From Nitrospira sp. (GTDB taxonomy: Bacteria > Nitrospirota > Nitrospiria > Nitrospirales > Nitrospiraceae), in contig JAHBWT010000009.1 of NCBI GenBank assembly GCA_019636815.1, positions 1 to 64,000 of the forward strand: a DNA stretch of 64,000 nt, read 5' to 3'. This document shows, one piece after another, positions 1 through 64,000 of this stretch. Below the pieces are notes generated by a model. It had not been told where the DNA came from and did not search any database. It worked only from the letters and a program-made list of their open reading frames with translations. Made by a program: the position numbers and the translations under genes. Within the stretch, counting starts at the first letter, position 1; every line of letters starts with the position of its first letter.

Positions 1-683
1 CGGAAGCCCAATTTCTTATAGCGGTTAGCATAGACGGCGGCGCTGTTGATCGTGCCGTAGGTCCCGCCCCCGAACTGCGCCGTGGCACCCTTCATCTCCT
101 CCGGCGATTTGGTGATGATGTTGATGATGCCATCGAAGGCGTTGAAGCCATAGAGGACCGAGGCGGGCCCCTTCTGAACCTCAATGCGCTTGATCTCCGG
201 TAAGGTGACCGGAATGGCCTTCCAGAACACGCTTCCTTGCACATCGACATAGATCGATCGGCCATCGACCATGACCAAGAGCTTGTTGCTGACTAATTGA
301 TTATCTCCCCGCACGCTCACGTTGAAGTCCGCGCCTGTCACCTGCATGACTTCCAGGCCCGGAATACGACGAAGCACTGTGGGCAGATCTGTGGCGCCGG
401 ATCTGCGGATGTCATCATCCGTAATCACATAGACATTGGATGGGGCTTCGGAGATCGGCTGCTCATGGCGGGCCGCGATCGACACGGTTTCCTCTCTGAG
501 ATACAGCAACTCCTCCTCCCGTTCTGCTTTAGCCTCGCCTCGCAACTCGGCGACTGACAGGGACTCATACTCAGCCATGCAGATTCCGATCCCAAAGGGA
601 TGGAGTTCACCAAGGTGAGAGATGAAAAGAGAACAGAAGAGAGAGAGGAAGAGAAGTGCATGGAATCGCATCACTGTTGCCAC
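1..683 (-). CDS. TonB-dependent receptor, partial (copy A)
   Basis: This is the N-terminal part of an outer-membrane TonB-dependent receptor; the rest lies beyond the left edge of the window. After a hydrophobic signal peptide comes a plug domain with the same motifs as the two complete paralogs in this window (VYVITDDDIRRSG, PGLEV, VRGDNQ, VDGRS, EVQKGPASVLYG). I chose the GTG at 683 because GAGGAG lies 7 bases upstream; an in-frame ATG at 671 is the alternative. The signal peptide and first mature residues differ from the paralogs. From 1 to 527, however, the DNA is almost identical to the paralog at 6408-8447 (one mismatch seen). The ligand cannot be read from sequence; siderophores, cobalamin or metal chelates are typical for the family. 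Confidence 0.85.
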   Translation of the reverse strand, partial: MATVMRFHALLFLSLFCSLFISHLGELHPFGIGICMAEYESLSVAELRGEAKAEREEELLYLREETVSIAARHEQPISEAPSNVYVITDDDIRRSGATDLPTVLRRIPGLEVMQVTGADFNVSVRGDNQLVSNKLLVMVDGRSIYVDVQGSVFWKAIPVTLPEIKRIEVQKGPASVLYGFNAFDGIINIITKSPEEMKGATAQFGGGTYGTINSAAVYANRYKKLGF

Positions 684-741
684 AGTGGGACTCCTCTGCT
701 CCGAAAGAGGAGCCACTCTAGCACAGGGCGATGAGCACAGT

Positions 742-1075
742 CAGGTGAATCCATTCCGATGCACCTGCATCGGTTCCCATTCAGCCGATTCGATACAATC
801 GGTCGAAGACGGCCAGGTCTGGCTCTGCGAGATCCTGCGAAACGGCATGATTCCCATGGTAGTTGTGCTGTTCAGCCGATCGAAGCGCGGCGCGCTGACG
901 ACAGCACAGGACTTGCTACGCCTATACAGCAAGTCTCAGGCCGGGACAGGCTGGGCAGTCCTACCCAGCAGCCCATTCCCTTGTGAAGCTCGGCCAGGAT
1001 CGGCGACTCCGGCGGTGATTCCGACCATCACCGCCGGGTATCGTCGTCCTCTCCGCTATTCCGGCGCGATCTGCT
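742..1075 (+). repeat. Structured intergenic repeat, copy 1 (full length)
   Basis: This is a roughly 330-base noncoding element with a second full-length copy at 25505-25866 and shorter copies near 4290, 5285 and 8580. It contains several possible hairpins. Examples are ATCGG/CCGAT near 774-792, CTTGCT/AGCAAG near 911-932, GCTGGG/CCCAGC near 949-968, and CGGCGGTGA/TCACCGCCG at 1010-1036. The loops differ between copies while most stems are kept. No protein-coding frame is shared between copies. It may be a non-autonomous mobile element or a structured RNA. Confidence 0.7.
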
Positions 1076-1077
1076 AG

Positions 1078-1206
1078 GGGATAAGTTTTGACGAATTGCA
1101 GAAGAATATGAAAGAAGTACTTGAATTATGTCTTGAAGAATATCGAGATGCCGGCGAAGATCTGCCGCGATTTGTCGGCCTGCAGCAAATCGAGGTGGCT
1201 GGGTAA
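1078..1206 (+). pseudogene. HicB-family antitoxin remnant
   Basis: The frame reads SFDELQKNMKEVLELCLEE and then LPRFVGLQQIEVAG before the TAA at 1204-1206. This resembles the C-terminal half of HicB/UPF0150 antitoxins, where a SFDEL...LEL.LE helix is followed by a short beta segment. The N-terminal beta strands are missing: an in-frame TAG lies at 1075-1077, just where the intergenic repeat ends. No HicA toxin is adjacent. An internal ATG at about 1108 could start a 32-residue peptide, but I see no good ribosome binding site. I regard it as a relic cut by the repeat. Confidence 0.6.
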
Positions 1207-1314
1207 GCCGGCTCCCCTCTGCTCCAGCCAAAGATAAAAACCCACGATTCGAACAGTTCCGACCTAAGACCGCACTCAAATCTCAGAACTCAACTCATCT
1301 GTGCCTCAATTGAC

Positions 1315-1704
1315 CTACCGAGGAGAACGTCTCACGAAGGTTGCCGCCTCTTGCAAGACAGCATCGAGCGATGGACCAGACGACGGCTGGAGTTCGTGAG
1401 AGGTGTGTCGATGGTGTGGGTAAGTGGAACACTGGCGAGCCGCTGGATCTCTGGCATTATCGTACCTGAAAATGAGTGCACGGGACGAGGTGGCATAGTG
1501 ATAGGCATACTTCAGTCTGGTCATGACTGGTCTGAGTTGCAGAAATTCTTTGATGTAAAGCTGTGATCCATCGGCGAATGTGACTGAGCCGGTGACAATT
1601 GCTCCAAGGGGAGGGCGCTCTTCATATCCGAGGGAATGTGAGACGACATGCGGTGTGTCCCGGATCCGGCGCTGAATTTCAGCGACGTAGTCGGCTACGG
1701 ACAT
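1315..1704 (-). CDS. TumE/DUF6516-like toxin
   Basis: This 129-residue protein looks like the TumE-type toxin component (DUF6516 group) of a two-gene toxin-antitoxin module. Visible family-like features are an N-terminal YVAEIQRRI helix, the FADGSQLYIKEFL strand pair, RLKYAYHY, IFRYDNA and a histidine-rich YPHHRHT segment that probably carries catalytic or metal-binding residues. It starts inside the 3' end of the upstream gene: the two frames overlap by 10 bases, 1695-1704, as is usual for translationally coupled toxin pairs. The assignment rests on recognition of the sequence pattern; the molecular target is not known to me. Confidence 0.7.
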   Translation of the reverse strand: MSVADYVAEIQRRIRDTPHVVSHSLGYEERPPLGAIVTGSVTFADGSQLYIKEFLQLRPVMTRLKYAYHYATSSRALIFRYDNARDPAARQCSTYPHHRHTSHELQPSSGPSLDAVLQEAATFVRRSPR

Positions 1705-1985
1705 ACTTCAAGTTGTTCGAGATGGTGAAGCGTGTCCTGGAGCACACGGCGCAGTTCTAATTCACCTTCCAGATCGATGAGGAGCGCCTCATTGTCTTCC
1801 GTCCGGCGGATGGTTCCCGCCAGTACTTCCTCGGACGTGACATTGAGTTGGTGGGTCAGCGTGGCGATGCGATTTTCGGTTGTGTGTAGGCTGTCACGTG
1901 TGAGTTTGGTTTCTATGGCCAGGGCCTCTTTGAGCAAAGGAATGGCTTGATCGGGAGAGGGTGTCTTGATCTGAATCGTACCCAT
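1695..1985 (-). CDS. Probable antitoxin of the TumE-like pair
   Basis: This 96-residue, highly charged, mostly helical protein precedes the TumE-like toxin and overlaps it by 10 bases. Heptad-like leucines suggest a coiled coil across residues 20-90. I do not recognise a DNA-binding motif. The start is supported by AAGGAG 7 bases upstream of the ATG. A sigma70-like promoter lies 36-64 bases upstream. Position, size and overlap make it the likely antitoxin; this is inference from context rather than a recognised domain. Confidence 0.6.
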   Translation of the reverse strand: MGTIQIKTPSPDQAIPLLKEALAIETKLTRDSLHTTENRIATLTHQLNVTSEEVLAGTIRRTEDNEALLIDLEGELELRRVLQDTLHHLEQLEVCP

Positions 1986-2020
1986 GGGTTGACTCCTTGG
2001 ACCAGATGCGAGTTGTGTTC

Positions 2021-2049
2021 ACGCTAGCAAAGGACTTGCGGGGTGTCAA
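2021..2049 (-). promoter_or_regulatory. Sigma70-like promoter of the TumE-like pair
   Basis: On the minus strand, TTGACA (2044-2049) and TAGCGT (2021-2026) are separated by exactly 17 bases. They lie 36 bases upstream of the antitoxin ATG. The -35 box is a perfect consensus match. Confidence 0.6.
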
Positions 2050-2066
2050 CACGTTCTCCGCAGTCG

Positions 2067-2128
2067 GCAGATGTGCGAGAGCGCTTATCCCAGCATCTAA
2101 ATCCCAACTCCATGACTCGCACATCTGC
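2067..2128. repeat. 13-bp perfect inverted repeat
   Basis: GCAGATGTGCGAG at 2067-2079 is repeated in inverted orientation at 2116-2128, with 36 bases between. It sits between the 3' end of a TonB receptor gene and the promoter of the TumE-like pair. It lacks the T-run of a classic terminator. It may be a boundary or terminal inverted repeat, or an RNA stem in the receptor 3' untranslated region. Confidence 0.5.
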
Positions 2129-2149
2129 GAGCCTCAGCTCAACCCCCTT

Positions 2150-4198
2150 TCAATAGCGTAGCGTCAGCCAACCCATCACCCGGCTGCCGATGAAGTCACC
2201 CAAGGGATGCTCCCGATGTACGTCGTTGAGCGCATTGAACACAGAGACCGCGACCTCCGCCTCGCGCCGATAGCCGGCCGCCGCTGCTTCCTGCCAGAAC
2301 CGATAGGCCCCGCGAAGATTAAGGAGATGGTAATTCCCGATATACGGATCGGGAGGGATTACGCCGAATGCCGAGAACATCGAGAAGGCTGAAGAAAGCG
2401 GGTAGGTGGCCGCGCCAACCCAGTGATAGGTGATCTCCCCGCTGAGCCCATTCTCCCATTGAGCTCGCAGGCCGGCGTTGTACTTGAAGCGGGGCCCGGC
2501 TCGTTGGGAGGTCCCAGTGAGCGTCTGGTCGATCTCCTGATATGCAAAGTTGCCAAAGCCGGTCAACCACTTCGTCGCGAGGAATTCGATTCCGGCCTCG
2601 CCTCCATAGATATCGGCAATGCCCATTGCCTGGATGGGACCAGCATGAGGGGCACCACTAAACGTGATCAGATTGGAAAGGTGGTTATAAAAGAGCGCAG
2701 CGCGAGCCCTCAGCCGATGTTGAAGGTACCAGCCTTGATATTCTACTTCATAGGAGACGATCTTTTCAGGACCGAGGTTTCCACTGCCTTTTGTATTGAT
2801 CGGTGGTGCCGAAGGTATTGGAGGAGGAAGAGTTATGAATAAAAGAACATCTTGATAGGTCTCAAACAGCGTCGGAGGACGGTACCCGATAGCCACCGTG
2901 GCGCGGAATGTGTGACCGGGAACAGGGGTAAACAGGAGTGACCCGCGTGGGCTGATGGTCGGATTGATGAAGGTGTCAAGATCATAGCGCAGGCCACCGG
3001 TGGCTTGGAACATGGGAGAGGGTTTCCATTCCCCTTGCACATAGAACCCTAGCCGATCCTCAGTCCGAAATCGATCAATAAAGTTCATTGACAGGGTGTT
3101 ATGCCGGTAATTGATCCCGGCGGTGAGACGTGTGGAAGCCCCCAACTCAATCCCCTGCTGAGCTTCAATATTGTACGTGTTGCCACGTGACATCAGGTCT
3201 GAATGGAAGTTTCGATCGGTGGATCGCAGGAACGGAGCGATTAGAGGATTGGGAATAATGGGGCCATCGATATCATAGCCGTTCCAAAAAGCACGAATAA
3301 AAAAGTTGGGTCTCTCGTAGCCCGCCTGGGCATAGCCCAAGGCTGGCATCCCGGTCTTTATAGCTGTTGCGGAAACCAAGCCATCAAAGTCAGTGACGTT
3401 GACGAGGCCACCTGAGAATAAGATCTTCGATTCCCCTCCCAGGGCATATTCAGTTTGGATGTTGAATTTGTTGTCGCGATACGCCAGTGCACTGCCGGTA
3501 CGCCACTGCTGGGTCTGATCGTGGCCATAGGAGAGGCGGAAGCCCAATTTCTTATAGCGGTTAGCATAAATGGCGGCGCTGCTGATCGTGCCATAGGCTC
3601 CGCCCCCGAACTGCGCCGTGGCACCCTTCATCTCCTCCGGCGATTTCGTGATGATGTTGATGATGCCGTCGAACGCATTGAAGCCGTACAGCACCGAGGC
3701 CGGACCCTTCTGGACCTCGATCCGTTTGATCTCCGGCAAGGTGACCGGGATGGCCTTCCAGAACACGCTTCCTTGTACATCGACATAGATCGATCGGCCA
3801 TCGACCATGACCAAGAGTTTGTTGCTGACTAATTGATTATCCCCGCGCATGCTCACGTTGAAATCCGCGCCCGTGACCTGCATGACCTCCAAGCCTGGAA
3901 TGCGGCGGAGTACCGTCGGCAGATCCGAAGCACCGGACCGGCGAATATCTTCGTCGGTAATCACATAGACGTTCGACGGGGCCTGCGAGATCGGCTGCTC
4001 GTAGCGGGCCGCGATCGACACGGTTTCCTCTCTGAGATACAGCAACTCCTCCTCCCGTTCCGCCTTCGCGTCGCCTCGCAGCTCGGCAAGCGGCAATAAA
4101 TCTTCAGCCTCGCAAGTCCCAATCCACACCAGCATCGGCGCTGAGAAGGAAACCGTAACGATGAACAAGAATAACCAAGAGAGGTGGGCTCGCGTCAT
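2150..4198 (-). CDS. TonB-dependent receptor (copy B)
   Basis: This outer-membrane receptor has about 682 residues from the ATG at 4198. A signal peptide (MTRAHLSW, then a hydrophobic core, processed near CEAED) is followed by a plug domain (roughly residues 65-185) with VYVITDEDIRRSG, RIPGLEV, RGDNQ, VDGRSIYVD and VQKGPASVLYG. A 22-strand-type barrel of about 490 residues follows and ends in a terminal aromatic residue (TLRY). The frame stays open upstream to 4390. That extension runs through the intergenic repeat and has no signal sequence, so I rejected it. Ligand-free features place it with siderophore/cobalamin-type receptors. No TonB, ExbB or periplasmic binding protein genes are nearby. 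Confidence 0.9.
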   Translation of the reverse strand: MTRAHLSWLFLFIVTVSFSAPMLVWIGTCEAEDLLPLAELRGDAKAEREEELLYLREETVSIAARYEQPISQAPSNVYVITDEDIRRSGASDLPTVLRRIPGLEVMQVTGADFNVSMRGDNQLVSNKLLVMVDGRSIYVDVQGSVFWKAIPVTLPEIKRIEVQKGPASVLYGFNAFDGIINIITKSPEEMKGATAQFGGGAYGTISSAAIYANRYKKLGFRLSYGHDQTQQWRTGSALAYRDNKFNIQTEYALGGESKILFSGGLVNVTDFDGLVSATAIKTGMPALGYAQAGYERPNFFIRAFWNGYDIDGPIIPNPLIAPFLRSTDRNFHSDLMSRGNTYNIEAQQGIELGASTRLTAGINYRHNTLSMNFIDRFRTEDRLGFYVQGEWKPSPMFQATGGLRYDLDTFINPTISPRGSLLFTPVPGHTFRATVAIGYRPPTLFETYQDVLLFITLPPPIPSAPPINTKGSGNLGPEKIVSYEVEYQGWYLQHRLRARAALFYNHLSNLITFSGAPHAGPIQAMGIADIYGGEAGIEFLATKWLTGFGNFAYQEIDQTLTGTSQRAGPRFKYNAGLRAQWENGLSGEITYHWVGAATYPLSSAFSMFSAFGVIPPDPYIGNYHLLNLRGAYRFWQEAAAAGYRREAEVAVSVFNALNDVHREHPLGDFIGSRVMGWLTLRY

Positions 4199-4289
4199 CG
4201 TGGCCCCGTTGAGGGATTTCCAACATGACGGGGGCGCCATCGTAGCACAACATGTCAAGCATGCTCCATCCGTGTTCGAATATTGAGGA

Positions 4290-4475
4290 GGCCGCATGAA
4301 TCGGATTGGATTCAGCTGAATCGGTTCCCATTCAGCCGATTCTATACAGTGGGTTAAGAGACAGTTACATCCAGCCCTACGAGTTCGCACGAAACAGCTG
4401 ATTTTCCACGGTGGTTGTGCCGCTCGGTGGATTCAAGCGCGGCGCATCGGCAATAGCACGAGAATTGCTATTTCT
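4290..4475 (+). repeat. Structured intergenic repeat, copy 2 (short)
   Basis: Its opening (gaatcggattgga...) matches the repeat near 25505. It includes the stem GCTGAAT/ATTCAGC, overlapping GAATCGG/CCGATTC, near 4314-4341. A weak TGCTA/TAGCA stem lies near 4466-4483. The distal half of the full element is absent. It occupies most of the 337-base gap between the TonB receptor start and the next gene; I see nothing else in that gap. Confidence 0.6.
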
Positions 4476-4535
4476 ACGTAGCAGGCGGGCGAAGAACCAA
4501 TCGATGATTCACCCTCAACAGGGGAGGGGAGCCGC

Positions 4536-5147
4536 ATGAATACTATACAACGTATCTGGCCAGGTGCCGTCGTAGGCATCGTCCTCATTGGAGGCGGACT
4601 CTTGATGAGCTATGAGACCGAGGTCCCATCGGCGGGCCTGCAAGCAGCATTAGTACATCAACCTCCTGTGTTGAGCAGCAACCCGAGCCAAATCATAGCG
4701 GACATCGGGAGTGGGAGTGGTCAAGCAAGCAATTCCTCATCACAGGGAGACACCGACAATTCTTCTGCTTCGCGCTTTGTCGTCGCCTTCCCAGGCGCCG
4801 TGCTGGACAAACATACAGGGTTGGTTTGGGAAGAGACGCCCGATGCTACTCCCAGAACCTGGGCCGACGCGACCCGCTACTGCGTCACCAAGACGGTCGG
4901 CGGAACTATCGGCTGGCGGTTGCCTTCGGTGGCGGAGCTCAAGAGTCTACAAGATCTGTCGATGGCGCCGCCGTTTGTCCCGGCGAGTGTCTTTTCTGAT
5001 GTCGAGTCGACCAGCTATTGGTCTGCGGGGGCTCCTACTGGTGTGTCGTTCGTGCACTTGGTCGATGACCGCGTGAGCAGCGGCAATACGTCCCATACCT
5101 TTCCCGCCTGGTGCGTCCGTGGTGGCGTGAATACGGAGCAGTATTGA
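4536..5147 (+). CDS. DUF1566 (Lcl-type) exported protein
   Basis: This 203-residue protein has an N-terminal signal anchor (hydrophobic residues about 9-23) and a low-complexity Ser/Gly/Asn linker (about 60-80). It then has a DUF1566 domain: DKHTGLVWEE, TWADATRYC, GWRLPSVAELKSL, YWSAG and a final AWCVRGG. This domain is common in extracytoplasmic proteins of uncertain role and resembles parts of C-type-lectin-like folds. The start follows an AGGGGAGGGGAG purine tract. The gene stands alone; the flanking intergenic regions hold repeat copies. Confidence 0.8.
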   Translation: MNTIQRIWPGAVVGIVLIGGGLLMSYETEVPSAGLQAALVHQPPVLSSNPSQIIADIGSGSGQASNSSSQGDTDNSSASRFVVAFPGAVLDKHTGLVWEETPDATPRTWADATRYCVTKTVGGTIGWRLPSVAELKSLQDLSMAPPFVPASVFSDVESTSYWSAGAPTGVSFVHLVDDRVSSGNTSHTFPAWCVRGGVNTEQY

Positions 5148-5280
5148 GACGTCGATGACCATGAAATGATGCGGAAGAACAGTTCGATGACCAAAAGAAG
5201 GTGAACAACATTTGCTCTGTAGCTGTCCGGCGAAAGGGAAAACAAGTGTGTGTTGTGAATGGTTGAGAAGCTCGTGGCGC

Positions 5281-5332
5281 ACCGCGTGAATCGGATTGGA
5301 TTTTGTATCGGTTCGGATTCAGCCTAGCAAAG
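5281..5332 (+). repeat. Structured intergenic repeat, 5' fragment (copy 3)
   Basis: About 50 bases match the start of the repeat family (gtgaatcggattgga, then tgtatcgg and gattcag). The rest of the element is not recognisable before the end of the PIN toxin gene. The remaining bases between 5148 and 5370 show nothing else I can name. Confidence 0.5.
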
Positions 5333-5370
5333 TAAGAGGAATGGTCCATTCCATTTAGGGTAGTGCCGTA

Positions 5371-5787
5371 TTACCGGTTGCCTTTGAGGTGGGGCAGAAA
5401 TGCAGCGACAGAAAGAATTTCAACCGACTTAATTCGATGAAGACTCAGGAGATCGCCATCTCCGCTGACCAGCCAACGTACGCCGGCGGCCATTGCGCAG
5501 GCGATGAAATGTGCATCGTCCGGGTCACGTAATGTGGGGATGACGACGGGGGTGGCGGTGACGGTTTCAACGAAGGGGAGGAGTTCTGCTTCGATCAAAC
5601 CATGGATCTCCGCGCGCGTGAGCGTGAACTTCGGGTAGGCCAGCACCCGAATGTATTCCTCCAAGACGGGAGCAGCGACCACCGGCCGAAGGCGGCCGGA
5701 TTGCCATGCTGATACAAGTTGAGACGGCGGTCCGGAAAAGAGCAGCGCGGACACGATGACGTTCGTATCCAGGACGGCTCGGATCAC
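5371..5787 (-). CDS. PIN-domain toxin (VapC-like)
   Basis: This protein of about 138 residues belongs to the PIN family of putative toxin components, predicted Mg-dependent ribonucleases. The PIN acidic residues are visible: AVLDTNVIVSALL at the N-terminus, a central LEEY, then LRDPDDAHFIACA and VSGDGDLL. I chose the GTG at 5787 because it overlaps the antitoxin TGA in a GTGA junction and is preceded by AGGGG. An ATG at 5817 would add 10 residues inside the antitoxin gene. It forms an operon with the AbrB-like gene upstream. Confidence 0.85.
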   Translation of the reverse strand: MIRAVLDTNVIVSALLFSGPPSQLVSAWQSGRLRPVVAAPVLEEYIRVLAYPKFTLTRAEIHGLIEAELLPFVETVTATPVVIPTLRDPDDAHFIACAMAAGVRWLVSGDGDLLSLHRIKSVEILSVAAFLPHLKGNR

Positions 5788-6032
5788 CGCCGACGGCCCC
5801 TGCGTTGTCTGGCCCACTGGATGGCACGGTCCACATCTTTCGGTGTGATCCCGAGTTCCTTGATCTTCTGCCGTACGGTTGCCAGGCGTGAACCCGGTTC
5901 TGTCACGGTGACAGGTCTGAGGATGAGCACGCCGTCTTTGGTCGTGACATCAAAATAATCCGTCTGCGGAATCTCCCGCAACGCTTGTTTGGGCAATGTC
6001 ACCTGATTCTTGGAAGTCTTTTTTGCCAGCAT
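5784..6032 (-). CDS. AbrB/SpoVT-type antitoxin
   Basis: This 82-residue protein has an N-terminal swapped-hairpin AbrB motif (KKTSKNQVTLPKQAL, then YFDVTTKDGVLILRPV), which binds DNA as a dimer. Its basic helical C-terminus ends in RQRRGRRR and presumably neutralises the PIN toxin. GAGGTGA lies just upstream of the ATG. A perfect 8-bp inverted repeat overlaps the putative -10 box, consistent with autorepression. Confidence 0.85.
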   Translation of the reverse strand: MLAKKTSKNQVTLPKQALREIPQTDYFDVTTKDGVLILRPVTVTEPGSRLATVRQKIKELGITPKDVDRAIQWARQRRGRRR

Positions 6033-6048
6033 GGGTCACCTCATCCGT

Positions 6049-6084
6049 GAAGTAAGGATATCTTACTTCATGGCATGACGACAA
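6049..6084 (-). promoter_or_regulatory. Promoter and operator of the PIN/AbrB pair
   Basis: GAAGTAAG (6049-6056) and CTTACTTC (6062-6069) form a perfect 8-bp inverted repeat with a 5-base spacer. On the minus strand it covers a TATCCT -10 box (6055-6060), spaced 18 bases from TTGTCG (6079-6084). The arrangement fits an autorepressed antitoxin promoter. Confidence 0.5.
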
Positions 6085-6231
6085 GCGGAGAGCAAACGCC
6101 TTCTTCGGTGGCCTGCAGGCCCTGGATCTACTGAGATCGCCTGGCGAGGAAGGGGAATACCTCCAGCGCTTTGATCTATGTGTCCTACCACAAATGGTAG
6201 ATGAGGGCGCGCTGGTTCAATCGTCTTGGAA

Positions 6232-6369
6232 GTCACCGATCGGCGGCTTGCCAACATGGACCATGCCGATGCGGTGAGCGAGAGCAGCGAGAGCCACAAT
6301 GTGGCGGTCGGCGGCACCCTGAATGTGGTCTGGCAGTTCGGCGCGGCGCCGGGCCAAATTCCGGCCTGA
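6232..6369 (+). pseudogene. CARDB-type fragment of a LEPR-xLL giant protein gene
   Basis: The frame ending at TGA 6367-6369 reads RRLANMDHADAV, then SHNVAVGGTLNVVWQFGA, then PGQIPA. It closely parallels residues about 165-205 of the giant protein encoded at 8928 (RLLAKVDNANAI, SNNVAVGGTLNVAWQFGAV, PGQPG), and the DNA is recognisably similar to 9415-9545. There is no start codon context or upstream domain. This is a decayed piece of a second giant gene, or a duplicated fragment, stranded between the toxin pair and a TonB receptor. Confidence 0.7.
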
Positions 6370-6407
6370 CTCGGCACCTGATCCTCAGGGCTCAGCCCAT
6401 CGACGTG

Positions 6408-8447
6408 CTAGTAGCGTAGCGTCAGCCATCCCATCACTCGGCTGCCGATGAGGTCGCCCAAGGGATGCTCCCGGTGTACGTCGTTAAGCGCATTGAACAC
6501 GGAGACCGCGACCTCCGCCTCGCGGCGATAGCCGGCCACTGCTGCTTCCTGCCAGAACCGATAGGCCCCGCGCAGATTTAGGAGATGGTAATTCCCAACG
6601 TACGGATCGGGCGGGACCACGCCGAAGGCGGAAAACATCGAGAAGGCGGGAGAAAGCGGATACATGGCTGCGCCGACCCAGTGATAGGCGATCTCCCCGC
6701 TGAGGCCGTTCTCCCACTGGGCTCGCAGGCCGGCGTTGTACTTGAAGCGGGGCCCGGCCCGTTGTGAGGTCCCCGTGAGCGTCTGGCTGACCTCCTGGTA
6801 CGAAAAGTTGCCGAACCCGCTGAACCATTTCGTCGCGAGAAACTCAAGGCTGGCCTCGCCCCCATAAATATCGGCTACGCCACCCTGGGTGGGTGCCGGG
6901 ACCGCGGTGGTGATTAAGTCGGAGAGATAGTTGTAAAAGATCGAAGCACGAGTCCGGAGCCGGTGTTGAACGTACCAGCCTTGATACTCCACTTCATAGG
7001 AGATGATCTTCTCAGGACCGAGGTTTCCACTGCCTCTCACATTGACTGGTGAAGGAGAAGCGAAAGGAAGAGGAAGTGTGGTGATTGTGAGATTGTTGCC
7101 GTAGGTTTCAAAAAATGTCGGAGGACGAAACCCTAATGCCACTGTGGCCCGGATTGTATGGTTCGGTGCAGGAGTAAACAGGAGCGAACCGCGCGGACTG
7201 AGGGTCGGACTAATGAACGTATCGAGATCATAGCGCACACCGCCGACCATTTGGAACATGTGAGAAAGTTTCCATTCGCTCTGTAGATAAAAGCCAAGCC
7301 GATCCTCGGTCCGAAATCGATCAATGAAGTTATGAGACAGGGCGTTGTGACGGTAATTGATCCCAATGGTGAGGTGAGTCGTATTCGCGAACTCGATCCT
7401 TTGCTGGGCCTCGATATTGTACGTGTTGCCTCGCAACAACCGATCAGAATTGAAGCGTTGATCGGTGAAGCGTAGGAATGAGGCGAGCAGGGGATTAGTC
7501 GTGACAGGACCATCGATATCGTAGCTGTTCCAAAAGGCACGGATAAGAAAATTCGGCTGTTCATAGCTCACATGTGCAAAGCCAAGAGATGGACCGCCAG
7601 TGTTCACGGCGGCACTAGTAACGAAACCATCAGTGGTGTCATTTGCATTAACAAGCCCGCCTGAAAAGGAGAGCTTCGATTCACCTCCCAGGGCATATTC
7701 CGTGTGCACATTGAATTTGTTGTCGCGATAAGCCAGCGCGCTGCCGTTACGCCACTGCTGAGTCTGATCGTGGCCATAGGAGAGACGGAAGCCCAATTTC
7801 TTATAGCGGTTAGCATAGACGGCGGCGCTGTTGATCGTGCCGTAGGTCCCGCCCCCGAACTGCGCCGTGGCACCCTTCATCTCCTCCGGCGATTTGGTGA
7901 TGATGTTGATGATGCCATCGAAGGCGTTGAAGCCATAGAGGACCGAGGCGGGCCCCTTCTGAACCTCAATGCGCTTGATCTCCGGTAAGGTGACCGGAAT
8001 GGCCTTCCAGAACACGCTTCCTTGCACATCGACATAGATCGATCGGCCATCGACCATGACCAAGAGCTTGTTGCTGACTAATTGATTATCTCCCCGCACG
8101 CTCACGTTGAAGTCCGCGCCTGTCACCTGCATGACTTCCAGGCCCGGAATACGACGAAGCACTGTGGGCAGATCTGTGGCGCCGGATCTGCGGATGTCAT
8201 CATCCGTAATCACATAGACATTGGATGGGGCTTCGGAGATCGGCTGCTCATGGCGGGCCGCGATCGACACGGTTTCCTCTCTGAGATATAGCAACTCCTC
8301 CTCCCGTTCTGCCTTCGCGTCACCCCGCAGCTCGGCAAGTGGCAATGAATCTTCAGCCTCGCAAGTCCCAATCCACGACAGCATCGGCGCTGAGAAGGAA
8401 ACCGTAACGATGAACAAGAATAACCAAGAGAGGTGGGCTCGCGTCAT
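6408..8447 (-). CDS. TonB-dependent receptor (copy C)
   Basis: This receptor has about 679 residues from the ATG at 8447, with signal peptide, plug and barrel in the same order as copy B. Plug motifs are VYVITDDDIRRSG, VRGDNQ, VDGRS and VQKGPASVLYGFNAFDG; the C-terminus is TLRY. The first 140 bases or so of the gene (signal peptide and 5' flank) are nearly identical to copy B, while the plug-coding part is nearly identical to copy A, so the gene is a mosaic. The barrel loops between strands differ most from copy B, which suggests a different or diversifying ligand. The ATG at 8489 has no ribosome binding site and was rejected as the start. Confidence 0.9.
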   Translation of the reverse strand: MTRAHLSWLFLFIVTVSFSAPMLSWIGTCEAEDSLPLAELRGDAKAEREEELLYLREETVSIAARHEQPISEAPSNVYVITDDDIRRSGATDLPTVLRRIPGLEVMQVTGADFNVSVRGDNQLVSNKLLVMVDGRSIYVDVQGSVFWKAIPVTLPEIKRIEVQKGPASVLYGFNAFDGIINIITKSPEEMKGATAQFGGGTYGTINSAAVYANRYKKLGFRLSYGHDQTQQWRNGSALAYRDNKFNVHTEYALGGESKLSFSGGLVNANDTTDGFVTSAAVNTGGPSLGFAHVSYEQPNFLIRAFWNSYDIDGPVTTNPLLASFLRFTDQRFNSDRLLRGNTYNIEAQQRIEFANTTHLTIGINYRHNALSHNFIDRFRTEDRLGFYLQSEWKLSHMFQMVGGVRYDLDTFISPTLSPRGSLLFTPAPNHTIRATVALGFRPPTFFETYGNNLTITTLPLPFASPSPVNVRGSGNLGPEKIISYEVEYQGWYVQHRLRTRASIFYNYLSDLITTAVPAPTQGGVADIYGGEASLEFLATKWFSGFGNFSYQEVSQTLTGTSQRAGPRFKYNAGLRAQWENGLSGEIAYHWVGAAMYPLSPAFSMFSAFGVVPPDPYVGNYHLLNLRGAYRFWQEAAVAGYRREAEVAVSVFNALNDVHREHPLGDLIGSRVMGWLTLRY

Positions 8448-8574
8448 AGTGGCCCCGTTGAGGGATTTCCAACATGACGGGGGCGCCATTCTAGCACAGC
8501 GTTAAACGGGCGCTCCATTTCGTAACTCTTATAATCATCCGACAAAAAGAAAATCCGGTGCGATAGTGAGGGAG

Positions 8575-8800
8575 CTTGTGCAGGTGTCGCCTGAATCAGA
8601 TTGCATTCATGCTGAATCCATTTTTATTCAGCTAAATAGATACAGTCGAACGAAGATGACCAAGTTTGATTACACGAGTTTATGCAAAACAGCGTTGATT
8701 ACTCATGCTAATTTGGCTTTTCAGTGGATTGATGCGTCTAATCGACGACAGCACAAGACTTGCTAATGCGGTACCGCAAATCCAAGGTCCAGCCGGTATT
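8575..8800 (+). repeat. Structured intergenic repeat, copy 4 (diverged)
   Basis: This is a more A+T-rich, diverged copy. It keeps the first stem (GCTGAAT, 8 bases, ATTCAGC, near 8611-8632), the aacagcgttgatta/tggattgatgcgtc middle, and the gacagcacaagacttgcta block near 8748-8766. It fills about half of the 480-base gap between the TonB receptor and the giant gene. The rest of that gap shows no gene that I can support. Confidence 0.55.
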
Positions 8801-8927
8801 CCGACAATGCGAGTCATAGATTCAGTATGTCGATTCGAGTAGGAGAAGACCTATCGGTACAGAATAGTCGTTGGTACCGGTGGCAGTTTATGAGCTTTAC
8901 CAGCCAAAGACTCCGTGGAGGCCTGCG

Positions 8928-11900
8928 ATGCGTGACACATTATTTTTTACCAAGCTGCGAGTATTGTTGTGCGGGTGGCGTTGGAAACGGCATCGGCAAA
9001 GCTCGTGGCTCAGGGCGCAGTTCCGACGCACCCGGCAACGGATGGGCCGCCTTTCCCCTCTCGCGCGCCCGTCATTTTCTCGACTGACTCAACACGTAGC
9101 GCATAACACACAGAACTTTCTCTTGGAGCCCCTTGAACCGCGGGTGCTGCTGGCCGCCGATCTGACGGGGCTGGTGGCATCGGCCACGCTGCCCGATCCC
9201 GCCGTGCCGCCCGCCACGGCCACGGCCGTCGTCCAGGTCCAGAACATCGGCGACCAGCGGGTGACACAATCCCAAGTCGGCGTCTACGCCTCGCTCGACA
9301 CCACCCTGGACAGTGCGGACATCCTGCTGGGGACCGCCAATACCGGCCAAGTCAACGCGGGCCAGTCCAAGAACGTCTCGGTCAAGCTGACCCTTCCAAA
9401 CACCCTCGATCCGGTCAGCTACCGGCTGCTTGCCAAAGTCGACAACGCCAATGCCATTGCTGAGAACAACGAGAGCAACAATGTCGCGGTCGGCGGCACT
9501 CTGAACGTGGCCTGGCAGTTCGGCGCGGTGCCGGGCCAGCCGGGGATCACGCCCCTGACTCTGACGGATGCGGATGGCACTAAGGTTACGTTTAATTTGG
9601 TCGGCCCGGGGATCGGCACGGTGATTCCCGACGGCAGCCAGTGGGATGTACGGGTAGCCGGCACGACGGCGGCCAGCATCCTCACCATTCAGACCACCGG
9701 GGGTGGCAACGGGCGGGTGACCCTCAACGATCTCACCGTGCTGGGGCCGCTGGGGATCCTGACGGCCACCACTACCCAGTTTACCGGCACACTCGCCATC
9801 AATGGCACCGCTCAGATTCTCTCCCTGGGCCCCGTGGATGGCGGGACCGTCGCGGTCGCCTCCGTGCAAACCTTCGAGGCCGCAGCCTTGACGAACGCGA
9901 CGGTCTTGATCGGGGCGACCTTAGGTGCGGACGGGCAGCTCGGCGGCACGGGGGCTGCGGCGGACACGTTCCAGGCCGGCGCCGTCAGCGTGCTCAAGAT
10001 CACGGGCCCGGTCACCAGCTCCAGCATTCGCGTGGGGGTAGATCCGGTGGACGGGATTTTCGGCAACGGCAACGATGGGCTCCTCGGGGGCGCCAGCAGT
10101 CGCATCAGTACTCTGACCATCGGGGGGGTGCTGAGCGCGGACAGCCGCATCATCGCGGGGGCGCTGCCGGCCACCGCCCTCATCAACGGCCAAATCGTGC
10201 GGAATCTGGCGAGCCTGCCGCAGTTCAGCACCGATGTCACGGCGCCGGTGCTCACGGCGGCGCTGGCCCACGACACGGGAGCCTCCGCCACGGACCAGCT
10301 CACCTCCAACCCCACGATCATCGGCATCCTCACGGACAACGGGACGCTGGCGAGCTTCACCGCTGGGTTTGGGGCGACCCCGACGTTCAATATTTTGCCG
10401 GATCGGCAGGCGAACGGCGCGTTCACCTTGACCCCGGCGCGGCTGGCGCAGATCCAGGACGCGCCCCTCACAGACGGCCCGCACACCCTCACGCTCCGGG
10501 CAACCGACGGGGTGGGCCACAGCACCCAGGTCACGGTGTCGTTCACGCTGGATACGAGTGTTGCTCCGCTCAGCTTGGACCTGCATCCAGGGTCCGATAC
10601 GGCGCCGGTGGGTGATCAGCAGACGACCCAGGAGCTGGTCACCTTGACCGGGCAGACGGAACCTCACGCGGGGCTTGAGTTGCTCGATGGGCTGTTGGAG
10701 CCGCTGGCCACTACGACGGCGGATGCGGCGGGCCTGTTCACCTTCCCCAATGTGGCGCTGGCGCTGGGGGCCAATACCGTCACGGCGCGGGCCACGGACC
10801 TCGCCGGCAACCAGCAATCGTTCAGCCGGACTATCACGCGAACGCCGATTCAAACCACCGTGCGATGGATCAATCCGAATGGCGGGGACTGGCATACAGT
10901 CTCCAACTGGAGCACAGGAGTGCTGCCGACTGCCGACCAGGATGTGATCATCGATATCGCCGTCACAAATCCCATCACACACACCGCAGGAACGACGCAG
11001 ATCAAGAGTCTGACCTCCACGCAACCTCTTGCGCTGGCTGGAGGCATAGTAAATATCAGTGGAGACTTCGAGTCGGGCAATCCTGTCTCGTTTACGGGAG
11101 GCTCGGTGAGCACTGCGGGTGATCAGATCTATAACGCGAATGTGGTGCTGGCGGCCAACACGACGCTCTCGGGTAACGACATCACCTTCAACGCCAACGT
11201 CAATGGGTCGCCCCACACCCTCACTTTGAACATGACCGGCGCGATCACCCAAATGGCTGGGTTCCTGACGGCAGAGACCCTCACGCTATCGGCGCAGACC
11301 GGGATCACTCTGACGAACATTGACGTGTCCAGTCTTGCCGCGATGAACGTGACCGGCGCGGTGGTAATCACGGAGGTGGACGGTCTGACCCTAAACGCGG
11401 TGAGCAATAGCAACGGCTCCATTACGATTGCGACGGCGGGGAGCCTCGTTCTTAACGGCAATGTGACCGCCGGCGTGAATACGATGACGCTGACATCGGG
11501 CGCGTCGATCTCTCAGTTAGCCGGCACACTCACAGCCGGGACGGCTTTCTTCACAGCGAAAGCAGGGATCAACCTGACGTCTGGCTCAATCGCGCATCTT
11601 GCAGCGACAAACAACACCTCGGGAAACATCTCGATTACCACGACAGGTCCCCTTAATGTGGACGTGGGCGGCGTACGAAACAACGCGACGACGGGTGATG
11701 TTTCATTGGCCACGAACGGCACGCTCACCCTGACAGGTGATGTGACCGTCCAGCCAGAGCGGACGATTTCACTCTCAGGCCGGACAATCGCTCAGACGGG
11801 GGGCGACCCGATCGCGGACACGCTGGTCCTCACGTCGGTAAATGGCGCGACTCTGACGAACCTCGTAGCCGAGAACCTGTCGGCAGTCAACACGGGATCG

Positions 11901-14900
11901 GGAGTCATCCTTGTATCGGTCATGGGTGATCTCACGATCATCGCCCCCGGCTTGGCGAACGCAGGGGGCAATCTCATGCTCACCGTCCCAGGCGATCTGA
12001 CGGTCAGGGCGAATGTCAGCGCGTCAGAGGCGGTCAGGCTGAATGTGACGGGTGACCTGATAAACGAAGAGACGCTGAGTCTAGGCATGAGCGGGCAAGC
12101 CATCGTTACAGGTGGGTTCACTAACTCCGTCACTGGGGTCGTGGACATGGATATTGGTGGGACCACTTTGTTCGGTCGTCTACTCATAGCCGGCCCGGCG
12201 TCTCTGGATGGGACGTTGGACGTTACGCTGGTCGACGGCTTCGTGCCGGCGCCGGGTGATCGCTTCCAGTTCATGACGTTCGGCTCGCGGACCGGGTCTT
12301 TCAGCACGACGAACCTGCCGGCGAATTTTGCGGTGGATCAGACTGATCCGACAGATTTGGAATTGGTGGTGGCGACACCGAACCAGGCGCCGGTGCTGGC
12401 GCCGATCGGCAACCAAACGATCGATGAAGGGCAGACGCTGACCTTCACGGCAACGGCCAGTGATGCCGACGAGGGACAGACGCTCACGTTCAGTCTCGAT
12501 CCTGGGTCAACCGGTCAGGTGCCGACAGGTGCCACGATCAATCCAACCACGGGTGTGTTCAGCTGGACTCCGACCGAAGCACAGGGGCCGGGCACCTATA
12601 CATTCGATGTGGTGGTGACAGATGGCGGGACGCCGGCATTGAGCGACAGCGAGACGATCACCGTAATGGTGAACCCCGGGGAAAGGGTAGTCAACGGGAC
12701 AGGAAACGATGACGTGCTCACGCTGAAGATGGTGAGCGGGGAGCTAAGCTACACGTTGAATGGCAACACGGTGGGGATCGCGGGGGCGACCTCGTTCCGG
12801 TTCAATGGCGGCGGCGGCAACGATATGATGACGGTCGATTACTCCGGTGGATTTTTCTCCATACCGGTGACGTTTGAAGGTGAAAGTCAGGCCACAGGCG
12901 GCGGGGATAAGCTCGTAGTGATGGATGGCACATTCACGGACGTGGAGCATACGTTCACAGGCAGTGGGGGCAACCTCCGGTATGACACAGCCGACGGAGG
13001 CGCGTCCGCTGACGCGAGCATCGTGTATACCGGGTTGGAGTCCGTGGACATAACGGGAAGCGCAATCGCCAGCCTTGTGTTCAACCTCCCCGGCACGATC
13101 GACCAAGCGATCCTGGAAGACGACAGTACTCCGAGCAATGGTATATCGCAGGTTCGCAGCCGAAACGGGGTCCCCACCTTCGATACGACGTCATTCTCGA
13201 ACCCGACTTCAAGTCTCACCGTGAACATGGGCGGCGACACTGGCACATTCACGGTTGCCTCGTTGCCTGACTTCACCAAGTCGCTCACGATCAACGGTCA
13301 AGCGGGCTCGGACAATGTAAACTTCACTGGTACGACGAGGTTCGATTCTCTGGCCGTCACCGCCGGAGGCTCGATCACGGATTCAGGGAGTGGCCTTTCC
13401 GTCGTAAGCAACGCGAGCTTCACCGGCTCTTCGATAACGCTCGACGGAGCCACCAATGATTTCAGCTTTCTCACTTTCAATTCTTCAGGAGGTGTGACCT
13501 TAGTTGATTCCAACAGCATTGCGCTAGGGGGCAGCAGCACTGCTGGTAGTCTTGTTGTCAAGGCGGGTACCACTCTCACGATGAACGGCACCATCGACAT
13601 TGCGGGCTTCGCCGACCTTGACGCTACTGATGGAAATCTCACTCTGAACGGCGACATGAGTGTCGCAGACAGCGCTGTTTTCGAGTCGGTCGCTGATATC
13701 GTTGTAAACGGCAATCTCAACGTTGCAGAAAATGCCGCTTTCTTCCCGGGAAGCGACGGAAGCGGATCACTCTTGGTCGGCCATACTTCCAGCAGCGTGG
13801 TGAACTTCGGCACGCTAACATTCGTCGCTCCTAACGAAGTGACTATCGTGGAGGACTCGGACACAGTGTTCACTGGGGAGAGCACGGCGAGCAGTCTTGT
13901 TCTCACATCAGCCGGTTCCATCACCGATGATGCTGACGCCGATATCCACGTCGTGAACAATGCGAGTCTTAGAGCGACCGGGGCGATCATGCTAGGGGAC
14001 CAGGTGGGCAACGTCATCAACTCCGGCACACTCACCTTCATCAGCACCGGTGGCGTCAATATCAGCGAGGACAGCAATAGTGAGTTCACGGGGAACAACC
14101 GCGCTGGAAACGACGTGAGCTTGGCCACCGTGGGCAGCCTGACGGTCAATGGCAGCGTGGATCCTGGCACGAGTTCGATGAGACTAACCGCGCCGGGCGG
14201 CGTGGTGTTGACGGCGAGTGCGGTCGTGAACATCGAGGTCGGTGGTACAGCTTCGAATGAGTTCACGGTCATCAGCATCCCCGGGTCGGTCACACTTGAC
14301 GGGACCCTGGACGTCGATCTGGTCAACGACTTCGTGCCGGCGCCGGGTGATCGCTTTCAATTCATGACGTTCGGCTCGCGGACCGGGTCTTTCAGCACGA
14401 CGAACCTGCCGGCGAATTTTGCGGTGGATCAGACTGATCCGACAGATTTGGAATTGGTGGTGGCGACACCGAACCAGGCGCCGGTGCTGGCGCCGATCGG
14501 CAACCAAACGATCGATGAAAACGATACCCTGACCTTTACGGCCTCTGCCACCGATGCGGATGTGCCAACTCAAGCGCTTACCTTCAGTCTCGTCAATGCG
14601 CCAAACGGCGCAGCGATTGATTCGGCAACTGGCGAGTTCACCTGGACGCCGACCGAAGCACAGGGGCCTGGCAGTTACACCTTCGATGTCGTGGTGATAG
14701 ACGATGGGACGCTAGCGATGAGCGATCGGGAGACGCTCACAATCACGGTTCACGAAGTGAATCAGGCGCCGGTGCTGGCGCCCATCGGCAACCAGAGCGT
14801 GCAGGAAGGGGAGACGCTCACCTTCCAAGCCACAGCGACGGACTCGGACTTCCCGGCAAACAGCCTTACCTTTAGCCTTGTCAATGCACCAAGCGGCGCA

Positions 14901-16040
14901 ACGATTGATCCGGCAACAGGAGTGTTCAGATGGACGCCGACGGCGGCACCGAACTCAATTAGCTTCACCGCATCGCCTGCCTTCGCGTCGCTCCGGATCA
15001 CGGAGACACAGCTGACGGTCGACCGGGCTGCGGACTTCGACGCGGCGGTCTCCGGAGCGGATGTCGTTTTTGCCACCCACAGTGGCGGCAACCTCGACGT
15101 CGTCCACATCGGTCTGTCCGGCATCGAGCTGCCGGTGACGATCGATCCGGCCGACCAGGATGCGCCCGACGTCGACGCCGGCCGGGTAGTCTGGGTCGAT
15201 CGGCGCTTCGGCAACCCCGACCTCTTCCTGCGTGACCTCGCCACCGGCGTCGAGACACCGCTCGTGCTCGATCGAGAGCCCGACCTCCAACCGGCGCTCT
15301 CCGGCGACAACCTGATCTTCATCGCCATGCACGAGGGCGTCGCCCATGTGGTCTGGCACCAACTCAGCACCGGCGTGGAGCAACCGCTCACCTTCGACTC
15401 CGACGCCGAGAGCGCCCCCTCGATCGACGGCGACCTCGTGGCGTGGCAGGTCGTGCGGGGCGACTCGGTCGACATCATGGCGGTCGAGCTCGGCGGCACG
15501 CCCTTCGTGGTCGCCGGCGCTCCGGAGCACGAGGTCTTGCCCTCGGTCTCCGCCGGCCGCATCGCCTACATCGCGAACGGCGACGTGTTCCTCTACGACC
15601 ACGCGAGCGGCGACACCGTGCAGGTGACCGCGGACGCCGCGGCGCAACAGCGCGTCGTGCTCGACGGCGACCACCTGTTCTGGAGCGACGACAGCTCGGG
15701 GAACGTCGACATCTACCTGCACCACCTCGGAACCGGCGACACCTATGCGCTCACGAGCGACCCGGCCGACCAGGTCCTCACCGACGCCGACGGCGGTCGT
15801 GTCGTTTATCACGACAATCGCTTTGGGGATCTCAATGTCTGGATGACTACATTTAGCATTACTCGCCAGAACGCATTCACTTTCGACCTAGTGGTAGCTG
15901 ATGACGGTAATCCGTCCTTGAGAGACAGTGAGTCAATCACAGTGATGGTGAATGAGGAAAATTCGTCTCCTCTCGCGGTCGATGATTCTTTCACGGTGCA
16001 GCAGAACTCGACGCTCATGTCAGGCACTGCAAATGGTTGA
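8928..16040 (+). CDS. Giant LEPR-xLL multidomain surface/secreted protein
   Basis: About 2370 residues, starting at the ATG at 8928, 6 bases after GTGGAGG; an ATG at 8871 lacks such a site. The very basic N-terminus is followed by the LEPR-xLL motif (LLEPLEPRVLLAADL, about residue 69), a presumed sorting signal of giant exported proteins. Next come a CARDB domain (about 81-197), bacterial Ig-like domains (about 430-645), long beta-solenoid stretches (about 645-1080 and 1250-1790), and He_PIG/cadherin-like repeats opening with NQAPVLAPIGNQ (about 1150, 1848 and 1944). A TolB-like beta-propeller (about 2008-2311) is embedded in the third of these and is visibly more G+C-rich. The frame stops in the middle of a following cadherin-like repeat; the missing end lies in another frame. 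Probable role: adhesin or matrix protein exported by the genes downstream. Confidence 0.85.
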   Translation: MRDTLFFTKLRVLLCGWRWKRHRQSSWLRAQFRRTRQRMGRLSPLARPSFSRLTQHVAHNTQNFLLEPLEPRVLLAADLTGLVASATLPDPAVPPATATAVVQVQNIGDQRVTQSQVGVYASLDTTLDSADILLGTANTGQVNAGQSKNVSVKLTLPNTLDPVSYRLLAKVDNANAIAENNESNNVAVGGTLNVAWQFGAVPGQPGITPLTLTDADGTKVTFNLVGPGIGTVIPDGSQWDVRVAGTTAASILTIQTTGGGNGRVTLNDLTVLGPLGILTATTTQFTGTLAINGTAQILSLGPVDGGTVAVASVQTFEAAALTNATVLIGATLGADGQLGGTGAAADTFQAGAVSVLKITGPVTSSSIRVGVDPVDGIFGNGNDGLLGGASSRISTLTIGGVLSADSRIIAGALPATALINGQIVRNLASLPQFSTDVTAPVLTAALAHDTGASATDQLTSNPTIIGILTDNGTLASFTAGFGATPTFNILPDRQANGAFTLTPARLAQIQDAPLTDGPHTLTLRATDGVGHSTQVTVSFTLDTSVAPLSLDLHPGSDTAPVGDQQTTQELVTLTGQTEPHAGLELLDGLLEPLATTTADAAGLFTFPNVALALGANTVTARATDLAGNQQSFSRTITRTPIQTTVRWINPNGGDWHTVSNWSTGVLPTADQDVIIDIAVTNPITHTAGTTQIKSLTSTQPLALAGGIVNISGDFESGNPVSFTGGSVSTAGDQIYNANVVLAANTTLSGNDITFNANVNGSPHTLTLNMTGAITQMAGFLTAETLTLSAQTGITLTNIDVSSLAAMNVTGAVVITEVDGLTLNAVSNSNGSITIATAGSLVLNGNVTAGVNTMTLTSGASISQLAGTLTAGTAFFTAKAGINLTSGSIAHLAATNNTSGNISITTTGPLNVDVGGVRNNATTGDVSLATNGTLTLTGDVTVQPERTISLSGRTIAQTGGDPIADTLVLTSVNGATLTNLVAENLSAVNTGSGVILVSVMGDLTIIAPGLANAGGNLMLTVPGDLTVRANVSASEAVRLNVTGDLINEETLSLGMSGQAIVTGGFTNSVTGVVDMDIGGTTLFGRLLIAGPASLDGTLDVTLVDGFVPAPGDRFQFMTFGSRTGSFSTTNLPANFAVDQTDPTDLELVVATPNQAPVLAPIGNQTIDEGQTLTFTATASDADEGQTLTFSLDPGSTGQVPTGATINPTTGVFSWTPTEAQGPGTYTFDVVVTDGGTPALSDSETITVMVNPGERVVNGTGNDDVLTLKMVSGELSYTLNGNTVGIAGATSFRFNGGGGNDMMTVDYSGGFFSIPVTFEGESQATGGGDKLVVMDGTFTDVEHTFTGSGGNLRYDTADGGASADASIVYTGLESVDITGSAIASLVFNLPGTIDQAILEDDSTPSNGISQVRSRNGVPTFDTTSFSNPTSSLTVNMGGDTGTFTVASLPDFTKSLTINGQAGSDNVNFTGTTRFDSLAVTAGGSITDSGSGLSVVSNASFTGSSITLDGATNDFSFLTFNSSGGVTLVDSNSIALGGSSTAGSLVVKAGTTLTMNGTIDIAGFADLDATDGNLTLNGDMSVADSAVFESVADIVVNGNLNVAENAAFFPGSDGSGSLLVGHTSSSVVNFGTLTFVAPNEVTIVEDSDTVFTGESTASSLVLTSAGSITDDADADIHVVNNASLRATGAIMLGDQVGNVINSGTLTFISTGGVNISEDSNSEFTGNNRAGNDVSLATVGSLTVNGSVDPGTSSMRLTAPGGVVLTASAVVNIEVGGTASNEFTVISIPGSVTLDGTLDVDLVNDFVPAPGDRFQFMTFGSRTGSFSTTNLPANFAVDQTDPTDLELVVATPNQAPVLAPIGNQTIDENDTLTFTASATDADVPTQALTFSLVNAPNGAAIDSATGEFTWTPTEAQGPGSYTFDVVVIDDGTLAMSDRETLTITVHEVNQAPVLAPIGNQSVQEGETLTFQATATDSDFPANSLTFSLVNAPSGATIDPATGVFRWTPTAAPNSISFTASPAFASLRITETQLTVDRAADFDAAVSGADVVFATHSGGNLDVVHIGLSGIELPVTIDPADQDAPDVDAGRVVWVDRRFGNPDLFLRDLATGVETPLVLDREPDLQPALSGDNLIFIAMHEGVAHVVWHQLSTGVEQPLTFDSDAESAPSIDGDLVAWQVVRGDSVDIMAVELGGTPFVVAGAPEHEVLPSVSAGRIAYIANGDVFLYDHASGDTVQVTADAAAQQRVVLDGDHLFWSDDSSGNVDIYLHHLGTGDTYALTSDPADQVLTDADGGRVVYHDNRFGDLNVWMTTFSITRQNAFTFDLVVADDGNPSLRDSESITVMVNEENSSPLAVDDSFTVQQNSTLMSGTANG
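12229..12428 (+). repeat. Internal 200-bp direct repeat, first copy
   Basis: This stretch recurs at 14320-14519 with about four mismatches, at a constant offset of 2091 bases. It encodes the end of a solenoid segment (PAPGDRFQFMTFGSRTGSF) and the start of an Ig-like repeat (NQAPVLAPIGNQTIDE). The near-identity points to a recent duplication or conversion within the gene. Confidence 0.85.
14320..14519 (+). repeat. Internal 200-bp direct repeat, second copy
   Basis: This is the partner of 12229-12428. Downstream of it the two Ig-like repeats diverge quickly, so the homogenised tract ends sharply at 14519. Confidence 0.85.
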
Positions 16041-16380
16041 AGACATCCTGGCTGGCGTCGTTGGCTCAGGTCCTGCGGAACTGACGAACATGAACGGCAC
16101 GCTGTTCTTTACGGCACTTGATGAAGTCACCGGTAACGAACTCTGGGCGAGCGGGTTGGCGGCCAATCTGTTAGCTAATGACACTGATCCCGATAGCTCG
16201 ACACGGATCGTCACCTTAGGCACAGAACCCGCTAACGGGACGTTGGTGCTGAATACTGATGGGACCTTTACCTACCGACCGAACACCGGATTTACTGGCA
16301 TCGACAGCTTCACCTACACAGCCTCCAACGACGACAACCAAATGTCAAACGTGGCCACGGTGATGATCACAGTCACCTAG
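16033..16380 (+). pseudogene. Frame-shifted 3' end of the giant gene
   Basis: In the frame +1 relative to the giant gene, this segment reads an ELWxxDGT-type fragment (LTNMNGTLFFTAL, then GNELWASG). It continues with NLLANDTDPDSS, GTLVLNTDGTFTYRP, GFTGIDSFTYTAS and VATVMITVT before TAG at 16378-16380. The second part is the natural continuation of the cadherin/VCBS-like repeat that breaks off at DDSFTVQQNSTL in the giant frame. An insertion of about 145 bases, whose length is not a multiple of three, appears to have disrupted the repeat and produced the early stop at 16038-16040. Confidence 0.65.
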
Positions 16381-16406
16381 AACCGGGAGACAAGGAGGGA
16401 GACGAC

Positions 16407-16772
16407 ATGGAAAGACAACCAGCAAATGCCACGCAGCAGAATCCGGCTTCTACCGACAAGCGCCGCATTCGTTTCGACGGCACCGGCGTGAAAAACTCCT
16501 ACGCCAACACATGCCATGTCGCCAGCACGAAAGAAGAAATCATCCTCAACTTCGGGTTGAATCAATCCTGGGATCAGGGACAGCAGGATATTCAAGTCCA
16601 ACTCACCAATCGCATCATCTTGAGTCCGTTCGCGGCCAAGCGTCTGGCGATGCTGTTGCGCGGGGTCATGCACCAGTATGAAGCGCGATTCGGGAAGCTG
16701 GATGTGGGCCCGCAGTCCGAGCCGGCGCCCAAGGCGGATGCGGCCGACGAGAAGCCGCAGGTCGTCAACTAG
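16407..16772 (+). CDS. DUF3467 protein of the secretion locus
   Basis: This small 121-residue protein has a DUF3467 core: SYANTCHVASTKEEIILNFGLNQSW, VQLTNRIILSPFAAKRLAMLL and an alanine/proline-rich tail. In DUF3467 proteins the domain is small, beta-rich and soluble; its function is not established. The gene lies 26 bases after the 3' end of the giant-gene remnant and 58 bases before the GAF-HlyD gene, on the same strand, so it is probably in the operon. An upstream GGGAGACAAGGAGGGAGACGAC tract supports the start. It could be a chaperone or targeting factor for the cargo; this is inference. Confidence 0.8.
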   Translation: MERQPANATQQNPASTDKRRIRFDGTGVKNSYANTCHVASTKEEIILNFGLNQSWDQGQQDIQVQLTNRIILSPFAAKRLAMLLRGVMHQYEARFGKLDVGPQSEPAPKADAADEKPQVVN

Positions 16773-16830
16773 GAGTCACATACAGAGGTTTGTCTGTGGA
16801 GCCCTTCGGTCCGCTCAGGACGAACGGGTT

Positions 16831-18327
16831 ATGAACGACATTTTTATGAGCGAACAACGGGGTCCGCAAACGATCGTGCCACCTGAATCGAGCATTCTGC
16901 CGAGGCCGGTCACTCTTTCCCCTGACCTTGCCGAGTTGATCAAAAAAGCGGCCACGGCGGAGCAGCTCAAGATCGTGTTGGAGCTAGTTTCCGCCGCGGT
17001 GGCTTCCGGCCGGTTCGCCGAGGCCGCGCGAGCCTTTGTGACCGAGTTGGCAACCCGCTTGGCCTGTGACAGGGTGAGTTTCGGTGCCGTGACGGATGGA
17101 CGAATCGAGGTGAAGGCTCTTTCTCACAGCGCCACGTTCAGCGCGAAGACCAATCTGATTCGTGCCGGTGCCTCTGCCATGGAAGAATCACTGGATCAAC
17201 GACAGACGATCGTCGTGCCTCCATTGCCGACCAGTCCGACCCAGGTTATCCGTGCGCACGAGGAATTGGCCCGACAGTTTGGGGCATTCACCTTGTGCTC
17301 CGTGCCGCTCGTGGAACAGGGAAGGGTCATCGGAGTCTTGACCCTCGAACGAGGAACCGAGCAGCCGTTCGATCGGCGGGAACTCGATCTGCTTGAAGCG
17401 GTCGGCGCGGTCGTTGGACCGATTCTCGAAGTGAAGCGGCGCGATGATCGCTGGTTGACGAGAAAAGCCTGGGAATCCTTCCGCGCTCAGATCTCTAAAC
17501 TTGTCGGCCCCCGGCATGTCGGCTTCAAGCTGGCCGCGCTGACCCTCACAGCACTGACAGTCTTCGTTCTGTTTGTCAAAGGCGACTATCGCGTGACGGC
17601 GAAGACGGTGCTGGAAGGGTCGGTCCAGCGGGCGGCAGTGGCGCCGTTTCAAGGCTATCTCGAAACAGCGCCGGTCAGAGCTGGCGACGTGGTGCAGGCC
17701 GGACAGGTATTGGCTACGCTGCAAGATCACGATCTGAGGCTCGAACGTCTGCGATGGATCAGTCAACGCGATCAGTTGGCAAAGGAACATCGTCAAGTCA
17801 TGGCTGATCGTGACGCCGCCAAGGTGGAGATCAAGGCCGCGGAGTTGGCCCAAGCCGAAGCGCAACTGGCGCTGGCGACGGACAAATTGGCGCGCGCGCA
17901 GATTATCGCGCCGTTTGCGGGCATCGTCGTAACAGGTGATTGGAGCCAGCAGCTCGGCTCTCCGGTGGACGAAGGAAGGGTGTTGTTTGAGCTGGCGCCG
18001 TTGGATGAGTATCGGATCATTCTGCAAGTCGATGAGCGGGATATCGCACCAATTCGCACCACGCAGGCCGGAACGTTGCTTCTCTCCGCACTACCCTACG
18101 AATCAATGCCGTTCAAAGTGACGAAAATCACGCCGGTATCCACCGCTAAGGAGGGACGCAACTTTTTTCGTGTCGAAGCGGCATTTGCGGAACGGCCATC
18201 CGAGCGTCTTCGACCTGCGATGGAAGGCATTGCCAAAATTGAAGTCGATCGGCGGTTGCTCGTCTGGATTTGGACTCATGAAGCGGTTGATTGGGCAAGG
18301 CTGAAGTTGTGGTCATGGTTGCCTTAA
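16831..18327 (+). CDS. GAF-HlyD fusion inner-membrane adaptor
   Basis: This 498-residue protein has a cytoplasmic GAF domain (about residues 45-200; LATRLACDRVSFG, VPLVEQGRVIGVLTLE) and one transmembrane helix (about 230-250). A periplasmic HlyD-type part follows: lipoyl-like half motifs (APFQGYLETAPVRAGDVVQAGQVLATL), a short coiled-coil hairpin (about 300-350) and a beta-barrel (about 370-450). It resembles type I secretion adaptors with a sensor added on the inside. The start at 16831 gives the best domain boundary; the frame is open further upstream through the DUF3467 gene. It is a component of the proposed export machine. Confidence 0.85.
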   Translation: MNDIFMSEQRGPQTIVPPESSILPRPVTLSPDLAELIKKAATAEQLKIVLELVSAAVASGRFAEAARAFVTELATRLACDRVSFGAVTDGRIEVKALSHSATFSAKTNLIRAGASAMEESLDQRQTIVVPPLPTSPTQVIRAHEELARQFGAFTLCSVPLVEQGRVIGVLTLERGTEQPFDRRELDLLEAVGAVVGPILEVKRRDDRWLTRKAWESFRAQISKLVGPRHVGFKLAALTLTALTVFVLFVKGDYRVTAKTVLEGSVQRAAVAPFQGYLETAPVRAGDVVQAGQVLATLQDHDLRLERLRWISQRDQLAKEHRQVMADRDAAKVEIKAAELAQAEAQLALATDKLARAQIIAPFAGIVVTGDWSQQLGSPVDEGRVLFELAPLDEYRIILQVDERDIAPIRTTQAGTLLLSALPYESMPFKVTKITPVSTAKEGRNFFRVEAAFAERPSERLRPAMEGIAKIEVDRRLLVWIWTHEAVDWARLKLWSWLP

Positions 18328-18378
18328 TTCGCTGGGATCTCTGAATGCGCTCAGATTGCGGGCACTTCCTGAGGCCAC

Positions 18379-20526
18379 ATGGCCGGTGATTTCTTCAGCG
18401 CGTCCTGGTATCGCGTCGAGCGGCTGAAGCCGCGAATGCGGAACCATGTGCATCTCCAGCGACATCAATACCGTGGACAGATCTGGTATGTCCTTCAGGA
18501 TAGAGCCGCCGACCGGTTTCATCGCTTCTCGCCGGCCGCCTACCACGTGATCGGATTGATGGACGGCCGCCGCACCGTGCGGGACATTTGGGATTCGGCG
18601 ACGGCGGCGCTGGGTGACGAGGCGCCGAGTCAAGATGAGGTGATTCGTCTCCTTGGTCAACTCCATGCCTCGGACTTGATGGTCTGCGACGTGCCTCCGG
18701 ACACGCGCGAATTATCGGATCGGGCTGATCAAATCGTGCGTCGTCACTGGAAGTCCCGCCTGTCCAATATCTTTGCCTGGCGGTTTCCTCTCTGCGATCC
18801 GGATCGATTTCTCACACGGTTTCTGCCTCTCGTGCGCCCATTCGTCGGCTGGACCGGTATACTGCTCTGGTCGCTGCTGGTCGGGCTTGGCGTTGTTCTG
18901 GGGATAATGCACTGGAGCGATCTTACACAGAATATCCTGGATCAGCTTGCGACGCCATGGACATTGATCGCCCTTTGGCTGCTCTTCCCGGTCATCAAGC
19001 TCTTGCATGAGCTTGGACACGGGTTTCTGACGAAAGCCTTCGGCGGCGAAGTCCATGAACTGGGAGTGATGTTGCTGGTATTTACCCCGGTGCCGTATGT
19101 CGAAGCTTCGGCCGCATGGGCTTTCCGCAGTAAATGGCAACGAATCTTGGTGGGCGCCGGCGGGATGATGGTGGAACTGGCGCTGGCGGCGATGGCTCTC
19201 GTGGTGTGGATCAATGCCGAGCCGGGAGTCGTCCGTCTGCTGGCCTACAATACTATTTTCATTGCGAGCGTCAGTACGGTGATTTTCAACGCCAACCCTT
19301 TGCTGCGTTTCGACGGCTATTACATGCTGATGGATTGGCTGGAGATTCCCAATCTGCGATCTAGAGCCACTGCCTATGCCAGATATCTGTGCGAACGGTA
19401 TCTGCTCGGACAGCGCGAGGCAGAATTGCCTCTCGCCACATCTGGCGAACGGGCATGGTTCCTCGGCTATGGGATGACTTCATCGATCTACCGCGTGCTG
19501 GTCGTCGTGGCTATTCTCATCTTTCTTGGCGAGCAGTGGCCTTTACTTGGTCTTTTGTTCGCGGCGTTGACGGCGGTGACCATGCTCGGCATTCCAATGG
19601 TCCGAACGCTCTCATATCTCATCTCACATCCATCACTGCGACAGATACGTGGACGAGCGATTGTCACTTCGACCGTTCTCGTCGCCGCCGTCATCGCACT
19701 CTTGTGCGGAGTGCCGGTTCCATTTCATACGATGGCCGAGGGCGTGGTCTGGCTGCCCGACGAAGCGGTCGTTCGCGCCGGCACAGACGGCTTCATCCAA
19801 CACATAGTAGCCGCCCCGGATAGTCTGGTTCATGCCGGAGATGTGCTTGTTGTCAGCAAACATCCACGACTCGAGGCGGAACTTCGCGTACTCAAGTCGC
19901 GCGTGAAGGAACTGGAAGCCCGTCATGCGGAGCAGCGCCCGGTCGATCTGGTGAAAGCGGCCATCGTTCAAGAAGAGCTGGCCTATGCGCGGGATCAGCT
20001 TGCGAGGGTGCGGCACCGGGCGGACGAGTTGGTGATTCGAAGCCGTGCGAGCGGAAAGTTTGTCATGCCCGCCCCTCAAGACCTGCCTGGACGGTTCATC
20101 ACGCAGGGAGAGACCATCGCGCATGTTGTCGACATACAATCGTTGATCGTACGAGCGGTGGTGCAACAATCGGATATCGATCTGATCCGCAACCGACATG
20201 AACCGGCATCCGCGCGTCTCGCCGAGCGGTTGGCTGAATCATTACCCGCGTACATTTCGCGACTGACACCGGCGGCGATCAATGAATTGCCCAGCACGGC
20301 GCTGGGAACAGAGGGAGGTGGCATGGTGCCGGTCGATCCTATGGACCCCAAAGGCATAACATCCATGTACAACCTATTCCATGTTGATCTGTCCGTTCCA
20401 ACAGCCTCAGAGGTGGTACGTACCGGTGGCCGTGTCTACATCCGGTTCAGTCATGAATGGGCGCCTCTGACGGTGCAATGGTATCGGCAGGTGCGACAAC
20501 TGTTTCTCACTCGATTCAATGTTTAG
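18379..20526 (+). CDS. PqqD-like/M50 metalloprotease/HlyD fusion membrane protein
   Basis: This 715-residue protein starts with a PqqD-like winged region (about 20-105; HRFSPAAYHVIGLMDG, TVRDIW) that in related systems recognises peptides. An M50 site-2-protease-type membrane core follows, with about seven helices. It has the zinc motif HELGH (210-214) and the NPLLRFDG motif (306-313), so it is potentially active. After the last transmembrane segment (about 385-405) comes a periplasmic HlyD-like arm with a coiled coil (about 440-510) and barrel. Related proteins are annotated as putative peptide zinc metalloproteases linked to export. It overlaps the next gene by 8 bases. In this locus it may act as the inner-membrane channel or cargo processor. 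Confidence 0.85.
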   Translation: MAGDFFSASWYRVERLKPRMRNHVHLQRHQYRGQIWYVLQDRAADRFHRFSPAAYHVIGLMDGRRTVRDIWDSATAALGDEAPSQDEVIRLLGQLHASDLMVCDVPPDTRELSDRADQIVRRHWKSRLSNIFAWRFPLCDPDRFLTRFLPLVRPFVGWTGILLWSLLVGLGVVLGIMHWSDLTQNILDQLATPWTLIALWLLFPVIKLLHELGHGFLTKAFGGEVHELGVMLLVFTPVPYVEASAAWAFRSKWQRILVGAGGMMVELALAAMALVVWINAEPGVVRLLAYNTIFIASVSTVIFNANPLLRFDGYYMLMDWLEIPNLRSRATAYARYLCERYLLGQREAELPLATSGERAWFLGYGMTSSIYRVLVVVAILIFLGEQWPLLGLLFAALTAVTMLGIPMVRTLSYLISHPSLRQIRGRAIVTSTVLVAAVIALLCGVPVPFHTMAEGVVWLPDEAVVRAGTDGFIQHIVAAPDSLVHAGDVLVVSKHPRLEAELRVLKSRVKELEARHAEQRPVDLVKAAIVQEELAYARDQLARVRHRADELVIRSRASGKFVMPAPQDLPGRFITQGETIAHVVDIQSLIVRAVVQQSDIDLIRNRHEPASARLAERLAESLPAYISRLTPAAINELPSTALGTEGGGMVPVDPMDPKGITSMYNLFHVDLSVPTASEVVRTGGRVYIRFSHEWAPLTVQWYRQVRQLFLTRFNV

Positions 20527-22501
20527 CACTATCCATCCTGCTCAGATCCATGGAGTCGCTTATCCTGAGCGAGCCGCTCCCTCGTTAAATGCCATCGATA
20601 AATTTGCCGAACGAATGGCCGGACCGATTCTGCGCCGAGTGCAAAATCGACTTCACCAAGACAGGACATGGCCTGCGAGGGTCTCGATGTCGGCCTCGCA
20701 GTACGCCACGATGCCGGACACCGCGATTTCTTCTCGGGTACAAACCCTTCGCGAGGCGTTCGTGCGACAAGGGTTCAGTGATCCACTCGTCGCAGAATCA
20801 TTTGCGCTCGTGAGGGAAGTAGCGGGGCTGACGGTAGGGATGCGGCATTTCGACGTGCAACTGCTCGGCGGTTACGCGCTGTTGCGGGGCCACGTGGCCG
20901 AGATGCAAACGGGTGAAGGCAAGACGTTGACATCCACGCTTCCGGCCTGCACGGCGGCTTTCGCCGGGATTCCCGTCCATATCGTCACCGTGAACGACTA
21001 TCTGGCTAGACGAGATGCGGAGACCATGGGGCCGGTATTCGGCGCGCTCGGGCTTTCTGTCGGCGTGATCGTTCACGGTCTTACCCTTGAAGAGCGGCGC
21101 GCCGCCTATGCCTGCGACGTGACTTATTGCACGAACAAGGAGCTGGTCTTCGACTACCTCAAAGATCGGTTGACCTTGGGACGTATGCCTAATTCACTGT
21201 ATGTGCAACTTGAGCGACTCTCCGGCGAATCGTCTCGTCCACATCAGCTTCTGTTGCGCGGATTGCATTATGCCATTGTGGACGAGGCGGACAGCGTGCT
21301 CGTGGACGAAGCCCGCACGCCGCTCGTCATCGCCGGTCGCGGAAATACCGATTATGAACGGCATGTGTATGAGCAGGCGTTGAGCGTGGCGCGCCGATTG
21401 AAGCAAGGAAGCGACTTTCGACTGCACGTGCGCGAGCGGCATATCCGATTGACGGAAGAGGGGTTGGCGCGCGTGTCGGAGTTGACGCGTTCGCTCGACG
21501 GAGTGTGGCAAGGACGGGGGCGCCGTGAGGATCTCGTTCGACACGCCTTGACCGCACTTCATCTATTTATTCGAGACAAGCACTACGTGGTGCAGGATGC
21601 GAAAGTGCAGATCGTTGACGAGTATACAGGGCGGTTGATGCCGGACCGTTCTTGGGAACGGGGACTGCATCAAATGATAGACGCCAAAGAAGAGTGCCCG
21701 CTCAGCGATCGCCAGGAAACGCTGGCACGTATCAGTTATCAGCGGTTCTTTCGACGATATTTGCGCTTGGCCGGCATGACCGGAACTGCGCGTGAGATTG
21801 CCGGTGAGCTCTGGTCGGTCTACCGGCTCAGTGTCGTGTCCATCCCCACAAACCGGCCGCTCCGCCGGCGTAGACGACCCCTTAGGCTGCACCGTACATC
21901 CACAGATCGATGGAACGATCTGGTTCGTTCGGTACAGGTGCTGCATCAGGAAGGAAGACCCGTGCTGATTGGAACACGATCGGTGGCCGCGTCTGAACAC
22001 TGTAGTCGTCTTTTGTCCGAGGCCGGACTGCCTCATCGCGTGCTGAACGCACGACAAGATAAGGAAGAAGCGGACATCATCGCTCGTGCCGGAGAAAACG
22101 GGCAAATCACCGTCGCGACGAATATGGCGGGGCGGGGAACCGATATTCATCTCGACCCGACAGTGGCCGCACGTGGAGGCTTGCACGTCATCGCAACGGA
22201 ACGTCACGATGCAGGACGTATCGATCGTCAGCTTTTCGGTCGTTGCGGCCGACAAGGCGACCCGGGCTCGTATCAAGCGCTCCTGTCGTTGGAAGATGAA
22301 TTGGTGACGGCGCACGTGAGCCGCCTCTGGTGGTTGCTTGCGAGTGTTGCGCTCAGCTTGGGCATGCGATGGCCCGCATTGATTATGTTTTGGTGGGCTC
22401 AACGGTCGGCTGAACGTATTCATACCCGCATGAGAACAGCGGTCATGCGGATCGACGATCAGCTCGATTCCACCCTAGCCTTTGCAGGTCGTTTGGAATA
22501 G
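20519..22501 (+). CDS. Short SecA-like ATPase of the secretion locus
   Basis: This 660-residue SecA homolog is shorter than housekeeping SecA (about 850-900). It has Walker A (MQTGEGKT, 129-136), a preprotein cross-linking region, Walker B (VDEADSVLVDEARTP, 254-268) and the second motor half with NMAGRGTDI (535-543) and RCGRQGD (575-581). After SLEDEL (590-595) the usual helical-scaffold, wing and zinc-binding tail are missing. A hydrophobic stretch (602-627) that could insert in the membrane and a basic tail are found there instead. The start codon overlaps the preceding stop (translational coupling). It is probably the motor that drives export of the giant protein; it is too truncated to replace normal SecA. 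Confidence 0.9.
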   Translation: MFSTIHPAQIHGVAYPERAAPSLNAIDKFAERMAGPILRRVQNRLHQDRTWPARVSMSASQYATMPDTAISSRVQTLREAFVRQGFSDPLVAESFALVREVAGLTVGMRHFDVQLLGGYALLRGHVAEMQTGEGKTLTSTLPACTAAFAGIPVHIVTVNDYLARRDAETMGPVFGALGLSVGVIVHGLTLEERRAAYACDVTYCTNKELVFDYLKDRLTLGRMPNSLYVQLERLSGESSRPHQLLLRGLHYAIVDEADSVLVDEARTPLVIAGRGNTDYERHVYEQALSVARRLKQGSDFRLHVRERHIRLTEEGLARVSELTRSLDGVWQGRGRREDLVRHALTALHLFIRDKHYVVQDAKVQIVDEYTGRLMPDRSWERGLHQMIDAKEECPLSDRQETLARISYQRFFRRYLRLAGMTGTAREIAGELWSVYRLSVVSIPTNRPLRRRRRPLRLHRTSTDRWNDLVRSVQVLHQEGRPVLIGTRSVAASEHCSRLLSEAGLPHRVLNARQDKEEADIIARAGENGQITVATNMAGRGTDIHLDPTVAARGGLHVIATERHDAGRIDRQLFGRCGRQGDPGSYQALLSLEDELVTAHVSRLWWLLASVALSLGMRWPALIMFWWAQRSAERIHTRMRTAVMRIDDQLDSTLAFAGRLE

Positions 22502-22503
22502 CG

Positions 22504-23163
22504 ATGACGGCACACCGTACACATCGTATCGTTGGATCGCTATGGGCCGTCCTTTTGGTCTGTTTTCCATCTCATTTGACGGCAGAAGATCTGACCTGCC
22601 TCATACATCCCTATGTAACCATCACGATTGTGTCGCCGGTTGCGGGCGTTCTTGAAACAGTTACGGTTGACCGTGGCGATTTGGTCAAAGAGGGACAGAT
22701 CCTGGCGACGCTCGATACGAGCGTGGAGCGGGCGACCGGGGCCGTGGCGCATGCGCAAGCCGAACTGACTAACCGCCGGCTGGCCGATTTGGAACTGAAT
22801 CGGACGAGTGCCGAAGTCGCTCTGCGCACGATTAAGAGTCCGATCAACGGAGTGGTGGTTGAGCGCTACATGCATCCCGGCGAATTCCCCAAGCAGGAGC
22901 GCATTTTGAAACTGGCACAGATCGATCCGTTGCGGTTGGAGACGTACGTGCCGGTTTCGATGTTCGGCAAGATCGCCGTCGGGATGTCAGCCATGGTTAA
23001 ACCGGAAAAACCAATCAAAGGTGAGTTCTCTGCCAAGGTGACCGTGGTCGACAAAGTTGTGGATGCCGCCAGCGGAACGGTCGGTGTCCGGTTGGAATTG
23101 CCAAATCCCCATAACAAGCTTCCCGCGGGATTGAAGTGTACACTCAAGTTTTCCCACCGGTAA
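22504..23163 (+). CDS. Periplasmic adaptor, HlyD/RND type (small)
   Basis: This 219-residue protein has a cleavable signal peptide (hydrophobic about 12-22, cut near LTAED) and lipoyl half-motifs (SPVAGVLETVTVDRGDLVKEGQILATLD; TIKSPINGVVVERYMHPGEF). The hairpin between them is very short, and a barrel domain follows (VSMFGKIAVGM, LPAGLKCTLKF). Membrane-fusion proteins of this type bridge inner-membrane pumps and TolC. It starts 2 bases after the SecA-like stop and ends overlapping the next adaptor, so it is clearly co-transcribed. Confidence 0.85.
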   Translation: MTAHRTHRIVGSLWAVLLVCFPSHLTAEDLTCLIHPYVTITIVSPVAGVLETVTVDRGDLVKEGQILATLDTSVERATGAVAHAQAELTNRRLADLELNRTSAEVALRTIKSPINGVVVERYMHPGEFPKQERILKLAQIDPLRLETYVPVSMFGKIAVGMSAMVKPEKPIKGEFSAKVTVVDKVVDAASGTVGVRLELPNPHNKLPAGLKCTLKFSHR

Positions 23164-24032
23164 TGCGAGACCTGGGCTGTCGTCCAAACTGTACCATCTC
23201 TCGCGTCGTTTGGCGCATGAGCTTTGCCGTATTACTTCTCTGGAGTGCAGAGCCAATCTCGATCAAAGCCGCTTCTGTAGCAAGCCACGCGGATCGCCAT
23301 GCCCGCTGTCTGACGAAACCCTCGGGGGAAGTTCTCATCAGTGCTCCAGTAGACGGCGTTATTGAGTCGATGCGTGTGAACCTCGGTGACATTGTGAAAC
23401 AAGGAGATGTCGTGGCCACTCTGGAGGCGACTCGGGAAACCGCGACCGTAGTCTATGCACGGACGAAGGCCGAGATGGTGGCTGCCATACAGGCCGCGCA
23501 ATTTCGGACAGAATTCACGAAACGAAAGGTTGCGCGCGCCAAGGATCTCGCGAAGATGTCCGCTATCGGGCAGCACGAACTGGATGAAGCCGAAACCGAA
23601 CATCGCCTGGCTGAGGCTGCGGTAGCGGAAGCGATGGAGAACCAGCAGCTCGCTCGTGAAGAATTGCGCCGAGCCGAGGCGGAGTTGGCGCTCAGAACGA
23701 TTCATAGCCCCCTCTCTGGGCTGATCGTCGAGCGATTTCTGTCCCCTGGCGAGATGGTTCGGCAGGGACCTCTCCTGAAGGCCGTGCAGCTTCATCCGCT
23801 CCAAGTGGATGCGTTGGTGCCGTTGTCATGGGTCGGGAAGCTCTTTCCCGGCATGGCTGCCGAGGTGAGGCTTGATATGGGAGTATCCCATTCGTATACC
23901 GCACGGATCGATTTGGTCGGAACCCTCGCGGACGGAGCGACCAATACCTTTGCCGTTCGACTGACGGTTCCCAACTCCGAGTATCGAATTCCCGCCGGGC
24001 TGCCTTGTACGGTTCGATTCTCAACGCCGTAA
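23163..24032 (+). CDS. Periplasmic adaptor, HlyD/RND type (larger)
   Basis: This second adaptor has about 289 residues and is a paralog of the one before it. It has a signal sequence (FAVLLLWSAEPISIKAAS), lipoyl motif SAPVDGVIESMRVNLGDIVKQGDVVATLE, and a coiled-coil hairpin of about 90 residues (about 95-180) longer than in its neighbour. The second lipoyl half is TIHSPLSGLIVERFLSPGEM, followed by a barrel. I place the start at the ATG of the TAATG junction (23163); the frame is open to 23136. Two adaptors of different hairpin length in one operon suggest a hetero-oligomeric periplasmic tunnel. Confidence 0.85.
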   Translation: MRDLGCRPNCTISRVVWRMSFAVLLLWSAEPISIKAASVASHADRHARCLTKPSGEVLISAPVDGVIESMRVNLGDIVKQGDVVATLEATRETATVVYARTKAEMVAAIQAAQFRTEFTKRKVARAKDLAKMSAIGQHELDEAETEHRLAEAAVAEAMENQQLAREELRRAEAELALRTIHSPLSGLIVERFLSPGEMVRQGPLLKAVQLHPLQVDALVPLSWVGKLFPGMAAEVRLDMGVSHSYTARIDLVGTLADGATNTFAVRLTVPNSEYRIPAGLPCTVRFSTP

Positions 24033-24158
24033 GCCGCAAACCTGGACAGTATTTTCATAGGACACCGCCCTTCACCGAAAGAGGCCATTCTGCGTGAGCG
24101 GAGAAGCTGCATCGACGGAGTCGAGTCAAAAACCTGAATGAGAAGAGGAGGTGCGCCG

Positions 24159-25496
24159 ATGAGTGCAAGAATTTCGTCGATCAGGTTGGTCGTCCTAACA
24201 CTGGCGATCTTTTCAACGCTCCCGCCATTCGGGGCCGACGTCACGCTTTCAGCGGCGGCGAGTGACGCTCCGGTGCTTCGACTCAGTCTGAAGGACGCGA
24301 TGGCCGCAGCCCTAGGAGACAACCCCACCGTCAGGCTCTACCAGGAAAAGATCCAAGCCGCTAAGGCCGTGACGCATACACAATTAGGCGCCTTGCTCCC
24401 CAATCTATCCAGCAACGTACGGCAGTCCCGTCAAACGTTTTTCTTGGGGACCGTGGGGTTGTCTCCGGCCGTCACGAACCCATTTTCTATCTTCGATGCT
24501 CGCGTCAATGCGAGCCAGACTCTCTTCAGCCTGACGCTGATTGATCGGTGGCGTGCGTCGCGAGAAGCCCTGCGTGCGGTCGAGTGGGATGCCGAGGTCA
24601 CCAAGTACGATACGATGGCGGAAGTCGGAATGCTCTACACGGAGGTGTTGAGGGCCGAAGCCATTGTGAAGGCCAAGGAGGCCAATGTTGCGCTGTTCAG
24701 CGAGTTGGCCGCGTTGGTCCGGAATCGTCGGGGAGGGGGCATGGGCACAGGGCTTGATACGGCCCGTTCCGAGGCTCAACTGGAGAATGAGCGACAGCAT
24801 CTCGCCATGGCCCGTGCCCAAGTCGAGCGGTTCAAATTCAATCTTTTGAACGCGTTAGGGATCGAGTATGAGGCGAAGCTCGTGCTGACGGATGAACTGA
24901 AACGAGAAGTTCCTGCCTTGCCGTCTCTGCAAGATGCGACGGCTGTGGCATTAACTTCCCGATCGGAGGTCAAGGCACAACATCAGCGCATCAAGACGGC
25001 GGATCTCGCACTACGCTCGACGACTGAAGAGCGGCTTCCTTCTCTTGTTGCGCAAGGAGATTACGGCCTGATCGGTAATCGCGTGCATAACACTGCGGCT
25101 ACCTACAATATGGCCTTGATATTGACGGTCCCGATTTTCGACGGCGGTCAGAGAGAGGGGCGGATCAGTGAGTCACGCAGTCTGGCTCGACAAGAAGTGT
25201 TGAAGATGACCGTGGTTCAAAATCGTGTGAGAATGGAAGTGCAAGAAGCGATCGTGACATTGGCTTCCGCTCAAGATCAAGTCGAGATTGCTAGAAGAGG
25301 GTTGGAGTTCGCTCTGTCGGAACAGGAGTTGGCGCAAGAGCGTTTCGCGGTACTGAGTTCCGCGAGCAATCTGGAGTTGACAAATGCCTTGTTTTCATTG
25401 GGACGTGCGCGAGATAACGCCATTGAGGCACTCTACCGACTGAATGTTTCTCACATTCACTTAGCGCGTGCGACAGGGCAATTAGATACGTTATAG
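24159..25496 (+). CDS. TolC-family outer-membrane channel
   Basis: This protein of about 445 residues has a signal peptide (hydrophobic about 8-25). It has the duplicated alpha-helical/beta-barrel architecture of TolC: LRLSLKDAMAAALGDNPTV at the N-terminus, then helical repeats with RSEAQLENERQ and LTSRSEVKAQ, and strands such as YNMALILTVPIFDGGQREG. GGAGGT lies 6 bases before the ATG at 24159; an ATG at 24138 is also in frame. It is the last gene of the secretion block, 126 bases after the second adaptor, and should provide the outer-membrane exit duct. Confidence 0.9.
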   Translation: MSARISSIRLVVLTLAIFSTLPPFGADVTLSAAASDAPVLRLSLKDAMAAALGDNPTVRLYQEKIQAAKAVTHTQLGALLPNLSSNVRQSRQTFFLGTVGLSPAVTNPFSIFDARVNASQTLFSLTLIDRWRASREALRAVEWDAEVTKYDTMAEVGMLYTEVLRAEAIVKAKEANVALFSELAALVRNRRGGGMGTGLDTARSEAQLENERQHLAMARAQVERFKFNLLNALGIEYEAKLVLTDELKREVPALPSLQDATAVALTSRSEVKAQHQRIKTADLALRSTTEERLPSLVAQGDYGLIGNRVHNTAATYNMALILTVPIFDGGQREGRISESRSLARQEVLKMTVVQNRVRMEVQEAIVTLASAQDQVEIARRGLEFALSEQELAQERFAVLSSASNLELTNALFSLGRARDNAIEALYRLNVSHIHLARATGQLDTL

Positions 25497-25504
25497 AGAG
25501 CTTA

Positions 25505-25866
25505 TGCGGGTGAATCGGATTAGATTCTGTATCGGCTCCGATTCAGTGGATACTATGCGGTCGGTCGAGAGCAATGAACCCGACGTTGCAAACTCGTGCG
25601 AAACAACATGATTTCTACGGTGGTTGAGCTGTTCCGTGGGTTAGAGCCCGGTGTGTCGATGACAGCACAGGATTTGCTATGCCTATACAGCAAGTCCCAG
25701 GTCGGGAGAGGCTGGGCAGGCCCACCCAGCACCCTACCCTTTGTGAGGCCCGACCGGGAGCGGCGAGTCCGGCGGTGAAATTGACCCCATCACCGCCGGG
25801 TTTCGTTGTCAAACATTCTTCTCCACTCCACTATTCCGGTCCTATCGAGATGCCGGTGCGATCTGG
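25505..25866 (+). repeat. Structured intergenic repeat, copy 5 (full length)
   Basis: This full-length element matches 742-1075 along its whole length. It retains GAATCGG/CCGATTC near 25512-25544, TTGCT/AGCAA near 25675-25693, GCTGGG/CCCAGC near 25711-25730 and CGGCGGTGA/TCACCGCCG at 25770-25798. The loops of the last two hairpins differ in sequence, and in one case length, from copy 1. It fills most of the gap after the TolC gene. I see no terminator with a T-run. Confidence 0.7.
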
Positions 25867-25946
25867 AACGGTGTTAGGCGCGAGACAGGAAACTTTTCAC
25901 GCTTGGCGTTTCACCCCTACGCAAGAAACCACTCCACCATTCGCGT

Positions 25947-26290
25947 CTACAGGCCGAGGATGATTCTGACCCATCGTTCCACTTCTTCGATCATATTCCC
26001 GGGCAGGTTTCCGATCTCTTTGCAGAACGACTCGTTTGCCACTGCGATGAGTTGTCCCAGCAATAAATCACTGTCACGATCCAGGGCTCCGTCACCTTTT
26101 CGCAGCCGGAATCTCAGGATGCCGGGTTCTTCCACGAGTTTGCTGGCGTCGGGATTACGATTGTGGATGGATAGCCGGCCTCGTTCACCAGGTTGGATTG
26201 TAACACCAAGGCCGGGCAAAGCTTGCCGAGATCGGTCCGTACTCTGGGATTAAAATCCACCACGTGTAGATATCCTCGCTTGATTTGCAT
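25947..26290 (-). pseudogene. MazF/PemK-type toxin, frameshifted
   Basis: From the ATG at 26290 the frame reads MQIKRGYLHVVDFNPRVRT, PALVLQSNLVNEAGYPSTIVIP and stops shortly after at a TGA. One frame over, the protein continues SKLVEEPGILRFRLRKGDGALDRDSDLLLGQL and ends after VERWVRIILGL at 25947. Together these make a full-length MazF/PemK endoribonuclease with its usual RGD/NP-type N-terminus. One base appears to be lost within ACGCC near 26150, between the two parts. No recognisable MazE antitoxin precedes it. The toxin is therefore probably dead. Confidence 0.75.
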
Positions 26291-26388
26291 CTACGTCTTC
26301 TAAATCGACGCCCCACCGCTGCCCGAGCGAGTTCCGTTGCAATGTCGATGACGAGAAGGCGGGCATTCCCAGGTGCTCCTATTTTGTA

Positions 26389-26417
26389 TTCACAATGTGC
26401 GCACAGTGATGTATAGT
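26389..26417 (+). promoter_or_regulatory. Promoter with palindromic operator of the TacAT pair
   Basis: TTCACA (26389-26394) and TATAGT (26412-26417) are spaced by exactly 17 bases, 24 bases upstream of the antitoxin ATG. The spacer carries the perfect palindrome TGTGCGCACA (26396-26405), a good candidate site for autorepression by the ribbon-helix-helix antitoxin. Confidence 0.55.
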
Positions 26418-26441
26418 GAATGCATCTACAAGGAGAAAGTT

Positions 26442-26729
26442 ATGGCTACTATGACAAGAGGGGCGAGGCGAGGGGAAACGATCAACCTGCGCGCCAGTCA
26501 GAAGCAGAAAATGCTGATCGACCGGGCGGCGGAGTTGCTCGGCCGCAGCCGGTCTGATTTCATGCTGGAAACGGCGTGCCGTGAGGCCGAAACGGTGTTG
26601 CTTGATCGTCGGTATTTCGGGCTGTCCCCGGGTGCGTTCAAACGCTTCACGACCATGCTCGACAAGCCTCCGGCAAGCAATCCGAAACTTCGGCGGCTTT
26701 TTGAAACAAAGGCTCCGTGGGATGAATGA
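26442..26729 (+). CDS. tacA: TacA-type antitoxin (DUF1778)
   Basis: This antitoxin of about 95 residues has an N-terminal ribbon-helix-helix (RRGETINLRASQKQKMLIDRAAELLGRSRSDFMLETA) that binds DNA. Its C-terminal tail (FKRFTTMLDKPPASNPKLRRLF) wraps the toxin in this family. The start at 26442 follows AAGGAGAAAGTT; the frame is open further upstream but without support. It overlaps the toxin gene by 4 bases (ATGA). Confidence 0.9.
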   Translation: MATMTRGARRGETINLRASQKQKMLIDRAAELLGRSRSDFMLETACREAETVLLDRRYFGLSPGAFKRFTTMLDKPPASNPKLRRLFETKAPWDE

Positions 26730-27235
26730 ACAAATCGGTTTCTGATATCACCCCGCCCGAGAAACTTTCAGCGGAACACGATCTTGCCGGTTTTGATTGC
26801 GGAGAAGCTGTCCTGGATGAATGGCTCTGCCGGCGAGCTCTTATCAATGAAGAAAGTGGCTCATCGCGCACCTACGTAGTCTCTGCGGCAAGGAGGGTAG
26901 TGGGGTATTATGCTCTCGCCGTGGGAGCGGTTGCACATGCGAGCGCACCGGGACGTGTGAAACGCAACATGCCTGATCCCGTGCCGGTCATGGTGCTGGG
27001 CCGTCTTGCCGTCGATAAGGACTTCCAGGGCCGTGGGATCGGTAGCGGTCTGCTGCGCGACGCGGTTCTTCGCACCGTCCAGGCTGCGGAGATCGCCGGC
27101 ATCCGTGCCATCCTGGTCCATGCCATATCGGAAGCGGCGAAGCGTTTTTATCAGGGCTACGGTTTCATCGCTTCGCCGATTGATCCAATGACGGTGATGA
27201 TTACTCTCGCGGAAGCGAAAGATGCTTTGCGATAG
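26726..27235 (+). CDS. tacT: TacT-type GNAT acetyltransferase toxin
   Basis: This 169-residue GNAT-fold toxin would acetylate the amino group of charged tRNAs and so stop translation. Features are the opening LSAEHDLAGFDCGEAVLDEWL typical of the family, the acetyl-CoA loop in VLGRLAVDKDFQGRGIGSGLL (Q/RxxGxG/A-type) and AKRFYQGYGFIASP near the C-terminus, which contains the catalytic tyrosine. Coupled to the antitoxin by an ATGA overlap. The module looks intact. Confidence 0.9.
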   Translation: MNKSVSDITPPEKLSAEHDLAGFDCGEAVLDEWLCRRALINEESGSSRTYVVSAARRVVGYYALAVGAVAHASAPGRVKRNMPDPVPVMVLGRLAVDKDFQGRGIGSGLLRDAVLRTVQAAEIAGIRAILVHAISEAAKRFYQGYGFIASPIDPMTVMITLAEAKDALR

Positions 27236-27341
27236 AAGGGAAAAACAACTACAACTCTCAATTACTGTAAGACATGGTCCGGGCCTCCATGGGATGTCAT
27301 GCTTAGGACAACCATTCCCTTGAGTTCCCACTCCTCGGCCC

Positions 27342-28550
27342 TTACGCTCTTGAGAGAGGTCCCGCCACGAACTTGCCGGCCTTCATCACCCCAAGAATCT
27401 TGTCGCGGTCTCGCAGGACGTCGATTCGTTGAAGTGGGTTGCCTTGCAGGACCACCAAATCAGCCTCTTTTCCTCTTGTCAGCGTTCCAACCGCATCCTG
27501 AATCCCAATCAATCGAGCTGCCGTCGCCGTCGAGGCGACAATGGTTTCCATAGGCGTCATGCCGAACGCCACCATGCGCTCGAGTTCCTGCGCGTTATGC
27601 CCATGATAGTTGAACGGCGTGCCGGCATCGGTCCCCATCGCAATAGAGATGCCGCTCTGATGCGCATATTTGAAACTGGCCGTGTGACGCTTCGTCATGG
27701 CTTTGGCTTTGGCTAGGGCGCTTTCCGGAATGCCGCAACTCGGTCGGCAGGCCGCGGTGGTTGCCAAGGCCGAAAGGGTAGGGACCATGTAGACGCCGTA
27801 CCGCTTCATGAGTGCGCCCGCTTCCTCATCCAACAACGTCGCGTGTTCGATCGAGCGCACACCTGAAAGAATCGCGTTCCTCATTCCAGAAGCACCGTGA
27901 GCATGAGCCGCCACTTTTTTCTCAGCATGGCGCGCAGCATCGACGGCCGCGGACAATTCCTCCATCGTCATTTGGGCTGCGTCCGGAGATGTGCCGGGTG
28001 TGAGGACTCCCCCTGAGGCAATGACTTTGATGACCCCTGCACCAGCAGCAATCTGGTCCTTGACGGCTTGCCGGACTTGCTCCGTCCCTTCCACTTCTTG
28101 ACCGATAAACCGCGCGTGCCCGCCGATCATGCAGATGACGAGGCCTGCCCCGATGATGCGCGGACCCGGCACAAGCCCTGCATCAACGGCTTGTTTGAGG
28201 GCAAAGATCGAATGATCACGAGCTCCCACGTCTCGCACTGTCGTAAAGCCCGCGTCCAGCGTGGCCTTCGCATGGCTCGTAGACTTGAGCAAGGTAAACG
28301 AAGGATGTTCCGAGCCTAATGCGCCGACGACATCCGCCTCTCCTCCCAAACAGAGATGGACATGACAGTCGATCAGACCGGGAAGAATCGTGAGGCCACG
28401 CCCGTTGATCCGCACAGTCCCTTTGGGAATCGTCAGGGCCCTGCTTGGGCCGACCGCGGAAATCTTGGAACCTCGCACCAGAAGGGTTGCGCGCTCATGA
28501 ACGGCCCCGGTCCCGTCGATAAGGCGCGCGTGATGAATTGCGATCGCCAC
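27342..28550 (-). CDS. Metal-dependent amidohydrolase (imidazolonepropionase-like)
   Basis: This 402-residue protein belongs to the amidohydrolase superfamily. It has metal ligands DCHVH (61-65), a probable carboxylated lysine in GVIKVIASGG (about 177), AHAHG, RSIEHAT and GTDAGTPF. It has the N-terminal composite beta sandwich (LIDGTG, LPGLID) and C-terminal KEADLVVLQGNPL. Family members hydrolyse cyclic amides, dipeptides or xenobiotic amides; substrate not predictable. It starts 3 bases after the stop of the aminotransferase gene, so the two form an operon. Confidence 0.85.
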   Translation of the reverse strand: MAIAIHHARLIDGTGAVHERATLLVRGSKISAVGPSRALTIPKGTVRINGRGLTILPGLIDCHVHLCLGGEADVVGALGSEHPSFTLLKSTSHAKATLDAGFTTVRDVGARDHSIFALKQAVDAGLVPGPRIIGAGLVICMIGGHARFIGQEVEGTEQVRQAVKDQIAAGAGVIKVIASGGVLTPGTSPDAAQMTMEELSAAVDAARHAEKKVAAHAHGASGMRNAILSGVRSIEHATLLDEEAGALMKRYGVYMVPTLSALATTAACRPSCGIPESALAKAKAMTKRHTASFKYAHQSGISIAMGTDAGTPFNYHGHNAQELERMVAFGMTPMETIVASTATAARLIGIQDAVGTLTRGKEADLVVLQGNPLQRIDVLRDRDKILGVMKAGKFVAGPLSRA

Positions 28551-28553
28551 ACG

Positions 28554-29735
28554 TCACCGCCCTACGCTATAGGCATATGCCGCGGCCTGCAGCGCCATCC
28601 CGGGAGTTGACACCCACCCGCTCTGGATGCCGATCTCTTCCAGCGCATTCAACAGAGTCAACACATTGGCCTCCGTAGACGACTCGCCCATGAGTCCGAT
28701 CCGCCAGACTTTTCCCTTGAGCTGCCCTAACCCTCCGCCGATCTCAATCCCGAACCGTTCAAGTAGTTGAGCGCGGACGGCACCTTCATCAATCGATGCG
28801 GGAACGGTCACGCAAAGCAACGTAGGAAGTCGGGAATCGACCGGAGGTAATGGGTCGAGACCAAGCGCCGTCAGTCCCGCCATCAGTGCTCGGCTGTTGA
28901 GGTGATGCCGGGCGAAGCGGGCAGGAAGCCCCTCCTCCGCAATGATTCGCAAGGCTTCGCGAAGGGCGTACAACATCGAGATCGGCGCGGTGTGATGATA
29001 CGCCCGATTGTGCTCCGTCCAGTAGTCCGCGATGAGGGATATATCAAAATACCAGCTTTGGCATGGAACTCGACGACGTTGGACCACGGAAAGCGCGCGT
29101 TCATTCAATGTCAAGGGGGCCAGGCCTGGTGGACAGCTCAGGCATTTTTGCGTGGCGCTATAACAGACATCGATCCCCCACTGATCAACTTCGACTGGGA
29201 GACCTCCCAGAGATGTCACGGCATCGACGATCAGCAAGGCATCGTGCGCGCGGCACACTGCACTCATCGGTTCTATCGGTTGCCATGCGCCCGTGGAGGT
29301 TTCGGCATGGACAAGTGCGACGGCCTTTACCGGCCCCGATCTTCGGAGCCTCTCCTCGATCATAGTCGGTTCGATAATCTGTCCCCATGGCACCTCGATA
29401 CGGATGGCTTTCCCCCCGCAGCGCTCGACGATCGCAGCGAGTCGAGTGCCAAACACGCCGTTGACACCCACAATCACCGCATCTCCTGGCTCTACGATAT
29501 TCACCACAGCCGCTTCCATACCAGCGGACCCGGTGCCGGAGACTGCTATCGTAAAACGATTGACAGTCGCAAAGAGGTGCCGCAGGCGGGCTTGAACGTC
29601 GTTCATGACGTTTAAAAAGGACGGATCCAGATGTCCGATCAGCGACGTGGACATGGCTTGCAAGACACGCGGGTGTACCGTACTGGGGCCTGGCCCCAAC
29701 AGCAGCCTTCGCGGCGCACAAAATTCTTCCATCAT
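28554..29735 (-). CDS. Class V aminotransferase (alanine/serine-glyoxylate type)
   Basis: This PLP enzyme has about 393 residues. The start at ATG 29735 follows AAGGAG by 7 bases; an in-frame start at 29774 is less likely. LLLGPGPSTVHPRVLQAM opens the fold. SGTGSAGMEAAVVN binds phosphate, IVDAVTSLGG carries the PLP aspartate and YSATQKCL the Schiff-base lysine. The family transfers amino groups between alanine or serine and glyoxylate or related oxo-acids. It is paralogous to the gene at 55389 and is paired with an amidohydrolase, which may indicate degradation of an amide or ureide; that is inference. Confidence 0.85.
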   Translation of the reverse strand: MMEEFCAPRRLLLGPGPSTVHPRVLQAMSTSLIGHLDPSFLNVMNDVQARLRHLFATVNRFTIAVSGTGSAGMEAAVVNIVEPGDAVIVGVNGVFGTRLAAIVERCGGKAIRIEVPWGQIIEPTMIEERLRRSGPVKAVALVHAETSTGAWQPIEPMSAVCRAHDALLIVDAVTSLGGLPVEVDQWGIDVCYSATQKCLSCPPGLAPLTLNERALSVVQRRRVPCQSWYFDISLIADYWTEHNRAYHHTAPISMLYALREALRIIAEEGLPARFARHHLNSRALMAGLTALGLDPLPPVDSRLPTLLCVTVPASIDEGAVRAQLLERFGIEIGGGLGQLKGKVWRIGLMGESSTEANVLTLLNALEEIGIQSGWVSTPGMALQAAAYAYSVGR

Positions 29736-29876
29736 GGAAAGGCTCCTTAAATGTCGCGCGGTTAGTATAGCCAACTTGATCGGACAAGGCTATGCAAGAA
29801 AGCGTTGCCCGGACTGGCCAGTAGCCACTTCGAGGGGATTTAGAGCGCCGTACACCTATGATATAGTCAGCTCCCC

Positions 29877-31373
29877 ATGAGCGAACAGGCGCTGTCGATC
29901 GGACAATTACAACGTCTCCCCAAGATCGATGGCTCGACGGTTTCTCAGACCCCTCTTCCACCCTATGGTTCCCCATGGTCGATTTTCGTGAGTGTCGTCT
30001 GCGTCTGTGTGCTTGTTACCGCACTCGGGAGCATCCTCTGGTTCTCGATCACTGTACCCAAACTCGATCGTTTTGAAGAGCCGGATCGCGCGTTAGACTT
30101 GATGGTCGGACGCATGATGGAGGCCCACGATGGACTCGACCGATCGCCGGAATGGCAGCAATGGCTCGCGGAATGGACTATGGGCGACAAGGATGAAGCC
30201 TATCGTCAAAGCGTTCAATGGTACCGCGAATTGACCGCGACAACGGGTGATCCTCTCTCGAAACTGCGATTGGCGATTTTACTGGGTGAATCAGGGCGCG
30301 ATGATGAGGCCATTGCTGAAGCACATAGGTGGCAGGATCGCGATGAGTCTGCGGTCCTGTATGAACAACTCATTGTAGGGGCCTATGGCTCCCAACCGCT
30401 CAGTAAAGCTCGAGAAGCTGAACTGCAAGCTGCCCTCGCGGAGGCGGTGCCCAGTGGATGGTTCTACAATCAGTTGTCTGCTCGATTGGCTCGACGTGGA
30501 GGGGATCACGCGCTGCTCGCGACCGTTGAACAACAGAGTGCCGGCAAAGCCGATCAAGTTCAACAGGGGATTCGTCCCTTGATCGTGACGGAATTGATCT
30601 GCCTGATGATCGGATCGGTCATGTTGTTAGGCATTGTTCGCTTGCGCGGACAGCGGGTCGACGTCTTACGCGTCCATCTGCCAGGCGTTCCGCCGCCGTG
30701 GTCCGGACGCATTGCCGTTGCCGTTATCCTCCGTGGTGGTGCCTTGGGAGTCGTGACAACCTTGGCCTTCTTGTCCGTTCCATCTCTGGACCAGTCGTTG
30801 GTAAGCGCCTTTGTCCTCCCCTTGGCGAACGTCCCGCTGCTCGTCCTTGCATATGTTCACTTGCTTAAACCGGCCGGTCTGACCTTCTGGAACGGTTTCG
30901 GCTTACGGATCAAAAGCGCCAATCACGGACAACTGGCTTGCATCATTGTGGCCGTGATCGCAGCCGGACTCTGGGGGGAATGGGTACTTGGCCGAGCTGC
31001 CGAGATCTTGAACCTGAGCAACCACTGGACAGAATGGTTCGATCCGAACCTCGTATGGGCCTCACTGCCCAAGCTCACCGTGAGTGTATTGGAATACGTC
31101 ATCTTTGCGCCGATCTTTGAGGAAATTGCGTTTCGCGGACTGCTATATGCCGCGCTCCGACGACGGTTCGCATTCTTTCCCGCCGCGATCGTCAGCACCA
31201 GCATCTTTGCCCTCGCACACGGCTATAGCCTGATCGGTTTCATCAGCGTGTTTTGGAGCGGGTTTCTTTGGGCTTGGATCTATGAGCGGACCGGCAGCCT
31301 GATTCCAGGCATGGTCGCTCATGCGATGAATAACTTGCTGGTGTGCCTTACCGTGATGGCCCTGCTTCGTTGA
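29877..31373 (+). CDS. CPBP-family intramembrane glutamic endopeptidase
   Basis: This 498-residue protein has an N-terminal membrane anchor (about 35-60), a soluble helical, TPR-like region (about 70-225), then about seven transmembrane helices. The C-terminal CPBP (Abi) domain has the diagnostic EEIAFRGLLYAALRRR (about 412), IFALAHG and GMVAHAMNN motifs that form the Glu/His active site. Members cleave membrane peptides, process prenylated proteins or protect against bacteriocins. The large N-terminal soluble part is unusual for the family. Its 3' end overlaps the convergent SDR gene by 26 bases. Confidence 0.85.
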   Translation: MSEQALSIGQLQRLPKIDGSTVSQTPLPPYGSPWSIFVSVVCVCVLVTALGSILWFSITVPKLDRFEEPDRALDLMVGRMMEAHDGLDRSPEWQQWLAEWTMGDKDEAYRQSVQWYRELTATTGDPLSKLRLAILLGESGRDDEAIAEAHRWQDRDESAVLYEQLIVGAYGSQPLSKAREAELQAALAEAVPSGWFYNQLSARLARRGGDHALLATVEQQSAGKADQVQQGIRPLIVTELICLMIGSVMLLGIVRLRGQRVDVLRVHLPGVPPPWSGRIAVAVILRGGALGVVTTLAFLSVPSLDQSLVSAFVLPLANVPLLVLAYVHLLKPAGLTFWNGFGLRIKSANHGQLACIIVAVIAAGLWGEWVLGRAAEILNLSNHWTEWFDPNLVWASLPKLTVSVLEYVIFAPIFEEIAFRGLLYAALRRRFAFFPAAIVSTSIFALAHGYSLIGFISVFWSGFLWAWIYERTGSLIPGMVAHAMNNLLVCLTVMALLR

Positions 31374-32184
31374 GCGAATGTTTCTGTATTGCCTCAAGTG
31401 CCTCGAACAAATCCTCGTGGCGTAGACTTGTCAGATCTCCATCCAACAACTTGCACATCTTCGTGTTCGACAGACGTTTCCCGCTTCGGCTCGGTTCATC
31501 AGACACAGAGGACCGAATGTTCCAGCGTCGCTCGACCCCCTCACAGATCTCGTTCCACGTTCTCGCCGTTCCATCGCTGACGTTGTAGACTTCACCAGGC
31601 TCTCCATGCCTGAGCGCGGCAAGACACACCATGACTAAGTCTTCAACGTGAATGAGGTTCACATACTTCCGTGAACGGTTTACACGTCCCGTCCGAATCC
31701 AATCGATGGGATTGCGGCCTGGACCGTAGATCCCAGCTACTCGTAATACGATGGCACCATAGGCGGTTCGCAAGAGTTCTTCACCCTGTACACGAGGTAT
31801 GGTTAGGTCGATGGACGTCGATTCGTCAATCCGTGGTGGGGGATATGCCGTTGAGGCTCTATCGTGGTAAGCGGAGGTACTACCAAGGATGACCAATCGA
31901 CGGGCACTCAGTAAGGCACTCTCAGCAAATTGCCGGATCGACTCAATCGGCACCGCAGGAAAACACCATAGCACATCGGTCGCCGCCGGAATCGATCCCC
32001 ATGTGCCGGATTGTGCCAGGTCGAATTCTATTCGCTGATCAGGACTCACATAGCTGAGATGTCTCTCGGGAGCCCGACTGGTGGCAAACACGCGGGTGTA
32101 CCGACGCTCAGCGAGCGGTAGCAGAAACTTGGCTGTATAGCCGGACCCCAGAATGGTGAGTGAGTGATGCACGGCGTATCGCAT
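31348..32184 (-). CDS. NAD(P)-dependent epimerase/SDR-like protein
   Basis: This 278-residue protein has an N-terminal Rossmann motif (TILGSGYTAKFLL) and extended-SDR features (VILGSTSAYHD, VLRVAGIYGPGR, NLIHVEDLVMVCLAAL, YNVSDG). I do not see the usual catalytic YxxxK, so it may be an atypical SDR of the YeeZ type. It is alone on its strand and convergent with the CPBP gene. Substrate unknown. Confidence 0.75.
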   Translation of the reverse strand: MRYAVHHSLTILGSGYTAKFLLPLAERRYTRVFATSRAPERHLSYVSPDQRIEFDLAQSGTWGSIPAATDVLWCFPAVPIESIRQFAESALLSARRLVILGSTSAYHDRASTAYPPPRIDESTSIDLTIPRVQGEELLRTAYGAIVLRVAGIYGPGRNPIDWIRTGRVNRSRKYVNLIHVEDLVMVCLAALRHGEPGEVYNVSDGTARTWNEICEGVERRWNIRSSVSDEPSRSGKRLSNTKMCKLLDGDLTSLRHEDLFEALEAIQKHSLNEAGPSR

Positions 32185-32376
32185 ACGGTACGAATATGTG
32201 TGCAGTGTGCCAGGATGAAGCGATCAGAGTCCAACAAAGAAAGTCATTTGACGAGAGCCCTCGCATCGTTTTCCCCGAGCCTCGGATGAAGAAACAGACG
32301 AAACTGCCACAGAAGTGAATGCCCAGTGGTAGGAGGACAACAGGCTGATACGGCCCGTATTGTGGAGAATGATGGA

Positions 32377-33288
32377 TCAGGAACCGAGTTTTCCCCGAAG
32401 CCAGGTCAACAGGTGACGCGTCACCTGTTCCGGTTTGTCTTCATGTACGAAATGCCCAGCGTCGGGCATCGTGACGATCGTCAGGTCGGTGACGACATCA
32501 TGCAGTCCATCGAGATTTCGAGCGACGAGCGCCTGGTCGTGGAGTCCCCAGATGACGAGGGTAGGGATACTGATCTTCGGATAACCCAGCTTGCGTTGGC
32601 GCACGCCCCCTCCCCCTCGGAGCGCGGATCGATAGTAATTCACCATGGCGGTCAGCGCGCCAGGCTCACACGCCTGTTGCCGATAGAGCTGCACGATATC
32701 ACTCGGCATATGTTTGCGATCCATTGCCATACGTTCAAAAATCTGCCCGATGACGTAGCCACGACCAGCCGACAGAACTGCCTCCGGAAGCCATGGAATC
32801 TGGAAAAATCCCATGTACCAGGAACGGCGCAACTGTCTCCAGCGCCGAACTTCTCGCTCAAAACAGGCCGGGTGGGGAGCGTTCACAATCACGAGGGCTT
32901 CAACGCGGCTGAGATGACGCATGGCATAATACCAGGCAATGATTCCTCCCCAATCGTGCCCGACAAGAATCGTCCGTTGCACGTTCGCCGCATCGAGCAA
33001 CCCGTTGACATCATCCATCAACGATTCCAGGGAGTAGGCCTCTATCCCGATTGGGCGTGCAGTCCCGCCGTATCCACGAAGGTCTGGAACCCAAACCCGA
33101 TATCCTGCCTGGGCCAGCGGTTTCATCTGATATCTCCATGAGGCAGCGGATTCCGGAAATCCATGCAGGCAGAGGACCAGGCGACCTCCGGTCCCAGCCA
33201 TGGCGACCCGAAATGACAATTGGTTGGCCGAGACGCGGCAGAATGACAAGGCTTCTGCACGGATTTGGTCTGAGTTTATATCGTTCAT
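32377..33288 (-). CDS. Alpha/beta hydrolase (epoxide hydrolase/dehalogenase-like)
   Basis: This 303-residue hydrolase has the oxyanion motif LHGFPES (41-47) and nucleophile elbow GHDWGG with Asp112. A cap domain follows (about 140-220), and the C-terminal motif AGHFVHEDKPEQV carries the histidine. An aspartate nucleophile, rather than serine, points to epoxide hydrolase, haloalkane or fluoroacetate dehalogenase-like chemistry. Divergent from the next gene. The 190 bases after its 3' end, to 32184, show nothing I can name. Confidence 0.85.
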   Translation of the reverse strand: MNDINSDQIRAEALSFCRVSANQLSFRVAMAGTGGRLVLCLHGFPESAASWRYQMKPLAQAGYRVWVPDLRGYGGTARPIGIEAYSLESLMDDVNGLLDAANVQRTILVGHDWGGIIAWYYAMRHLSRVEALVIVNAPHPACFEREVRRWRQLRRSWYMGFFQIPWLPEAVLSAGRGYVIGQIFERMAMDRKHMPSDIVQLYRQQACEPGALTAMVNYYRSALRGGGGVRQRKLGYPKISIPTLVIWGLHDQALVARNLDGLHDVVTDLTIVTMPDAGHFVHEDKPEQVTRHLLTWLRGKLGS

Positions 33289-33343
33289 ACATAAAACTTT
33301 CGCAATTGCTGGCCAATTCTCAAAAACCTGCTATGCTTCCGGA

Positions 33344-33715
33344 ATGGAACAACCAAATTGGGTGTATTGGCCAGATCAGGACAAGTGGCGCGCCTATCCC
33401 GAGGGCTCTCCCGATCGGGAAATACAAGCAGCCTCCTTCGATGAGCTGCGGCTCAAGGTTCAGCAACTGAGCCGAGAGGTCACGAAAACTCATCGAGAAA
33501 TCCCCCGCCTCGAACGACCCAGGCCAAGCGTGCTCAATCTCGATGCGCCACAGTATGTGCTTCTACAGGATCAAGGCAAGTGGCGTGGGCATCTGCTGGG
33601 TTATTCGGAGCACTCGGTACAGGGGGAATCTTTTGATGAGGTGCAGTTCAAGCTTTTCCAGCTCTGCCGCAACCTGATAGTCGGTAAACAAATTCCCTCG
33701 CGAAAAGCGGCCTGA
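33344..33715 (+). CDS. Small protein with two tandem HicB-like modules
   Basis: I place the start at ATG 33344, giving 123 residues. It contains two similar halves: W..DQDKWRAYPEG...IQAASFDELRLKVQQLSRE (about 5-45) and LLQDQGKWRGHLLGYSE...VQGESFDEVQFKLFQLCRN (about 72-112). Each looks like a beta-beta-alpha unit resembling the HicB/UPF0150 fold (a strand pair followed by SFDEL...). No partner toxin is adjacent. No known family is certain; the gene may be a stand-alone HicB-like regulator. The frame stays open further upstream, inside the divergent hydrolase gene, and that extension is unlikely. Confidence 0.6.
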   Translation: MEQPNWVYWPDQDKWRAYPEGSPDREIQAASFDELRLKVQQLSREVTKTHREIPRLERPRPSVLNLDAPQYVLLQDQGKWRGHLLGYSEHSVQGESFDEVQFKLFQLCRNLIVGKQIPSRKAA

Positions 33716-33734
33716 TCAAGAGTCCCTTCGGAAT

Positions 33735-33770
33735 CCTCTTTGATCAGATCCTGCTCGCAGAGGATCAACT
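33735..33770. terminator. Possible bidirectional terminator
   Basis: ATCCTCT and AGAGGAT form an inverted repeat around 33737-33767, between two convergent genes ending at 33715 and 33802. The loop is about 18 bases and no clean T-run follows, so support is weak. Confidence 0.3.
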
Positions 33771-33801
33771 CGCCTTCCGTTTGAGGACGTCTTAAAGGCC
33801 T

Positions 33802-34752
33802 TTACGACATCAGCCGATGCCGCACCCGATAGCGACCTGAAAATATCTCACCGAGTTCAAGCCGCTTTAACCCCCATTCCGGATGATTGAAGGCATCGGT
33901 TCCACAGGTCATCGGTTCGATGGCAAGCGCGGCGCGCGGGGCCCCTGCGATCGCATCGCCGGTATACACGACGACTGCGGAAAATGAGGAGTCCATCACG
34001 ATGTCGATGGCGCGATTGCTTGGACCATGACGCAGGGTGGCCGTGGCCATCCTTGCTGAATCGCGTTCAAGGTTCACATAACAATGGTTGAAGTGTTGCC
34101 GTCCGATCTTGCAAAAACGGCGATAGTCCCAGCACGTACCCTCTACATGCAAAATCCTTCCGGTGGGAGCGAGTTGCTCGTTGAATTCCAGGTAGCCGGC
34201 AGCCGGAATTTGCGCCTCAGCTTCATCAATCAAGGACGTCCCGACCGTGAAATAGGGATGAAATCCGACTCCCACCGGCGCCGCACGATCTCCGACATTC
34301 GTCACGATAAAGGCACAGCTCAAGCCTTGCGCGTCCAGTTCATATGTCACGGCGAGGTCCAAGGAAAACGGGTAGCCCCGAGAGGCATATGTCTCGGCAT
34401 CGAGTCGGACCTCACAGGTCACTTTGTTGACGAGCGCCTCCCGGACAGACCAGGGGAGACTGCGCACGAATCCATGAATGGCATTGGGACCTTCTTTGTC
34501 GTTGCATTCAAGCTGGAACGGTCGGCCATCGAAGGCATAACGGCCGTTGGCGACGCGCCCTGGAAAGGGAATAAGTACATCACCTTGCCCACCTCGTTTC
34601 CTACTTCCACCCGAATAGCCCCAGACAATATCGGTCTCTCGCCCGTCGTCGATCAGCAGATATCGCCGTAATGACGCACCCCATGGAGATACGACGGCTC
34701 GCTGGTTTTGAAAACGCAAGGAGAGTTCAGTATCCGGTGTCACAGGTATCAT
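33802..34752 (-). CDS. Aldose 1-epimerase family protein
   Basis: This 316-residue protein has a GalM-like beta-sandwich. Early motifs are VVSPWGASLRRYL and a DVLIPFPGRVANGRYAFDG segment. AIHGFVR carries the first catalytic histidine, GVGFHPYF carries the second, and the C-terminal half ends in an IEPMTCGTDAFNHPEWGL segment, where the catalytic glutamate is expected. It interconverts alpha and beta anomers of sugars. Isolated gene. Confidence 0.85.
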   Translation of the reverse strand: MIPVTPDTELSLRFQNQRAVVSPWGASLRRYLLIDDGRETDIVWGYSGGSRKRGGQGDVLIPFPGRVANGRYAFDGRPFQLECNDKEGPNAIHGFVRSLPWSVREALVNKVTCEVRLDAETYASRGYPFSLDLAVTYELDAQGLSCAFIVTNVGDRAAPVGVGFHPYFTVGTSLIDEAEAQIPAAGYLEFNEQLAPTGRILHVEGTCWDYRRFCKIGRQHFNHCYVNLERDSARMATATLRHGPSNRAIDIVMDSSFSAVVVYTGDAIAGAPRAALAIEPMTCGTDAFNHPEWGLKRLELGEIFSGRYRVRHRLMS

Positions 34753-34816
34753 GGGCGACAGTCTAGCACTGCGGAAACCGATCGCGAACGGAAGCTGATT
34801 CTTTGATGGTCCACGG

Positions 34817-35275
34817 CTATTCTGTGAACGGGTTGTCGCCTTTTTGCCAGTCGTCGAGATTCATCACCACGGCTGCCGTGTGCGTGAATCCAAGTTCTCC
34901 AAGTGTCTGGGCCGCAAGAGTAGCGCGCTTTCCGCTTTGGCATTGGAGAATGATCGGCCGCTCCATGTCGGCCTTCTCTGGAGCGCCGACGTGGTTCCAG
35001 ATTTGGAATTCGATAAGACCGCGAGGAATGTTGATCGCTCCCGGCACATGGCCGGCCGCGAACTCCTGAGGTTCGCGCACATCCACGATGAGGGCTGAAC
35101 CGGGATTTTCCACGAGCCTCCGATACTCGTCCATACCGATCGTCCTCACATGTTTCTGCGCCCCATCGACCTCCTGCTTCACAGTTGGAGGGGGTCCCTG
35201 CGTGAAGGCAGGCGATGAAAGAAACAACATGCCAGCAACAATAATACTCAACGACTGTCTCATCGATCTCTTCAT
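34817..35275 (-). CDS. Exported rhodanese-like sulfurtransferase
   Basis: This protein of about 152 residues starts at 35275, preceded by AGGAG at 8 bases; a start at 35305 is also in frame. A signal peptide (hydrophobic LSIIVAGMLFLSSPAFT) is followed by a single rhodanese domain: ALIVDVREPQEFAAGHVPGAINIP and the active-site loop LQCQSGKRA with its persulfide cysteine. Likely periplasmic. Such proteins transfer sulfane sulfur or detoxify; partner unknown. Confidence 0.85.
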   Translation of the reverse strand: MKRSMRQSLSIIVAGMLFLSSPAFTQGPPPTVKQEVDGAQKHVRTIGMDEYRRLVENPGSALIVDVREPQEFAAGHVPGAINIPRGLIEFQIWNHVGAPEKADMERPIILQCQSGKRATLAAQTLGELGFTHTAAVVMNLDDWQKGDNPFTE

Positions 35276-35364
35276 CTCTGCGTCTCCTTTTCGTCGTTCA
35301 TTCACGCATCTGCTCTCAGGACACGCCAGCGCACACCGCCTAAAGGACTGTTCGGGTGCCGACT

Positions 35365-36432
35365 TTATGGTACCACTCCGACCATGAAGGTCGTATCCGT
35401 TTGGGTTCGCGTGCCGAGATTCACCGACTTTGTTTCGGTGAGCTTAGTAACCCACCCGGTCTCAACATCGACCTCGACTTCGGCATGAGTTTCCAGGGCA
35501 ACGGTTTTCATGAATCTGTCATCAGGCACCTGTTTGCCTCTTCGTGCAGCCAGATCCTTCACGATCGATCGCATGATCCGGTCGGTCTGCTCGCGATCAG
35601 CCGATTGGTTCCAATGCAGAACCGCTTGCCCAGACCGATCGTCGAACGACTTGAGAGTAATGCCGGCGCGAGCCGGAAAGGGATCGCCTCCGAGCGGATT
35701 ATCGAGAAAGCCTTGATACTCGTAGGGCTGGTCCCGCGTGTAGGTTCTTCCGAGAGTCTTAAAATAGATCTGCGCATCTCGAGTGCAAACCTGTTCGACT
35801 TGTGCCCTGGTCGAGAACATGGCGTCCCATTGTGCTCGCAGGTTTTCCATCAGTGCCTGGTCGGCTTTCCCTCGTTGCGCATTTGATGGGTTGGCCAGGA
35901 GACCATCCAGATTCTTGAGCATCTCACTGCGCAGGGTCTTCCAGTTTTGCACCCCCGTGATGGCGCCACGAGAGTCGATCTGGAGCACGATCTGTATGCC
36001 CTGCATGAGACCCACGACTTGTCGCAGAACAGATTCAGACGGAGTAGGGACATCAAAGGTGGTTGCACCGACGGTCCATCCCACGAGGTAACCTTGGGGA
36101 CTTGCGTGGAGTACTGCAAGCGAGAAACGCGTGTGAGTCTTTCCTGACCGCGTCGACTGGCCGTTGAGCGATTTGTCGCGTACCCGTGTGACGATCAGCT
36201 CAATCCTATCACCTTCATTCCAATGGGGAATGATCTCGACAGACTGAGGTGGAACTTTCTCAAAGCCATACAGGGGAAGGCAGAGAACGATGAGCGTTGC
36301 GGCGCGGGCGATCCATGATCCAGGAACGGTTTCACGAGGGGAAGATGATTGAGTGCTCACAGACGTTCTTCTTCCAAGTCGTCGATACAGAACCGGAGAC
36401 AGATGGAACGAAGCACAGACACATGTTTCCAT
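35365..36432 (-). CDS. Hypothetical exported or anchored protein
   Basis: A 355-residue protein I do not recognise. A hydrophobic segment near residues 42-58 (ARAATLIVLCLPLYGF) acts as signal peptide or anchor after a Ser/Arg-rich leader. The rest is soluble and rich in beta strands at the start and end (GDRIELIVTRVRDKS, GWVTKLTETKSVN). A helical middle (about 150-220) includes QVVGLMQGIQIVLQID. The proximal start is uncertain because several ATG and GTG codons lie before the hydrophobic part. It sits next to the rhodanese gene on the same strand, 90 bases upstream of it. Confidence 0.55.
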   Translation of the reverse strand: METCVCASFHLSPVLYRRLGRRTSVSTQSSSPRETVPGSWIARAATLIVLCLPLYGFEKVPPQSVEIIPHWNEGDRIELIVTRVRDKSLNGQSTRSGKTHTRFSLAVLHASPQGYLVGWTVGATTFDVPTPSESVLRQVVGLMQGIQIVLQIDSRGAITGVQNWKTLRSEMLKNLDGLLANPSNAQRGKADQALMENLRAQWDAMFSTRAQVEQVCTRDAQIYFKTLGRTYTRDQPYEYQGFLDNPLGGDPFPARAGITLKSFDDRSGQAVLHWNQSADREQTDRIMRSIVKDLAARRGKQVPDDRFMKTVALETHAEVEVDVETGWVTKLTETKSVNLGTRTQTDTTFMVGVVP

Positions 36433-36658
36433 GATGACGAATGAACTATGACAGGGGGGTACTTCTACTTCAAGAAGGATTGCTTGATTGCCGTCCCATC
36501 CAAGATGGTCACGCGCGATGGGAACGAATATACCCGGACTTTCCCATTCCGATCGATTTAAGTACCACCGACCGGCCTCTATACACGAACCATATTTACG
36601 TGTGAGCTGAACCAGCTTGCGTTTAGTGCGACTTGACGGCGTTCAGTCATTCTCCCCC

Positions 36659-36688
36659 TTGACCCGCCTATCGGCTGAGGCGTAATGT
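36659..36688 (+). promoter_or_regulatory. Possible sigma70 promoter
   Basis: TTGACC (36659-36664) and TAATGT (36683-36688) are spaced by 18 bases and point toward the small genes at 36957 and 37266. The stretch 36433-36956 contains no other feature that I can support. Confidence 0.35.
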
Positions 36689-36956
36689 ATCGTTATCTTT
36701 CCACTGCCGCCTCATCTGAAGGTGGTGACGATGGTCCTCCGTGGAAAACAGTTCCGACGGTCTGGACCTGCCGGGTGTGTGTTTCTCACCAGACAGGCTT
36801 CTTCATTCAATAGAACCGGTTTGATGCATGGACGTTTAGGTATGCGCGTCAACGGTGGAAGCCAGATTCCATCTCAGCACCATATGCCATGGACATCGGA
36901 AATCACTGCCGGACGCACAAAGGACTCGTGTGCTATGGCACGCGAGGGTGTGCTTT

Positions 36957-37136
36957 ATGTCATGGGTCTATTGGGGAATCGTGACTGGCCTCTTTATCCT
37001 GGTGGTCATGCTCTTGGTGTGTATGGACATTCTTTCATCCAAGAGCATCAGGAGTAGAGAAGCATCAACACAGGCTGGTGACAGGTCGGGTGATGGTCAG
37101 ACACGGCCATCCGTTCCCAGCCAGCATGCTGCATGA
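36957..37136 (+). CDS. Small single-span membrane protein
   Basis: This 59-residue frame begins MSWVYWGIVTG and continues through a hydrophobic helix (about residues 5-24; LFILVVMLLVCMDIL), then a polar, Ser/Gln-rich tail. GAGGG lies about 8 bases before the ATG. I recognise no family. Size, hydrophobic profile and spacing make it a plausible small membrane protein, but coding is not proven. Confidence 0.4.
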   Translation: MSWVYWGIVTGLFILVVMLLVCMDILSSKSIRSREASTQAGDRSGDGQTRPSVPSQHAA

Positions 37137-37165
37137 TGACTGCTGGATGTCGGATCCTTTCTCGA

Positions 37166-37181
37166 ACACACTGCAGTGTGT
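37166..37181. promoter_or_regulatory. 16-bp perfect palindrome
   Basis: ACACACTGCAGTGTGT is a perfect palindrome 85 bases upstream of the zinc-ribbon gene. Its length and position suggest a dimeric repressor or activator site. Confidence 0.4.
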
Positions 37182-37265
37182 GAGCGGTAGGGTGTTGTTC
37201 GCGACGATAGGTGTGCATCTGACTGACTGTTGGATTGCTCTGAATCCTCATGAGGGGAGGTACCG

Positions 37266-37625
37266 ATGGGTCCGACGAAGGTTATCATAAAAGGACAGGC
37301 TCTGTACGAGGTATTGGGGGGCAAATTAATCAAGGACGGTTTTGCGAGCCAACACGAGATTGAAGAGTATGTGAACCACCATTATCTCGTGTTGCCGGTC
37401 GTCGATAAACGAGGGAAGCCGTGGCTGCTTGATGGCATGCCCGTATATTGTCTTCGTGGAACGCAGTACGAAACCGTGCACGATGAGCGGATCCATCTTG
37501 CCCGATGCCCGGATTGCGGAGGCATGGGGATTCGCGATGAGGAAGTCGCGGTGGAGTCAGATTGTATCCGCTGCACGGCCTGCGGGCATGAATTCGATAC
37601 CAGGCTGGAGATGATGGAAACCTAG
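37266..37625 (+). CDS. Zinc-ribbon protein, hypothetical
   Basis: This 119-residue protein starts after a GAGGGGAGG tract. The N-terminal 75 residues are helix/strand with no recognised family. The C-terminus has a treble-clef-like zinc ribbon: CPDCGG (about 81-86) and CIRCTACG (about 100-107). Such ribbons bind zinc and often nucleic acid or protein. A 16-bp palindrome upstream may control it. Confidence 0.6.
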   Translation: MGPTKVIIKGQALYEVLGGKLIKDGFASQHEIEEYVNHHYLVLPVVDKRGKPWLLDGMPVYCLRGTQYETVHDERIHLARCPDCGGMGIRDEEVAVESDCIRCTACGHEFDTRLEMMET

Positions 37626-37683
37626 AGACGCATGGTGCCAGGCGATGCCGTACCGGGGAAGGGACAAAAGGCAGAGTGCTTTG

Positions 37684-38568
37684 TTATCGGGCCCCGTCAG
37701 ATGGAGACATCTGTTTCTTCCAGTGGTAGGTGCCGCCGTGCTCGCGGGGCGGAATATTCTTCTGGGTGCCGACTCTCGTGTACCACCATATGCCCTTCGC
37801 CTCCGTGCCATCGTCTGAGAGTTGGAGTTCAAACCCTCCTTCTCGATCATTGCCGGATTGATGCCAAGTGCCCTGCCACAGGCGACCGGAAATCTTGGTG
37901 GTCGTGAAACGCCCGCCGTGCTGGCTGTAGGGACCCTTGCCGTTCCTGTCAAGGGTCGTGTTGTACCGTTTGTCATCTTCGACTTCGAGGATCTCCCACT
38001 TTCCACTCACGTCCAGTTCACGTGAGGATTGTGGCTTGCCGGTATGATGTTGTGGAGAATCTACCGGCGGTGCACTCCACGTATCCCCTAGGCTCGCGGA
38101 TCGGAACGATTCGTGCCACGACAACAGTTGCCATCGACCATGGCGACGTTCGAGGACGCCCGTTTCTCGCATGGGAAGCACGGTTCGTTTGAGCTCGCTC
38201 CCCTCTTGAATGTAGCGGATGTAATCAAGCTCCATCGCATACCAAGCCAAATCCCCTCTGGCCCAGACCTTGAGTTCTTTGATCGGAATTTCAAGTTTCT
38301 GTGCATTGCTGAATTCGTCGCGCATGCCCTGTTCAAGCTCCGCCCAACCTATGTATTTCCGTCCGGCCACCGCGTAACTCACAATGTCGGAATCATGGGC
38401 CATCAGCTGAGAGAGAGTTGGCAGATCCTTTTCAGCATTGGCTCGGACCATTCTGCGAATGGCCGACTCTGGGTCCGAACCTTCCGACCCTACTGCGGTT
38501 GTGGGAATGCCAAGGAACAGTACAAGGACACAGCGTACGAATAGTTCAAGCATGGTCATGCCTACCAA
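37684..38568 (-). CDS. SnoaL/NTF2-like exported protein
   Basis: This 294-residue protein has a signal peptide (LELFVRCVLVLFLGIPTTAVG) and an SnoaL-like cone domain (about 32-155): SAIRRMVRANAEKDLPTLSQLMAHDSDIV, WARGDLAWYAMELDY, ERRHGRWQLLSWHES. This kind of domain acts as an adaptor or small-molecule enzyme. The C-terminal 130 residues form a beta-rich WEILEVEDD...GTWHQSGNDREGGFELQLSDDG region of unknown role. Start could also be the ATG at 38556. Confidence 0.65.
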   Translation of the reverse strand: MVGMTMLELFVRCVLVLFLGIPTTAVGSEGSDPESAIRRMVRANAEKDLPTLSQLMAHDSDIVSYAVAGRKYIGWAELEQGMRDEFSNAQKLEIPIKELKVWARGDLAWYAMELDYIRYIQEGSELKRTVLPMRETGVLERRHGRWQLLSWHESFRSASLGDTWSAPPVDSPQHHTGKPQSSRELDVSGKWEILEVEDDKRYNTTLDRNGKGPYSQHGGRFTTTKISGRLWQGTWHQSGNDREGGFELQLSDDGTEAKGIWWYTRVGTQKNIPPREHGGTYHWKKQMSPSDGAR

Positions 38569-38622
38569 TCCGATCGACGAGGATTATTGCTCACGACTAG
38601 GCGCAGAGGCAATGGAAGCGCG

Positions 38623-39147
38623 TCACCGCTCCCATCGGTACCCTACGAGAAAGGGCATGACGGTCAACACACCGAGCGCTCCGATCGGCAGCGTTCCCAC
38701 AACCGGATCTTGGGTGGCAAGGAATTCATCGAGCGAGAGGCCATGGAAGGCCAGAATGACGATCCATTCCATGACAAGCCAGAGACCGAGAGCGACGAGA
38801 CCCACACCAAGCCGTATACTGGGGAAAGGAGGCAGCGTGAATCGGTCGATCGCCCAGCGCGCGGCAATGATCATGGCCAGAAGATGGAAGGGAATTTCCA
38901 TCGCTTGAGCGATACGCTCACTGACATGCAGCGCCACGACTTGAAGCCGAATGACCTCCAGCACAAATCCTGCCCCGAACGCGATCAGAAAATAGACAGC
39001 GCCGGCCTTCACGACTTGCTGCAGGCCATGCGGCCGTTCCCCATCGAGTGTCATCTCCGGTACCGGAATCGCGTGACGTGTCGCCTCACCGATCACATCG
39101 GTCGAGTACGGCTTCTCCCACTCACGCACGTCCCCAAGTTTGGCCAT
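38623..39147 (-). CDS. Four-helix membrane protein, hypothetical
   Basis: This 174-residue protein has a charged N-terminal 45 residues and four predicted transmembrane helices (about 47-68, 83-100, 112-133 and 148-168). No catalytic motif or family is recognised. It ends about 54 bases before the SnoaL-like gene on the same strand. Confidence 0.55.
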   Translation of the reverse strand: MAKLGDVREWEKPYSTDVIGEATRHAIPVPEMTLDGERPHGLQQVVKAGAVYFLIAFGAGFVLEVIRLQVVALHVSERIAQAMEIPFHLLAMIIAARWAIDRFTLPPFPSIRLGVGLVALGLWLVMEWIVILAFHGLSLDEFLATQDPVVGTLPIGALGVLTVMPFLVGYRWER

Positions 39148-39347
39148 GGTTGAGAAGTTAGTCTAGCCGAAAATTTTGGATACAGCCATCATTCTGTAAT
39201 ATGTAGCGACAATGCGCAGAGGTTGATGGAGCAGAGGACGAAGGGGGGTTCGGTGGACCACTGAGAGCCTCTCACAGGGGACATGGAGATTGATGCAGCC
39301 TGATACCGGTAGAGACTCTCACCCCAACCCAGAACCTTGTAAGAACA

Positions 39348-39374
39348 GGTCCTCCTAGATGACTCAGGAGGACC
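39348..39374 (-). terminator. Hairpin terminator after the radical SAM gene
   Basis: GGTCCTCCT (39348-39356) and AGGAGGACC (39366-39374) form a perfect 9-bp stem with a 9-base loop, 22 bases past the stop codon of the minus-strand radical SAM gene. The following bases on that strand (tgttcttac) are only moderately T-rich. Confidence 0.55.
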
Positions 39375-39395
39375 CATGAGAGTGCTGCAAGTGAA

Positions 39396-40871
39396 TTAGC
39401 ATTTATTGATTCGCGGTCTCGGCTGCACCTTGGAACGCAATTGATCCAAACGGTCGGTGACAAAGCTGAATCGTTTCTTCGGCGGATAGGGGAATCGATA
39501 GGCGATCGGCTCCTCTTGCGGCGGCAAATGGTTCATGTCCCGGTAGACATTCACGGGTGCCGAATCCGCCGCCAGGTGAAACATCGAGCGATAGCCTAGT
39601 CCGCAGCCGGTGATATTGAGCAGCTCCCCAAATCCGTTCTGAGCGGCCCGTTGGATCGCCCGCTGCCCGATCGACTTAAATGAATAGAATTGCCCTTTCG
39701 CCCATTTGTGTCCCCAATACAATTGTTCAACCGTCATCCTGGCCGGCTTATAGACCACATGTTCGCCGGTATAGGCGGTCCAGTTCTCCGTGAGAATCCG
39801 TCCGGCTGCTTTCAGTTCTGCAAACTGTTTCGTCCCAGGGTAGGGTGTCATAATCCGCCAGAGCGCTCCGGCCAATCCCATCTTGGTCGCCCATTCGGCG
39901 GTACGCTCGAAATCGAAGACATCTTCATGGTCCAGACCACAGATAAATCCGGCATGGATATCGATGCCCTGGTCATGGATACGCTTGATCATCTCCTCAT
40001 ACAGTTTCGCCGAGTTTTGTTTATCGACGGACTTGAGCGAATCCTGGTTAATGGATTCCAACCCCATGAACATCGCTGAGCAACCGGACTGTTTGAGAGG
40101 CTTGAGTAACTCAGGGTGATGCGCGATATAGGTGGCGCTCATCTGGCTCATCCATTTCTTTCCGAGCGGCTTCATGGCCTCGCAGAGTTCTCGCGTGTAG
40201 GCAGGATCGGACAACAGGTCATCGTCCCAAAACATGATCATCGGCCCATTCATTTTCTCGACCAGCTTGACGACATCCGCCGGCGGCTTCTTCCGAAAAC
40301 CATAGGCGCCGCCTCCTAGTGCCAGGTGGATCGAACAAAACGAGCAGCGATAATTGCACCCTCTGGTGGCCGTCAGTGCATCCCGAAACATATAGCCGGG
40401 CGGCAACAGGTCCCAGCGCGGCGGCTTTTCATCCCATTTCTCGACCATGTAAGGCATCCGGTACTGCTGTTGCATCTTGCCTTTCTTGAAGTCTTCCAAC
40501 AGCCGAGGGACAGTCAGCTCGCCTTCCCCGATGACGACGGAGTCTGCATATTTTATGGCTTCATCCGGCACGGTTGATGGATGGATGCCACCGAGCACCA
40601 CTTTGGCCCCTCGCTCCCGAAAAAGCCGCGCGACCTCATAGGCCCGAACGGCAACGACGGTCGTGACCGTGATGAAGACCAGATCGTAGTCGCGCGTGAA
40701 ATCCAGAGGACCGACAATCTCATCTTGGATCTCGATGTCCCATTCATCCTCCGGGATGAGGGCGGCGAGGGTAGGGAGGTTCAGGTTGGGCGTACGGAAC
40801 AGCTTCCAGACCGAGTCCCATTTCTGATCTTCAGGATGTGGAATAATGAGACCGATCTTGTGATGTCCCAT
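39396..40871 (-). CDS. B12-binding radical SAM protein
   Basis: This protein of about 491 residues starts at ATG 40871, preceded by AAGGAGGATATGCT; an in-frame extension to 40973 lacks support. A cobalamin-binding Rossmann-like domain (about 1-150; IGLIIPHPED, DLVFITVTT, GAKVVLGGIHPSTVPDEA) is followed by a radical SAM domain with the TRGCNYRCSFCSIH cluster motif (CxxxCxxC, about 185). The C-terminal region is like DUF4070. Members modify lipids, tetrapyrroles or other molecules, often hopanoid or chlorophyll type reactions; the substrate here is unknown. The hairpin downstream and the promoter-distal pyruvate kinase gene suggest an independent unit. Confidence 0.85.
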   Translation of the reverse strand: MGHHKIGLIIPHPEDQKWDSVWKLFRTPNLNLPTLAALIPEDEWDIEIQDEIVGPLDFTRDYDLVFITVTTVVAVRAYEVARLFRERGAKVVLGGIHPSTVPDEAIKYADSVVIGEGELTVPRLLEDFKKGKMQQQYRMPYMVEKWDEKPPRWDLLPPGYMFRDALTATRGCNYRCSFCSIHLALGGGAYGFRKKPPADVVKLVEKMNGPMIMFWDDDLLSDPAYTRELCEAMKPLGKKWMSQMSATYIAHHPELLKPLKQSGCSAMFMGLESINQDSLKSVDKQNSAKLYEEMIKRIHDQGIDIHAGFICGLDHEDVFDFERTAEWATKMGLAGALWRIMTPYPGTKQFAELKAAGRILTENWTAYTGEHVVYKPARMTVEQLYWGHKWAKGQFYSFKSIGQRAIQRAAQNGFGELLNITGCGLGYRSMFHLAADSAPVNVYRDMNHLPPQEEPIAYRFPYPPKKRFSFVTDRLDQLRSKVQPRPRINKC

Positions 40872-41086
40872 AGCATATCCTCCTTCAGACAAGTTTAGGG
40901 TTTGCCGAGATGATGCCCCTCTTTCATATTTCTGGCCCCGCCATGAAAGGGATGAGTGTGCGGATGCCAGCAAGTAAGAATCCCATCGTGCATCGCATCA
41001 GGAATTGAATTTTAGATTAGCGTCTTCGAACAAGGAGAATCAAGAGTCAGAAGGGAAGCGCGATGGAAATCTCGACGGAGAACGAT

Positions 41087-42535
41087 CTAACCGACTTCAT
41101 GGAGCTTGAGTACATTCGTACCACCGGTTTGGCCTGCCATCGTCCCTGACACAATGACAATCTTATCTCCGGCCTTGACCAAGCCTTCGGACTTCAGCCG
41201 CCGTTCAGCCTCCTGTATCCAGGCTTCCGGGGGTCCTCCCCGTGGCATGGTATACGGGCGAACACCCCAATAGAGCGCCATGTGCTGCCGAACGGTCTCG
41301 GAAGGAGTGAACGCCAGAAGCGATGAGTCTGGCCGGTATTTGGAGATCAGTCTCGCAGTGGCGCCTCCCTCGGTAAACGCGACGATTGCACTGGCTTCGA
41401 TCGCACTGGCCGCAGAAGACGCAGCGGCACAGACAGCTTCAGGAATGGACAGATTCTCCAAGTCGGTGTGCCGTTTGAGTGCAACCCCTGAACAGCCATC
41501 TGCTTCTGCCGTACGAATAATACGATCCATGACTTGGACGGATTCGATTGGATACGATCCGATAGCCGTTTCGGCTGAAAGCATCACGGCATCCGTGCCG
41601 TCGAAGACGGCGTTGGCAACATCCGACGCTTCCGCTCTTGTCGGGCGTGTCGCCTGGGTCATGGACTCCAGCATCTGAGTCGCGGTAATGACCAGACGCC
41701 GCCGACGGTTGGCCTCTACGATGATCCGCTTTTGCAGCACTGGCACGGCCTCGGGCTCCATCTCGACACCCAAATCTCCACGCGCGATCATCACGCCGTC
41801 CGCCTGTTCCAGAATAGAGTCCAATTCCGCCACGGCCTCTGCCCGTTCGATCTTCGCAATGATTGGAACAGTGCGACCGTACTCGGCTAACAGACTGCGC
41901 ACGGTCTGAATATCTTGTGCTCTTCGAACGAATGAGAGCGCCACATAATCCACGCGGTGCTCAACGCCGAATCGAATGTCGCTTCGGTCCTTGTCGGTCA
42001 ACGTAGGGGCGCTGACGCTGGTACCAGGCAAATTAATACCTTTGTGTGAGGTGATCGTCCCACCGGTAATCACCGAGCACTCGACGACATCACCTGCAAT
42101 GCGATCTGCGATCAACTCAACCCGTCCGTCGTCGATCAGCACTCGAGCGCCCACACGAAGATCGTGAGTCAGACATGGATACCTCACGGGAATTTCGAGA
42201 GAAGGGACGGATGCCGGCGGTTGGCAATCAGGTTGCGGTTCGGACTCAGCAACCGCTCGCAGACGTACCGGCCGACCGGAGATCGCCTCGATACCTTCTC
42301 TTGCGACAAGACCCACTCGGATCCTTGGACCCTGGAGATCTTGGATGATCGCCACCGCTATCCCGTGCCGAGCAGCCACCTCGCGAATCGCCGTAATTGC
42401 AGCAGCATGCGATTCATGGGTGCCATGCGAGAAATTTAATCGAGCCGCGTTCATGCCGCTCTCGATCAATCGGCTCAGGATTGCCGGTGAAGTGGTGGCA
42501 GGTCCGATAGTGCAGACGATCTTCGCTTTACGCAT
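41087..42535 (-). CDS. pyk: Pyruvate kinase
   Basis: This 482-residue enzyme converts phosphoenolpyruvate and ADP to pyruvate and ATP. Motifs: RKAKIVCTIGPAT at the N-terminus, MNAARLNFSHGTHE, IIAKIERAEAVAELD with the catalytic lysine, GVMIARGDLGVEMEPE (metal-binding), ITATQMLESM and AVMLSAETAIGSYP. The B domain and C-terminal allosteric domain are present, so the length is typical. It is the last step of glycolysis; no other glycolysis gene is adjacent. Confidence 0.95.
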   Translation of the reverse strand: MRKAKIVCTIGPATTSPAILSRLIESGMNAARLNFSHGTHESHAAAITAIREVAARHGIAVAIIQDLQGPRIRVGLVAREGIEAISGRPVRLRAVAESEPQPDCQPPASVPSLEIPVRYPCLTHDLRVGARVLIDDGRVELIADRIAGDVVECSVITGGTITSHKGINLPGTSVSAPTLTDKDRSDIRFGVEHRVDYVALSFVRRAQDIQTVRSLLAEYGRTVPIIAKIERAEAVAELDSILEQADGVMIARGDLGVEMEPEAVPVLQKRIIVEANRRRRLVITATQMLESMTQATRPTRAEASDVANAVFDGTDAVMLSAETAIGSYPIESVQVMDRIIRTAEADGCSGVALKRHTDLENLSIPEAVCAAASSAASAIEASAIVAFTEGGATARLISKYRPDSSLLAFTPSETVRQHMALYWGVRPYTMPRGGPPEAWIQEAERRLKSEGLVKAGDKIVIVSGTMAGQTGGTNVLKLHEVG

Positions 42536-42803
42536 GGTTGTGTTGAGATCCCTCCGAACCGGTTAGTCATTCAAGAGTAGAAGAATACCACAAACCTCTC
42601 GGGCGGATAACCTGATGGAGAAGAGGACCGTATATGGTCTCGCGGCACTCCCCATTTCGTGTTGACCATACCGTTTGGTTTCCCGCATTTTCTTTTCTTT
42701 TTTCCGTCGACCCGTAGAATGGCTTCATCGCGCACGTGCGTGCCTCTGATCGGAGCGATCTCGATGCTGTGCCCCTTTCTCTGGTAACGAACCGGCAGAC
42801 ACG

Positions 42804-43886
42804 ATGGCAATCCTTATTTCAGTGGCATCCGGCAAAGGCGGCGTGGGCAAGAGCGTCGTCTCGGCCAACTTGGCATTGGCACTGGCGAAGACAGGGCGGC
42901 AGACCTTCCTCGCCGATCTCGACGTGGGCGGGGCCGACGCTCATATCATGTTCGGGGAACTCAATCCGCCGGTGACTCTAACAGATTTTTTACATAAACG
43001 GGTCAATCGGCTGGAAGAAGCCGCCATTCCAGTCATTTTTCACCCGAACCTACGCCTTCTCGCCGGCACCGGCGAGACGTTGGCGACGGCCAACATGGCC
43101 CATGCCCGCAAAAAGCGCCTGATGAAACATTTTCAAGACCTTAGTGCCGACATCGTCGTCCTCGATATCGGTGCCGGCACGAACTATCACGCCCTGGATT
43201 TCTTCCTGATGGCTGATATCCACTTGGCCGTCGCCACTCCTGACCCGACGGCGGTATTGGACCTCTACCGATTCATCAAATTGGCCGCAATCCGCCGTGT
43301 CTTGGCATGCTTTCTCGCGCGAAGCCCAATGGCGGACGTGCTGGCAAACCGTGACTTCACAAGCGTGGAAGAGGTCATGGATGTCGCCGGTGCCACCGAT
43401 GCCGAGGGACGCGATGTGGCGGCCACTGCCTTGCGGTCATTCAAACCTGGGCTCATCATCAATCGTGCATCGAGCAATTCCCAGGTTAACGCGCTCTACC
43501 TCCGCAAGATTCTCCATCACTATGTCGGCGGTGACCTCCTCCTTCTCGGTGAAATCCCTGAGGACCCAGCTGTGACCCAATCAGTTCGAAAGTTTCTGCC
43601 CGTCATCGAAGCCGCGCCAGCATCCGACGCTGCCAAAGGCCTGCTCGCCGTTTCTGCTTCGGTCGAACAACTGATCGTGGCACACGGCAGAACCATCAAT
43701 AAGTACCCAAAATCACAACCGCCGGAACAGAGGCACGCAACCGAGCATGCGTCCAGAATAGAAGTGACTGTGCCACTTCCCGCTTCCACTCATGCAAAAT
43801 CAGAAATCCTGCTGTTCCCGCAGGCATCGAGAGCCAATGGTGAGGGGATACCGTCCAGAACGTCGGGAGGCTCGTACCTTAAGTAG
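42804..43886 (+). CDS. MinD/FlhG-like P-loop ATPase
   Basis: This 360-residue protein has a deviant Walker A motif (SVASGKGGVGKSVVSANLAL), a Walker A' segment (FLADLDVGGADA) and a middle VLDIGAGTNYHALDFFL. It lacks an obvious MinD C-terminal amphipathic helix, ending instead in a charged low-complexity tail (about 300-360). Closest architecture is FlhG/MinD-like, but no FlhF or MinC/MinE gene is nearby. It could position type IV pili, flagella or another polar machine; unknown. Confidence 0.8.
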   Translation: MAILISVASGKGGVGKSVVSANLALALAKTGRQTFLADLDVGGADAHIMFGELNPPVTLTDFLHKRVNRLEEAAIPVIFHPNLRLLAGTGETLATANMAHARKKRLMKHFQDLSADIVVLDIGAGTNYHALDFFLMADIHLAVATPDPTAVLDLYRFIKLAAIRRVLACFLARSPMADVLANRDFTSVEEVMDVAGATDAEGRDVAATALRSFKPGLIINRASSNSQVNALYLRKILHHYVGGDLLLLGEIPEDPAVTQSVRKFLPVIEAAPASDAAKGLLAVSASVEQLIVAHGRTINKYPKSQPPEQRHATEHASRIEVTVPLPASTHAKSEILLFPQASRANGEGIPSRTSGGSYLK

Positions 43887-43932
43887 GCGGGTTGTCGAAC
43901 CTGGATCTTAGAGTATCGGGTGATCGTGGCGG

Positions 43933-44910
43933 TCAAAACCCAAGTTCTTTTTCAAGATCCGTTTTCTTCTTTTCGAATTGTTTTTGCTCGGTTTCGCTTT
44001 TCTGAGTAATCGCATTCTTCAGGCTCTTGCCAGCCTTCTGTATAGCCTGGTGAGATTCCTCGCTTCTCTTCTTGATTTGTGCAGCGAGACCCTTCGCCTT
44101 CGGCGACCCGGAGAACTCGTAATACATCAGGGCCTGTCCTTGTGTGAAGGTCGGATCAGGGCGCTTCATGATCGTATCGCCTCTCAATTCAGCGCGATCC
44201 TTCGCAGGCCTGTCTCCACCTGGGAGGTAGTTCATCCAAAGAGACGCACTTCGGAGCTTCTCGATCGACTGCATCGTGGCCTTGCCCAGCTCGCCGATGT
44301 TACCGGATAGCCCTTGGGCGTCTTTCTCCTCGGCTTTCATCAGTCGATCAGCATTGGACGTTGCCACCTTCGTCAGTTCTTGCCGGAACGCCGGTGGGGA
44401 ATGATAGGGTTGTCTTGATCCGGTGGTGGAGTCGATCGGACCGTATCGTCCGTTATCGATGTTCCAAGCTGTCTCGAAAAGGCGCAGGTCTTCTGATTTA
44501 GCCTGAACTGCCTTGAGCAGAACACGGTTGGCGTCTTGATGGTCGCCGACGGATTCAAAGTACCGGAACGCTGAGGTCTGGCCGTCAGCCCGTACCGGTT
44601 CGCTGGAATACAGGGCGCCTTTCGCCTCGGCTGCTTTGGCCAAATCCCGTCCCAGGCTTGGCATGTTGGCCTTGGCCCTCCCCACTGCGCGTTTGTCGTA
44701 ACGATCGATACAGTCGTTTATCGCGACCCCCATGTACGCTGCAAAGAGTGCGGCAGACTTTCCGGCCTGTTCGGCTTTCTGCAGTGCAGCCGACTGTGCC
44801 AAAGCGGTTTTCTTTTCCTCGTCGCCCAAACATGGATCATCCGCACGAGCGACAGAAATGGTAAGACTCACAATGATCAAGGAGTATCCGGCCAGTTTTA
44901 TCATGCGCAT
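43933..44910 (-). CDS. Hypothetical exported coiled-coil protein
   Basis: This 325-residue protein has a signal peptide (IKLAGYSLIIVSLTISVARA) and an Ala/Lys-rich helical body. A C-terminal coiled coil starts at about residue 275 (KKRSEESHQAIQKAGKSL, then KQFEKKKTDLEKELGF). I recognise no family. It is 15 bases upstream of the DUF4412 gene stop codon on the same strand, so the two are probably transcribed together. Confidence 0.55.
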   Translation of the reverse strand: MRMIKLAGYSLIIVSLTISVARADDPCLGDEEKKTALAQSAALQKAEQAGKSAALFAAYMGVAINDCIDRYDKRAVGRAKANMPSLGRDLAKAAEAKGALYSSEPVRADGQTSAFRYFESVGDHQDANRVLLKAVQAKSEDLRLFETAWNIDNGRYGPIDSTTGSRQPYHSPPAFRQELTKVATSNADRLMKAEEKDAQGLSGNIGELGKATMQSIEKLRSASLWMNYLPGGDRPAKDRAELRGDTIMKRPDPTFTQGQALMYYEFSGSPKAKGLAAQIKKRSEESHQAIQKAGKSLKNAITQKSETEQKQFEKKKTDLEKELGF

Positions 44911-44925
44911 GGGTGACCACCTCCA

Positions 44926-45645
44926 CTACTTACCGAATAGTCCCTTCATCATCTTGTTGATGTCGACGGCGGGTTCGCCGTCTTCCATCCCGGGTTTCTT
45001 CGCACCGCGGCTACGGCCTCGGTCTTGTGACTGAGATCCATCCATCATCATCTGACCCATCATTGCACCCATGTCGTTCTTGGTATACCCAGCCGGAATT
45101 TCGAAGAGAGCCGGATCCTGCTTTCCAAGCTTGATGTTCGTCAGCTCGCTGGCCATGCGCATCTTTTTATCGCCCTCTTTGGAGAGCATCTCCATCTTGA
45201 CCGTAATCCCTTCTTTCGTTGTCCAGAAGAAGCCACCGAATTTTCCCGAGCCGTCCTTCTTTACGGCAACGACTTTAGATTTAGTGGTCTTCATCCCATT
45301 GACCGTTTCTTGGCCGACTTCAGCCTGCTCGATAATCTCCAACGCGTCCATACCGGAGGCATTGGAATCATTCATCGGCATTTCCATGTACATGTCGCCC
45401 ATCAGCTGCCAAATCACCTTCTTATCTTTTCTAATGATCGTGGTCATCCCATCCGATGCACCCATCTCCATCCGATCCTTATCTGCGGTGTGGTAGATGC
45501 GTGACTTCAGCGTCATGCCGCCTTCTGTCTCCATGGTGCTGTCTGCAGAGTAGTCGACCTGCACTTCCGGAGGCGGCGTCGCACTCACGGTGACAGAGAG
45601 AAGGACCACACTCGTCAGCATCCCGGCGTAATACCACAGTTTCAT
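44926..45645 (-). CDS. DUF4412-like exported protein
   Basis: The start at ATG 45645 follows AAGGAGG by 8 bases and gives about 239 residues; a longer frame reaches 45774. A signal peptide (MKLWYYAGMLTSVVLLSVTVSA) precedes a domain with VDYSADSTMETEGGMTL, RIYHTADKDRMEM and KKVIWQLMGDMYMEMPM, as in DUF4412 proteins. It ends in a Met/Lys-rich tail. Likely periplasmic; role not established, although this fold is often found in lipoprotein-sorting-like families. The hypothetical coiled-coil gene lies directly downstream on the same strand. Confidence 0.65.
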   Translation of the reverse strand: MKLWYYAGMLTSVVLLSVTVSATPPPEVQVDYSADSTMETEGGMTLKSRIYHTADKDRMEMGASDGMTTIIRKDKKVIWQLMGDMYMEMPMNDSNASGMDALEIIEQAEVGQETVNGMKTTKSKVVAVKKDGSGKFGGFFWTTKEGITVKMEMLSKEGDKKMRMASELTNIKLGKQDPALFEIPAGYTKNDMGAMMGQMMMDGSQSQDRGRSRGAKKPGMEDGEPAVDINKMMKGLFGK

Positions 45646-45736
45646 TGGCATATCCTCCTTAAGAAGGTGATTGGAGGAGGGGAGGGTATCGGGAGCGCTG
45701 TGGACAGTCAATAAGTAGAAGTCTTGATGTTTGTCC

Positions 45737-46471
45737 TCAGGGAAGCTCAAGACCGATCGGAAAGGCAGCGGCATAGCCGTCGCTCGTGGCCGAGGGGGAC
45801 AGCATCAATTCATCACCGCCGCGGCGGAAGATAAAATCTTGCCGGTTTCTCACTCTCCGTGAGCCTACCGCAGCATAAGGATGGCCGATGTGGACACGAT
45901 CGGTCAGTTCGTCCGGAAAGTACAGTTGGGACGTGAACTCAAACTGTTTTCCCGACACCAACGCGGTGCGAATCTTAAAGTGGATATGGACCGTTCGAAT
46001 CGGATACCAGCCTGGATAGATTGTCATGAACCGCGCTTCGCCTCTGGCGTCAGTTACCTGATATCCTCGCAAGAACTTCTTGCCGACCGTGTTGAATCCA
46101 GCATCCCGGACATCTGAATAGATTCCGGTGGCATCGCAGTGCCAAACATCGACTTGTGCATTTGGCAATGGCTGACAATGTCCGGCTTGAACGCGAGAAA
46201 CGTGAATGGTCAGCGTGAATGGGGTGCCTGAAGAGAGTCGTCCGTCGGCCGGATCAGAGCGAATGTCGGACCGGTTCAAGCGCTCATCGACGAAATAGGG
46301 ACCTTCGGTTTGCTCAGGGCGGACGATGCACAGAGACCGTGGCGTCGCGGCAATCGCTCGAGTCACCGCCGGTCTTCCACCGATCAACCATGCGGCACCC
46401 GTCGCCCCCAGTAGGACCATCGCTTCTCGACGAGACAGGAGGCGTCCGCTAGGTTGATCGTCCTTTGCCAT
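45737..46471 (-). CDS. Intradiol dioxygenase-like protein
   Basis: This 244-residue protein has a Tat-like twin-arginine signal (LSRREAMVLLG) and the intradiol ring-cleavage fold. Metal-binding residues are plausible in VDVWHCDATGIYSDV (Tyr) and GWYPIRTVHIHFKI (Tyr, His, His). Members cleave catechol or protocatechuate with Fe(III), but exported short forms with this architecture are often of unknown substrate. It ends 91 bases from the start of the DUF4412 gene. Confidence 0.75.
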   Translation of the reverse strand: MAKDDQPSGRLLSRREAMVLLGATGAAWLIGGRPAVTRAIAATPRSLCIVRPEQTEGPYFVDERLNRSDIRSDPADGRLSSGTPFTLTIHVSRVQAGHCQPLPNAQVDVWHCDATGIYSDVRDAGFNTVGKKFLRGYQVTDARGEARFMTIYPGWYPIRTVHIHFKIRTALVSGKQFEFTSQLYFPDELTDRVHIGHPYAAVGSRRVRNRQDFIFRRGGDELMLSPSATSDGYAAAFPIGLELP

Positions 46472-46516
46472 AGTTCTTTAACCACTCCCTTCTTAGCCCA
46501 CCGGCAGTAGTGCCTC

Positions 46517-47233
46517 TCACCTTTTCCTGAGATTCGGTGGAACGCTTCGTGGAGGAGGTGGCGGTGATGAAAATGATGGTGATCTTGGGGAAAAAAAGTG
46601 AGAGCGCCCATAGAATCCACGCCCTCCCCAATACCCACCATACGGTCCCCAAAACCCGCCGTATGCGCCATAAGGGTAGAACCCGCTCCAGCCATAGGGG
46701 GGATAGTAGTACCCATAGTACGGACTTCGATCTCTTCGTCTCTGCGAAGCCACGCTATTCCAGTCAATGATATGTTTCACCTCCAGAACCGGATACGTAT
46801 AATCGGTTTCGTCCAGTTGTCTCGTAGTCCCACCCGTCACCGTACCGACGACAGTAATGGGCGTTCCCTCGGGCAGGCTGGCCGGGTCGAGAAATGCTTC
46901 TCGGACCGCTAGGAATCGTCCCTCGGAATGAAGACGGTCTTCCGTCACTGGCTCTTCCTTCGCATTCGGTAGTTGCAAGACTTCCACTTCGGTTCCCGCT
47001 CCAGTCCGTTTGGCTCGAATGACAGTACCGCCGATCATAACCGTTCGCCCAATATATTCACTGGGAGCACTCTTCAAGTCTGCAAACCTGACGCTCGTAT
47101 CGATTTCTTTCTCTAACCAGAGAGGAACACCGAGGAGCTCCGTGTCACGTTGGACTTGATGGATCGATTCTGCACAGGCCGAGCAGAAAAGAACCACACC
47201 GGCCAGGAGAGCGAGCACCGTCAGGCGTGACAT
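46517..47233 (-). CDS. Slp-family outer-membrane lipoprotein
   Basis: This lipoprotein of about 238 residues has the lipobox FCSAC following a hydrophobic leader, a Slp-type core (VRFADLKSAPSEYIGRTVMIGG, VEVLQLP, GRFLAV, GTPITVVGTV, YPVLEVKHI) and a striking Gly/Tyr/Pro-rich tail (about 175-238; YYGYYYPPYGW and similar). Slp proteins are outer-membrane lipoproteins induced by starvation or low pH in other bacteria. The start at 47233 fits AAGGAG at 7 bases. It starts 16 bases after the outer-membrane barrel gene ends. Confidence 0.8.
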   Translation of the reverse strand: MSRLTVLALLAGVVLFCSACAESIHQVQRDTELLGVPLWLEKEIDTSVRFADLKSAPSEYIGRTVMIGGTVIRAKRTGAGTEVEVLQLPNAKEEPVTEDRLHSEGRFLAVREAFLDPASLPEGTPITVVGTVTGGTTRQLDETDYTYPVLEVKHIIDWNSVASQRRRDRSPYYGYYYPPYGWSGFYPYGAYGGFWGPYGGYWGGRGFYGRSHFFSPRSPSFSSPPPPPRSVPPNLRKR

Positions 47234-47248
47234 GGTCATTCTCCTTGT

Positions 47249-47917
47249 CTAGAAGTGGTAGGACAGTCCACCAAGAATATGCTGTGCCCGGTAATTCCCG
47301 CTGACCCCGCCTACGTCACCGAAGGCTTCATCAAACGTGAGCGTCGCACCGGTGTACTTGTATTCACCGAAGACGGCGATTTGGGGTGTGACGAATGCGC
47401 GCAATCCAGCGAGGACATTCCATGCTACTGCGACATCGCTGTCGCTTCGTACCGTCTGAGTATCCCCGATGTGTGCAATCGCGGCTCCCACCCCAGCGCC
47501 AACGTACGGCTGGAACGTTCTGCCTGGGTACCGTGCAATGAAGTTGGCCCCCACCGTGGTCAAACGAAAATGAATACCAGGAACTTCCTCTAACGTTGTT
47601 GTAGCTGGCAAACTTTTAATGTGAGGGGTCGTGTGTAACACTTCAGCTTCAACCCCATACCAACTGTGCCCAGGGAAATACCCGATCTTGCCACCATAGG
47701 TAATTGAGTTCTGGAGGTCAAAGTCGACAAACGAACCAGGCTCTCCAGCCAGAGATCCAGTACCTGCAATGCTGTTGATACGATCGGCAAAGTTTACTCC
47801 CGCCGTTCCGCCAACATACATTTCTGCGGATACCGGAGAGGAGCAAATGGATATCATGAATGAAAGCCCTGCCAGGGCTGCACCGGCGATTGACCAGTTT
47901 CTTCGTTCCACGTTCAT
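47249..47917 (-). CDS. Small outer-membrane beta-barrel protein
   Basis: This protein of about 222 residues starts at ATG 47917 after GAGGA; the frame is open upstream but lacks signal sequence. A signal peptide (WSIAGAALAGLSFMISICSSPVSA) is followed by a beta-barrel of the OmpA-N/OMP_b-brl kind: MYVGGTAGVNF, SWYGVEAEVLHT, FQPYVGAGVGAAI and a C-terminal GGLSYHF with terminal phenylalanine. Probably an outer-membrane channel or structural protein; forms an operon with the Slp lipoprotein gene. Confidence 0.8.
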   Translation of the reverse strand: MNVERRNWSIAGAALAGLSFMISICSSPVSAEMYVGGTAGVNFADRINSIAGTGSLAGEPGSFVDFDLQNSITYGGKIGYFPGHSWYGVEAEVLHTTPHIKSLPATTTLEEVPGIHFRLTTVGANFIARYPGRTFQPYVGAGVGAAIAHIGDTQTVRSDSDVAVAWNVLAGLRAFVTPQIAVFGEYKYTGATLTFDEAFGDVGGVSGNYRAQHILGGLSYHF

Positions 47918-48248
47918 CACTTCCTCAACATCATACCAAATGTTTGGTTTGTGGGTACTCACCGTCGTCAGAGAATACGGCAGTCTCACGAGTGTCGGAT
48001 TGTCAGCATGTTTTTTGTGCATATCTGTGCCGGTTCCCACGATGCTCCAACCTTCCTTATCAAGGTCTATCAAGCTCTGAATTTGCATCAACCTGGGGGA
48101 GGCGTGAGTCAAAGCGCTTGGCTTCCAAGTTTCCAGAGAATTAGGGTTGACAGTCCGACTGTCCTCGGGACATATGGTACAGGCCTTAGGAAATACAGCA
48201 AAGACTCCGAGATTTCGATATAACTTCATTCCAAAGGAGGAGCTGATC

Positions 48249-48659
48249 ATGGGATTGATGGATCAATTGGGGCAAGCAGTAGGTGGAATGATGAGCAACC
48301 AAGGTGGACAGAATCCTCTTCTGCAAGCTGTGGTTAGCCTTCTCGGAAAGGACAGTGGGATTGGAGGACTCGCAGGCCTGGTGCAGGCATTCCAGAAGAA
48401 CGGGCTCGGCGACCTTGTGAATTCATGGGTGAGCACAGGACCGAATTTACCGGCGACTCCAAGCCAGATTGAACAAGGTCTCGGAGGTGATCTCCTGAGC
48501 CAGCTGGCCGGTAAAGCGGGGTTGCCCGCCGGCGCAGCGAGTGCACAACTCGCCGGTTTACTGCCTGACTTGGTCGACAAGCTGACACCGAACGGAAAGA
48601 TCGAAGCGGGCGGGCTTGATCAGCTCATGAAGTTGGTTCAAGGAAAGTTGGGTGCCTGA
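48249..48659 (+). CDS. YidB/DUF937-like protein
   Basis: This 136-residue protein has the DUF937/YidB pattern: MGLMDQLGQAVGGMM, NPLLQAVVSLLG, GLAGLVQAFQKNGLGDLVNSW and QIEQGLGGDLLSQLAGKAGL. It is a small helical protein with no enzymatic motif; function not established. AAAGGAGG lies 8 bases before the ATG. It overlaps the start of the cytochrome gene by 8 bases. Confidence 0.8.
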   Translation: MGLMDQLGQAVGGMMSNQGGQNPLLQAVVSLLGKDSGIGGLAGLVQAFQKNGLGDLVNSWVSTGPNLPATPSQIEQGLGGDLLSQLAGKAGLPAGAASAQLAGLLPDLVDKLTPNGKIEAGGLDQLMKLVQGKLGA

Positions 48660-49200
48660 GGAGAGAGGACATACGACCGACCCCTTATCGTCTGACCAGG
48701 GTACCAATACGCGTGCCCGAGATAGGTTGGTCGTCTGGGTTGCGATCAGTCTCGTTTTGCTGTCAGCCGCTTGGGCCCTTCACGAGCCCCCGACCTCACG
48801 GCCGAAAGCCAGCCACTTGGCGCCTCCCGCGCTCATACCGGAAACGATTCCGTTGCTCACAGGCGATGAACCCATCATCGATATGTTCACTCGAGCTGGT
48901 TGCTCAGTCTGCCACGTCATTCCCGGAATTCCTGGCGCCAACGGCCGAGTCGGCCCACCCTTGACACTCGGCACGACCGGCCTGGAGCGACTCAACGATC
49001 CCACATATCGGGGAAGCGCCAAGACCGTGCACGAGTACATCGTCGAGTCCGTGCTGGAGCCGCAGCGATTCATTGTACAGGGGTACCCAGAGCATACGAT
49101 GCCAGCCTGGTATGGATCCAAGCTCAGCGCCCTGGCGCTCGAGAAAATTGCCTCGTACCTGGAACGTCAGCCTGAGGAGAGCCTGGCCCCTGAAAAGTGA
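48652..49200 (+). CDS. Membrane-anchored monoheme cytochrome c
   Basis: This 182-residue protein starts at GTG 48652, preceded by AAGGA. One transmembrane helix (about residues 27-44) anchors a periplasmic class I cytochrome domain with the heme motif CSVCH (about 84-88). The sixth ligand is probably the methionine in YPEHTMPAWYG. Such proteins shuttle electrons between membrane complexes, which fits a chemolithotroph; the partner is not encoded nearby. Translationally coupled to the YidB-like gene. Confidence 0.85.
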   Translation: MPEERGHTTDPLSSDQGTNTRARDRLVVWVAISLVLLSAAWALHEPPTSRPKASHLAPPALIPETIPLLTGDEPIIDMFTRAGCSVCHVIPGIPGANGRVGPPLTLGTTGLERLNDPTYRGSAKTVHEYIVESVLEPQRFIVQGYPEHTMPAWYGSKLSALALEKIASYLERQPEESLAPEK

Positions 49201-49212
49201 GCTAAGGAAAGA

Positions 49213-50388
49213 CTATCGCTTACGGAGTGGAGTTACGTTACCGGACGCACCTCCCTGAATCTTGAACGCGTCTGTCCCGTGATCTCCGATCTGCTTATCG
49301 AGCAGCGCGTTCACCGCGTCGTCGCCTTTCAGTCCTTCGAGTTTGATCTTGAGACGGAGATTGTTCGCGCTATCCGCATTGATGAGCGCCTGCTCCAGCG
49401 TAATCTTGTTCGTCTTATACAGCTGAAACAATACGTGGTCGAAGGTCTGACACCCCTCGTCCACGCCCTGTTCCATGGCTTCTTTTAAGACATCGACCTC
49501 GGCCTTCTTGATGAGGTCCTTGATACGAGGCGTGTCCAGCATGATTTCCAAGGCGGGCACCCGCTTGCCGTCGACCGATGGAATCAACCGTTGAGAAATG
49601 ATGGCGCGCAAATTCAGCGACAGTTGTAAATAGATTTGAGCATGGCGCTCGACCGGGAAGAAGTTCATGATCCGTTCGATCGCTTGGTTGGCATTATTCG
49701 AGTGGAGCGTCCCGATGCAGAGGTGACCGGTTTCGGCAAATGTGATGGCGGCTTCCATCGTTTCTGTATCGCGTATTTCGCCGATCAAAATCACATCCGG
49801 AGCTTGACGGAGCGTATTCTTCAGCGCGTTCTGGAAGTTCAGGGTGTCGAACCCGACTTCGCGCTGCGTAATGATCGACCTCTTGTGTTGATGCACGAAC
49901 TCAATCGGGTCTTCCACGGTAATAATATGGCCCTGATGAACGGTGTTACGGTGGTCGATCATGGCCGCCAGCGAGGTCGACTTACCGGATCCCGTGGCGC
50001 CCACCACGAGCACGAGGCCGCGCTTGGTCATCGCAATATCTTTGATGATCGGAGGGAGTTGCAACTGCTCGACAGTCTGAATCTCGGATTTGATGTGGCG
50101 GAAGACCAGCCCGACGTTCCCTTTTTGCCTGAAGATGTTGACGCGGAAGCGCCCCAACTCCTTATAGTAGAGCGCCAGATTCATCTCCATCTTTTCTTCG
50201 AACTCGCTCCGCTGTTGACCTCGCATCAGAGCCAACGCCAGCGCCTCAAGTTGTTCGTTGGTAAACGGGGGGGCATCGGTTTGCTGGGTGACTCCATGGA
50301 TTCGATAGATCGGCGGAGCATCGACGGCTAAGTATAAATCCGACGATTCGCGATCCACCATGACTTTCAAGAGACTGCGGACATCCAT
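49213..50388 (-). CDS. pilU: PilU-type retraction ATPase
   Basis: This 391-residue protein has the PilT/PilU fold: Walker A GATGSGKST (about 131-139), the Asp box of ITVEDPIEFVHQHKRS, Walker B (DVILIGEIRDTETMEAAITFAETGHL) and a His box. Type IV pilus retraction motors of the PilU kind aid PilT and usually have this length. It starts 26 bases after the PilT stop codon and is co-transcribed with it. The C-terminal tail (after about 350) ends in GNVTPLRKR. Confidence 0.9.
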   Translation of the reverse strand: MDVRSLLKVMVDRESSDLYLAVDAPPIYRIHGVTQQTDAPPFTNEQLEALALALMRGQQRSEFEEKMEMNLALYYKELGRFRVNIFRQKGNVGLVFRHIKSEIQTVEQLQLPPIIKDIAMTKRGLVLVVGATGSGKSTSLAAMIDHRNTVHQGHIITVEDPIEFVHQHKRSIITQREVGFDTLNFQNALKNTLRQAPDVILIGEIRDTETMEAAITFAETGHLCIGTLHSNNANQAIERIMNFFPVERHAQIYLQLSLNLRAIISQRLIPSVDGKRVPALEIMLDTPRIKDLIKKAEVDVLKEAMEQGVDEGCQTFDHVLFQLYKTNKITLEQALINADSANNLRLKIKLEGLKGDDAVNALLDKQIGDHGTDAFKIQGGASGNVTPLRKR

Positions 50389-50414
50389 GATGATATTCCG
50401 CCTTTGTGCCTGCT

Positions 50415-51473
50415 CTACGCGGCTCCTGCGACCGGTGCCCCGAACAGATTGGGGTTCATGCTGCGTGATTGCGCTTCAGCTTTATGCACAATTCCACGAG
50501 TGGCAAGATCAAGCAACGCCATGTCCATTGTTTGCATGCCGTCTTTTTGGCTTGCCTGCATAATGCCGGGAATTTGATGGAGCTTGGCCTCGCGAATGAG
50601 GTTTCGCACGGCTGTCGTCGCGACCATGATTTCCAATGCCGCGACACGGCCGCCGGTCTTTTTCTTTAGTAGGGTTTGCGTGAGCACGGCTTCCAGCGCC
50701 TCCGACAGCTGGGTTCTGATTTGGGCTTGTTGCGCCGGCGGGAACGCATCGATGATGCGGTCGATGGTTTTCGGAGCGCTCGACGTATGGAGTGTCCCGA
50801 AAACCAAGTGCCCCGTCTCCGCCGCAGTCAAGGCCAGTTGGATCGTTTCGAGATCGCGCATTTCGCCCACGAGCACGATGTCGGGATCTTCGCGAAGCGC
50901 CGACTTCAGCGCGTTGGCGAAGGACAATGTGTGGACACCCAGCTCCCGTTGATTGACCAAACACTTTTTGGATTTATGGACAAACTCGATCGGATCCTCG
51001 ATGGTGATGATATGGCCTTCGAACGTGCTATTCAGATAGTCCACCATCGCAGCAAGGGTGGTGGACTTCCCTGAACCGGTCGGCCCCGTCACGAGAATCA
51101 ACCCCTTCTCCTTATCGCAGAGTTGTCGCAGGATCGGGGGCATCCCCAGTTTTTCCAGCGGAAGGATGGTGGTCGGGATATTCCGGAACACCGCTCCGAG
51201 TCCTCGCTGTTGCACGAACACGTTGACTCGAAAGCGGGCGATATCTCCGAGTTCGAACGAAAAATCGCACTCCCGTTTTTCTTCGAAGGTTTTCCGCTGG
51301 GAATCGTTCATCATGTCGTAGATGAGGGAATGAGTTTCATCGGGAGTCAGGGGAGGGTGGTCCAGTTTTTTCAGATCCCCGTGAATACGAATCATCGGGG
51401 GTTCCCCGGCACTGATATGACAATCCGAGGCACCCTCCTTGACCGAAAACGTGAGCAGCTTGGAAATATCCAT
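50415..51473 (-). CDS. pilT: PilT-type pilus retraction ATPase
   Basis: This 352-residue hexameric ATPase disassembles type IV pili. It has an N-terminal PAS-like domain (EGASDCHISAGEPPMIRIHGDL), Walker A GPTGSGKST (about 129-137), Asp box TIEDPIEFVHKS, Walker B DIVLVGEMRDLETIQLALTAAETGH and the His box FGTLHTSSAPKTIDR. It is the first of the pilT-pilU pair, in the same window as a pilin gene at 63169. Confidence 0.95.
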   Translation of the reverse strand: MDISKLLTFSVKEGASDCHISAGEPPMIRIHGDLKKLDHPPLTPDETHSLIYDMMNDSQRKTFEEKRECDFSFELGDIARFRVNVFVQQRGLGAVFRNIPTTILPLEKLGMPPILRQLCDKEKGLILVTGPTGSGKSTTLAAMVDYLNSTFEGHIITIEDPIEFVHKSKKCLVNQRELGVHTLSFANALKSALREDPDIVLVGEMRDLETIQLALTAAETGHLVFGTLHTSSAPKTIDRIIDAFPPAQQAQIRTQLSEALEAVLTQTLLKKKTGGRVAALEIMVATTAVRNLIREAKLHQIPGIMQASQKDGMQTMDMALLDLATRGIVHKAEAQSRSMNPNLFGAPVAGAA

Positions 51474-51592
51474 TGCCCATGGTCCTTAGCGCTAGGGGTT
51501 GTGTGTGAGACGAACGTCTCCTGTGCATCATGCCATAGCAAACTCGGAAAGCAAGAAAATAGGCGGAAGATGCGAACCAACGGCGGCGACGA

Positions 51593-52777
51593 TCAGACAA
51601 GACCTGTTTCACGAATCACGAGGCGCAACGCGTTGAGAGCCTTATCGAGCTGATCCGTCGTGTGCTCCGAGGTCACCGTGAAGCGGATCCGGCTTGTTCC
51701 ATCCGGAACGGTCGGTGGACGAATGGCAGCGGCATACACCCCATGAGCAAGCAAGCGCTCAGCGAGTGCGGACGCGCGAGCGGCATCACCGACCAGAACC
51801 GGTAAGATGGGACTGGCAGTCGGAGTAAGACGACAACCGAGAGTCTTCAGTCCGTCGAAGAAGCGCTGTCGATTCGACCAGAGCCGAGCCCGACGTTCTG
51901 GTTCGCGATCAATGACCGTCAATGCCGCCGATGAGGCCGCGGCGACGGCGGGCGGAAGGGCGGTGGTAAAAATGAACGCGCGGGCTGTATTGATCACGTA
52001 CTGAACGAGGTCACGCGTTCCCACCAGGAAGGCACCGTGGCTGCCCAGCGCCTTGCTCAGTGTGCCCATATGAAAGGGGATCCGGCGCTCCAAACCAAAA
52101 TGCTCAACGGTGCCACGTCCGGTCGTCCCCATAATGCCGGTCCCGTGCGCATCATCGACATACAGCATCGCACCGTAGCGTTCGGCAAGCGAAACCAAAT
52201 CAGGCAACGGGGCGAGATCGCCATCCATACTGAATACCCCCTCGGTGATGATGAGTGTGGGGCGTTCCGTGGTACGGCTCCGAAGGAGAGACTCAACATG
52301 ATCGCAGTCACCATGGCGAAAGATCCGAAAGTCTGCCAGGCTCAATCGACAGGCATCGATCACGCTTGCGTGGCACAATCGATCGGCCAAGATAAGACCG
52401 CCTTTCCCAATAAGGGCAGGGATAACACCAAGGTTGGCCAGGTAACCGGCCCCAAACAGCAGGGCGGCCTCGGTTCCTTTAAACATCGCAAGCGTCGTTT
52501 CCAGACACGCATGGGGGGGTAATGTCCCGCTGACCAAGCGGGAAGCGCCAGACCCCGTACCATACCGTTCTGTGGCCACGAGTGCGGCTTGCACGACTTC
52601 GGGATGCGTGGTGAGTCCAAGGTAGTCATTGGAAGAAAGCAAGATCACCTCGCGTCCTCCGTATTGAACGCTCGCCCCGGTAGCCGACTCCAGTTGTGTC
52701 AGTGTTCGGAGCAACGACCGATCATGGAGCAGTTGAAGTTTTTCCCGGAACATGCTTTGATCGCAACCGCCATTCAT
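51593..52777 (-). CDS. bioF: 8-amino-7-oxononanoate synthase
   Basis: This PLP enzyme condenses pimeloyl-ACP and L-alanine in biotin synthesis. I place the start at ATG 52777, with GGAG 6 bases upstream (about 394 residues); a longer frame reaches 52843. Motifs: SSNDYLGLT, GTGSGASRLVSGT, DDAHGTGIMG and TLSKALGSHGAFLVG with the PLP lysine. No other bio gene is adjacent; it may instead be a related alpha-oxoamine synthase, but BioF fits best. Confidence 0.85.
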   Translation of the reverse strand: MNGGCDQSMFREKLQLLHDRSLLRTLTQLESATGASVQYGGREVILLSSNDYLGLTTHPEVVQAALVATERYGTGSGASRLVSGTLPPHACLETTLAMFKGTEAALLFGAGYLANLGVIPALIGKGGLILADRLCHASVIDACRLSLADFRIFRHGDCDHVESLLRSRTTERPTLIITEGVFSMDGDLAPLPDLVSLAERYGAMLYVDDAHGTGIMGTTGRGTVEHFGLERRIPFHMGTLSKALGSHGAFLVGTRDLVQYVINTARAFIFTTALPPAVAAASSAALTVIDREPERRARLWSNRQRFFDGLKTLGCRLTPTASPILPVLVGDAARASALAERLLAHGVYAAAIRPPTVPDGTSRIRFTVTSEHTTDQLDKALNALRLVIRETGLV

Positions 52778-52913
52778 GAACCGCTCCGCTATACTCTGCC
52801 TACACGGTGAGCCGGTACCAACCACATTGACAAGGAAATTCATTCCCTAGTATAAAGCAACGGTTCTGCGGCAGAAAGCTTCCTACAACCGTAACTTAAT
52901 GTGATAGGCTCTC

Positions 52914-53669
52914 ATGTCATATCGAATTAAAGTGCCCCCTCGGACGTTGCCGGTTGATGAAGCCCACCTTGTGAGTGGACTTGAGCACTGGATGTTCGGA
53001 CTGCAGCGCTATCGATGGTCCATCGTCGTGGGGTTCATTCTTCTGCTGTTGATGGCCAGTGGAATATGGGGTGTTTTTTGGTATGACGCGCAAAATGCCA
53101 GCAAGGCCCAAGAACTCGAGCGGGAGGCTACCCTTCATCTCTTTACACGACCGAGCAATGATCCGAAGAAAGCGGCAGCCAACCTGAATGAAGCAATAGC
53201 GCTTTACAAAAGGGTGTTGGAAGAATATCCGAGAACGCCGACGGCCCCGCTGGCGCAATTTAGTCTCGGAAACGCCTTCCTTCAGGCGGACGACCTTGAC
53301 TCAGCAATCGAATCCTATAAACGGTTCATTTCTGCGTACGGGTCAAACATCTCGCTTCTTGGCCTCGTCCATCAAAAACTTGGGTACGCATACTTGTTGA
53401 AGGGAGATTTCGACCAAGCCGCTAAGACCTACTCGGCGATACTCGACATCCCGGGGGCGATGAACCGTGACCATGCACTTTTTGAATTGGCGCGGCTGGA
53501 AGAAAATCGGTCGAGGGCCGACGACGCACTCAAATATTATCAAGATCTGATCAAGACGTACCCTGATTCTCCCTTGACTAACGAGGCCGCCGTGCGCGTG
53601 AAGGTTCTCGAGGCCAAGAAAACTTCGGAGCCGGCGGCATCGAATCCCACAACGCCCTCCACGCCATAG
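52914..53669 (+). CDS. TPR-containing membrane protein
   Basis: This 251-residue protein has one transmembrane helix (about residues 37-58; SIVVGFILLLLMASGIWGVFW) and about four tetratricopeptide-like repeats in the periplasmic part (about 85-225; EYPRTPTAPLAQFSLGNAFL, LVHQKLGYAYLLKGDFDQA, ALFELARLEENR). Architecture resembles YfgM-type helpers of the Sec/Bam machinery. A Thr/Pro-rich tail ends the protein. The gene is divergent from bioF. Confidence 0.75.
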   Translation: MSYRIKVPPRTLPVDEAHLVSGLEHWMFGLQRYRWSIVVGFILLLLMASGIWGVFWYDAQNASKAQELEREATLHLFTRPSNDPKKAAANLNEAIALYKRVLEEYPRTPTAPLAQFSLGNAFLQADDLDSAIESYKRFISAYGSNISLLGLVHQKLGYAYLLKGDFDQAAKTYSAILDIPGAMNRDHALFELARLEENRSRADDALKYYQDLIKTYPDSPLTNEAAVRVKVLEAKKTSEPAASNPTTPSTP

Positions 53670-53708
53670 GGCGCTTTCCCGGTAACCTCTTCGGAAATCG
53701 TCGTTCTC

Positions 53709-55097
53709 CTACCGAGCGATATTCAGGAGCTGACCAGTTTTAATGAGGCTACTGGAAAGGTTGTTGCGGGTTTTCAGAGTCTGAATGGGAATACCGAATC
53801 GGCGGGAGATCTTCTGAAGCGTATCTCCTCCCCGAACTCGATACCAATGGGAAGAAACGACTTTGCCCTGTCGAGCGTGTCGAGTTTGCCGGACCTGTGG
53901 CCGCTCAGGAGGCAACTTGGGGAACTTGTGGGTGGGAACTCGTTCGATCAATTTTAACACCTTGGCGCTCGTCCCGATCGGAACTTTCAGATGGTAGGCT
54001 GTCTCGCCGGGAGGGGTCGCATCTCGCCGAAGTTCCGGATTCAATAATCGAAGCTCGCTGTACGGAATGCCGGTTACGTTGGAGATGGCCCGAAAGTGCA
54101 AGGGTCGGGTCACGATGACTTCCTCAAACTCATGAAGAGGGACCGGATCTTGATTGAACCCATAGTGGTCCGGGTTTCGCGCAATGATGGTCGCGGCCAT
54201 GATGCGCGGAACATATTGTTTCGTCTCCAACCGAATCAGTTTCGTTCTCGATATCTCTGCAAATGATTCCGCCTGCGCCTTATTGAGCGCGCGCAATACT
54301 TTTCCTTCACCCGCGTTATACGCCGCCATCGCCAAGGGCCACTTCCCAAAAAGATCGTACAAATCCCTCAGATAACGGGCCGCCGCGATCGTTGACTTAA
54401 TGGGATCCCGCCGTTCATCCACGTAATGATCGATGCGTAACCCGTAGATCTTTCCGGTTCCTTTCATGAACTGCCATGGCCCAGTCGCTTTTGCGCGAGA
54501 GTATGCGTAGGGATTGAACCCACTTTCGACAAGGGAAAGATGCACCAGGTCGCTCGGAAGGTCGAACTCGGCAAAGATGTCTTCGACCAGCGGGCGATAT
54601 CGGTTGAACCGCAAGAGCCACTGTTCAAATCGGTCCCGGATCGACGTATTAAAGAAACGAATATGGCTTTGTACCGCCGGATCAAAAACGACCGGAATGT
54701 TGTAGACTGGGTCTTGATTCTCCTTACTCTCGGCGCTCTCCGCTGCCTCAACCGATTCTTCCCTGAGCGTTTCAGCCGTATCCTCTGTCGCGGGTGCGTC
54801 AGTGTCTGAGGGTGAAGCCGTCACCTCCGGTTCAAGCTCGGGCTCCAACGGGACCAGGTTGGCATCAACCTCCTCGCTCTCCTGTGAAGAGTCTGCTTCT
54901 GAAGAGCCTACTTCTTCAGGAAGGGGCTCTGAGGAGGTTCCTTGAGGGAGGGGTTCCTGTTCGACTGAAGCTGTCTCTTCAGCCCAACTTCCGGATTGAG
55001 GTATGAATACAGCAACACTCATCGTAAGGATTGCCGCAATCCTTACGTTTATACCCACCATACCCATACCCCACAGTTTTTTCCAGTTCCGTATCAT
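53709..55097 (-). CDS. mltD: MltD-like lytic murein transglycosylase with LysM
   Basis: This protein of about 462 residues from 55097; the frame opens further up at a TTG, so the start is uncertain. It has a signal sequence and an acidic, Glu/Ser-rich linker (about 45-130). An SLT catalytic domain follows (about 165-300; LSLVESGFNPYAYSRAKATG, with catalytic Glu, and AMAAYNAGEGKVLRAL). One C-terminal LysM motif (RGGDTLQKISRRFGIPIQTLK) binds glycan. It cleaves peptidoglycan to anhydromuropeptides. Confidence 0.85.
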   Translation of the reverse strand: MIRNWKKLWGMGMVGINVRIAAILTMSVAVFIPQSGSWAEETASVEQEPLPQGTSSEPLPEEVGSSEADSSQESEEVDANLVPLEPELEPEVTASPSDTDAPATEDTAETLREESVEAAESAESKENQDPVYNIPVVFDPAVQSHIRFFNTSIRDRFEQWLLRFNRYRPLVEDIFAEFDLPSDLVHLSLVESGFNPYAYSRAKATGPWQFMKGTGKIYGLRIDHYVDERRDPIKSTIAAARYLRDLYDLFGKWPLAMAAYNAGEGKVLRALNKAQAESFAEISRTKLIRLETKQYVPRIMAATIIARNPDHYGFNQDPVPLHEFEEVIVTRPLHFRAISNVTGIPYSELRLLNPELRRDATPPGETAYHLKVPIGTSAKVLKLIERVPTHKFPKLPPERPQVRQTRHARQGKVVSSHWYRVRGGDTLQKISRRFGIPIQTLKTRNNLSSSLIKTGQLLNIAR

Positions 55098-55298
55098 GAA
55101 GAGTACCAGTGAGAGCCTATCGATCTGCTGTGAACTTGTCAAGAAATTGGATAGACAAATTGTTCCTATTCACCGCTTTGACCATGATGATCCGGAATGA
55201 ACATCATGACCTCAACCGATGACGTTTTACCGATTGAGGATTCGGTGATGGGAAGAGAGAAAGCCTTGATAGCACAAGTAGTTCGGCAATTCGATTTC

Positions 55299-55328
55299 TT
55301 GACAGCATCCCTCCCCGAATGGTAGCTT
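55299..55328 (+). promoter_or_regulatory. Sigma70-like promoter of the aminotransferase-serA unit
   Basis: TTGACA (55299-55304) and TAGCTT (55323-55328) are separated by 18 bases, 60 bases upstream of the aminotransferase ATG. The -35 box is a perfect match, the -10 box is moderate. Confidence 0.45.
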
Positions 55329-55388
55329 GCCCATTCTTCAAAGGCTATCCCACCAGTTACATTGTTGCTTTGTGAGGAGGTTCGATCA

Positions 55389-56531
55389 ATGCTGAAGCGC
55401 TATCTCTTGGCCCCTGGCCCTACACCCGTCCCTCCCGACGTATTACTGGCGATGGCTCGACCGATGATCCATCATCGCGCACCCGAGTTTGACCCGGTTT
55501 TCGCTGAAGTGCGCGAGGGGCTCAAATGGCTCTTTCAAACACAGAATGATGTCCTGATGTTAGCAGCTTCAGGGACAGGCGGCATGGAAGGCGCGGTTTC
55601 AAACTTCTTATCACCCGGTGACAAAGCTCTGTATGTCAACGGAGGAAAATTTGGAGAGCGCTGGGGCAAGCTCTGCAAGACCTTCGGCGTGCAGGCGACT
55701 GAGATCAAAGTCGAATGGGGACATGCCGTCAACCCCCAGCAAGTTGCCGATGCCCTCAAGAAAGATCCGTCGATCAAGGCCGTCTATGTCCAGGCCAGCG
55801 AGACGTCCACAGGAGTGTCCCATGACGTGAAGGCGCTTGGAGAAATCATGAGAGGCTACGAGAACACGATCTTGGTGGTCGACGCCATTACCGCACTGGG
55901 CGTGTTTGACATGAAGACCGACGCGTGGGGTCTCGACGTCGTGATTACCGGATCCCAGAAAGCCCTGATGCTGCCTCCCGGCATGGCGTTCGTCAGTGTC
56001 AGCGAAAAGGCCTGGGCATTGGCCGACAAAGCCAAGAACGCGGCGTTCTATTTCAATTTCAAGAAAGAACGTGAAAGCCAGGTGAAGAACCAGACAGCAT
56101 TTACTCCAACCGTTTCGCTCATCATCGGCCTTCAAGAAGTCTTTCGAATGATGAAGGCGGAGGGGCTCGAGAAGATGTTTGCCCGGCAAGGTCGGTTGGC
56201 TCACGCCATGCGCGAAGGGGTGAAGGCCGCCGGACTGACTCTGTTTCCCAAAGAGTCTCCCAGCGATGCCCTGACGGCCGTGTGCGCACCGGAGGGGATC
56301 GACGGGCAGGCGATCTATAAGAACCTACGTGTCCAGTACGGCATGACGGCAGCTGGAGGGCAGGACCATCTCAAGGGAAAGATCTTCCGGCTATCCCATA
56401 TGGGGTATGCCGATTCATTTGATGTCATCACGGCCTTAGCCGCGACTGAGATGGTATTGAAAGGGCTCGGCCATCCGGTCAAACTAGGAAGCGGTGTTGG
56501 AAAAGCTCAGGAACTTTTATTGGCGAAGTAA
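55389..56531 (+). CDS. Class V aminotransferase, likely phosphoserine/serine-type
   Basis: This 380-residue enzyme starts at ATG 55389, GAGGAGG 8 bases upstream. Motifs: LLAPGPTPVPPDVLLAM, SGTGGMEGAVSN, VQASETSTGV, LVVDAITALGVFD and TGSQKALMLPPG with the PLP lysine. The family is annotated as serine-glyoxylate or alanine-glyoxylate aminotransferase. It sits 17 bases upstream of serA on the same strand. In some lineages such class V enzymes serve as phosphoserine transaminase, so a role in serine synthesis is plausible. Confidence 0.85.
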   Translation: MLKRYLLAPGPTPVPPDVLLAMARPMIHHRAPEFDPVFAEVREGLKWLFQTQNDVLMLAASGTGGMEGAVSNFLSPGDKALYVNGGKFGERWGKLCKTFGVQATEIKVEWGHAVNPQQVADALKKDPSIKAVYVQASETSTGVSHDVKALGEIMRGYENTILVVDAITALGVFDMKTDAWGLDVVITGSQKALMLPPGMAFVSVSEKAWALADKAKNAAFYFNFKKERESQVKNQTAFTPTVSLIIGLQEVFRMMKAEGLEKMFARQGRLAHAMREGVKAAGLTLFPKESPSDALTAVCAPEGIDGQAIYKNLRVQYGMTAAGGQDHLKGKIFRLSHMGYADSFDVITALAATEMVLKGLGHPVKLGSGVGKAQELLLAK

Positions 56532-56548
56532 CCACGACGAGGATGCAC

Positions 56549-58147
56549 ATGGCCGCAGCAGGCATGAAAATTTTGGTCAGCGACAGCCTGTCGAAACAGG
56601 GAGTGGACGAGCTCGAGAAGGCGGGATTCACCGTGGTCGTGAAATCGAAAATGCCGAAAGACGAGCTCTTCAAAGAAATCAAGGATGCCGACGGATTGAT
56701 CGTGCGATCCGGCACGAAGGTGACGGCAGAACTCATTGCCGCAGCTGAGAAACTCAAGGTCGTTGGACGGGCCGGATCAGGCCTGGACAATGTCGATACA
56801 CCGGCGGCAACGCGCCGAGGGATCGTCGTGATGAATACCCCTGGCGGCAATACGGTCACCACCGCCGAGCATACGATGTCGATGATCTGCGCCATGAGCC
56901 GACGCATTCCCCAAGCGACCGCCTCCGTGAAGGCAGGCAGATGGGAAAAAGACAAATTCATGGGCGTTGAACTGTACAACAAAGTGCTCGGCATCATCGG
57001 AGCCGGCCAGATCGGGAGTCACTTGACCAAGATGGCGCAGGGGATCGGCATGAGCGTCGTGGCGTTCGATCCTTACTTGGCACCGGAGCGAGCCGAACGG
57101 ATGGGCGTGACGATGGTGGACCTCGACGAGCTCTTCCGACGGGCCGACATTATTTCGGTTCATACACCGCTCACTCCGGAAACACGAGGGATCATCAACG
57201 CGCAGGCGATCGCCAAGATGAAACCCGGCGTGTTGATCGTCAACTGCGCTCGTGGCGGCATCATCAATGAAAGCGATCTCTGTGAAGCCTTGAAAAGCAA
57301 ACGTGTCGCCGCCGCCGCCTTTGACGTTTTTGAAGAAGAACCCGTCAAGCCGGACAATCCGCTGCTGGCGTTGGACAACTTTATCTGCACACCGCACATC
57401 GGAGCACAAACAACCGAAGCTCAGGAAAATGTCGCGATTGGGATCGCGGAGCAGATCGTCGATTACTTTACAAAAGGCGTCGCGAGAGGCGCCGTCAACA
57501 TCCCTTCGGTCGCGCCGGAATTATTGCCTCGTCTGCAACCCTTTCTCACCCTGGCCGAAAAGATGGGCTTGCTCCAAACGCAACTCGTTCAAGGAGGAAC
57601 CGAGCGAGTCGTGGTGGAATACAGCGGAGAAGTCGCCACACTTTCGGTCGCGCCGCTGACCATCGCTGTTTTGAAAGGTCTGCTGACTCCGATCCTGGAG
57701 CACCCGGTCAATTATGTCAACGCCCCGATCGTCGCGAAGGAGCGGGGCATCGAAGTCAAAGAGATTAAGAGCACGGATGCCGGTGATTTCACGAGCCTTA
57801 TACGAGTTCGCGTTGAAGCCGGCAAGATATCGCACCAGGTTGCCGGGACGCTCTACCATAAGAAAGAGGCTCGGATCACGGAGATCGACCAATTCAAGGT
57901 GGAAGTCGTACCGGAAGGGCACATGTTGCTGATTCACAATATCGACCGTCCCGGCGTGATTGGGATGGTCGGAAAAGTATTGGGTGATCATGGCATTAAC
58001 ATTCTCCGGATGCAGTGCGCATTAGAACAGCGAGGAGGGGATGCCTTGCTGATCATCGGATCCGACACGGAATTTCCCGCGTCGGCATTGGACGAAATCC
58101 GCTCGAGCTCAAACATTCGTTCTGTCAAGATCGCAAACCTCTCATAA
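56549..58147 (+). CDS. serA: D-3-phosphoglycerate dehydrogenase
   Basis: This 532-residue enzyme oxidises 3-phosphoglycerate, the first step of serine synthesis. It has the N-terminal substrate-binding domain (GAGSGLDNVDT region), a Rossmann NAD domain with LGIIGAGQIGSHL (about 145-157), and the catalytic Arg (NCARGGI), Glu and His (TPHIGAQTTEA). The long-form ASB domain (about 315-450) and a C-terminal ACT regulatory domain (MLLIHNIDRPGVIGMVGKVL) follow. GAGG lies 6 bases before the second in-frame ATG, which I prefer over 56543. Confidence 0.95.
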   Translation: MAAAGMKILVSDSLSKQGVDELEKAGFTVVVKSKMPKDELFKEIKDADGLIVRSGTKVTAELIAAAEKLKVVGRAGSGLDNVDTPAATRRGIVVMNTPGGNTVTTAEHTMSMICAMSRRIPQATASVKAGRWEKDKFMGVELYNKVLGIIGAGQIGSHLTKMAQGIGMSVVAFDPYLAPERAERMGVTMVDLDELFRRADIISVHTPLTPETRGIINAQAIAKMKPGVLIVNCARGGIINESDLCEALKSKRVAAAAFDVFEEEPVKPDNPLLALDNFICTPHIGAQTTEAQENVAIGIAEQIVDYFTKGVARGAVNIPSVAPELLPRLQPFLTLAEKMGLLQTQLVQGGTERVVVEYSGEVATLSVAPLTIAVLKGLLTPILEHPVNYVNAPIVAKERGIEVKEIKSTDAGDFTSLIRVRVEAGKISHQVAGTLYHKKEARITEIDQFKVEVVPEGHMLLIHNIDRPGVIGMVGKVLGDHGINILRMQCALEQRGGDALLIIGSDTEFPASALDEIRSSSNIRSVKIANLS

Positions 58148-58169
58148 TCGCGGCTCACCACAGGTTGTT

Positions 58170-59555
58170 ATGACCTTTGCTCCGACTCGTCGTCCTTCTT
58201 CGGAGAGGCTGCCTCCCGCCCATGAACATTCATTGGTTCCCGTGGGAATGGCCACCATCCTCCCGGAGGCTGCCCGCCACGTGAGGCAACTCGAGTCCGA
58301 GCTGCTCAGCTACTTCCATCGCTATGGATACGATGAAATTATCCTCCCGACATTCGAGTATTTCGATGTCCTTGCGCCCGGCCTTGAGCCGGCATTGTTG
58401 GAGAAGTCCTACAAGATCGTCGATCGGACGACCGGCCGTATTCTGCTCCTGAGACCCGATGTCACTGCACAGATCGCGCGAACGGTGGCAATGGGCATGC
58501 TCGGCACTCGGTTGCCGTTGCGGTTGTCGTACCGGGCGACCGTCTTTCGCTATGAGCCGGAACATGTCGGCCGTGATCGAGAACTCTTTCAAGTCGGAGC
58601 GGAGCTGATTGGAGCTGATGATCCGTCCGCAGACTGCGAGATCATCATGCTGATGATCGAATGCCTGCGCCAGATCGGATTGTCTTCCTTCAAGATTTCA
58701 CTGGGACACGTTGGATTTTTCAAAGGACTTCTTGTACGCGCCGGACTGTCGACTGAGGGCCGGAAGCGAGCGGAGCAGGCCGCGGCCAGAAAGGACTTTC
58801 CCTGGCTCGGAGAAATCCTCTCACAAGAGCGCGTGGGCAAGCGAGCCTCGCAAGCGATTTTGGATGCGCTGGAACTGTGCGGGAAGGCGGAGGTGCTTTT
58901 AAAAGGGCGCGCCTTGGCCAGAGGTGAACAACCGCTGGTCCAAGCATTAGACCGATTGGCGCAGGTCTACGACTCGCTCGGCGCGATGGGATTGCAGGAT
59001 GCCGTACTGCTGGATCTCGGCGAATTTAGAGAATTTGAGTATTATGACGGGATTGTCTTCGATGTCTTCACAGACGGCATTGGGATCGAGTTAGGCGGCG
59101 GCGGGCGCTACGACCGCTTAATTGGACGCTTCGGTCGAGATATGCCGTCCACCGGATTCGCCCTCAACGTTGATCGGATCTTCCGGGGGCTGAACCTCGT
59201 CGACACCACACAGGCCATGACGTCGGCGATCCTGGTCGTAGGCCCTACGACGCTGACGAAAGAACTCATCTCGGTCACCCGGCAACTACGTCAGGCGGGC
59301 GCGCGAGTGATTCAACGAACCGTCGCGGCATCGGAGCGCGATCTCGTCGGCGCGGCCGCCGATGCCGGACTCGAAGCGGAAGTCCCTACCACGATCGTAC
59401 TCGGGGCGGACAGGATCAACCGTGGACATGTTACGGTACTCCAATACCAGCGACATACGCGCAATGGCAGAATCGGCGCTCCCCCTCACAAGAAAACGAT
59501 GTCGCTACGCGACCTTCTTGCAAGCCTGAGCACCGACCGCGAAGGTGTGTCATGA
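58170..59555 (+). CDS. hisZ: ATP phosphoribosyltransferase regulatory subunit (HisZ)
   Basis: This 461-residue HisRS-like protein lacks tRNA charging and acts with short-form HisG in histidine synthesis. Motifs of the class II core: PVGMATILPEAARHVRQLES, ILLLRPDVTAQIARTVA, RATVFRYEP...RELFQVGAELIG and GGGGRYDRLIGRFG. A C-terminal anticodon-like domain (about 335-430) is also retained, including AILVVGPTTLTKEL and GADRINRGHVTV. No hisG or other his gene is adjacent. Overlaps dnaB by 4 bases. Confidence 0.85.
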   Translation: MTFAPTRRPSSERLPPAHEHSLVPVGMATILPEAARHVRQLESELLSYFHRYGYDEIILPTFEYFDVLAPGLEPALLEKSYKIVDRTTGRILLLRPDVTAQIARTVAMGMLGTRLPLRLSYRATVFRYEPEHVGRDRELFQVGAELIGADDPSADCEIIMLMIECLRQIGLSSFKISLGHVGFFKGLLVRAGLSTEGRKRAEQAAARKDFPWLGEILSQERVGKRASQAILDALELCGKAEVLLKGRALARGEQPLVQALDRLAQVYDSLGAMGLQDAVLLDLGEFREFEYYDGIVFDVFTDGIGIELGGGGRYDRLIGRFGRDMPSTGFALNVDRIFRGLNLVDTTQAMTSAILVVGPTTLTKELISVTRQLRQAGARVIQRTVAASERDLVGAAADAGLEAEVPTTIVLGADRINRGHVTVLQYQRHTRNGRIGAPPHKKTMSLRDLLASLSTDREGVS

Positions 59556-60904
59556 AATCCGCCGGGGCCATCGATCTCTCTCAACCCAAACTCCCTCCAC
59601 AGAATCTGGAGGCGGAACAATCCGTGCTTGGCGCCATCCTCCTGGATAACGCAGCCATGCCGAAGGCCATGGAACTGCTCGTCGAGGAAGATTTCTATCG
59701 GACGGCTCACAAACGAATTTACCAAGCCATGCTGGAATTGTCCGATACCGGCGAAGTGATCGATCACATCACGTTGACCGAGCGGATCAAGGCTCGCGGA
59801 GAGCTTGAGGCGGTCGGAGGCGCCGCCTATCTCGCGGAACTCGTCCAAATTGTCCCGAGCTCGGCCAACATTCGGTACCACTGTAAGATCGTGCGCGACA
59901 AGGCCGTCGCCCGGCAGTTGATCAGTACCTCCACGGAAGTCTTGACCAGGGGGTATGAAGGGACCGCGTCAATCGATGATCTTCTCGATTTTGCCGAACG
60001 ATCCGTCTTCAGCATCGCGCAAGGCAAACTCGAGCGCGCGTTTAGTCCGATCAGCCAGGTCATCAAGGAGAGCTTGGATGTCATCGATCAGCTCTCAAAA
60101 CGAAAGGAACACGTCACTGGCGTCCCGACCGGGTACTATGATCTTGACGACCTCACGGCAGGGCTTCAAGCCTCCGATTTAGTGGTGGTCGCCGGACGGC
60201 CAAGCATGGGAAAGACGAGCCTGGCATTGGGGTTTGCCACGCATGCCGCCATCCATGCCAACGCCGTGGTCGGCATTTTCAGTCTGGAAATGTCCAAGCC
60301 CCAGATCGTTCTCCGCATGCTCAGTTCGGAAGCACGGGTGGACTCACATGCGTTGCGAACCGGGAAGCTTCAAAAAGAAGATTGGTGGCGTTTAGCGGAG
60401 GCAGCGGGACGGTTGGAGCAAGCGCCGATCTTTATCGACGACACCGGTGGGATTACCGTTCAGCAGATGCGCGGCAAGGCCCGCCGGCTCAAGGCTGAAA
60501 AAGGGCTTGATCTGCTCCTCGTGGATTACTTGCAGCTCATGCAAGGGCGAAGCGATTCTGAATCCCGTCAGCAGGAAATCTCCGATATCTCCCGCTCGTT
60601 GAAAGCCCTGGCCAAGGAACTCAATGTGCCGGTGGTAGCCCTCTCGCAGTTGAGCCGGGCGGTCGAGGCGCGCAAACCTCCGATCCCCATGCTGGCGGAC
60701 CTACGTGAAAGCGGAGCGATTGAACAAGACGCCGATGTCGTCATGTTTATCTACCGGGAAGACGTATACGACCAGAATTCCGAACGCAAGGGGATCGCCG
60801 ACATCATCGTGAGCAAACATCGAAACGGGCCCATCGGAAAGCGAGAACTGTTTTTCCAGGACCGCTTTGCCAAATTTGAAAGCCTTGATCTGCGCGAAGC
60901 GTAA
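59552..60904 (+). CDS. dnaB: Replicative DNA helicase DnaB
   Basis: This 450-residue hexameric helicase unwinds DNA ahead of the replisome. It has the N-terminal helical DnaB domain (PPQNLEAEQSVLGAILLD, VGGAAYLAELVQIVPSSANI), then the RecA-like C-terminal domain: Walker A GRPSMGKTSLALGFA (about 219-227), DDTGGITVQQMRGKARRLK, LLLVDYLQLMQG and VPVVALSQLSRAVEAR with DLRESGAIEQDADV. Length and motifs are complete, no intein. The start overlaps the hisZ stop by 4 bases (ATGA). Confidence 0.95.
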   Translation: MKSAGAIDLSQPKLPPQNLEAEQSVLGAILLDNAAMPKAMELLVEEDFYRTAHKRIYQAMLELSDTGEVIDHITLTERIKARGELEAVGGAAYLAELVQIVPSSANIRYHCKIVRDKAVARQLISTSTEVLTRGYEGTASIDDLLDFAERSVFSIAQGKLERAFSPISQVIKESLDVIDQLSKRKEHVTGVPTGYYDLDDLTAGLQASDLVVVAGRPSMGKTSLALGFATHAAIHANAVVGIFSLEMSKPQIVLRMLSSEARVDSHALRTGKLQKEDWWRLAEAAGRLEQAPIFIDDTGGITVQQMRGKARRLKAEKGLDLLLVDYLQLMQGRSDSESRQQEISDISRSLKALAKELNVPVVALSQLSRAVEARKPPIPMLADLRESGAIEQDADVVMFIYREDVYDQNSERKGIADIIVSKHRNGPIGKRELFFQDRFAKFESLDLREA

Positions 60905-60995
60905 CCCGGTTTGCGCAACGCTCCGACACTCGGTATAATCTTTGGTGTTCCTCCTTTGTCCACATCCGATATGAACGCCGGTAAGGACACCCCGC

Positions 60996-62846
60996 ATGGC
61001 TTCGACCACTCGATCGCCCGGTCATAATCTCACCGTCCAGAGGATAAGACTGACCCTTCTCTTTCTGCCGTGCGTCCTTGTGGCGTGCGCTGCTGCGACC
61101 CCGCTACAACAAACGCCGCCTCCGCCTCCCCCGACCGCGCAACACCCGCCGCCACAGGCGGCCCCGGAATCCGATGCCACCTATCATTTCATGATGGGAC
61201 ACCAAGCGGAGCTCGCACAAGATCTTGATACGGCGTTGAAGGAGTATCAGGCTGCCCTGAAAGCCGATCCTCAATCACATGAAGTCAGATCGAGACTGGC
61301 AGCCCTGCATTTTGCGCTCGGTGATACGACGAAAGCCGTACAGTATGCCGAGGAAGTCGGGCAGGGATCCGGACAAGACCCTCAACTCCTGACGCAGATG
61401 GCCGGTATTCTCGCCAGCACAGGGAATCCCGAAAGTGCGCTTGGGTTATTGGATAAAGCGATCGCGCGCGATCCGGAGCGGGGAGAGTCGTACTTTCCCA
61501 AGGGGTTCATCTTACTCAATCAAAAACGAGTTGCCGAAGCGGAAGAGGTTGTCAGGAAAGGCTTGCACTATACCGCGGATTCGCCGATCGGCTATTACTA
61601 TTTAGGCCGCATTTCCATTGAAGCGGGAAATCTTGAACAGGCCCTGTCCAGCTTTGATCGCGCAATCAGTGTGAACCCATCGTTCGAGCCGGCGTATCTG
61701 GCTCAAGCGTCGGTCCATGAATCGCGTCAAGAGAAAGACAAGGCCATTGCCGTGTTGAAACAATACCTCCTTCAAGTGAATCCCCGAAACCGAGAAGTTC
61801 GTCAGCACCTGATCCAACTCTATATCACCACCAAAGACTATGCCGGAGGCCTTGCGGAGTTGGAACAAATGCTGGAGGAAAACCCCGGCGATCTGGATGC
61901 CCAGTTACGCGTGGCGCTGATCTATGGAGAGCAGAAAGAATTTTCAAAGGCGATCGCGCAGTTGACCGACATCTTGAAAGCCAAACCGGCCGAACTCAAG
62001 GTGCGCGACTACCTTGGATACTTGTACGAGGAGAGCAACGACGTTCCCAAGGCGCTGGAAACCTACCGCTACAACATCCACTTGGATCCAAGATTTGCCG
62101 ACAGTCACATTCATCTGGGCGTGCTCCTCTATCGGCTCAAACAGTTTCCCGAAGCCGTCACCCATTTGGATGAAGCCGTCCGTCTGATGCCGAAACAGCC
62201 TGAGCCGCACATTGTGTTGGGCTTGGCTCATCTGCAAAGCGAGCAATTCGAGAAGGCGTCGCAAGCGTTTCTTGAGGGGATTCGGCATAATCCCAAGAAC
62301 GCCGACCTCCATTTCAATCTCGGTACGGCCTACGACAAGCTGAATCGTTTTGATGACGTGGAACGCGCGATGGAAACCGCGCTGTCCCTCGACCCCCATC
62401 ATGCCGATGCCTTGAACTATCTCGGCTACAGTTATGCGGATCGAGGCATCAAGATCGATCAGGCCCTGTCGCTCACAAAACGAGCGGTGGCGCTCAAGCC
62501 GGACAACGGATACTACGTGGATAGTCTTGGCTGGGCATTCTATAAGTCGGGGTTGCTCTCTGAAGCCCTCACCGAAATCAAGCGAGCGGTCTCGCTCGTC
62601 GGCGATGATCCCGTGATCTACGAGCATCTTGGAGAGATCTACATGAAGCAGCAGAAGATGACCGATGCGCGAGACGCCTGGCTCCGCTCGTTGGAGCTTG
62701 ACCCCTCCAACGACAATCTGCTCCAGCGCTTCCGCGAGCACGGCCTGGCTAATCCCGCCTACGAAGACCGGATCCAACAGGCCAAGCGCCGCGTGTCGGA
62801 GAAAGCCCAAAATTCTCAGACCGCTCCTCAGACCCACCCTGACTAA
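60996..62846 (+). CDS. Large TPR lipoprotein
   Basis: This 616-residue protein has a lipobox-like LVAC after a hydrophobic leader (about residues 20-31), a proline-rich linker (about 38-58), and about 13 tetratricopeptide repeats over the rest. Examples are DTALKEYQAALKADPQSHEV, VAEAEEVVRKGLHYTADSPIG and DQALSLTKRAVALKPDNGYY. A C-terminal Gln/Thr-rich tail follows. TPR proteins scaffold complexes; here it may serve outer-membrane or pilus assembly given nearby pilin and pilT genes, but the role is inferred only. Confidence 0.8.
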   Translation: MASTTRSPGHNLTVQRIRLTLLFLPCVLVACAAATPLQQTPPPPPPTAQHPPPQAAPESDATYHFMMGHQAELAQDLDTALKEYQAALKADPQSHEVRSRLAALHFALGDTTKAVQYAEEVGQGSGQDPQLLTQMAGILASTGNPESALGLLDKAIARDPERGESYFPKGFILLNQKRVAEAEEVVRKGLHYTADSPIGYYYLGRISIEAGNLEQALSSFDRAISVNPSFEPAYLAQASVHESRQEKDKAIAVLKQYLLQVNPRNREVRQHLIQLYITTKDYAGGLAELEQMLEENPGDLDAQLRVALIYGEQKEFSKAIAQLTDILKAKPAELKVRDYLGYLYEESNDVPKALETYRYNIHLDPRFADSHIHLGVLLYRLKQFPEAVTHLDEAVRLMPKQPEPHIVLGLAHLQSEQFEKASQAFLEGIRHNPKNADLHFNLGTAYDKLNRFDDVERAMETALSLDPHHADALNYLGYSYADRGIKIDQALSLTKRAVALKPDNGYYVDSLGWAFYKSGLLSEALTEIKRAVSLVGDDPVIYEHLGEIYMKQQKMTDARDAWLRSLELDPSNDNLLQRFREHGLANPAYEDRIQQAKRRVSEKAQNSQTAPQTHPD

Positions 62847-63071
62847 TCTTTCTGGGAAGCACTCCCGCTTCTCCCAGTCTGAAAGACCTCTCCCATTACA
62901 CAATATTGAGGCAGCTATCTCGCGACGATAGCCGGACTTCAGTGCCAATTCTCGGCAATCCCGAGCAGTTTATGGAAGACTTACCAGCTCCGCACCAGCC
63001 CAGCCCCCTCAGATTTTTCATAACTTGTTGCATTATCGAAGATCACTGCTACGCTAGGCCTTGTCACTGAT

Positions 63072-63087
63072 CGGCACCAAACCTGCT
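63072..63087 (+). promoter_or_regulatory. Sigma54-type promoter of the pilin gene
   Basis: The -24 GG (63073-63074) and -12 GC (63085-63086) are 12 bases apart, in the context CGGCACC-AAAC-CTGCT. This agrees with the TGGCAC-N5-TTGC consensus at most positions. It lies 82 bases before the ATG. Sigma54 promoters commonly drive pilA genes. The rest of the 322-base gap before pilA shows nothing else. Confidence 0.5.
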
Positions 63088-63168
63088 ATAGGCACCGGTA
63101 GGCGGCAACAGAGGCGCCGCAGGTTATGAAACGGGCCGTCAGTGAACCATTAACAAGGAGGCAGTACG

Positions 63169-63795
63169 ATGTTTAAGTCGCTCCGTAAACAAGAGGGTTT
63201 TACCCTCATCGAGTTGATGATCGTCGTGGCGATCATCGGGATCCTGGCGGCCATCGCCATTCCCAACTTCCTGCAGTATCAGATGAAGTCTCGGCAGTCC
63301 GAAGCCAAGACGAACCTCGGAGCCATTAAGACATCCCAAGTCGCCTTTCAAGGAGAGCGAGGGTGTTACATTGGAACTACTGCGGAGCCCGTGCTGATGA
63401 CTCCTCCTGCGGCAAATCAAAAAGCACAGCCCGTCCTCTGGGGGCAAGGACAGCCTCCACAGGCTCCCGGTACGCTCTGGTGCACTGCCGTATATAATGG
63501 TACCTTTGCCGATATTGGTTTTAGAGCAGCTGGTAATGTACTGTATCTGTACGGAGTAGACTCCTCGACGGCTCCCACCGTAGCTGGGTTCACTGGGTAC
63601 ACCACAGCTCAATCCTGCCCTTTATCCCTTGCAGGGACTAACGCTGCAGCCATTGCTCTTCCTGCTCAAAATAACTTCATTGCGGTTGCTCAGTCCAATC
63701 TGGATGGCGATGGTGTTGGGCCAACAGCTGGTGTGTCCACTTGGAATGCTACAGTCGACCATGGTGCTACTGACTGTACTACCGGTGTGTATTAG
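63169..63795 (+). CDS. pilA: Type IV major pilin (PilA-like)
   Basis: This 208-residue prepilin has a short basic leader MFKSLRKQEG, the prepilin peptidase site G/FTLIELM and the N-terminal hydrophobic helix (IVVAIIGILAAIAIPNFL). The globular head is Gly/Ala/Thr-rich, with four cysteines that could form disulfides (CYIG, LWCTA, SCPLS, DCTTG). AAGGAGG lies 7 bases before the ATG. The longer, variable head and terminal disulfide loop are like delta-type pilins. Followed by a strong terminator. Confidence 0.9.
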   Translation: MFKSLRKQEGFTLIELMIVVAIIGILAAIAIPNFLQYQMKSRQSEAKTNLGAIKTSQVAFQGERGCYIGTTAEPVLMTPPAANQKAQPVLWGQGQPPQAPGTLWCTAVYNGTFADIGFRAAGNVLYLYGVDSSTAPTVAGFTGYTTAQSCPLSLAGTNAAAIALPAQNNFIAVAQSNLDGDGVGPTAGVSTWNATVDHGATDCTTGVY

Positions 63796-63817
63796 GCTGG
63801 TGTAGCTACCGCGTGTG

Positions 63818-63844
63818 CCCGGCAGTCATTCGATGACTGCCGGG
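63818..63844 (+). terminator. Rho-independent terminator of pilA
   Basis: CCCGGCAGTCAT (63818-63829) and ATGACTGCCGGG (63833-63844) form a perfect 12-bp stem with a 3-base loop, 22 bases past the pilin stop. T-rich sequence follows after a few bases. Confidence 0.8.
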
Positions 63845-63881
63845 ACTTTCCAGCTTTTCTTGCCCTTTAGGTCTGTCTCTT

Positions 63882-64000
63882 ATGACGGTCTCCAGAGCTC
63901 TCCATCGGCACGGTGCTCCGATCTTGCAACCGTTACTCTTCATTACACTGTTGTTGGGTGGCATTGGCTGGCTCCAAGCTGTACTTGACCAGCGACAGAA
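63882..64000 (+). CDS. Membrane protein, partial (5' end)
   Basis: The frame starts at ATG 63882 and runs open to the window edge (39 residues). It begins MTVSRALHRHG and has a hydrophobic helix (about 14-32; LQPLLFITLLLGGIGWL) followed by polar residues, a signal anchor pattern. No family can be assigned. A weak AGGT lies 9 bases upstream. Confidence 0.45.
   Translation, partial: MTVSRALHRHGAPILQPLLFITLLLGGIGWLQAVLDQRQ

Follow-up and report, generated by a model that had tools for sequence, protein, structure and literature searches.

The window, by which we mean the whole stretch of 64,000 nucleotides analysed here, comes from a draft Nitrospira genome of 4.0 Mb, on a contig that begins at the window's first base. 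The best protein relative of the window was also from Nitrospira. Five related copies of a repeat, every one on the + strand, were found at 742, 4290, 5281, 8575 and 25505. With positions 701-1120 as the reference, blastn within the window matched 25527-25810 (75%, E = 1.9e-47), 4309-4470 (73%, E = 3e-19) and 8626-8765 (70%, E = 2e-9), and a profile search of the window added 5270-5326 (E = 1e-7). The copies at 742 and 25505 are full length (~330 bp, extents 742-1049 and 25505-25811), those at 4290 and 8575 are short and comprise the 5' ~200 bp only, and the copy at 5281 retains just the first ~50 bp with the first palindromes. These searches bore out an initial annotation of the DNA, which had counted at least five copies, two of them full, and they extended it by a sixth copy on another contig of the same genome (C105:76-385). 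The same annotation had seen no shared reading frame, in agreement with indels among the copies that are not multiples of three. The features are as follows.

746..783, + strand: copy A (full), tandem activator palindromes TGAATCCATTCCGATGCA (746-763) and TGCATCGGTTCCCATTCA (766-783), predicted
902..917, + strand: copy A, sigma-54-like -24/-12 element CAGCACAGGACTTGCT
~928, + strand: copy A, predicted transcription start, placed by the established distance from -12 to +1
928..1049, + strand: copy A, structured RNA, ~120 nt
939-945/989-995, + strand: copy A, RNA helix P1
950-955/964-969, + strand: copy A, RNA helix P2
974-988, + strand: copy A, conserved CU-rich segment of the RNA
1001-1006+1009-1019/1027-1037+1041-1046, + strand: copy A, RNA helix P3
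4297..4334, + strand: copy B (short), tandem palindromes (4297-4314, 4317-4334)
4454..4469, + strand: copy B, sigma-54-like element TAGCACGAGAATTGCT, 5' of the Lcl_C-domain gene
4536..5147, + strand: Lcl_C-domain protein gene, predicted to be driven by copy B
5287..5321, + strand: copy C, palindrome pair alone (5287-5304, 5304-5321)
8592..8630, + strand: copy D (short), tandem palindromes (8592-8609, 8613-8630)
8749..8764, + strand: copy D, sigma-54-like element CAGCACAAGACTTGCT, 5' of the giant adhesin gene
8871..25496, + strand: giant Ig-repeat adhesin gene with co-directional export genes, a putative operon that copy D is predicted to drive
25511..25545, + strand: copy E (full), tandem palindromes (25511-25528, 25528-25545)
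25663..25678, + strand: copy E, sigma-54-like element CAGCACAGGATTTGCT
25689..25811, + strand: copy E, structured RNA with the same three helices as copy A

A TonB-dependent receptor gene is present three times in the region (1-740, 2150-4390 and 6408-8489; 98% and 82-89% identical), and just past the 5' end of each lies a promoter-family copy that reads in the opposite direction. Three toxin-antitoxin-like pairs lie near promoter copies (1315-1985, 5371-6032 and 26373-27235), the types being TumE, PIN with a weak MazE-like partner, and TacA with GNAT. The earlier statement that all copies flank receptor, toxin-antitoxin or secretion genes holds as geography. For 4290 and 8575, however, the predicted reason for adjoining such genes is that both copies are promoters of the genes that follow them. 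Because the family contains two kinds of inverted repeat, its interpretation divides into a 5' DNA module and a 3' RNA module.

The repeat opens with two palindromes of the form TGaATC-N6-GATtCA, whose centres are 17-21 bp apart, and a -24/-12 sigma-54 motif, RGCAC-N5-TTGCT, is found ~100-160 bp downstream of the tandem palindromes. At the -24 element the window copies read AGCAC instead of GGCAC, so that one G of the usual pair is an A; the canonical sequence, TGGCATTGCAGTTGCT, is seen in divergent copies. Alignment of copies from ~20 species located the end of the short copies right after this conserved motif. For the genome-wide searches, reversed patterns and fetched loci served as nulls. 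Allowing at most one mismatch, the palindrome was found at 36 sites in the own genome, as opposed to 1 for the reversed control, and 54 of the 77 Nitrospira genomes had the exact palindrome, with as many as 16 hits in one genome, while the reversed control gave 0 in all 77. The palindrome recurs genome-wide and genus-wide without the remainder of the repeat. Tandem pairs outside the repeat family were detected in the own genome on C61 (two), C4, C64 and C3, and each is flanked on one side by a -24/-12 motif, for example TGGCACACCGCTTGCT. Isolated palindrome sites mostly have none, and no convincing sigma-54 promoter was found at the 5287-5321 pair or at two tandem pairs on C68. Copy C may accordingly be a degenerate remnant or an orphan enhancer.

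The spacing was confirmed in a held-out test on 40 previously unused sites from other genomes, 33 of them tandem, with a sigma-54 score cut-off of at least 9 out of 11. A motif at the expected distance was present for 29 of the 33 tandem sites; the mirror control gave 3 of 33 and random positions 4.5% (binomial p ~3e-35, a value to be read with the reservation that some genomes are close relatives and the sites not fully independent). The initial annotation took these first inverted repeats for hairpins. From their sequence context they are instead predicted to be DNA activator sites of a sigma-54 promoter, which that annotation missed.

Two further dyads were noted in the 5' part. One group of copies, among them copy A (909-934) and other full copies, has an inverted repeat, GACTTGCT...AGCAAGTC, that overlaps both the -12 box and the predicted start; divergent copies lack it. 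At 840-900 and in the short copies, a AACAGCATGATTTCCACGGTGGTTGTGCTGTT-type stretch between palindromes and promoter is conserved and has its own dyad, possibly the site of a second regulator or of a bending protein.

Copy B precedes the Lcl_C gene (4536), a homologue of which, at L063, is preceded by the same short promoter, and copy D precedes the giant adhesin and export genes (8871-25496). Elsewhere, genes linked to the palindromes and promoter encode ABC_sub_bind proteins, an ABC_sub_bind-kinase-response regulator set, the activators (EBPs) themselves, a Tll0287-like protein, RTX proteins, TonB receptors, a metalloprotease, a beta-propeller protein and several predicted lipoproteins, suggesting that the promoter family is mostly an envelope regulon. 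We also note that the co-directional set at 8871-25496 is unusual in composition, with a 2389-aa Ig/cadherin-repeat adhesin, a GAF-HlyD fusion, an M50-peptidase-HlyD fusion, a SecA-like ATPase (660 aa), two HlyD proteins and a TolC-like protein. The 16678 gene has relatives in, among others, Myxococcota, Granulosicoccaceae and Planctomycetota. Part of the adhesin gene seems to have an upstream duplicate, since 6232-6356 is 81% identical to 9414-9538.

The 3' module is confined to full copies and extends ~120 nt beyond the predicted start. It comprises the three helices P1, P2 and P3 and a conserved CU-rich segment. Two stems already listed in the initial annotation were recovered here, GCTGGG/CCCAGC as P2 and CGGCGGTGA/TCACCGCCG inside 1009-1037. 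Single RNA sequences fold at z scores of -3.3 to -5.0. Among 25 aligned RNAs, 93.2% of the cells were paired, compared with 30-49% when partners were slid. Double changes were seen at 10 pairs, and the covariation score of the 25 sequences exceeded that of all 500 shuffles. Examples are column 8/68 of P1 (UA to CG and the reverse), column 24/35 of P2 (AU, GU and GC) and column 89/112 of P3 (CG to UA and the reverse). Much of the covariation is one-sided or involves G-U pairs, and the upper part of P3 is nearly invariant. P3 is a long, GC-rich hairpin without a T-run, and no canonical intrinsic terminator was scored.

A covariance-model search of the genome and its relatives, the check proposed with the initial annotation, matched the RNA in 22 of 175 family genomes and, among 169 genera sampled across the phylum, in Nitrospira alone. 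In the majority of the genus genomes searched, no RNA copy was detected. The model was built without upstream sequence; tandem palindromes nevertheless preceded 24 of the 25 RNA copies and a sigma-54-like element all 25 (score at least 8 of 11). Exact palindromes were also commoner in RNA-positive genomes (19 of 20 versus 35 of 57, Fisher p = 0.003), a difference that shared ancestry may inflate. No Rfam family reached its gathering score in the window, and nothing relevant appeared at E<=1. An exact 18-mer from the P3 region turned up in nine viral contigs, but these matches are not the RNA. As judged from these comparisons, the 3' RNA is a new conserved family that matches no known RNA family. 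The suggestion of a structured RNA with a regulatory role is supported for the 3' half by covariation, fold energy and the covariance-model matches in 22 genomes, and appears very improbable for the 5' palindromes.

The RNA was found in genomes with and without amoA, and a link with comammox was dropped for this reason. In four amoA-positive genomes (G118, G053, G088 and G056), the gene of a hydroxylamine-oxidoreductase-type multihaem cytochrome follows an RNA copy at a distance of 0.2-1.1 kb (L074, L158, L159 and L167).

The own genome encodes one RpoN and has 29 EBP-domain matches. Three palindrome sites are located beside EBP genes (C61, C4 and C68). The HTH sequence NQTKAA..L.LQRTYLT, with an LQRTY recognition helix, is present at only 4 of the 29 EBP loci, and all three palindrome-adjacent EBPs are among these four, an association with a chance of ~0.001 (~1 in 900, 4 of 3654 triples). 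At two LQRTY EBP loci, a histidine kinase and an ABC_sub_bind protein are encoded as well. The candidate activators match NtrC, AtoC and PrsR models, all below the cut-offs of those models. An assignment to the PrsR/PEP-CTERM box was rejected, as the candidates scored 402-409 bits versus a PrsR (TIGR02915) cut-off of 502.6.

Taken together, it is quite probable that the repeat family represents enhancer-dependent sigma-54 promoters of one NtrC-type Nitrospira regulon, the short copies driving surface-protein genes and the full copies a regulatory RNA of ~120 nt. A response-regulator EBP with the LQRTY helix would bind the tandem TGaATC-N6-GATtCA palindromes ~100-200 bp upstream and open the sigma-54 polymerase at the -24/-12 element. 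Short copies would then transcribe the Lcl_C protein gene and the adhesin and export operon, and full copies a free-standing RNA folded into a long closing stem P1, the P2 hairpin, a CU-rich segment complementary to ribosome sites and the long, GC-rich terminal hairpin P3, at which transcription would end. The RNA would act in trans, perhaps by pairing with the ribosome-binding sites of envelope genes.

The main competitor concerns the 3' module alone, which could be a cis element, that is a leader, attenuator or transcription-stop structure of neighbouring genes, rather than a trans-acting sRNA. The cytochrome gene downstream of the modules at L074, L158, L159 and L167 is co-directional with them, as expected for a leader, and in L068, L070 and L072 the module follows a Tll0287-like gene in the manner of a 3' UTR. 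However, the next sizeable downstream gene is convergent at the window copy at 742 and at L064, L065, L067, L068 and L082, which leaves nothing to lead and favours a free-standing RNA, and a promoter of its own accompanies the module in almost every copy. We therefore regard a cis role as unlikely, albeit as the one alternative of some weight.

Much less probable is that the palindromes are RNA hairpins and the whole ~330 nt one structured transcript. The palindromes are indeed conserved with changes on both arms, but they occur genus-wide without the 3' module and at a characteristic distance from sigma-54 motifs, and the start predicted from the -12 box falls 3' of them.

Spread within the genome as a small non-autonomous mobile element of the MITE/REPIN type, as proposed initially, would account for several diverged copies in one region, subterminal palindromes and truncated copies. 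The repeat was found by blastn in 19 of 175 family genomes, all of a single genus, with 1-5 detected copies per genome, and searches of plasmid and phage collections gave no match. In ~9 species the same aminotransferase/amidohydrolase gene pair adjoins the repeat, indicating synteny. Short copies share no ends beyond the limits of the promoter, palindromes recur without the rest of the element, inspection of the flanks revealed neither shared terminal repeats nor target-site duplications, and no transposase link was found among the neighbours examined. Mobility is thus very improbable, and the same evidence speaks against a recombination site, another initial proposal, for which no support was found. 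Integron attC, retron, group II intron and IS200/IS605 MITE were dropped since no associated gene was present among the neighbours examined and also because sigma-54 enhancers explain the palindromes.

Least credible is a mere local duplication of promoter regions with TonB receptor genes and a functionless 3' module, to which the initial annotation would have reduced the family if covariation and further copies were lacking: the TonB gene beside three copies is itself duplicated, but copies 5281 and 25505 do not adjoin it, and the 3' module is kept with covariation across 22 species.

The free-standing RNA of the preferred reading would most likely act as a regulatory small RNA. One of its conserved segments, CCYUUGUGARG, is complementary to ribosome-binding sites, and may perhaps pair with those of envelope genes. 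Complementarity to targets was near chance level, with 3 matches to the CU-rich segment in the own genome versus 2 in the control. A genus-wide target search returned a recurrent porin-like leader, CTCACAAGGGAGGGCATCAGTATG, also in genomes where the RNA was not detected, and it was therefore not counted as evidence for a target. The leader, which belongs to a porin-like gene, is conserved throughout the genus (L221 position 2397, many genomes), and the L066 RNA (GCCCTCCCTTGTGAG) is complementary to all of its first 15 bases. Hfq (PF17209) had no match in the own genome (G000, 95% complete), which makes an Hfq-type sRNA mechanism unlikely. As a tentative and rather speculative extension, the RNA could be a genus-specific, sigma-54-controlled sRNA family in a bacterium with no detectable Hfq, sharing its dedicated multi-paralogue two-component activators with adhesin and receptor genes, pairing through CCYUUGUGAG with ribosome-binding sites of envelope genes (e.g. 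CTCACAAGGGAGGGCATCAGTATG) and, in some ammonia-oxidising species, placed before the hydroxylamine-oxidoreductase-type locus.

Nitrospira oxidise nitrite and ammonia and are important worldwide, and little of their regulation is on record. A literature search for small RNAs of the genus turned up none, and in a transcriptome study of N. moscoviensis small RNAs were removed before sequencing (PMC6606698). The RNA family and the predicted regulon are new here; the underlying principle is not. Besides the RNA family, the analysis provides a binding site that can be tested, a family of candidate activators and, throughout the genus, dozens of predicted target promoters. The predicted link of sigma-54 to adhesion and receptor genes agrees with the proposed sigma-54 control of the bacterial exterior (PMC3162934).

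Known systems offer close parallels, and the control of GlmY small RNA by sigma-54 in enterobacteria is one of them (PMC3162934). CrcZ/CrcY of Pseudomonas are another, described with their CbrB sub-sites (PMC6296734). As is predicted for the full Nitrospira copies, GlmY/GlmZ, CrcZ/CrcY and Qrr are sRNA genes with a sigma-54 promoter, upstream sites for an NtrC-type activator and several paralogous copies. The Qrr genes of Vibrio have LuxO as the activator of their sigma-54 promoters. The Nitrospira RNA differs in having no covariance-model match to any Rfam family, in belonging to a different phylum and to a host genome without a detectable Hfq gene, and in a promoter family that is predicted to drive adhesin and other surface-protein genes as well. 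Within Nitrospira, sigma-54 regulators beside nxr operons were already suspected of a regulatory role, and the available parts of those papers describe neither a binding site nor a regulon or small RNA (PMC6606698, PMC7522533). The PEP-CTERM box with PrsK-PrsR likewise combines an intergenic activator motif and a -24/-12 motif before surface-protein genes with a cognate NtrC-type regulator and kinase (PMC1569441). In contrast to that system, the Nitrospira activators score under the PrsR cut-off, the palindrome is TGAATC-N6-GATTCA, and an RNA gene is included.
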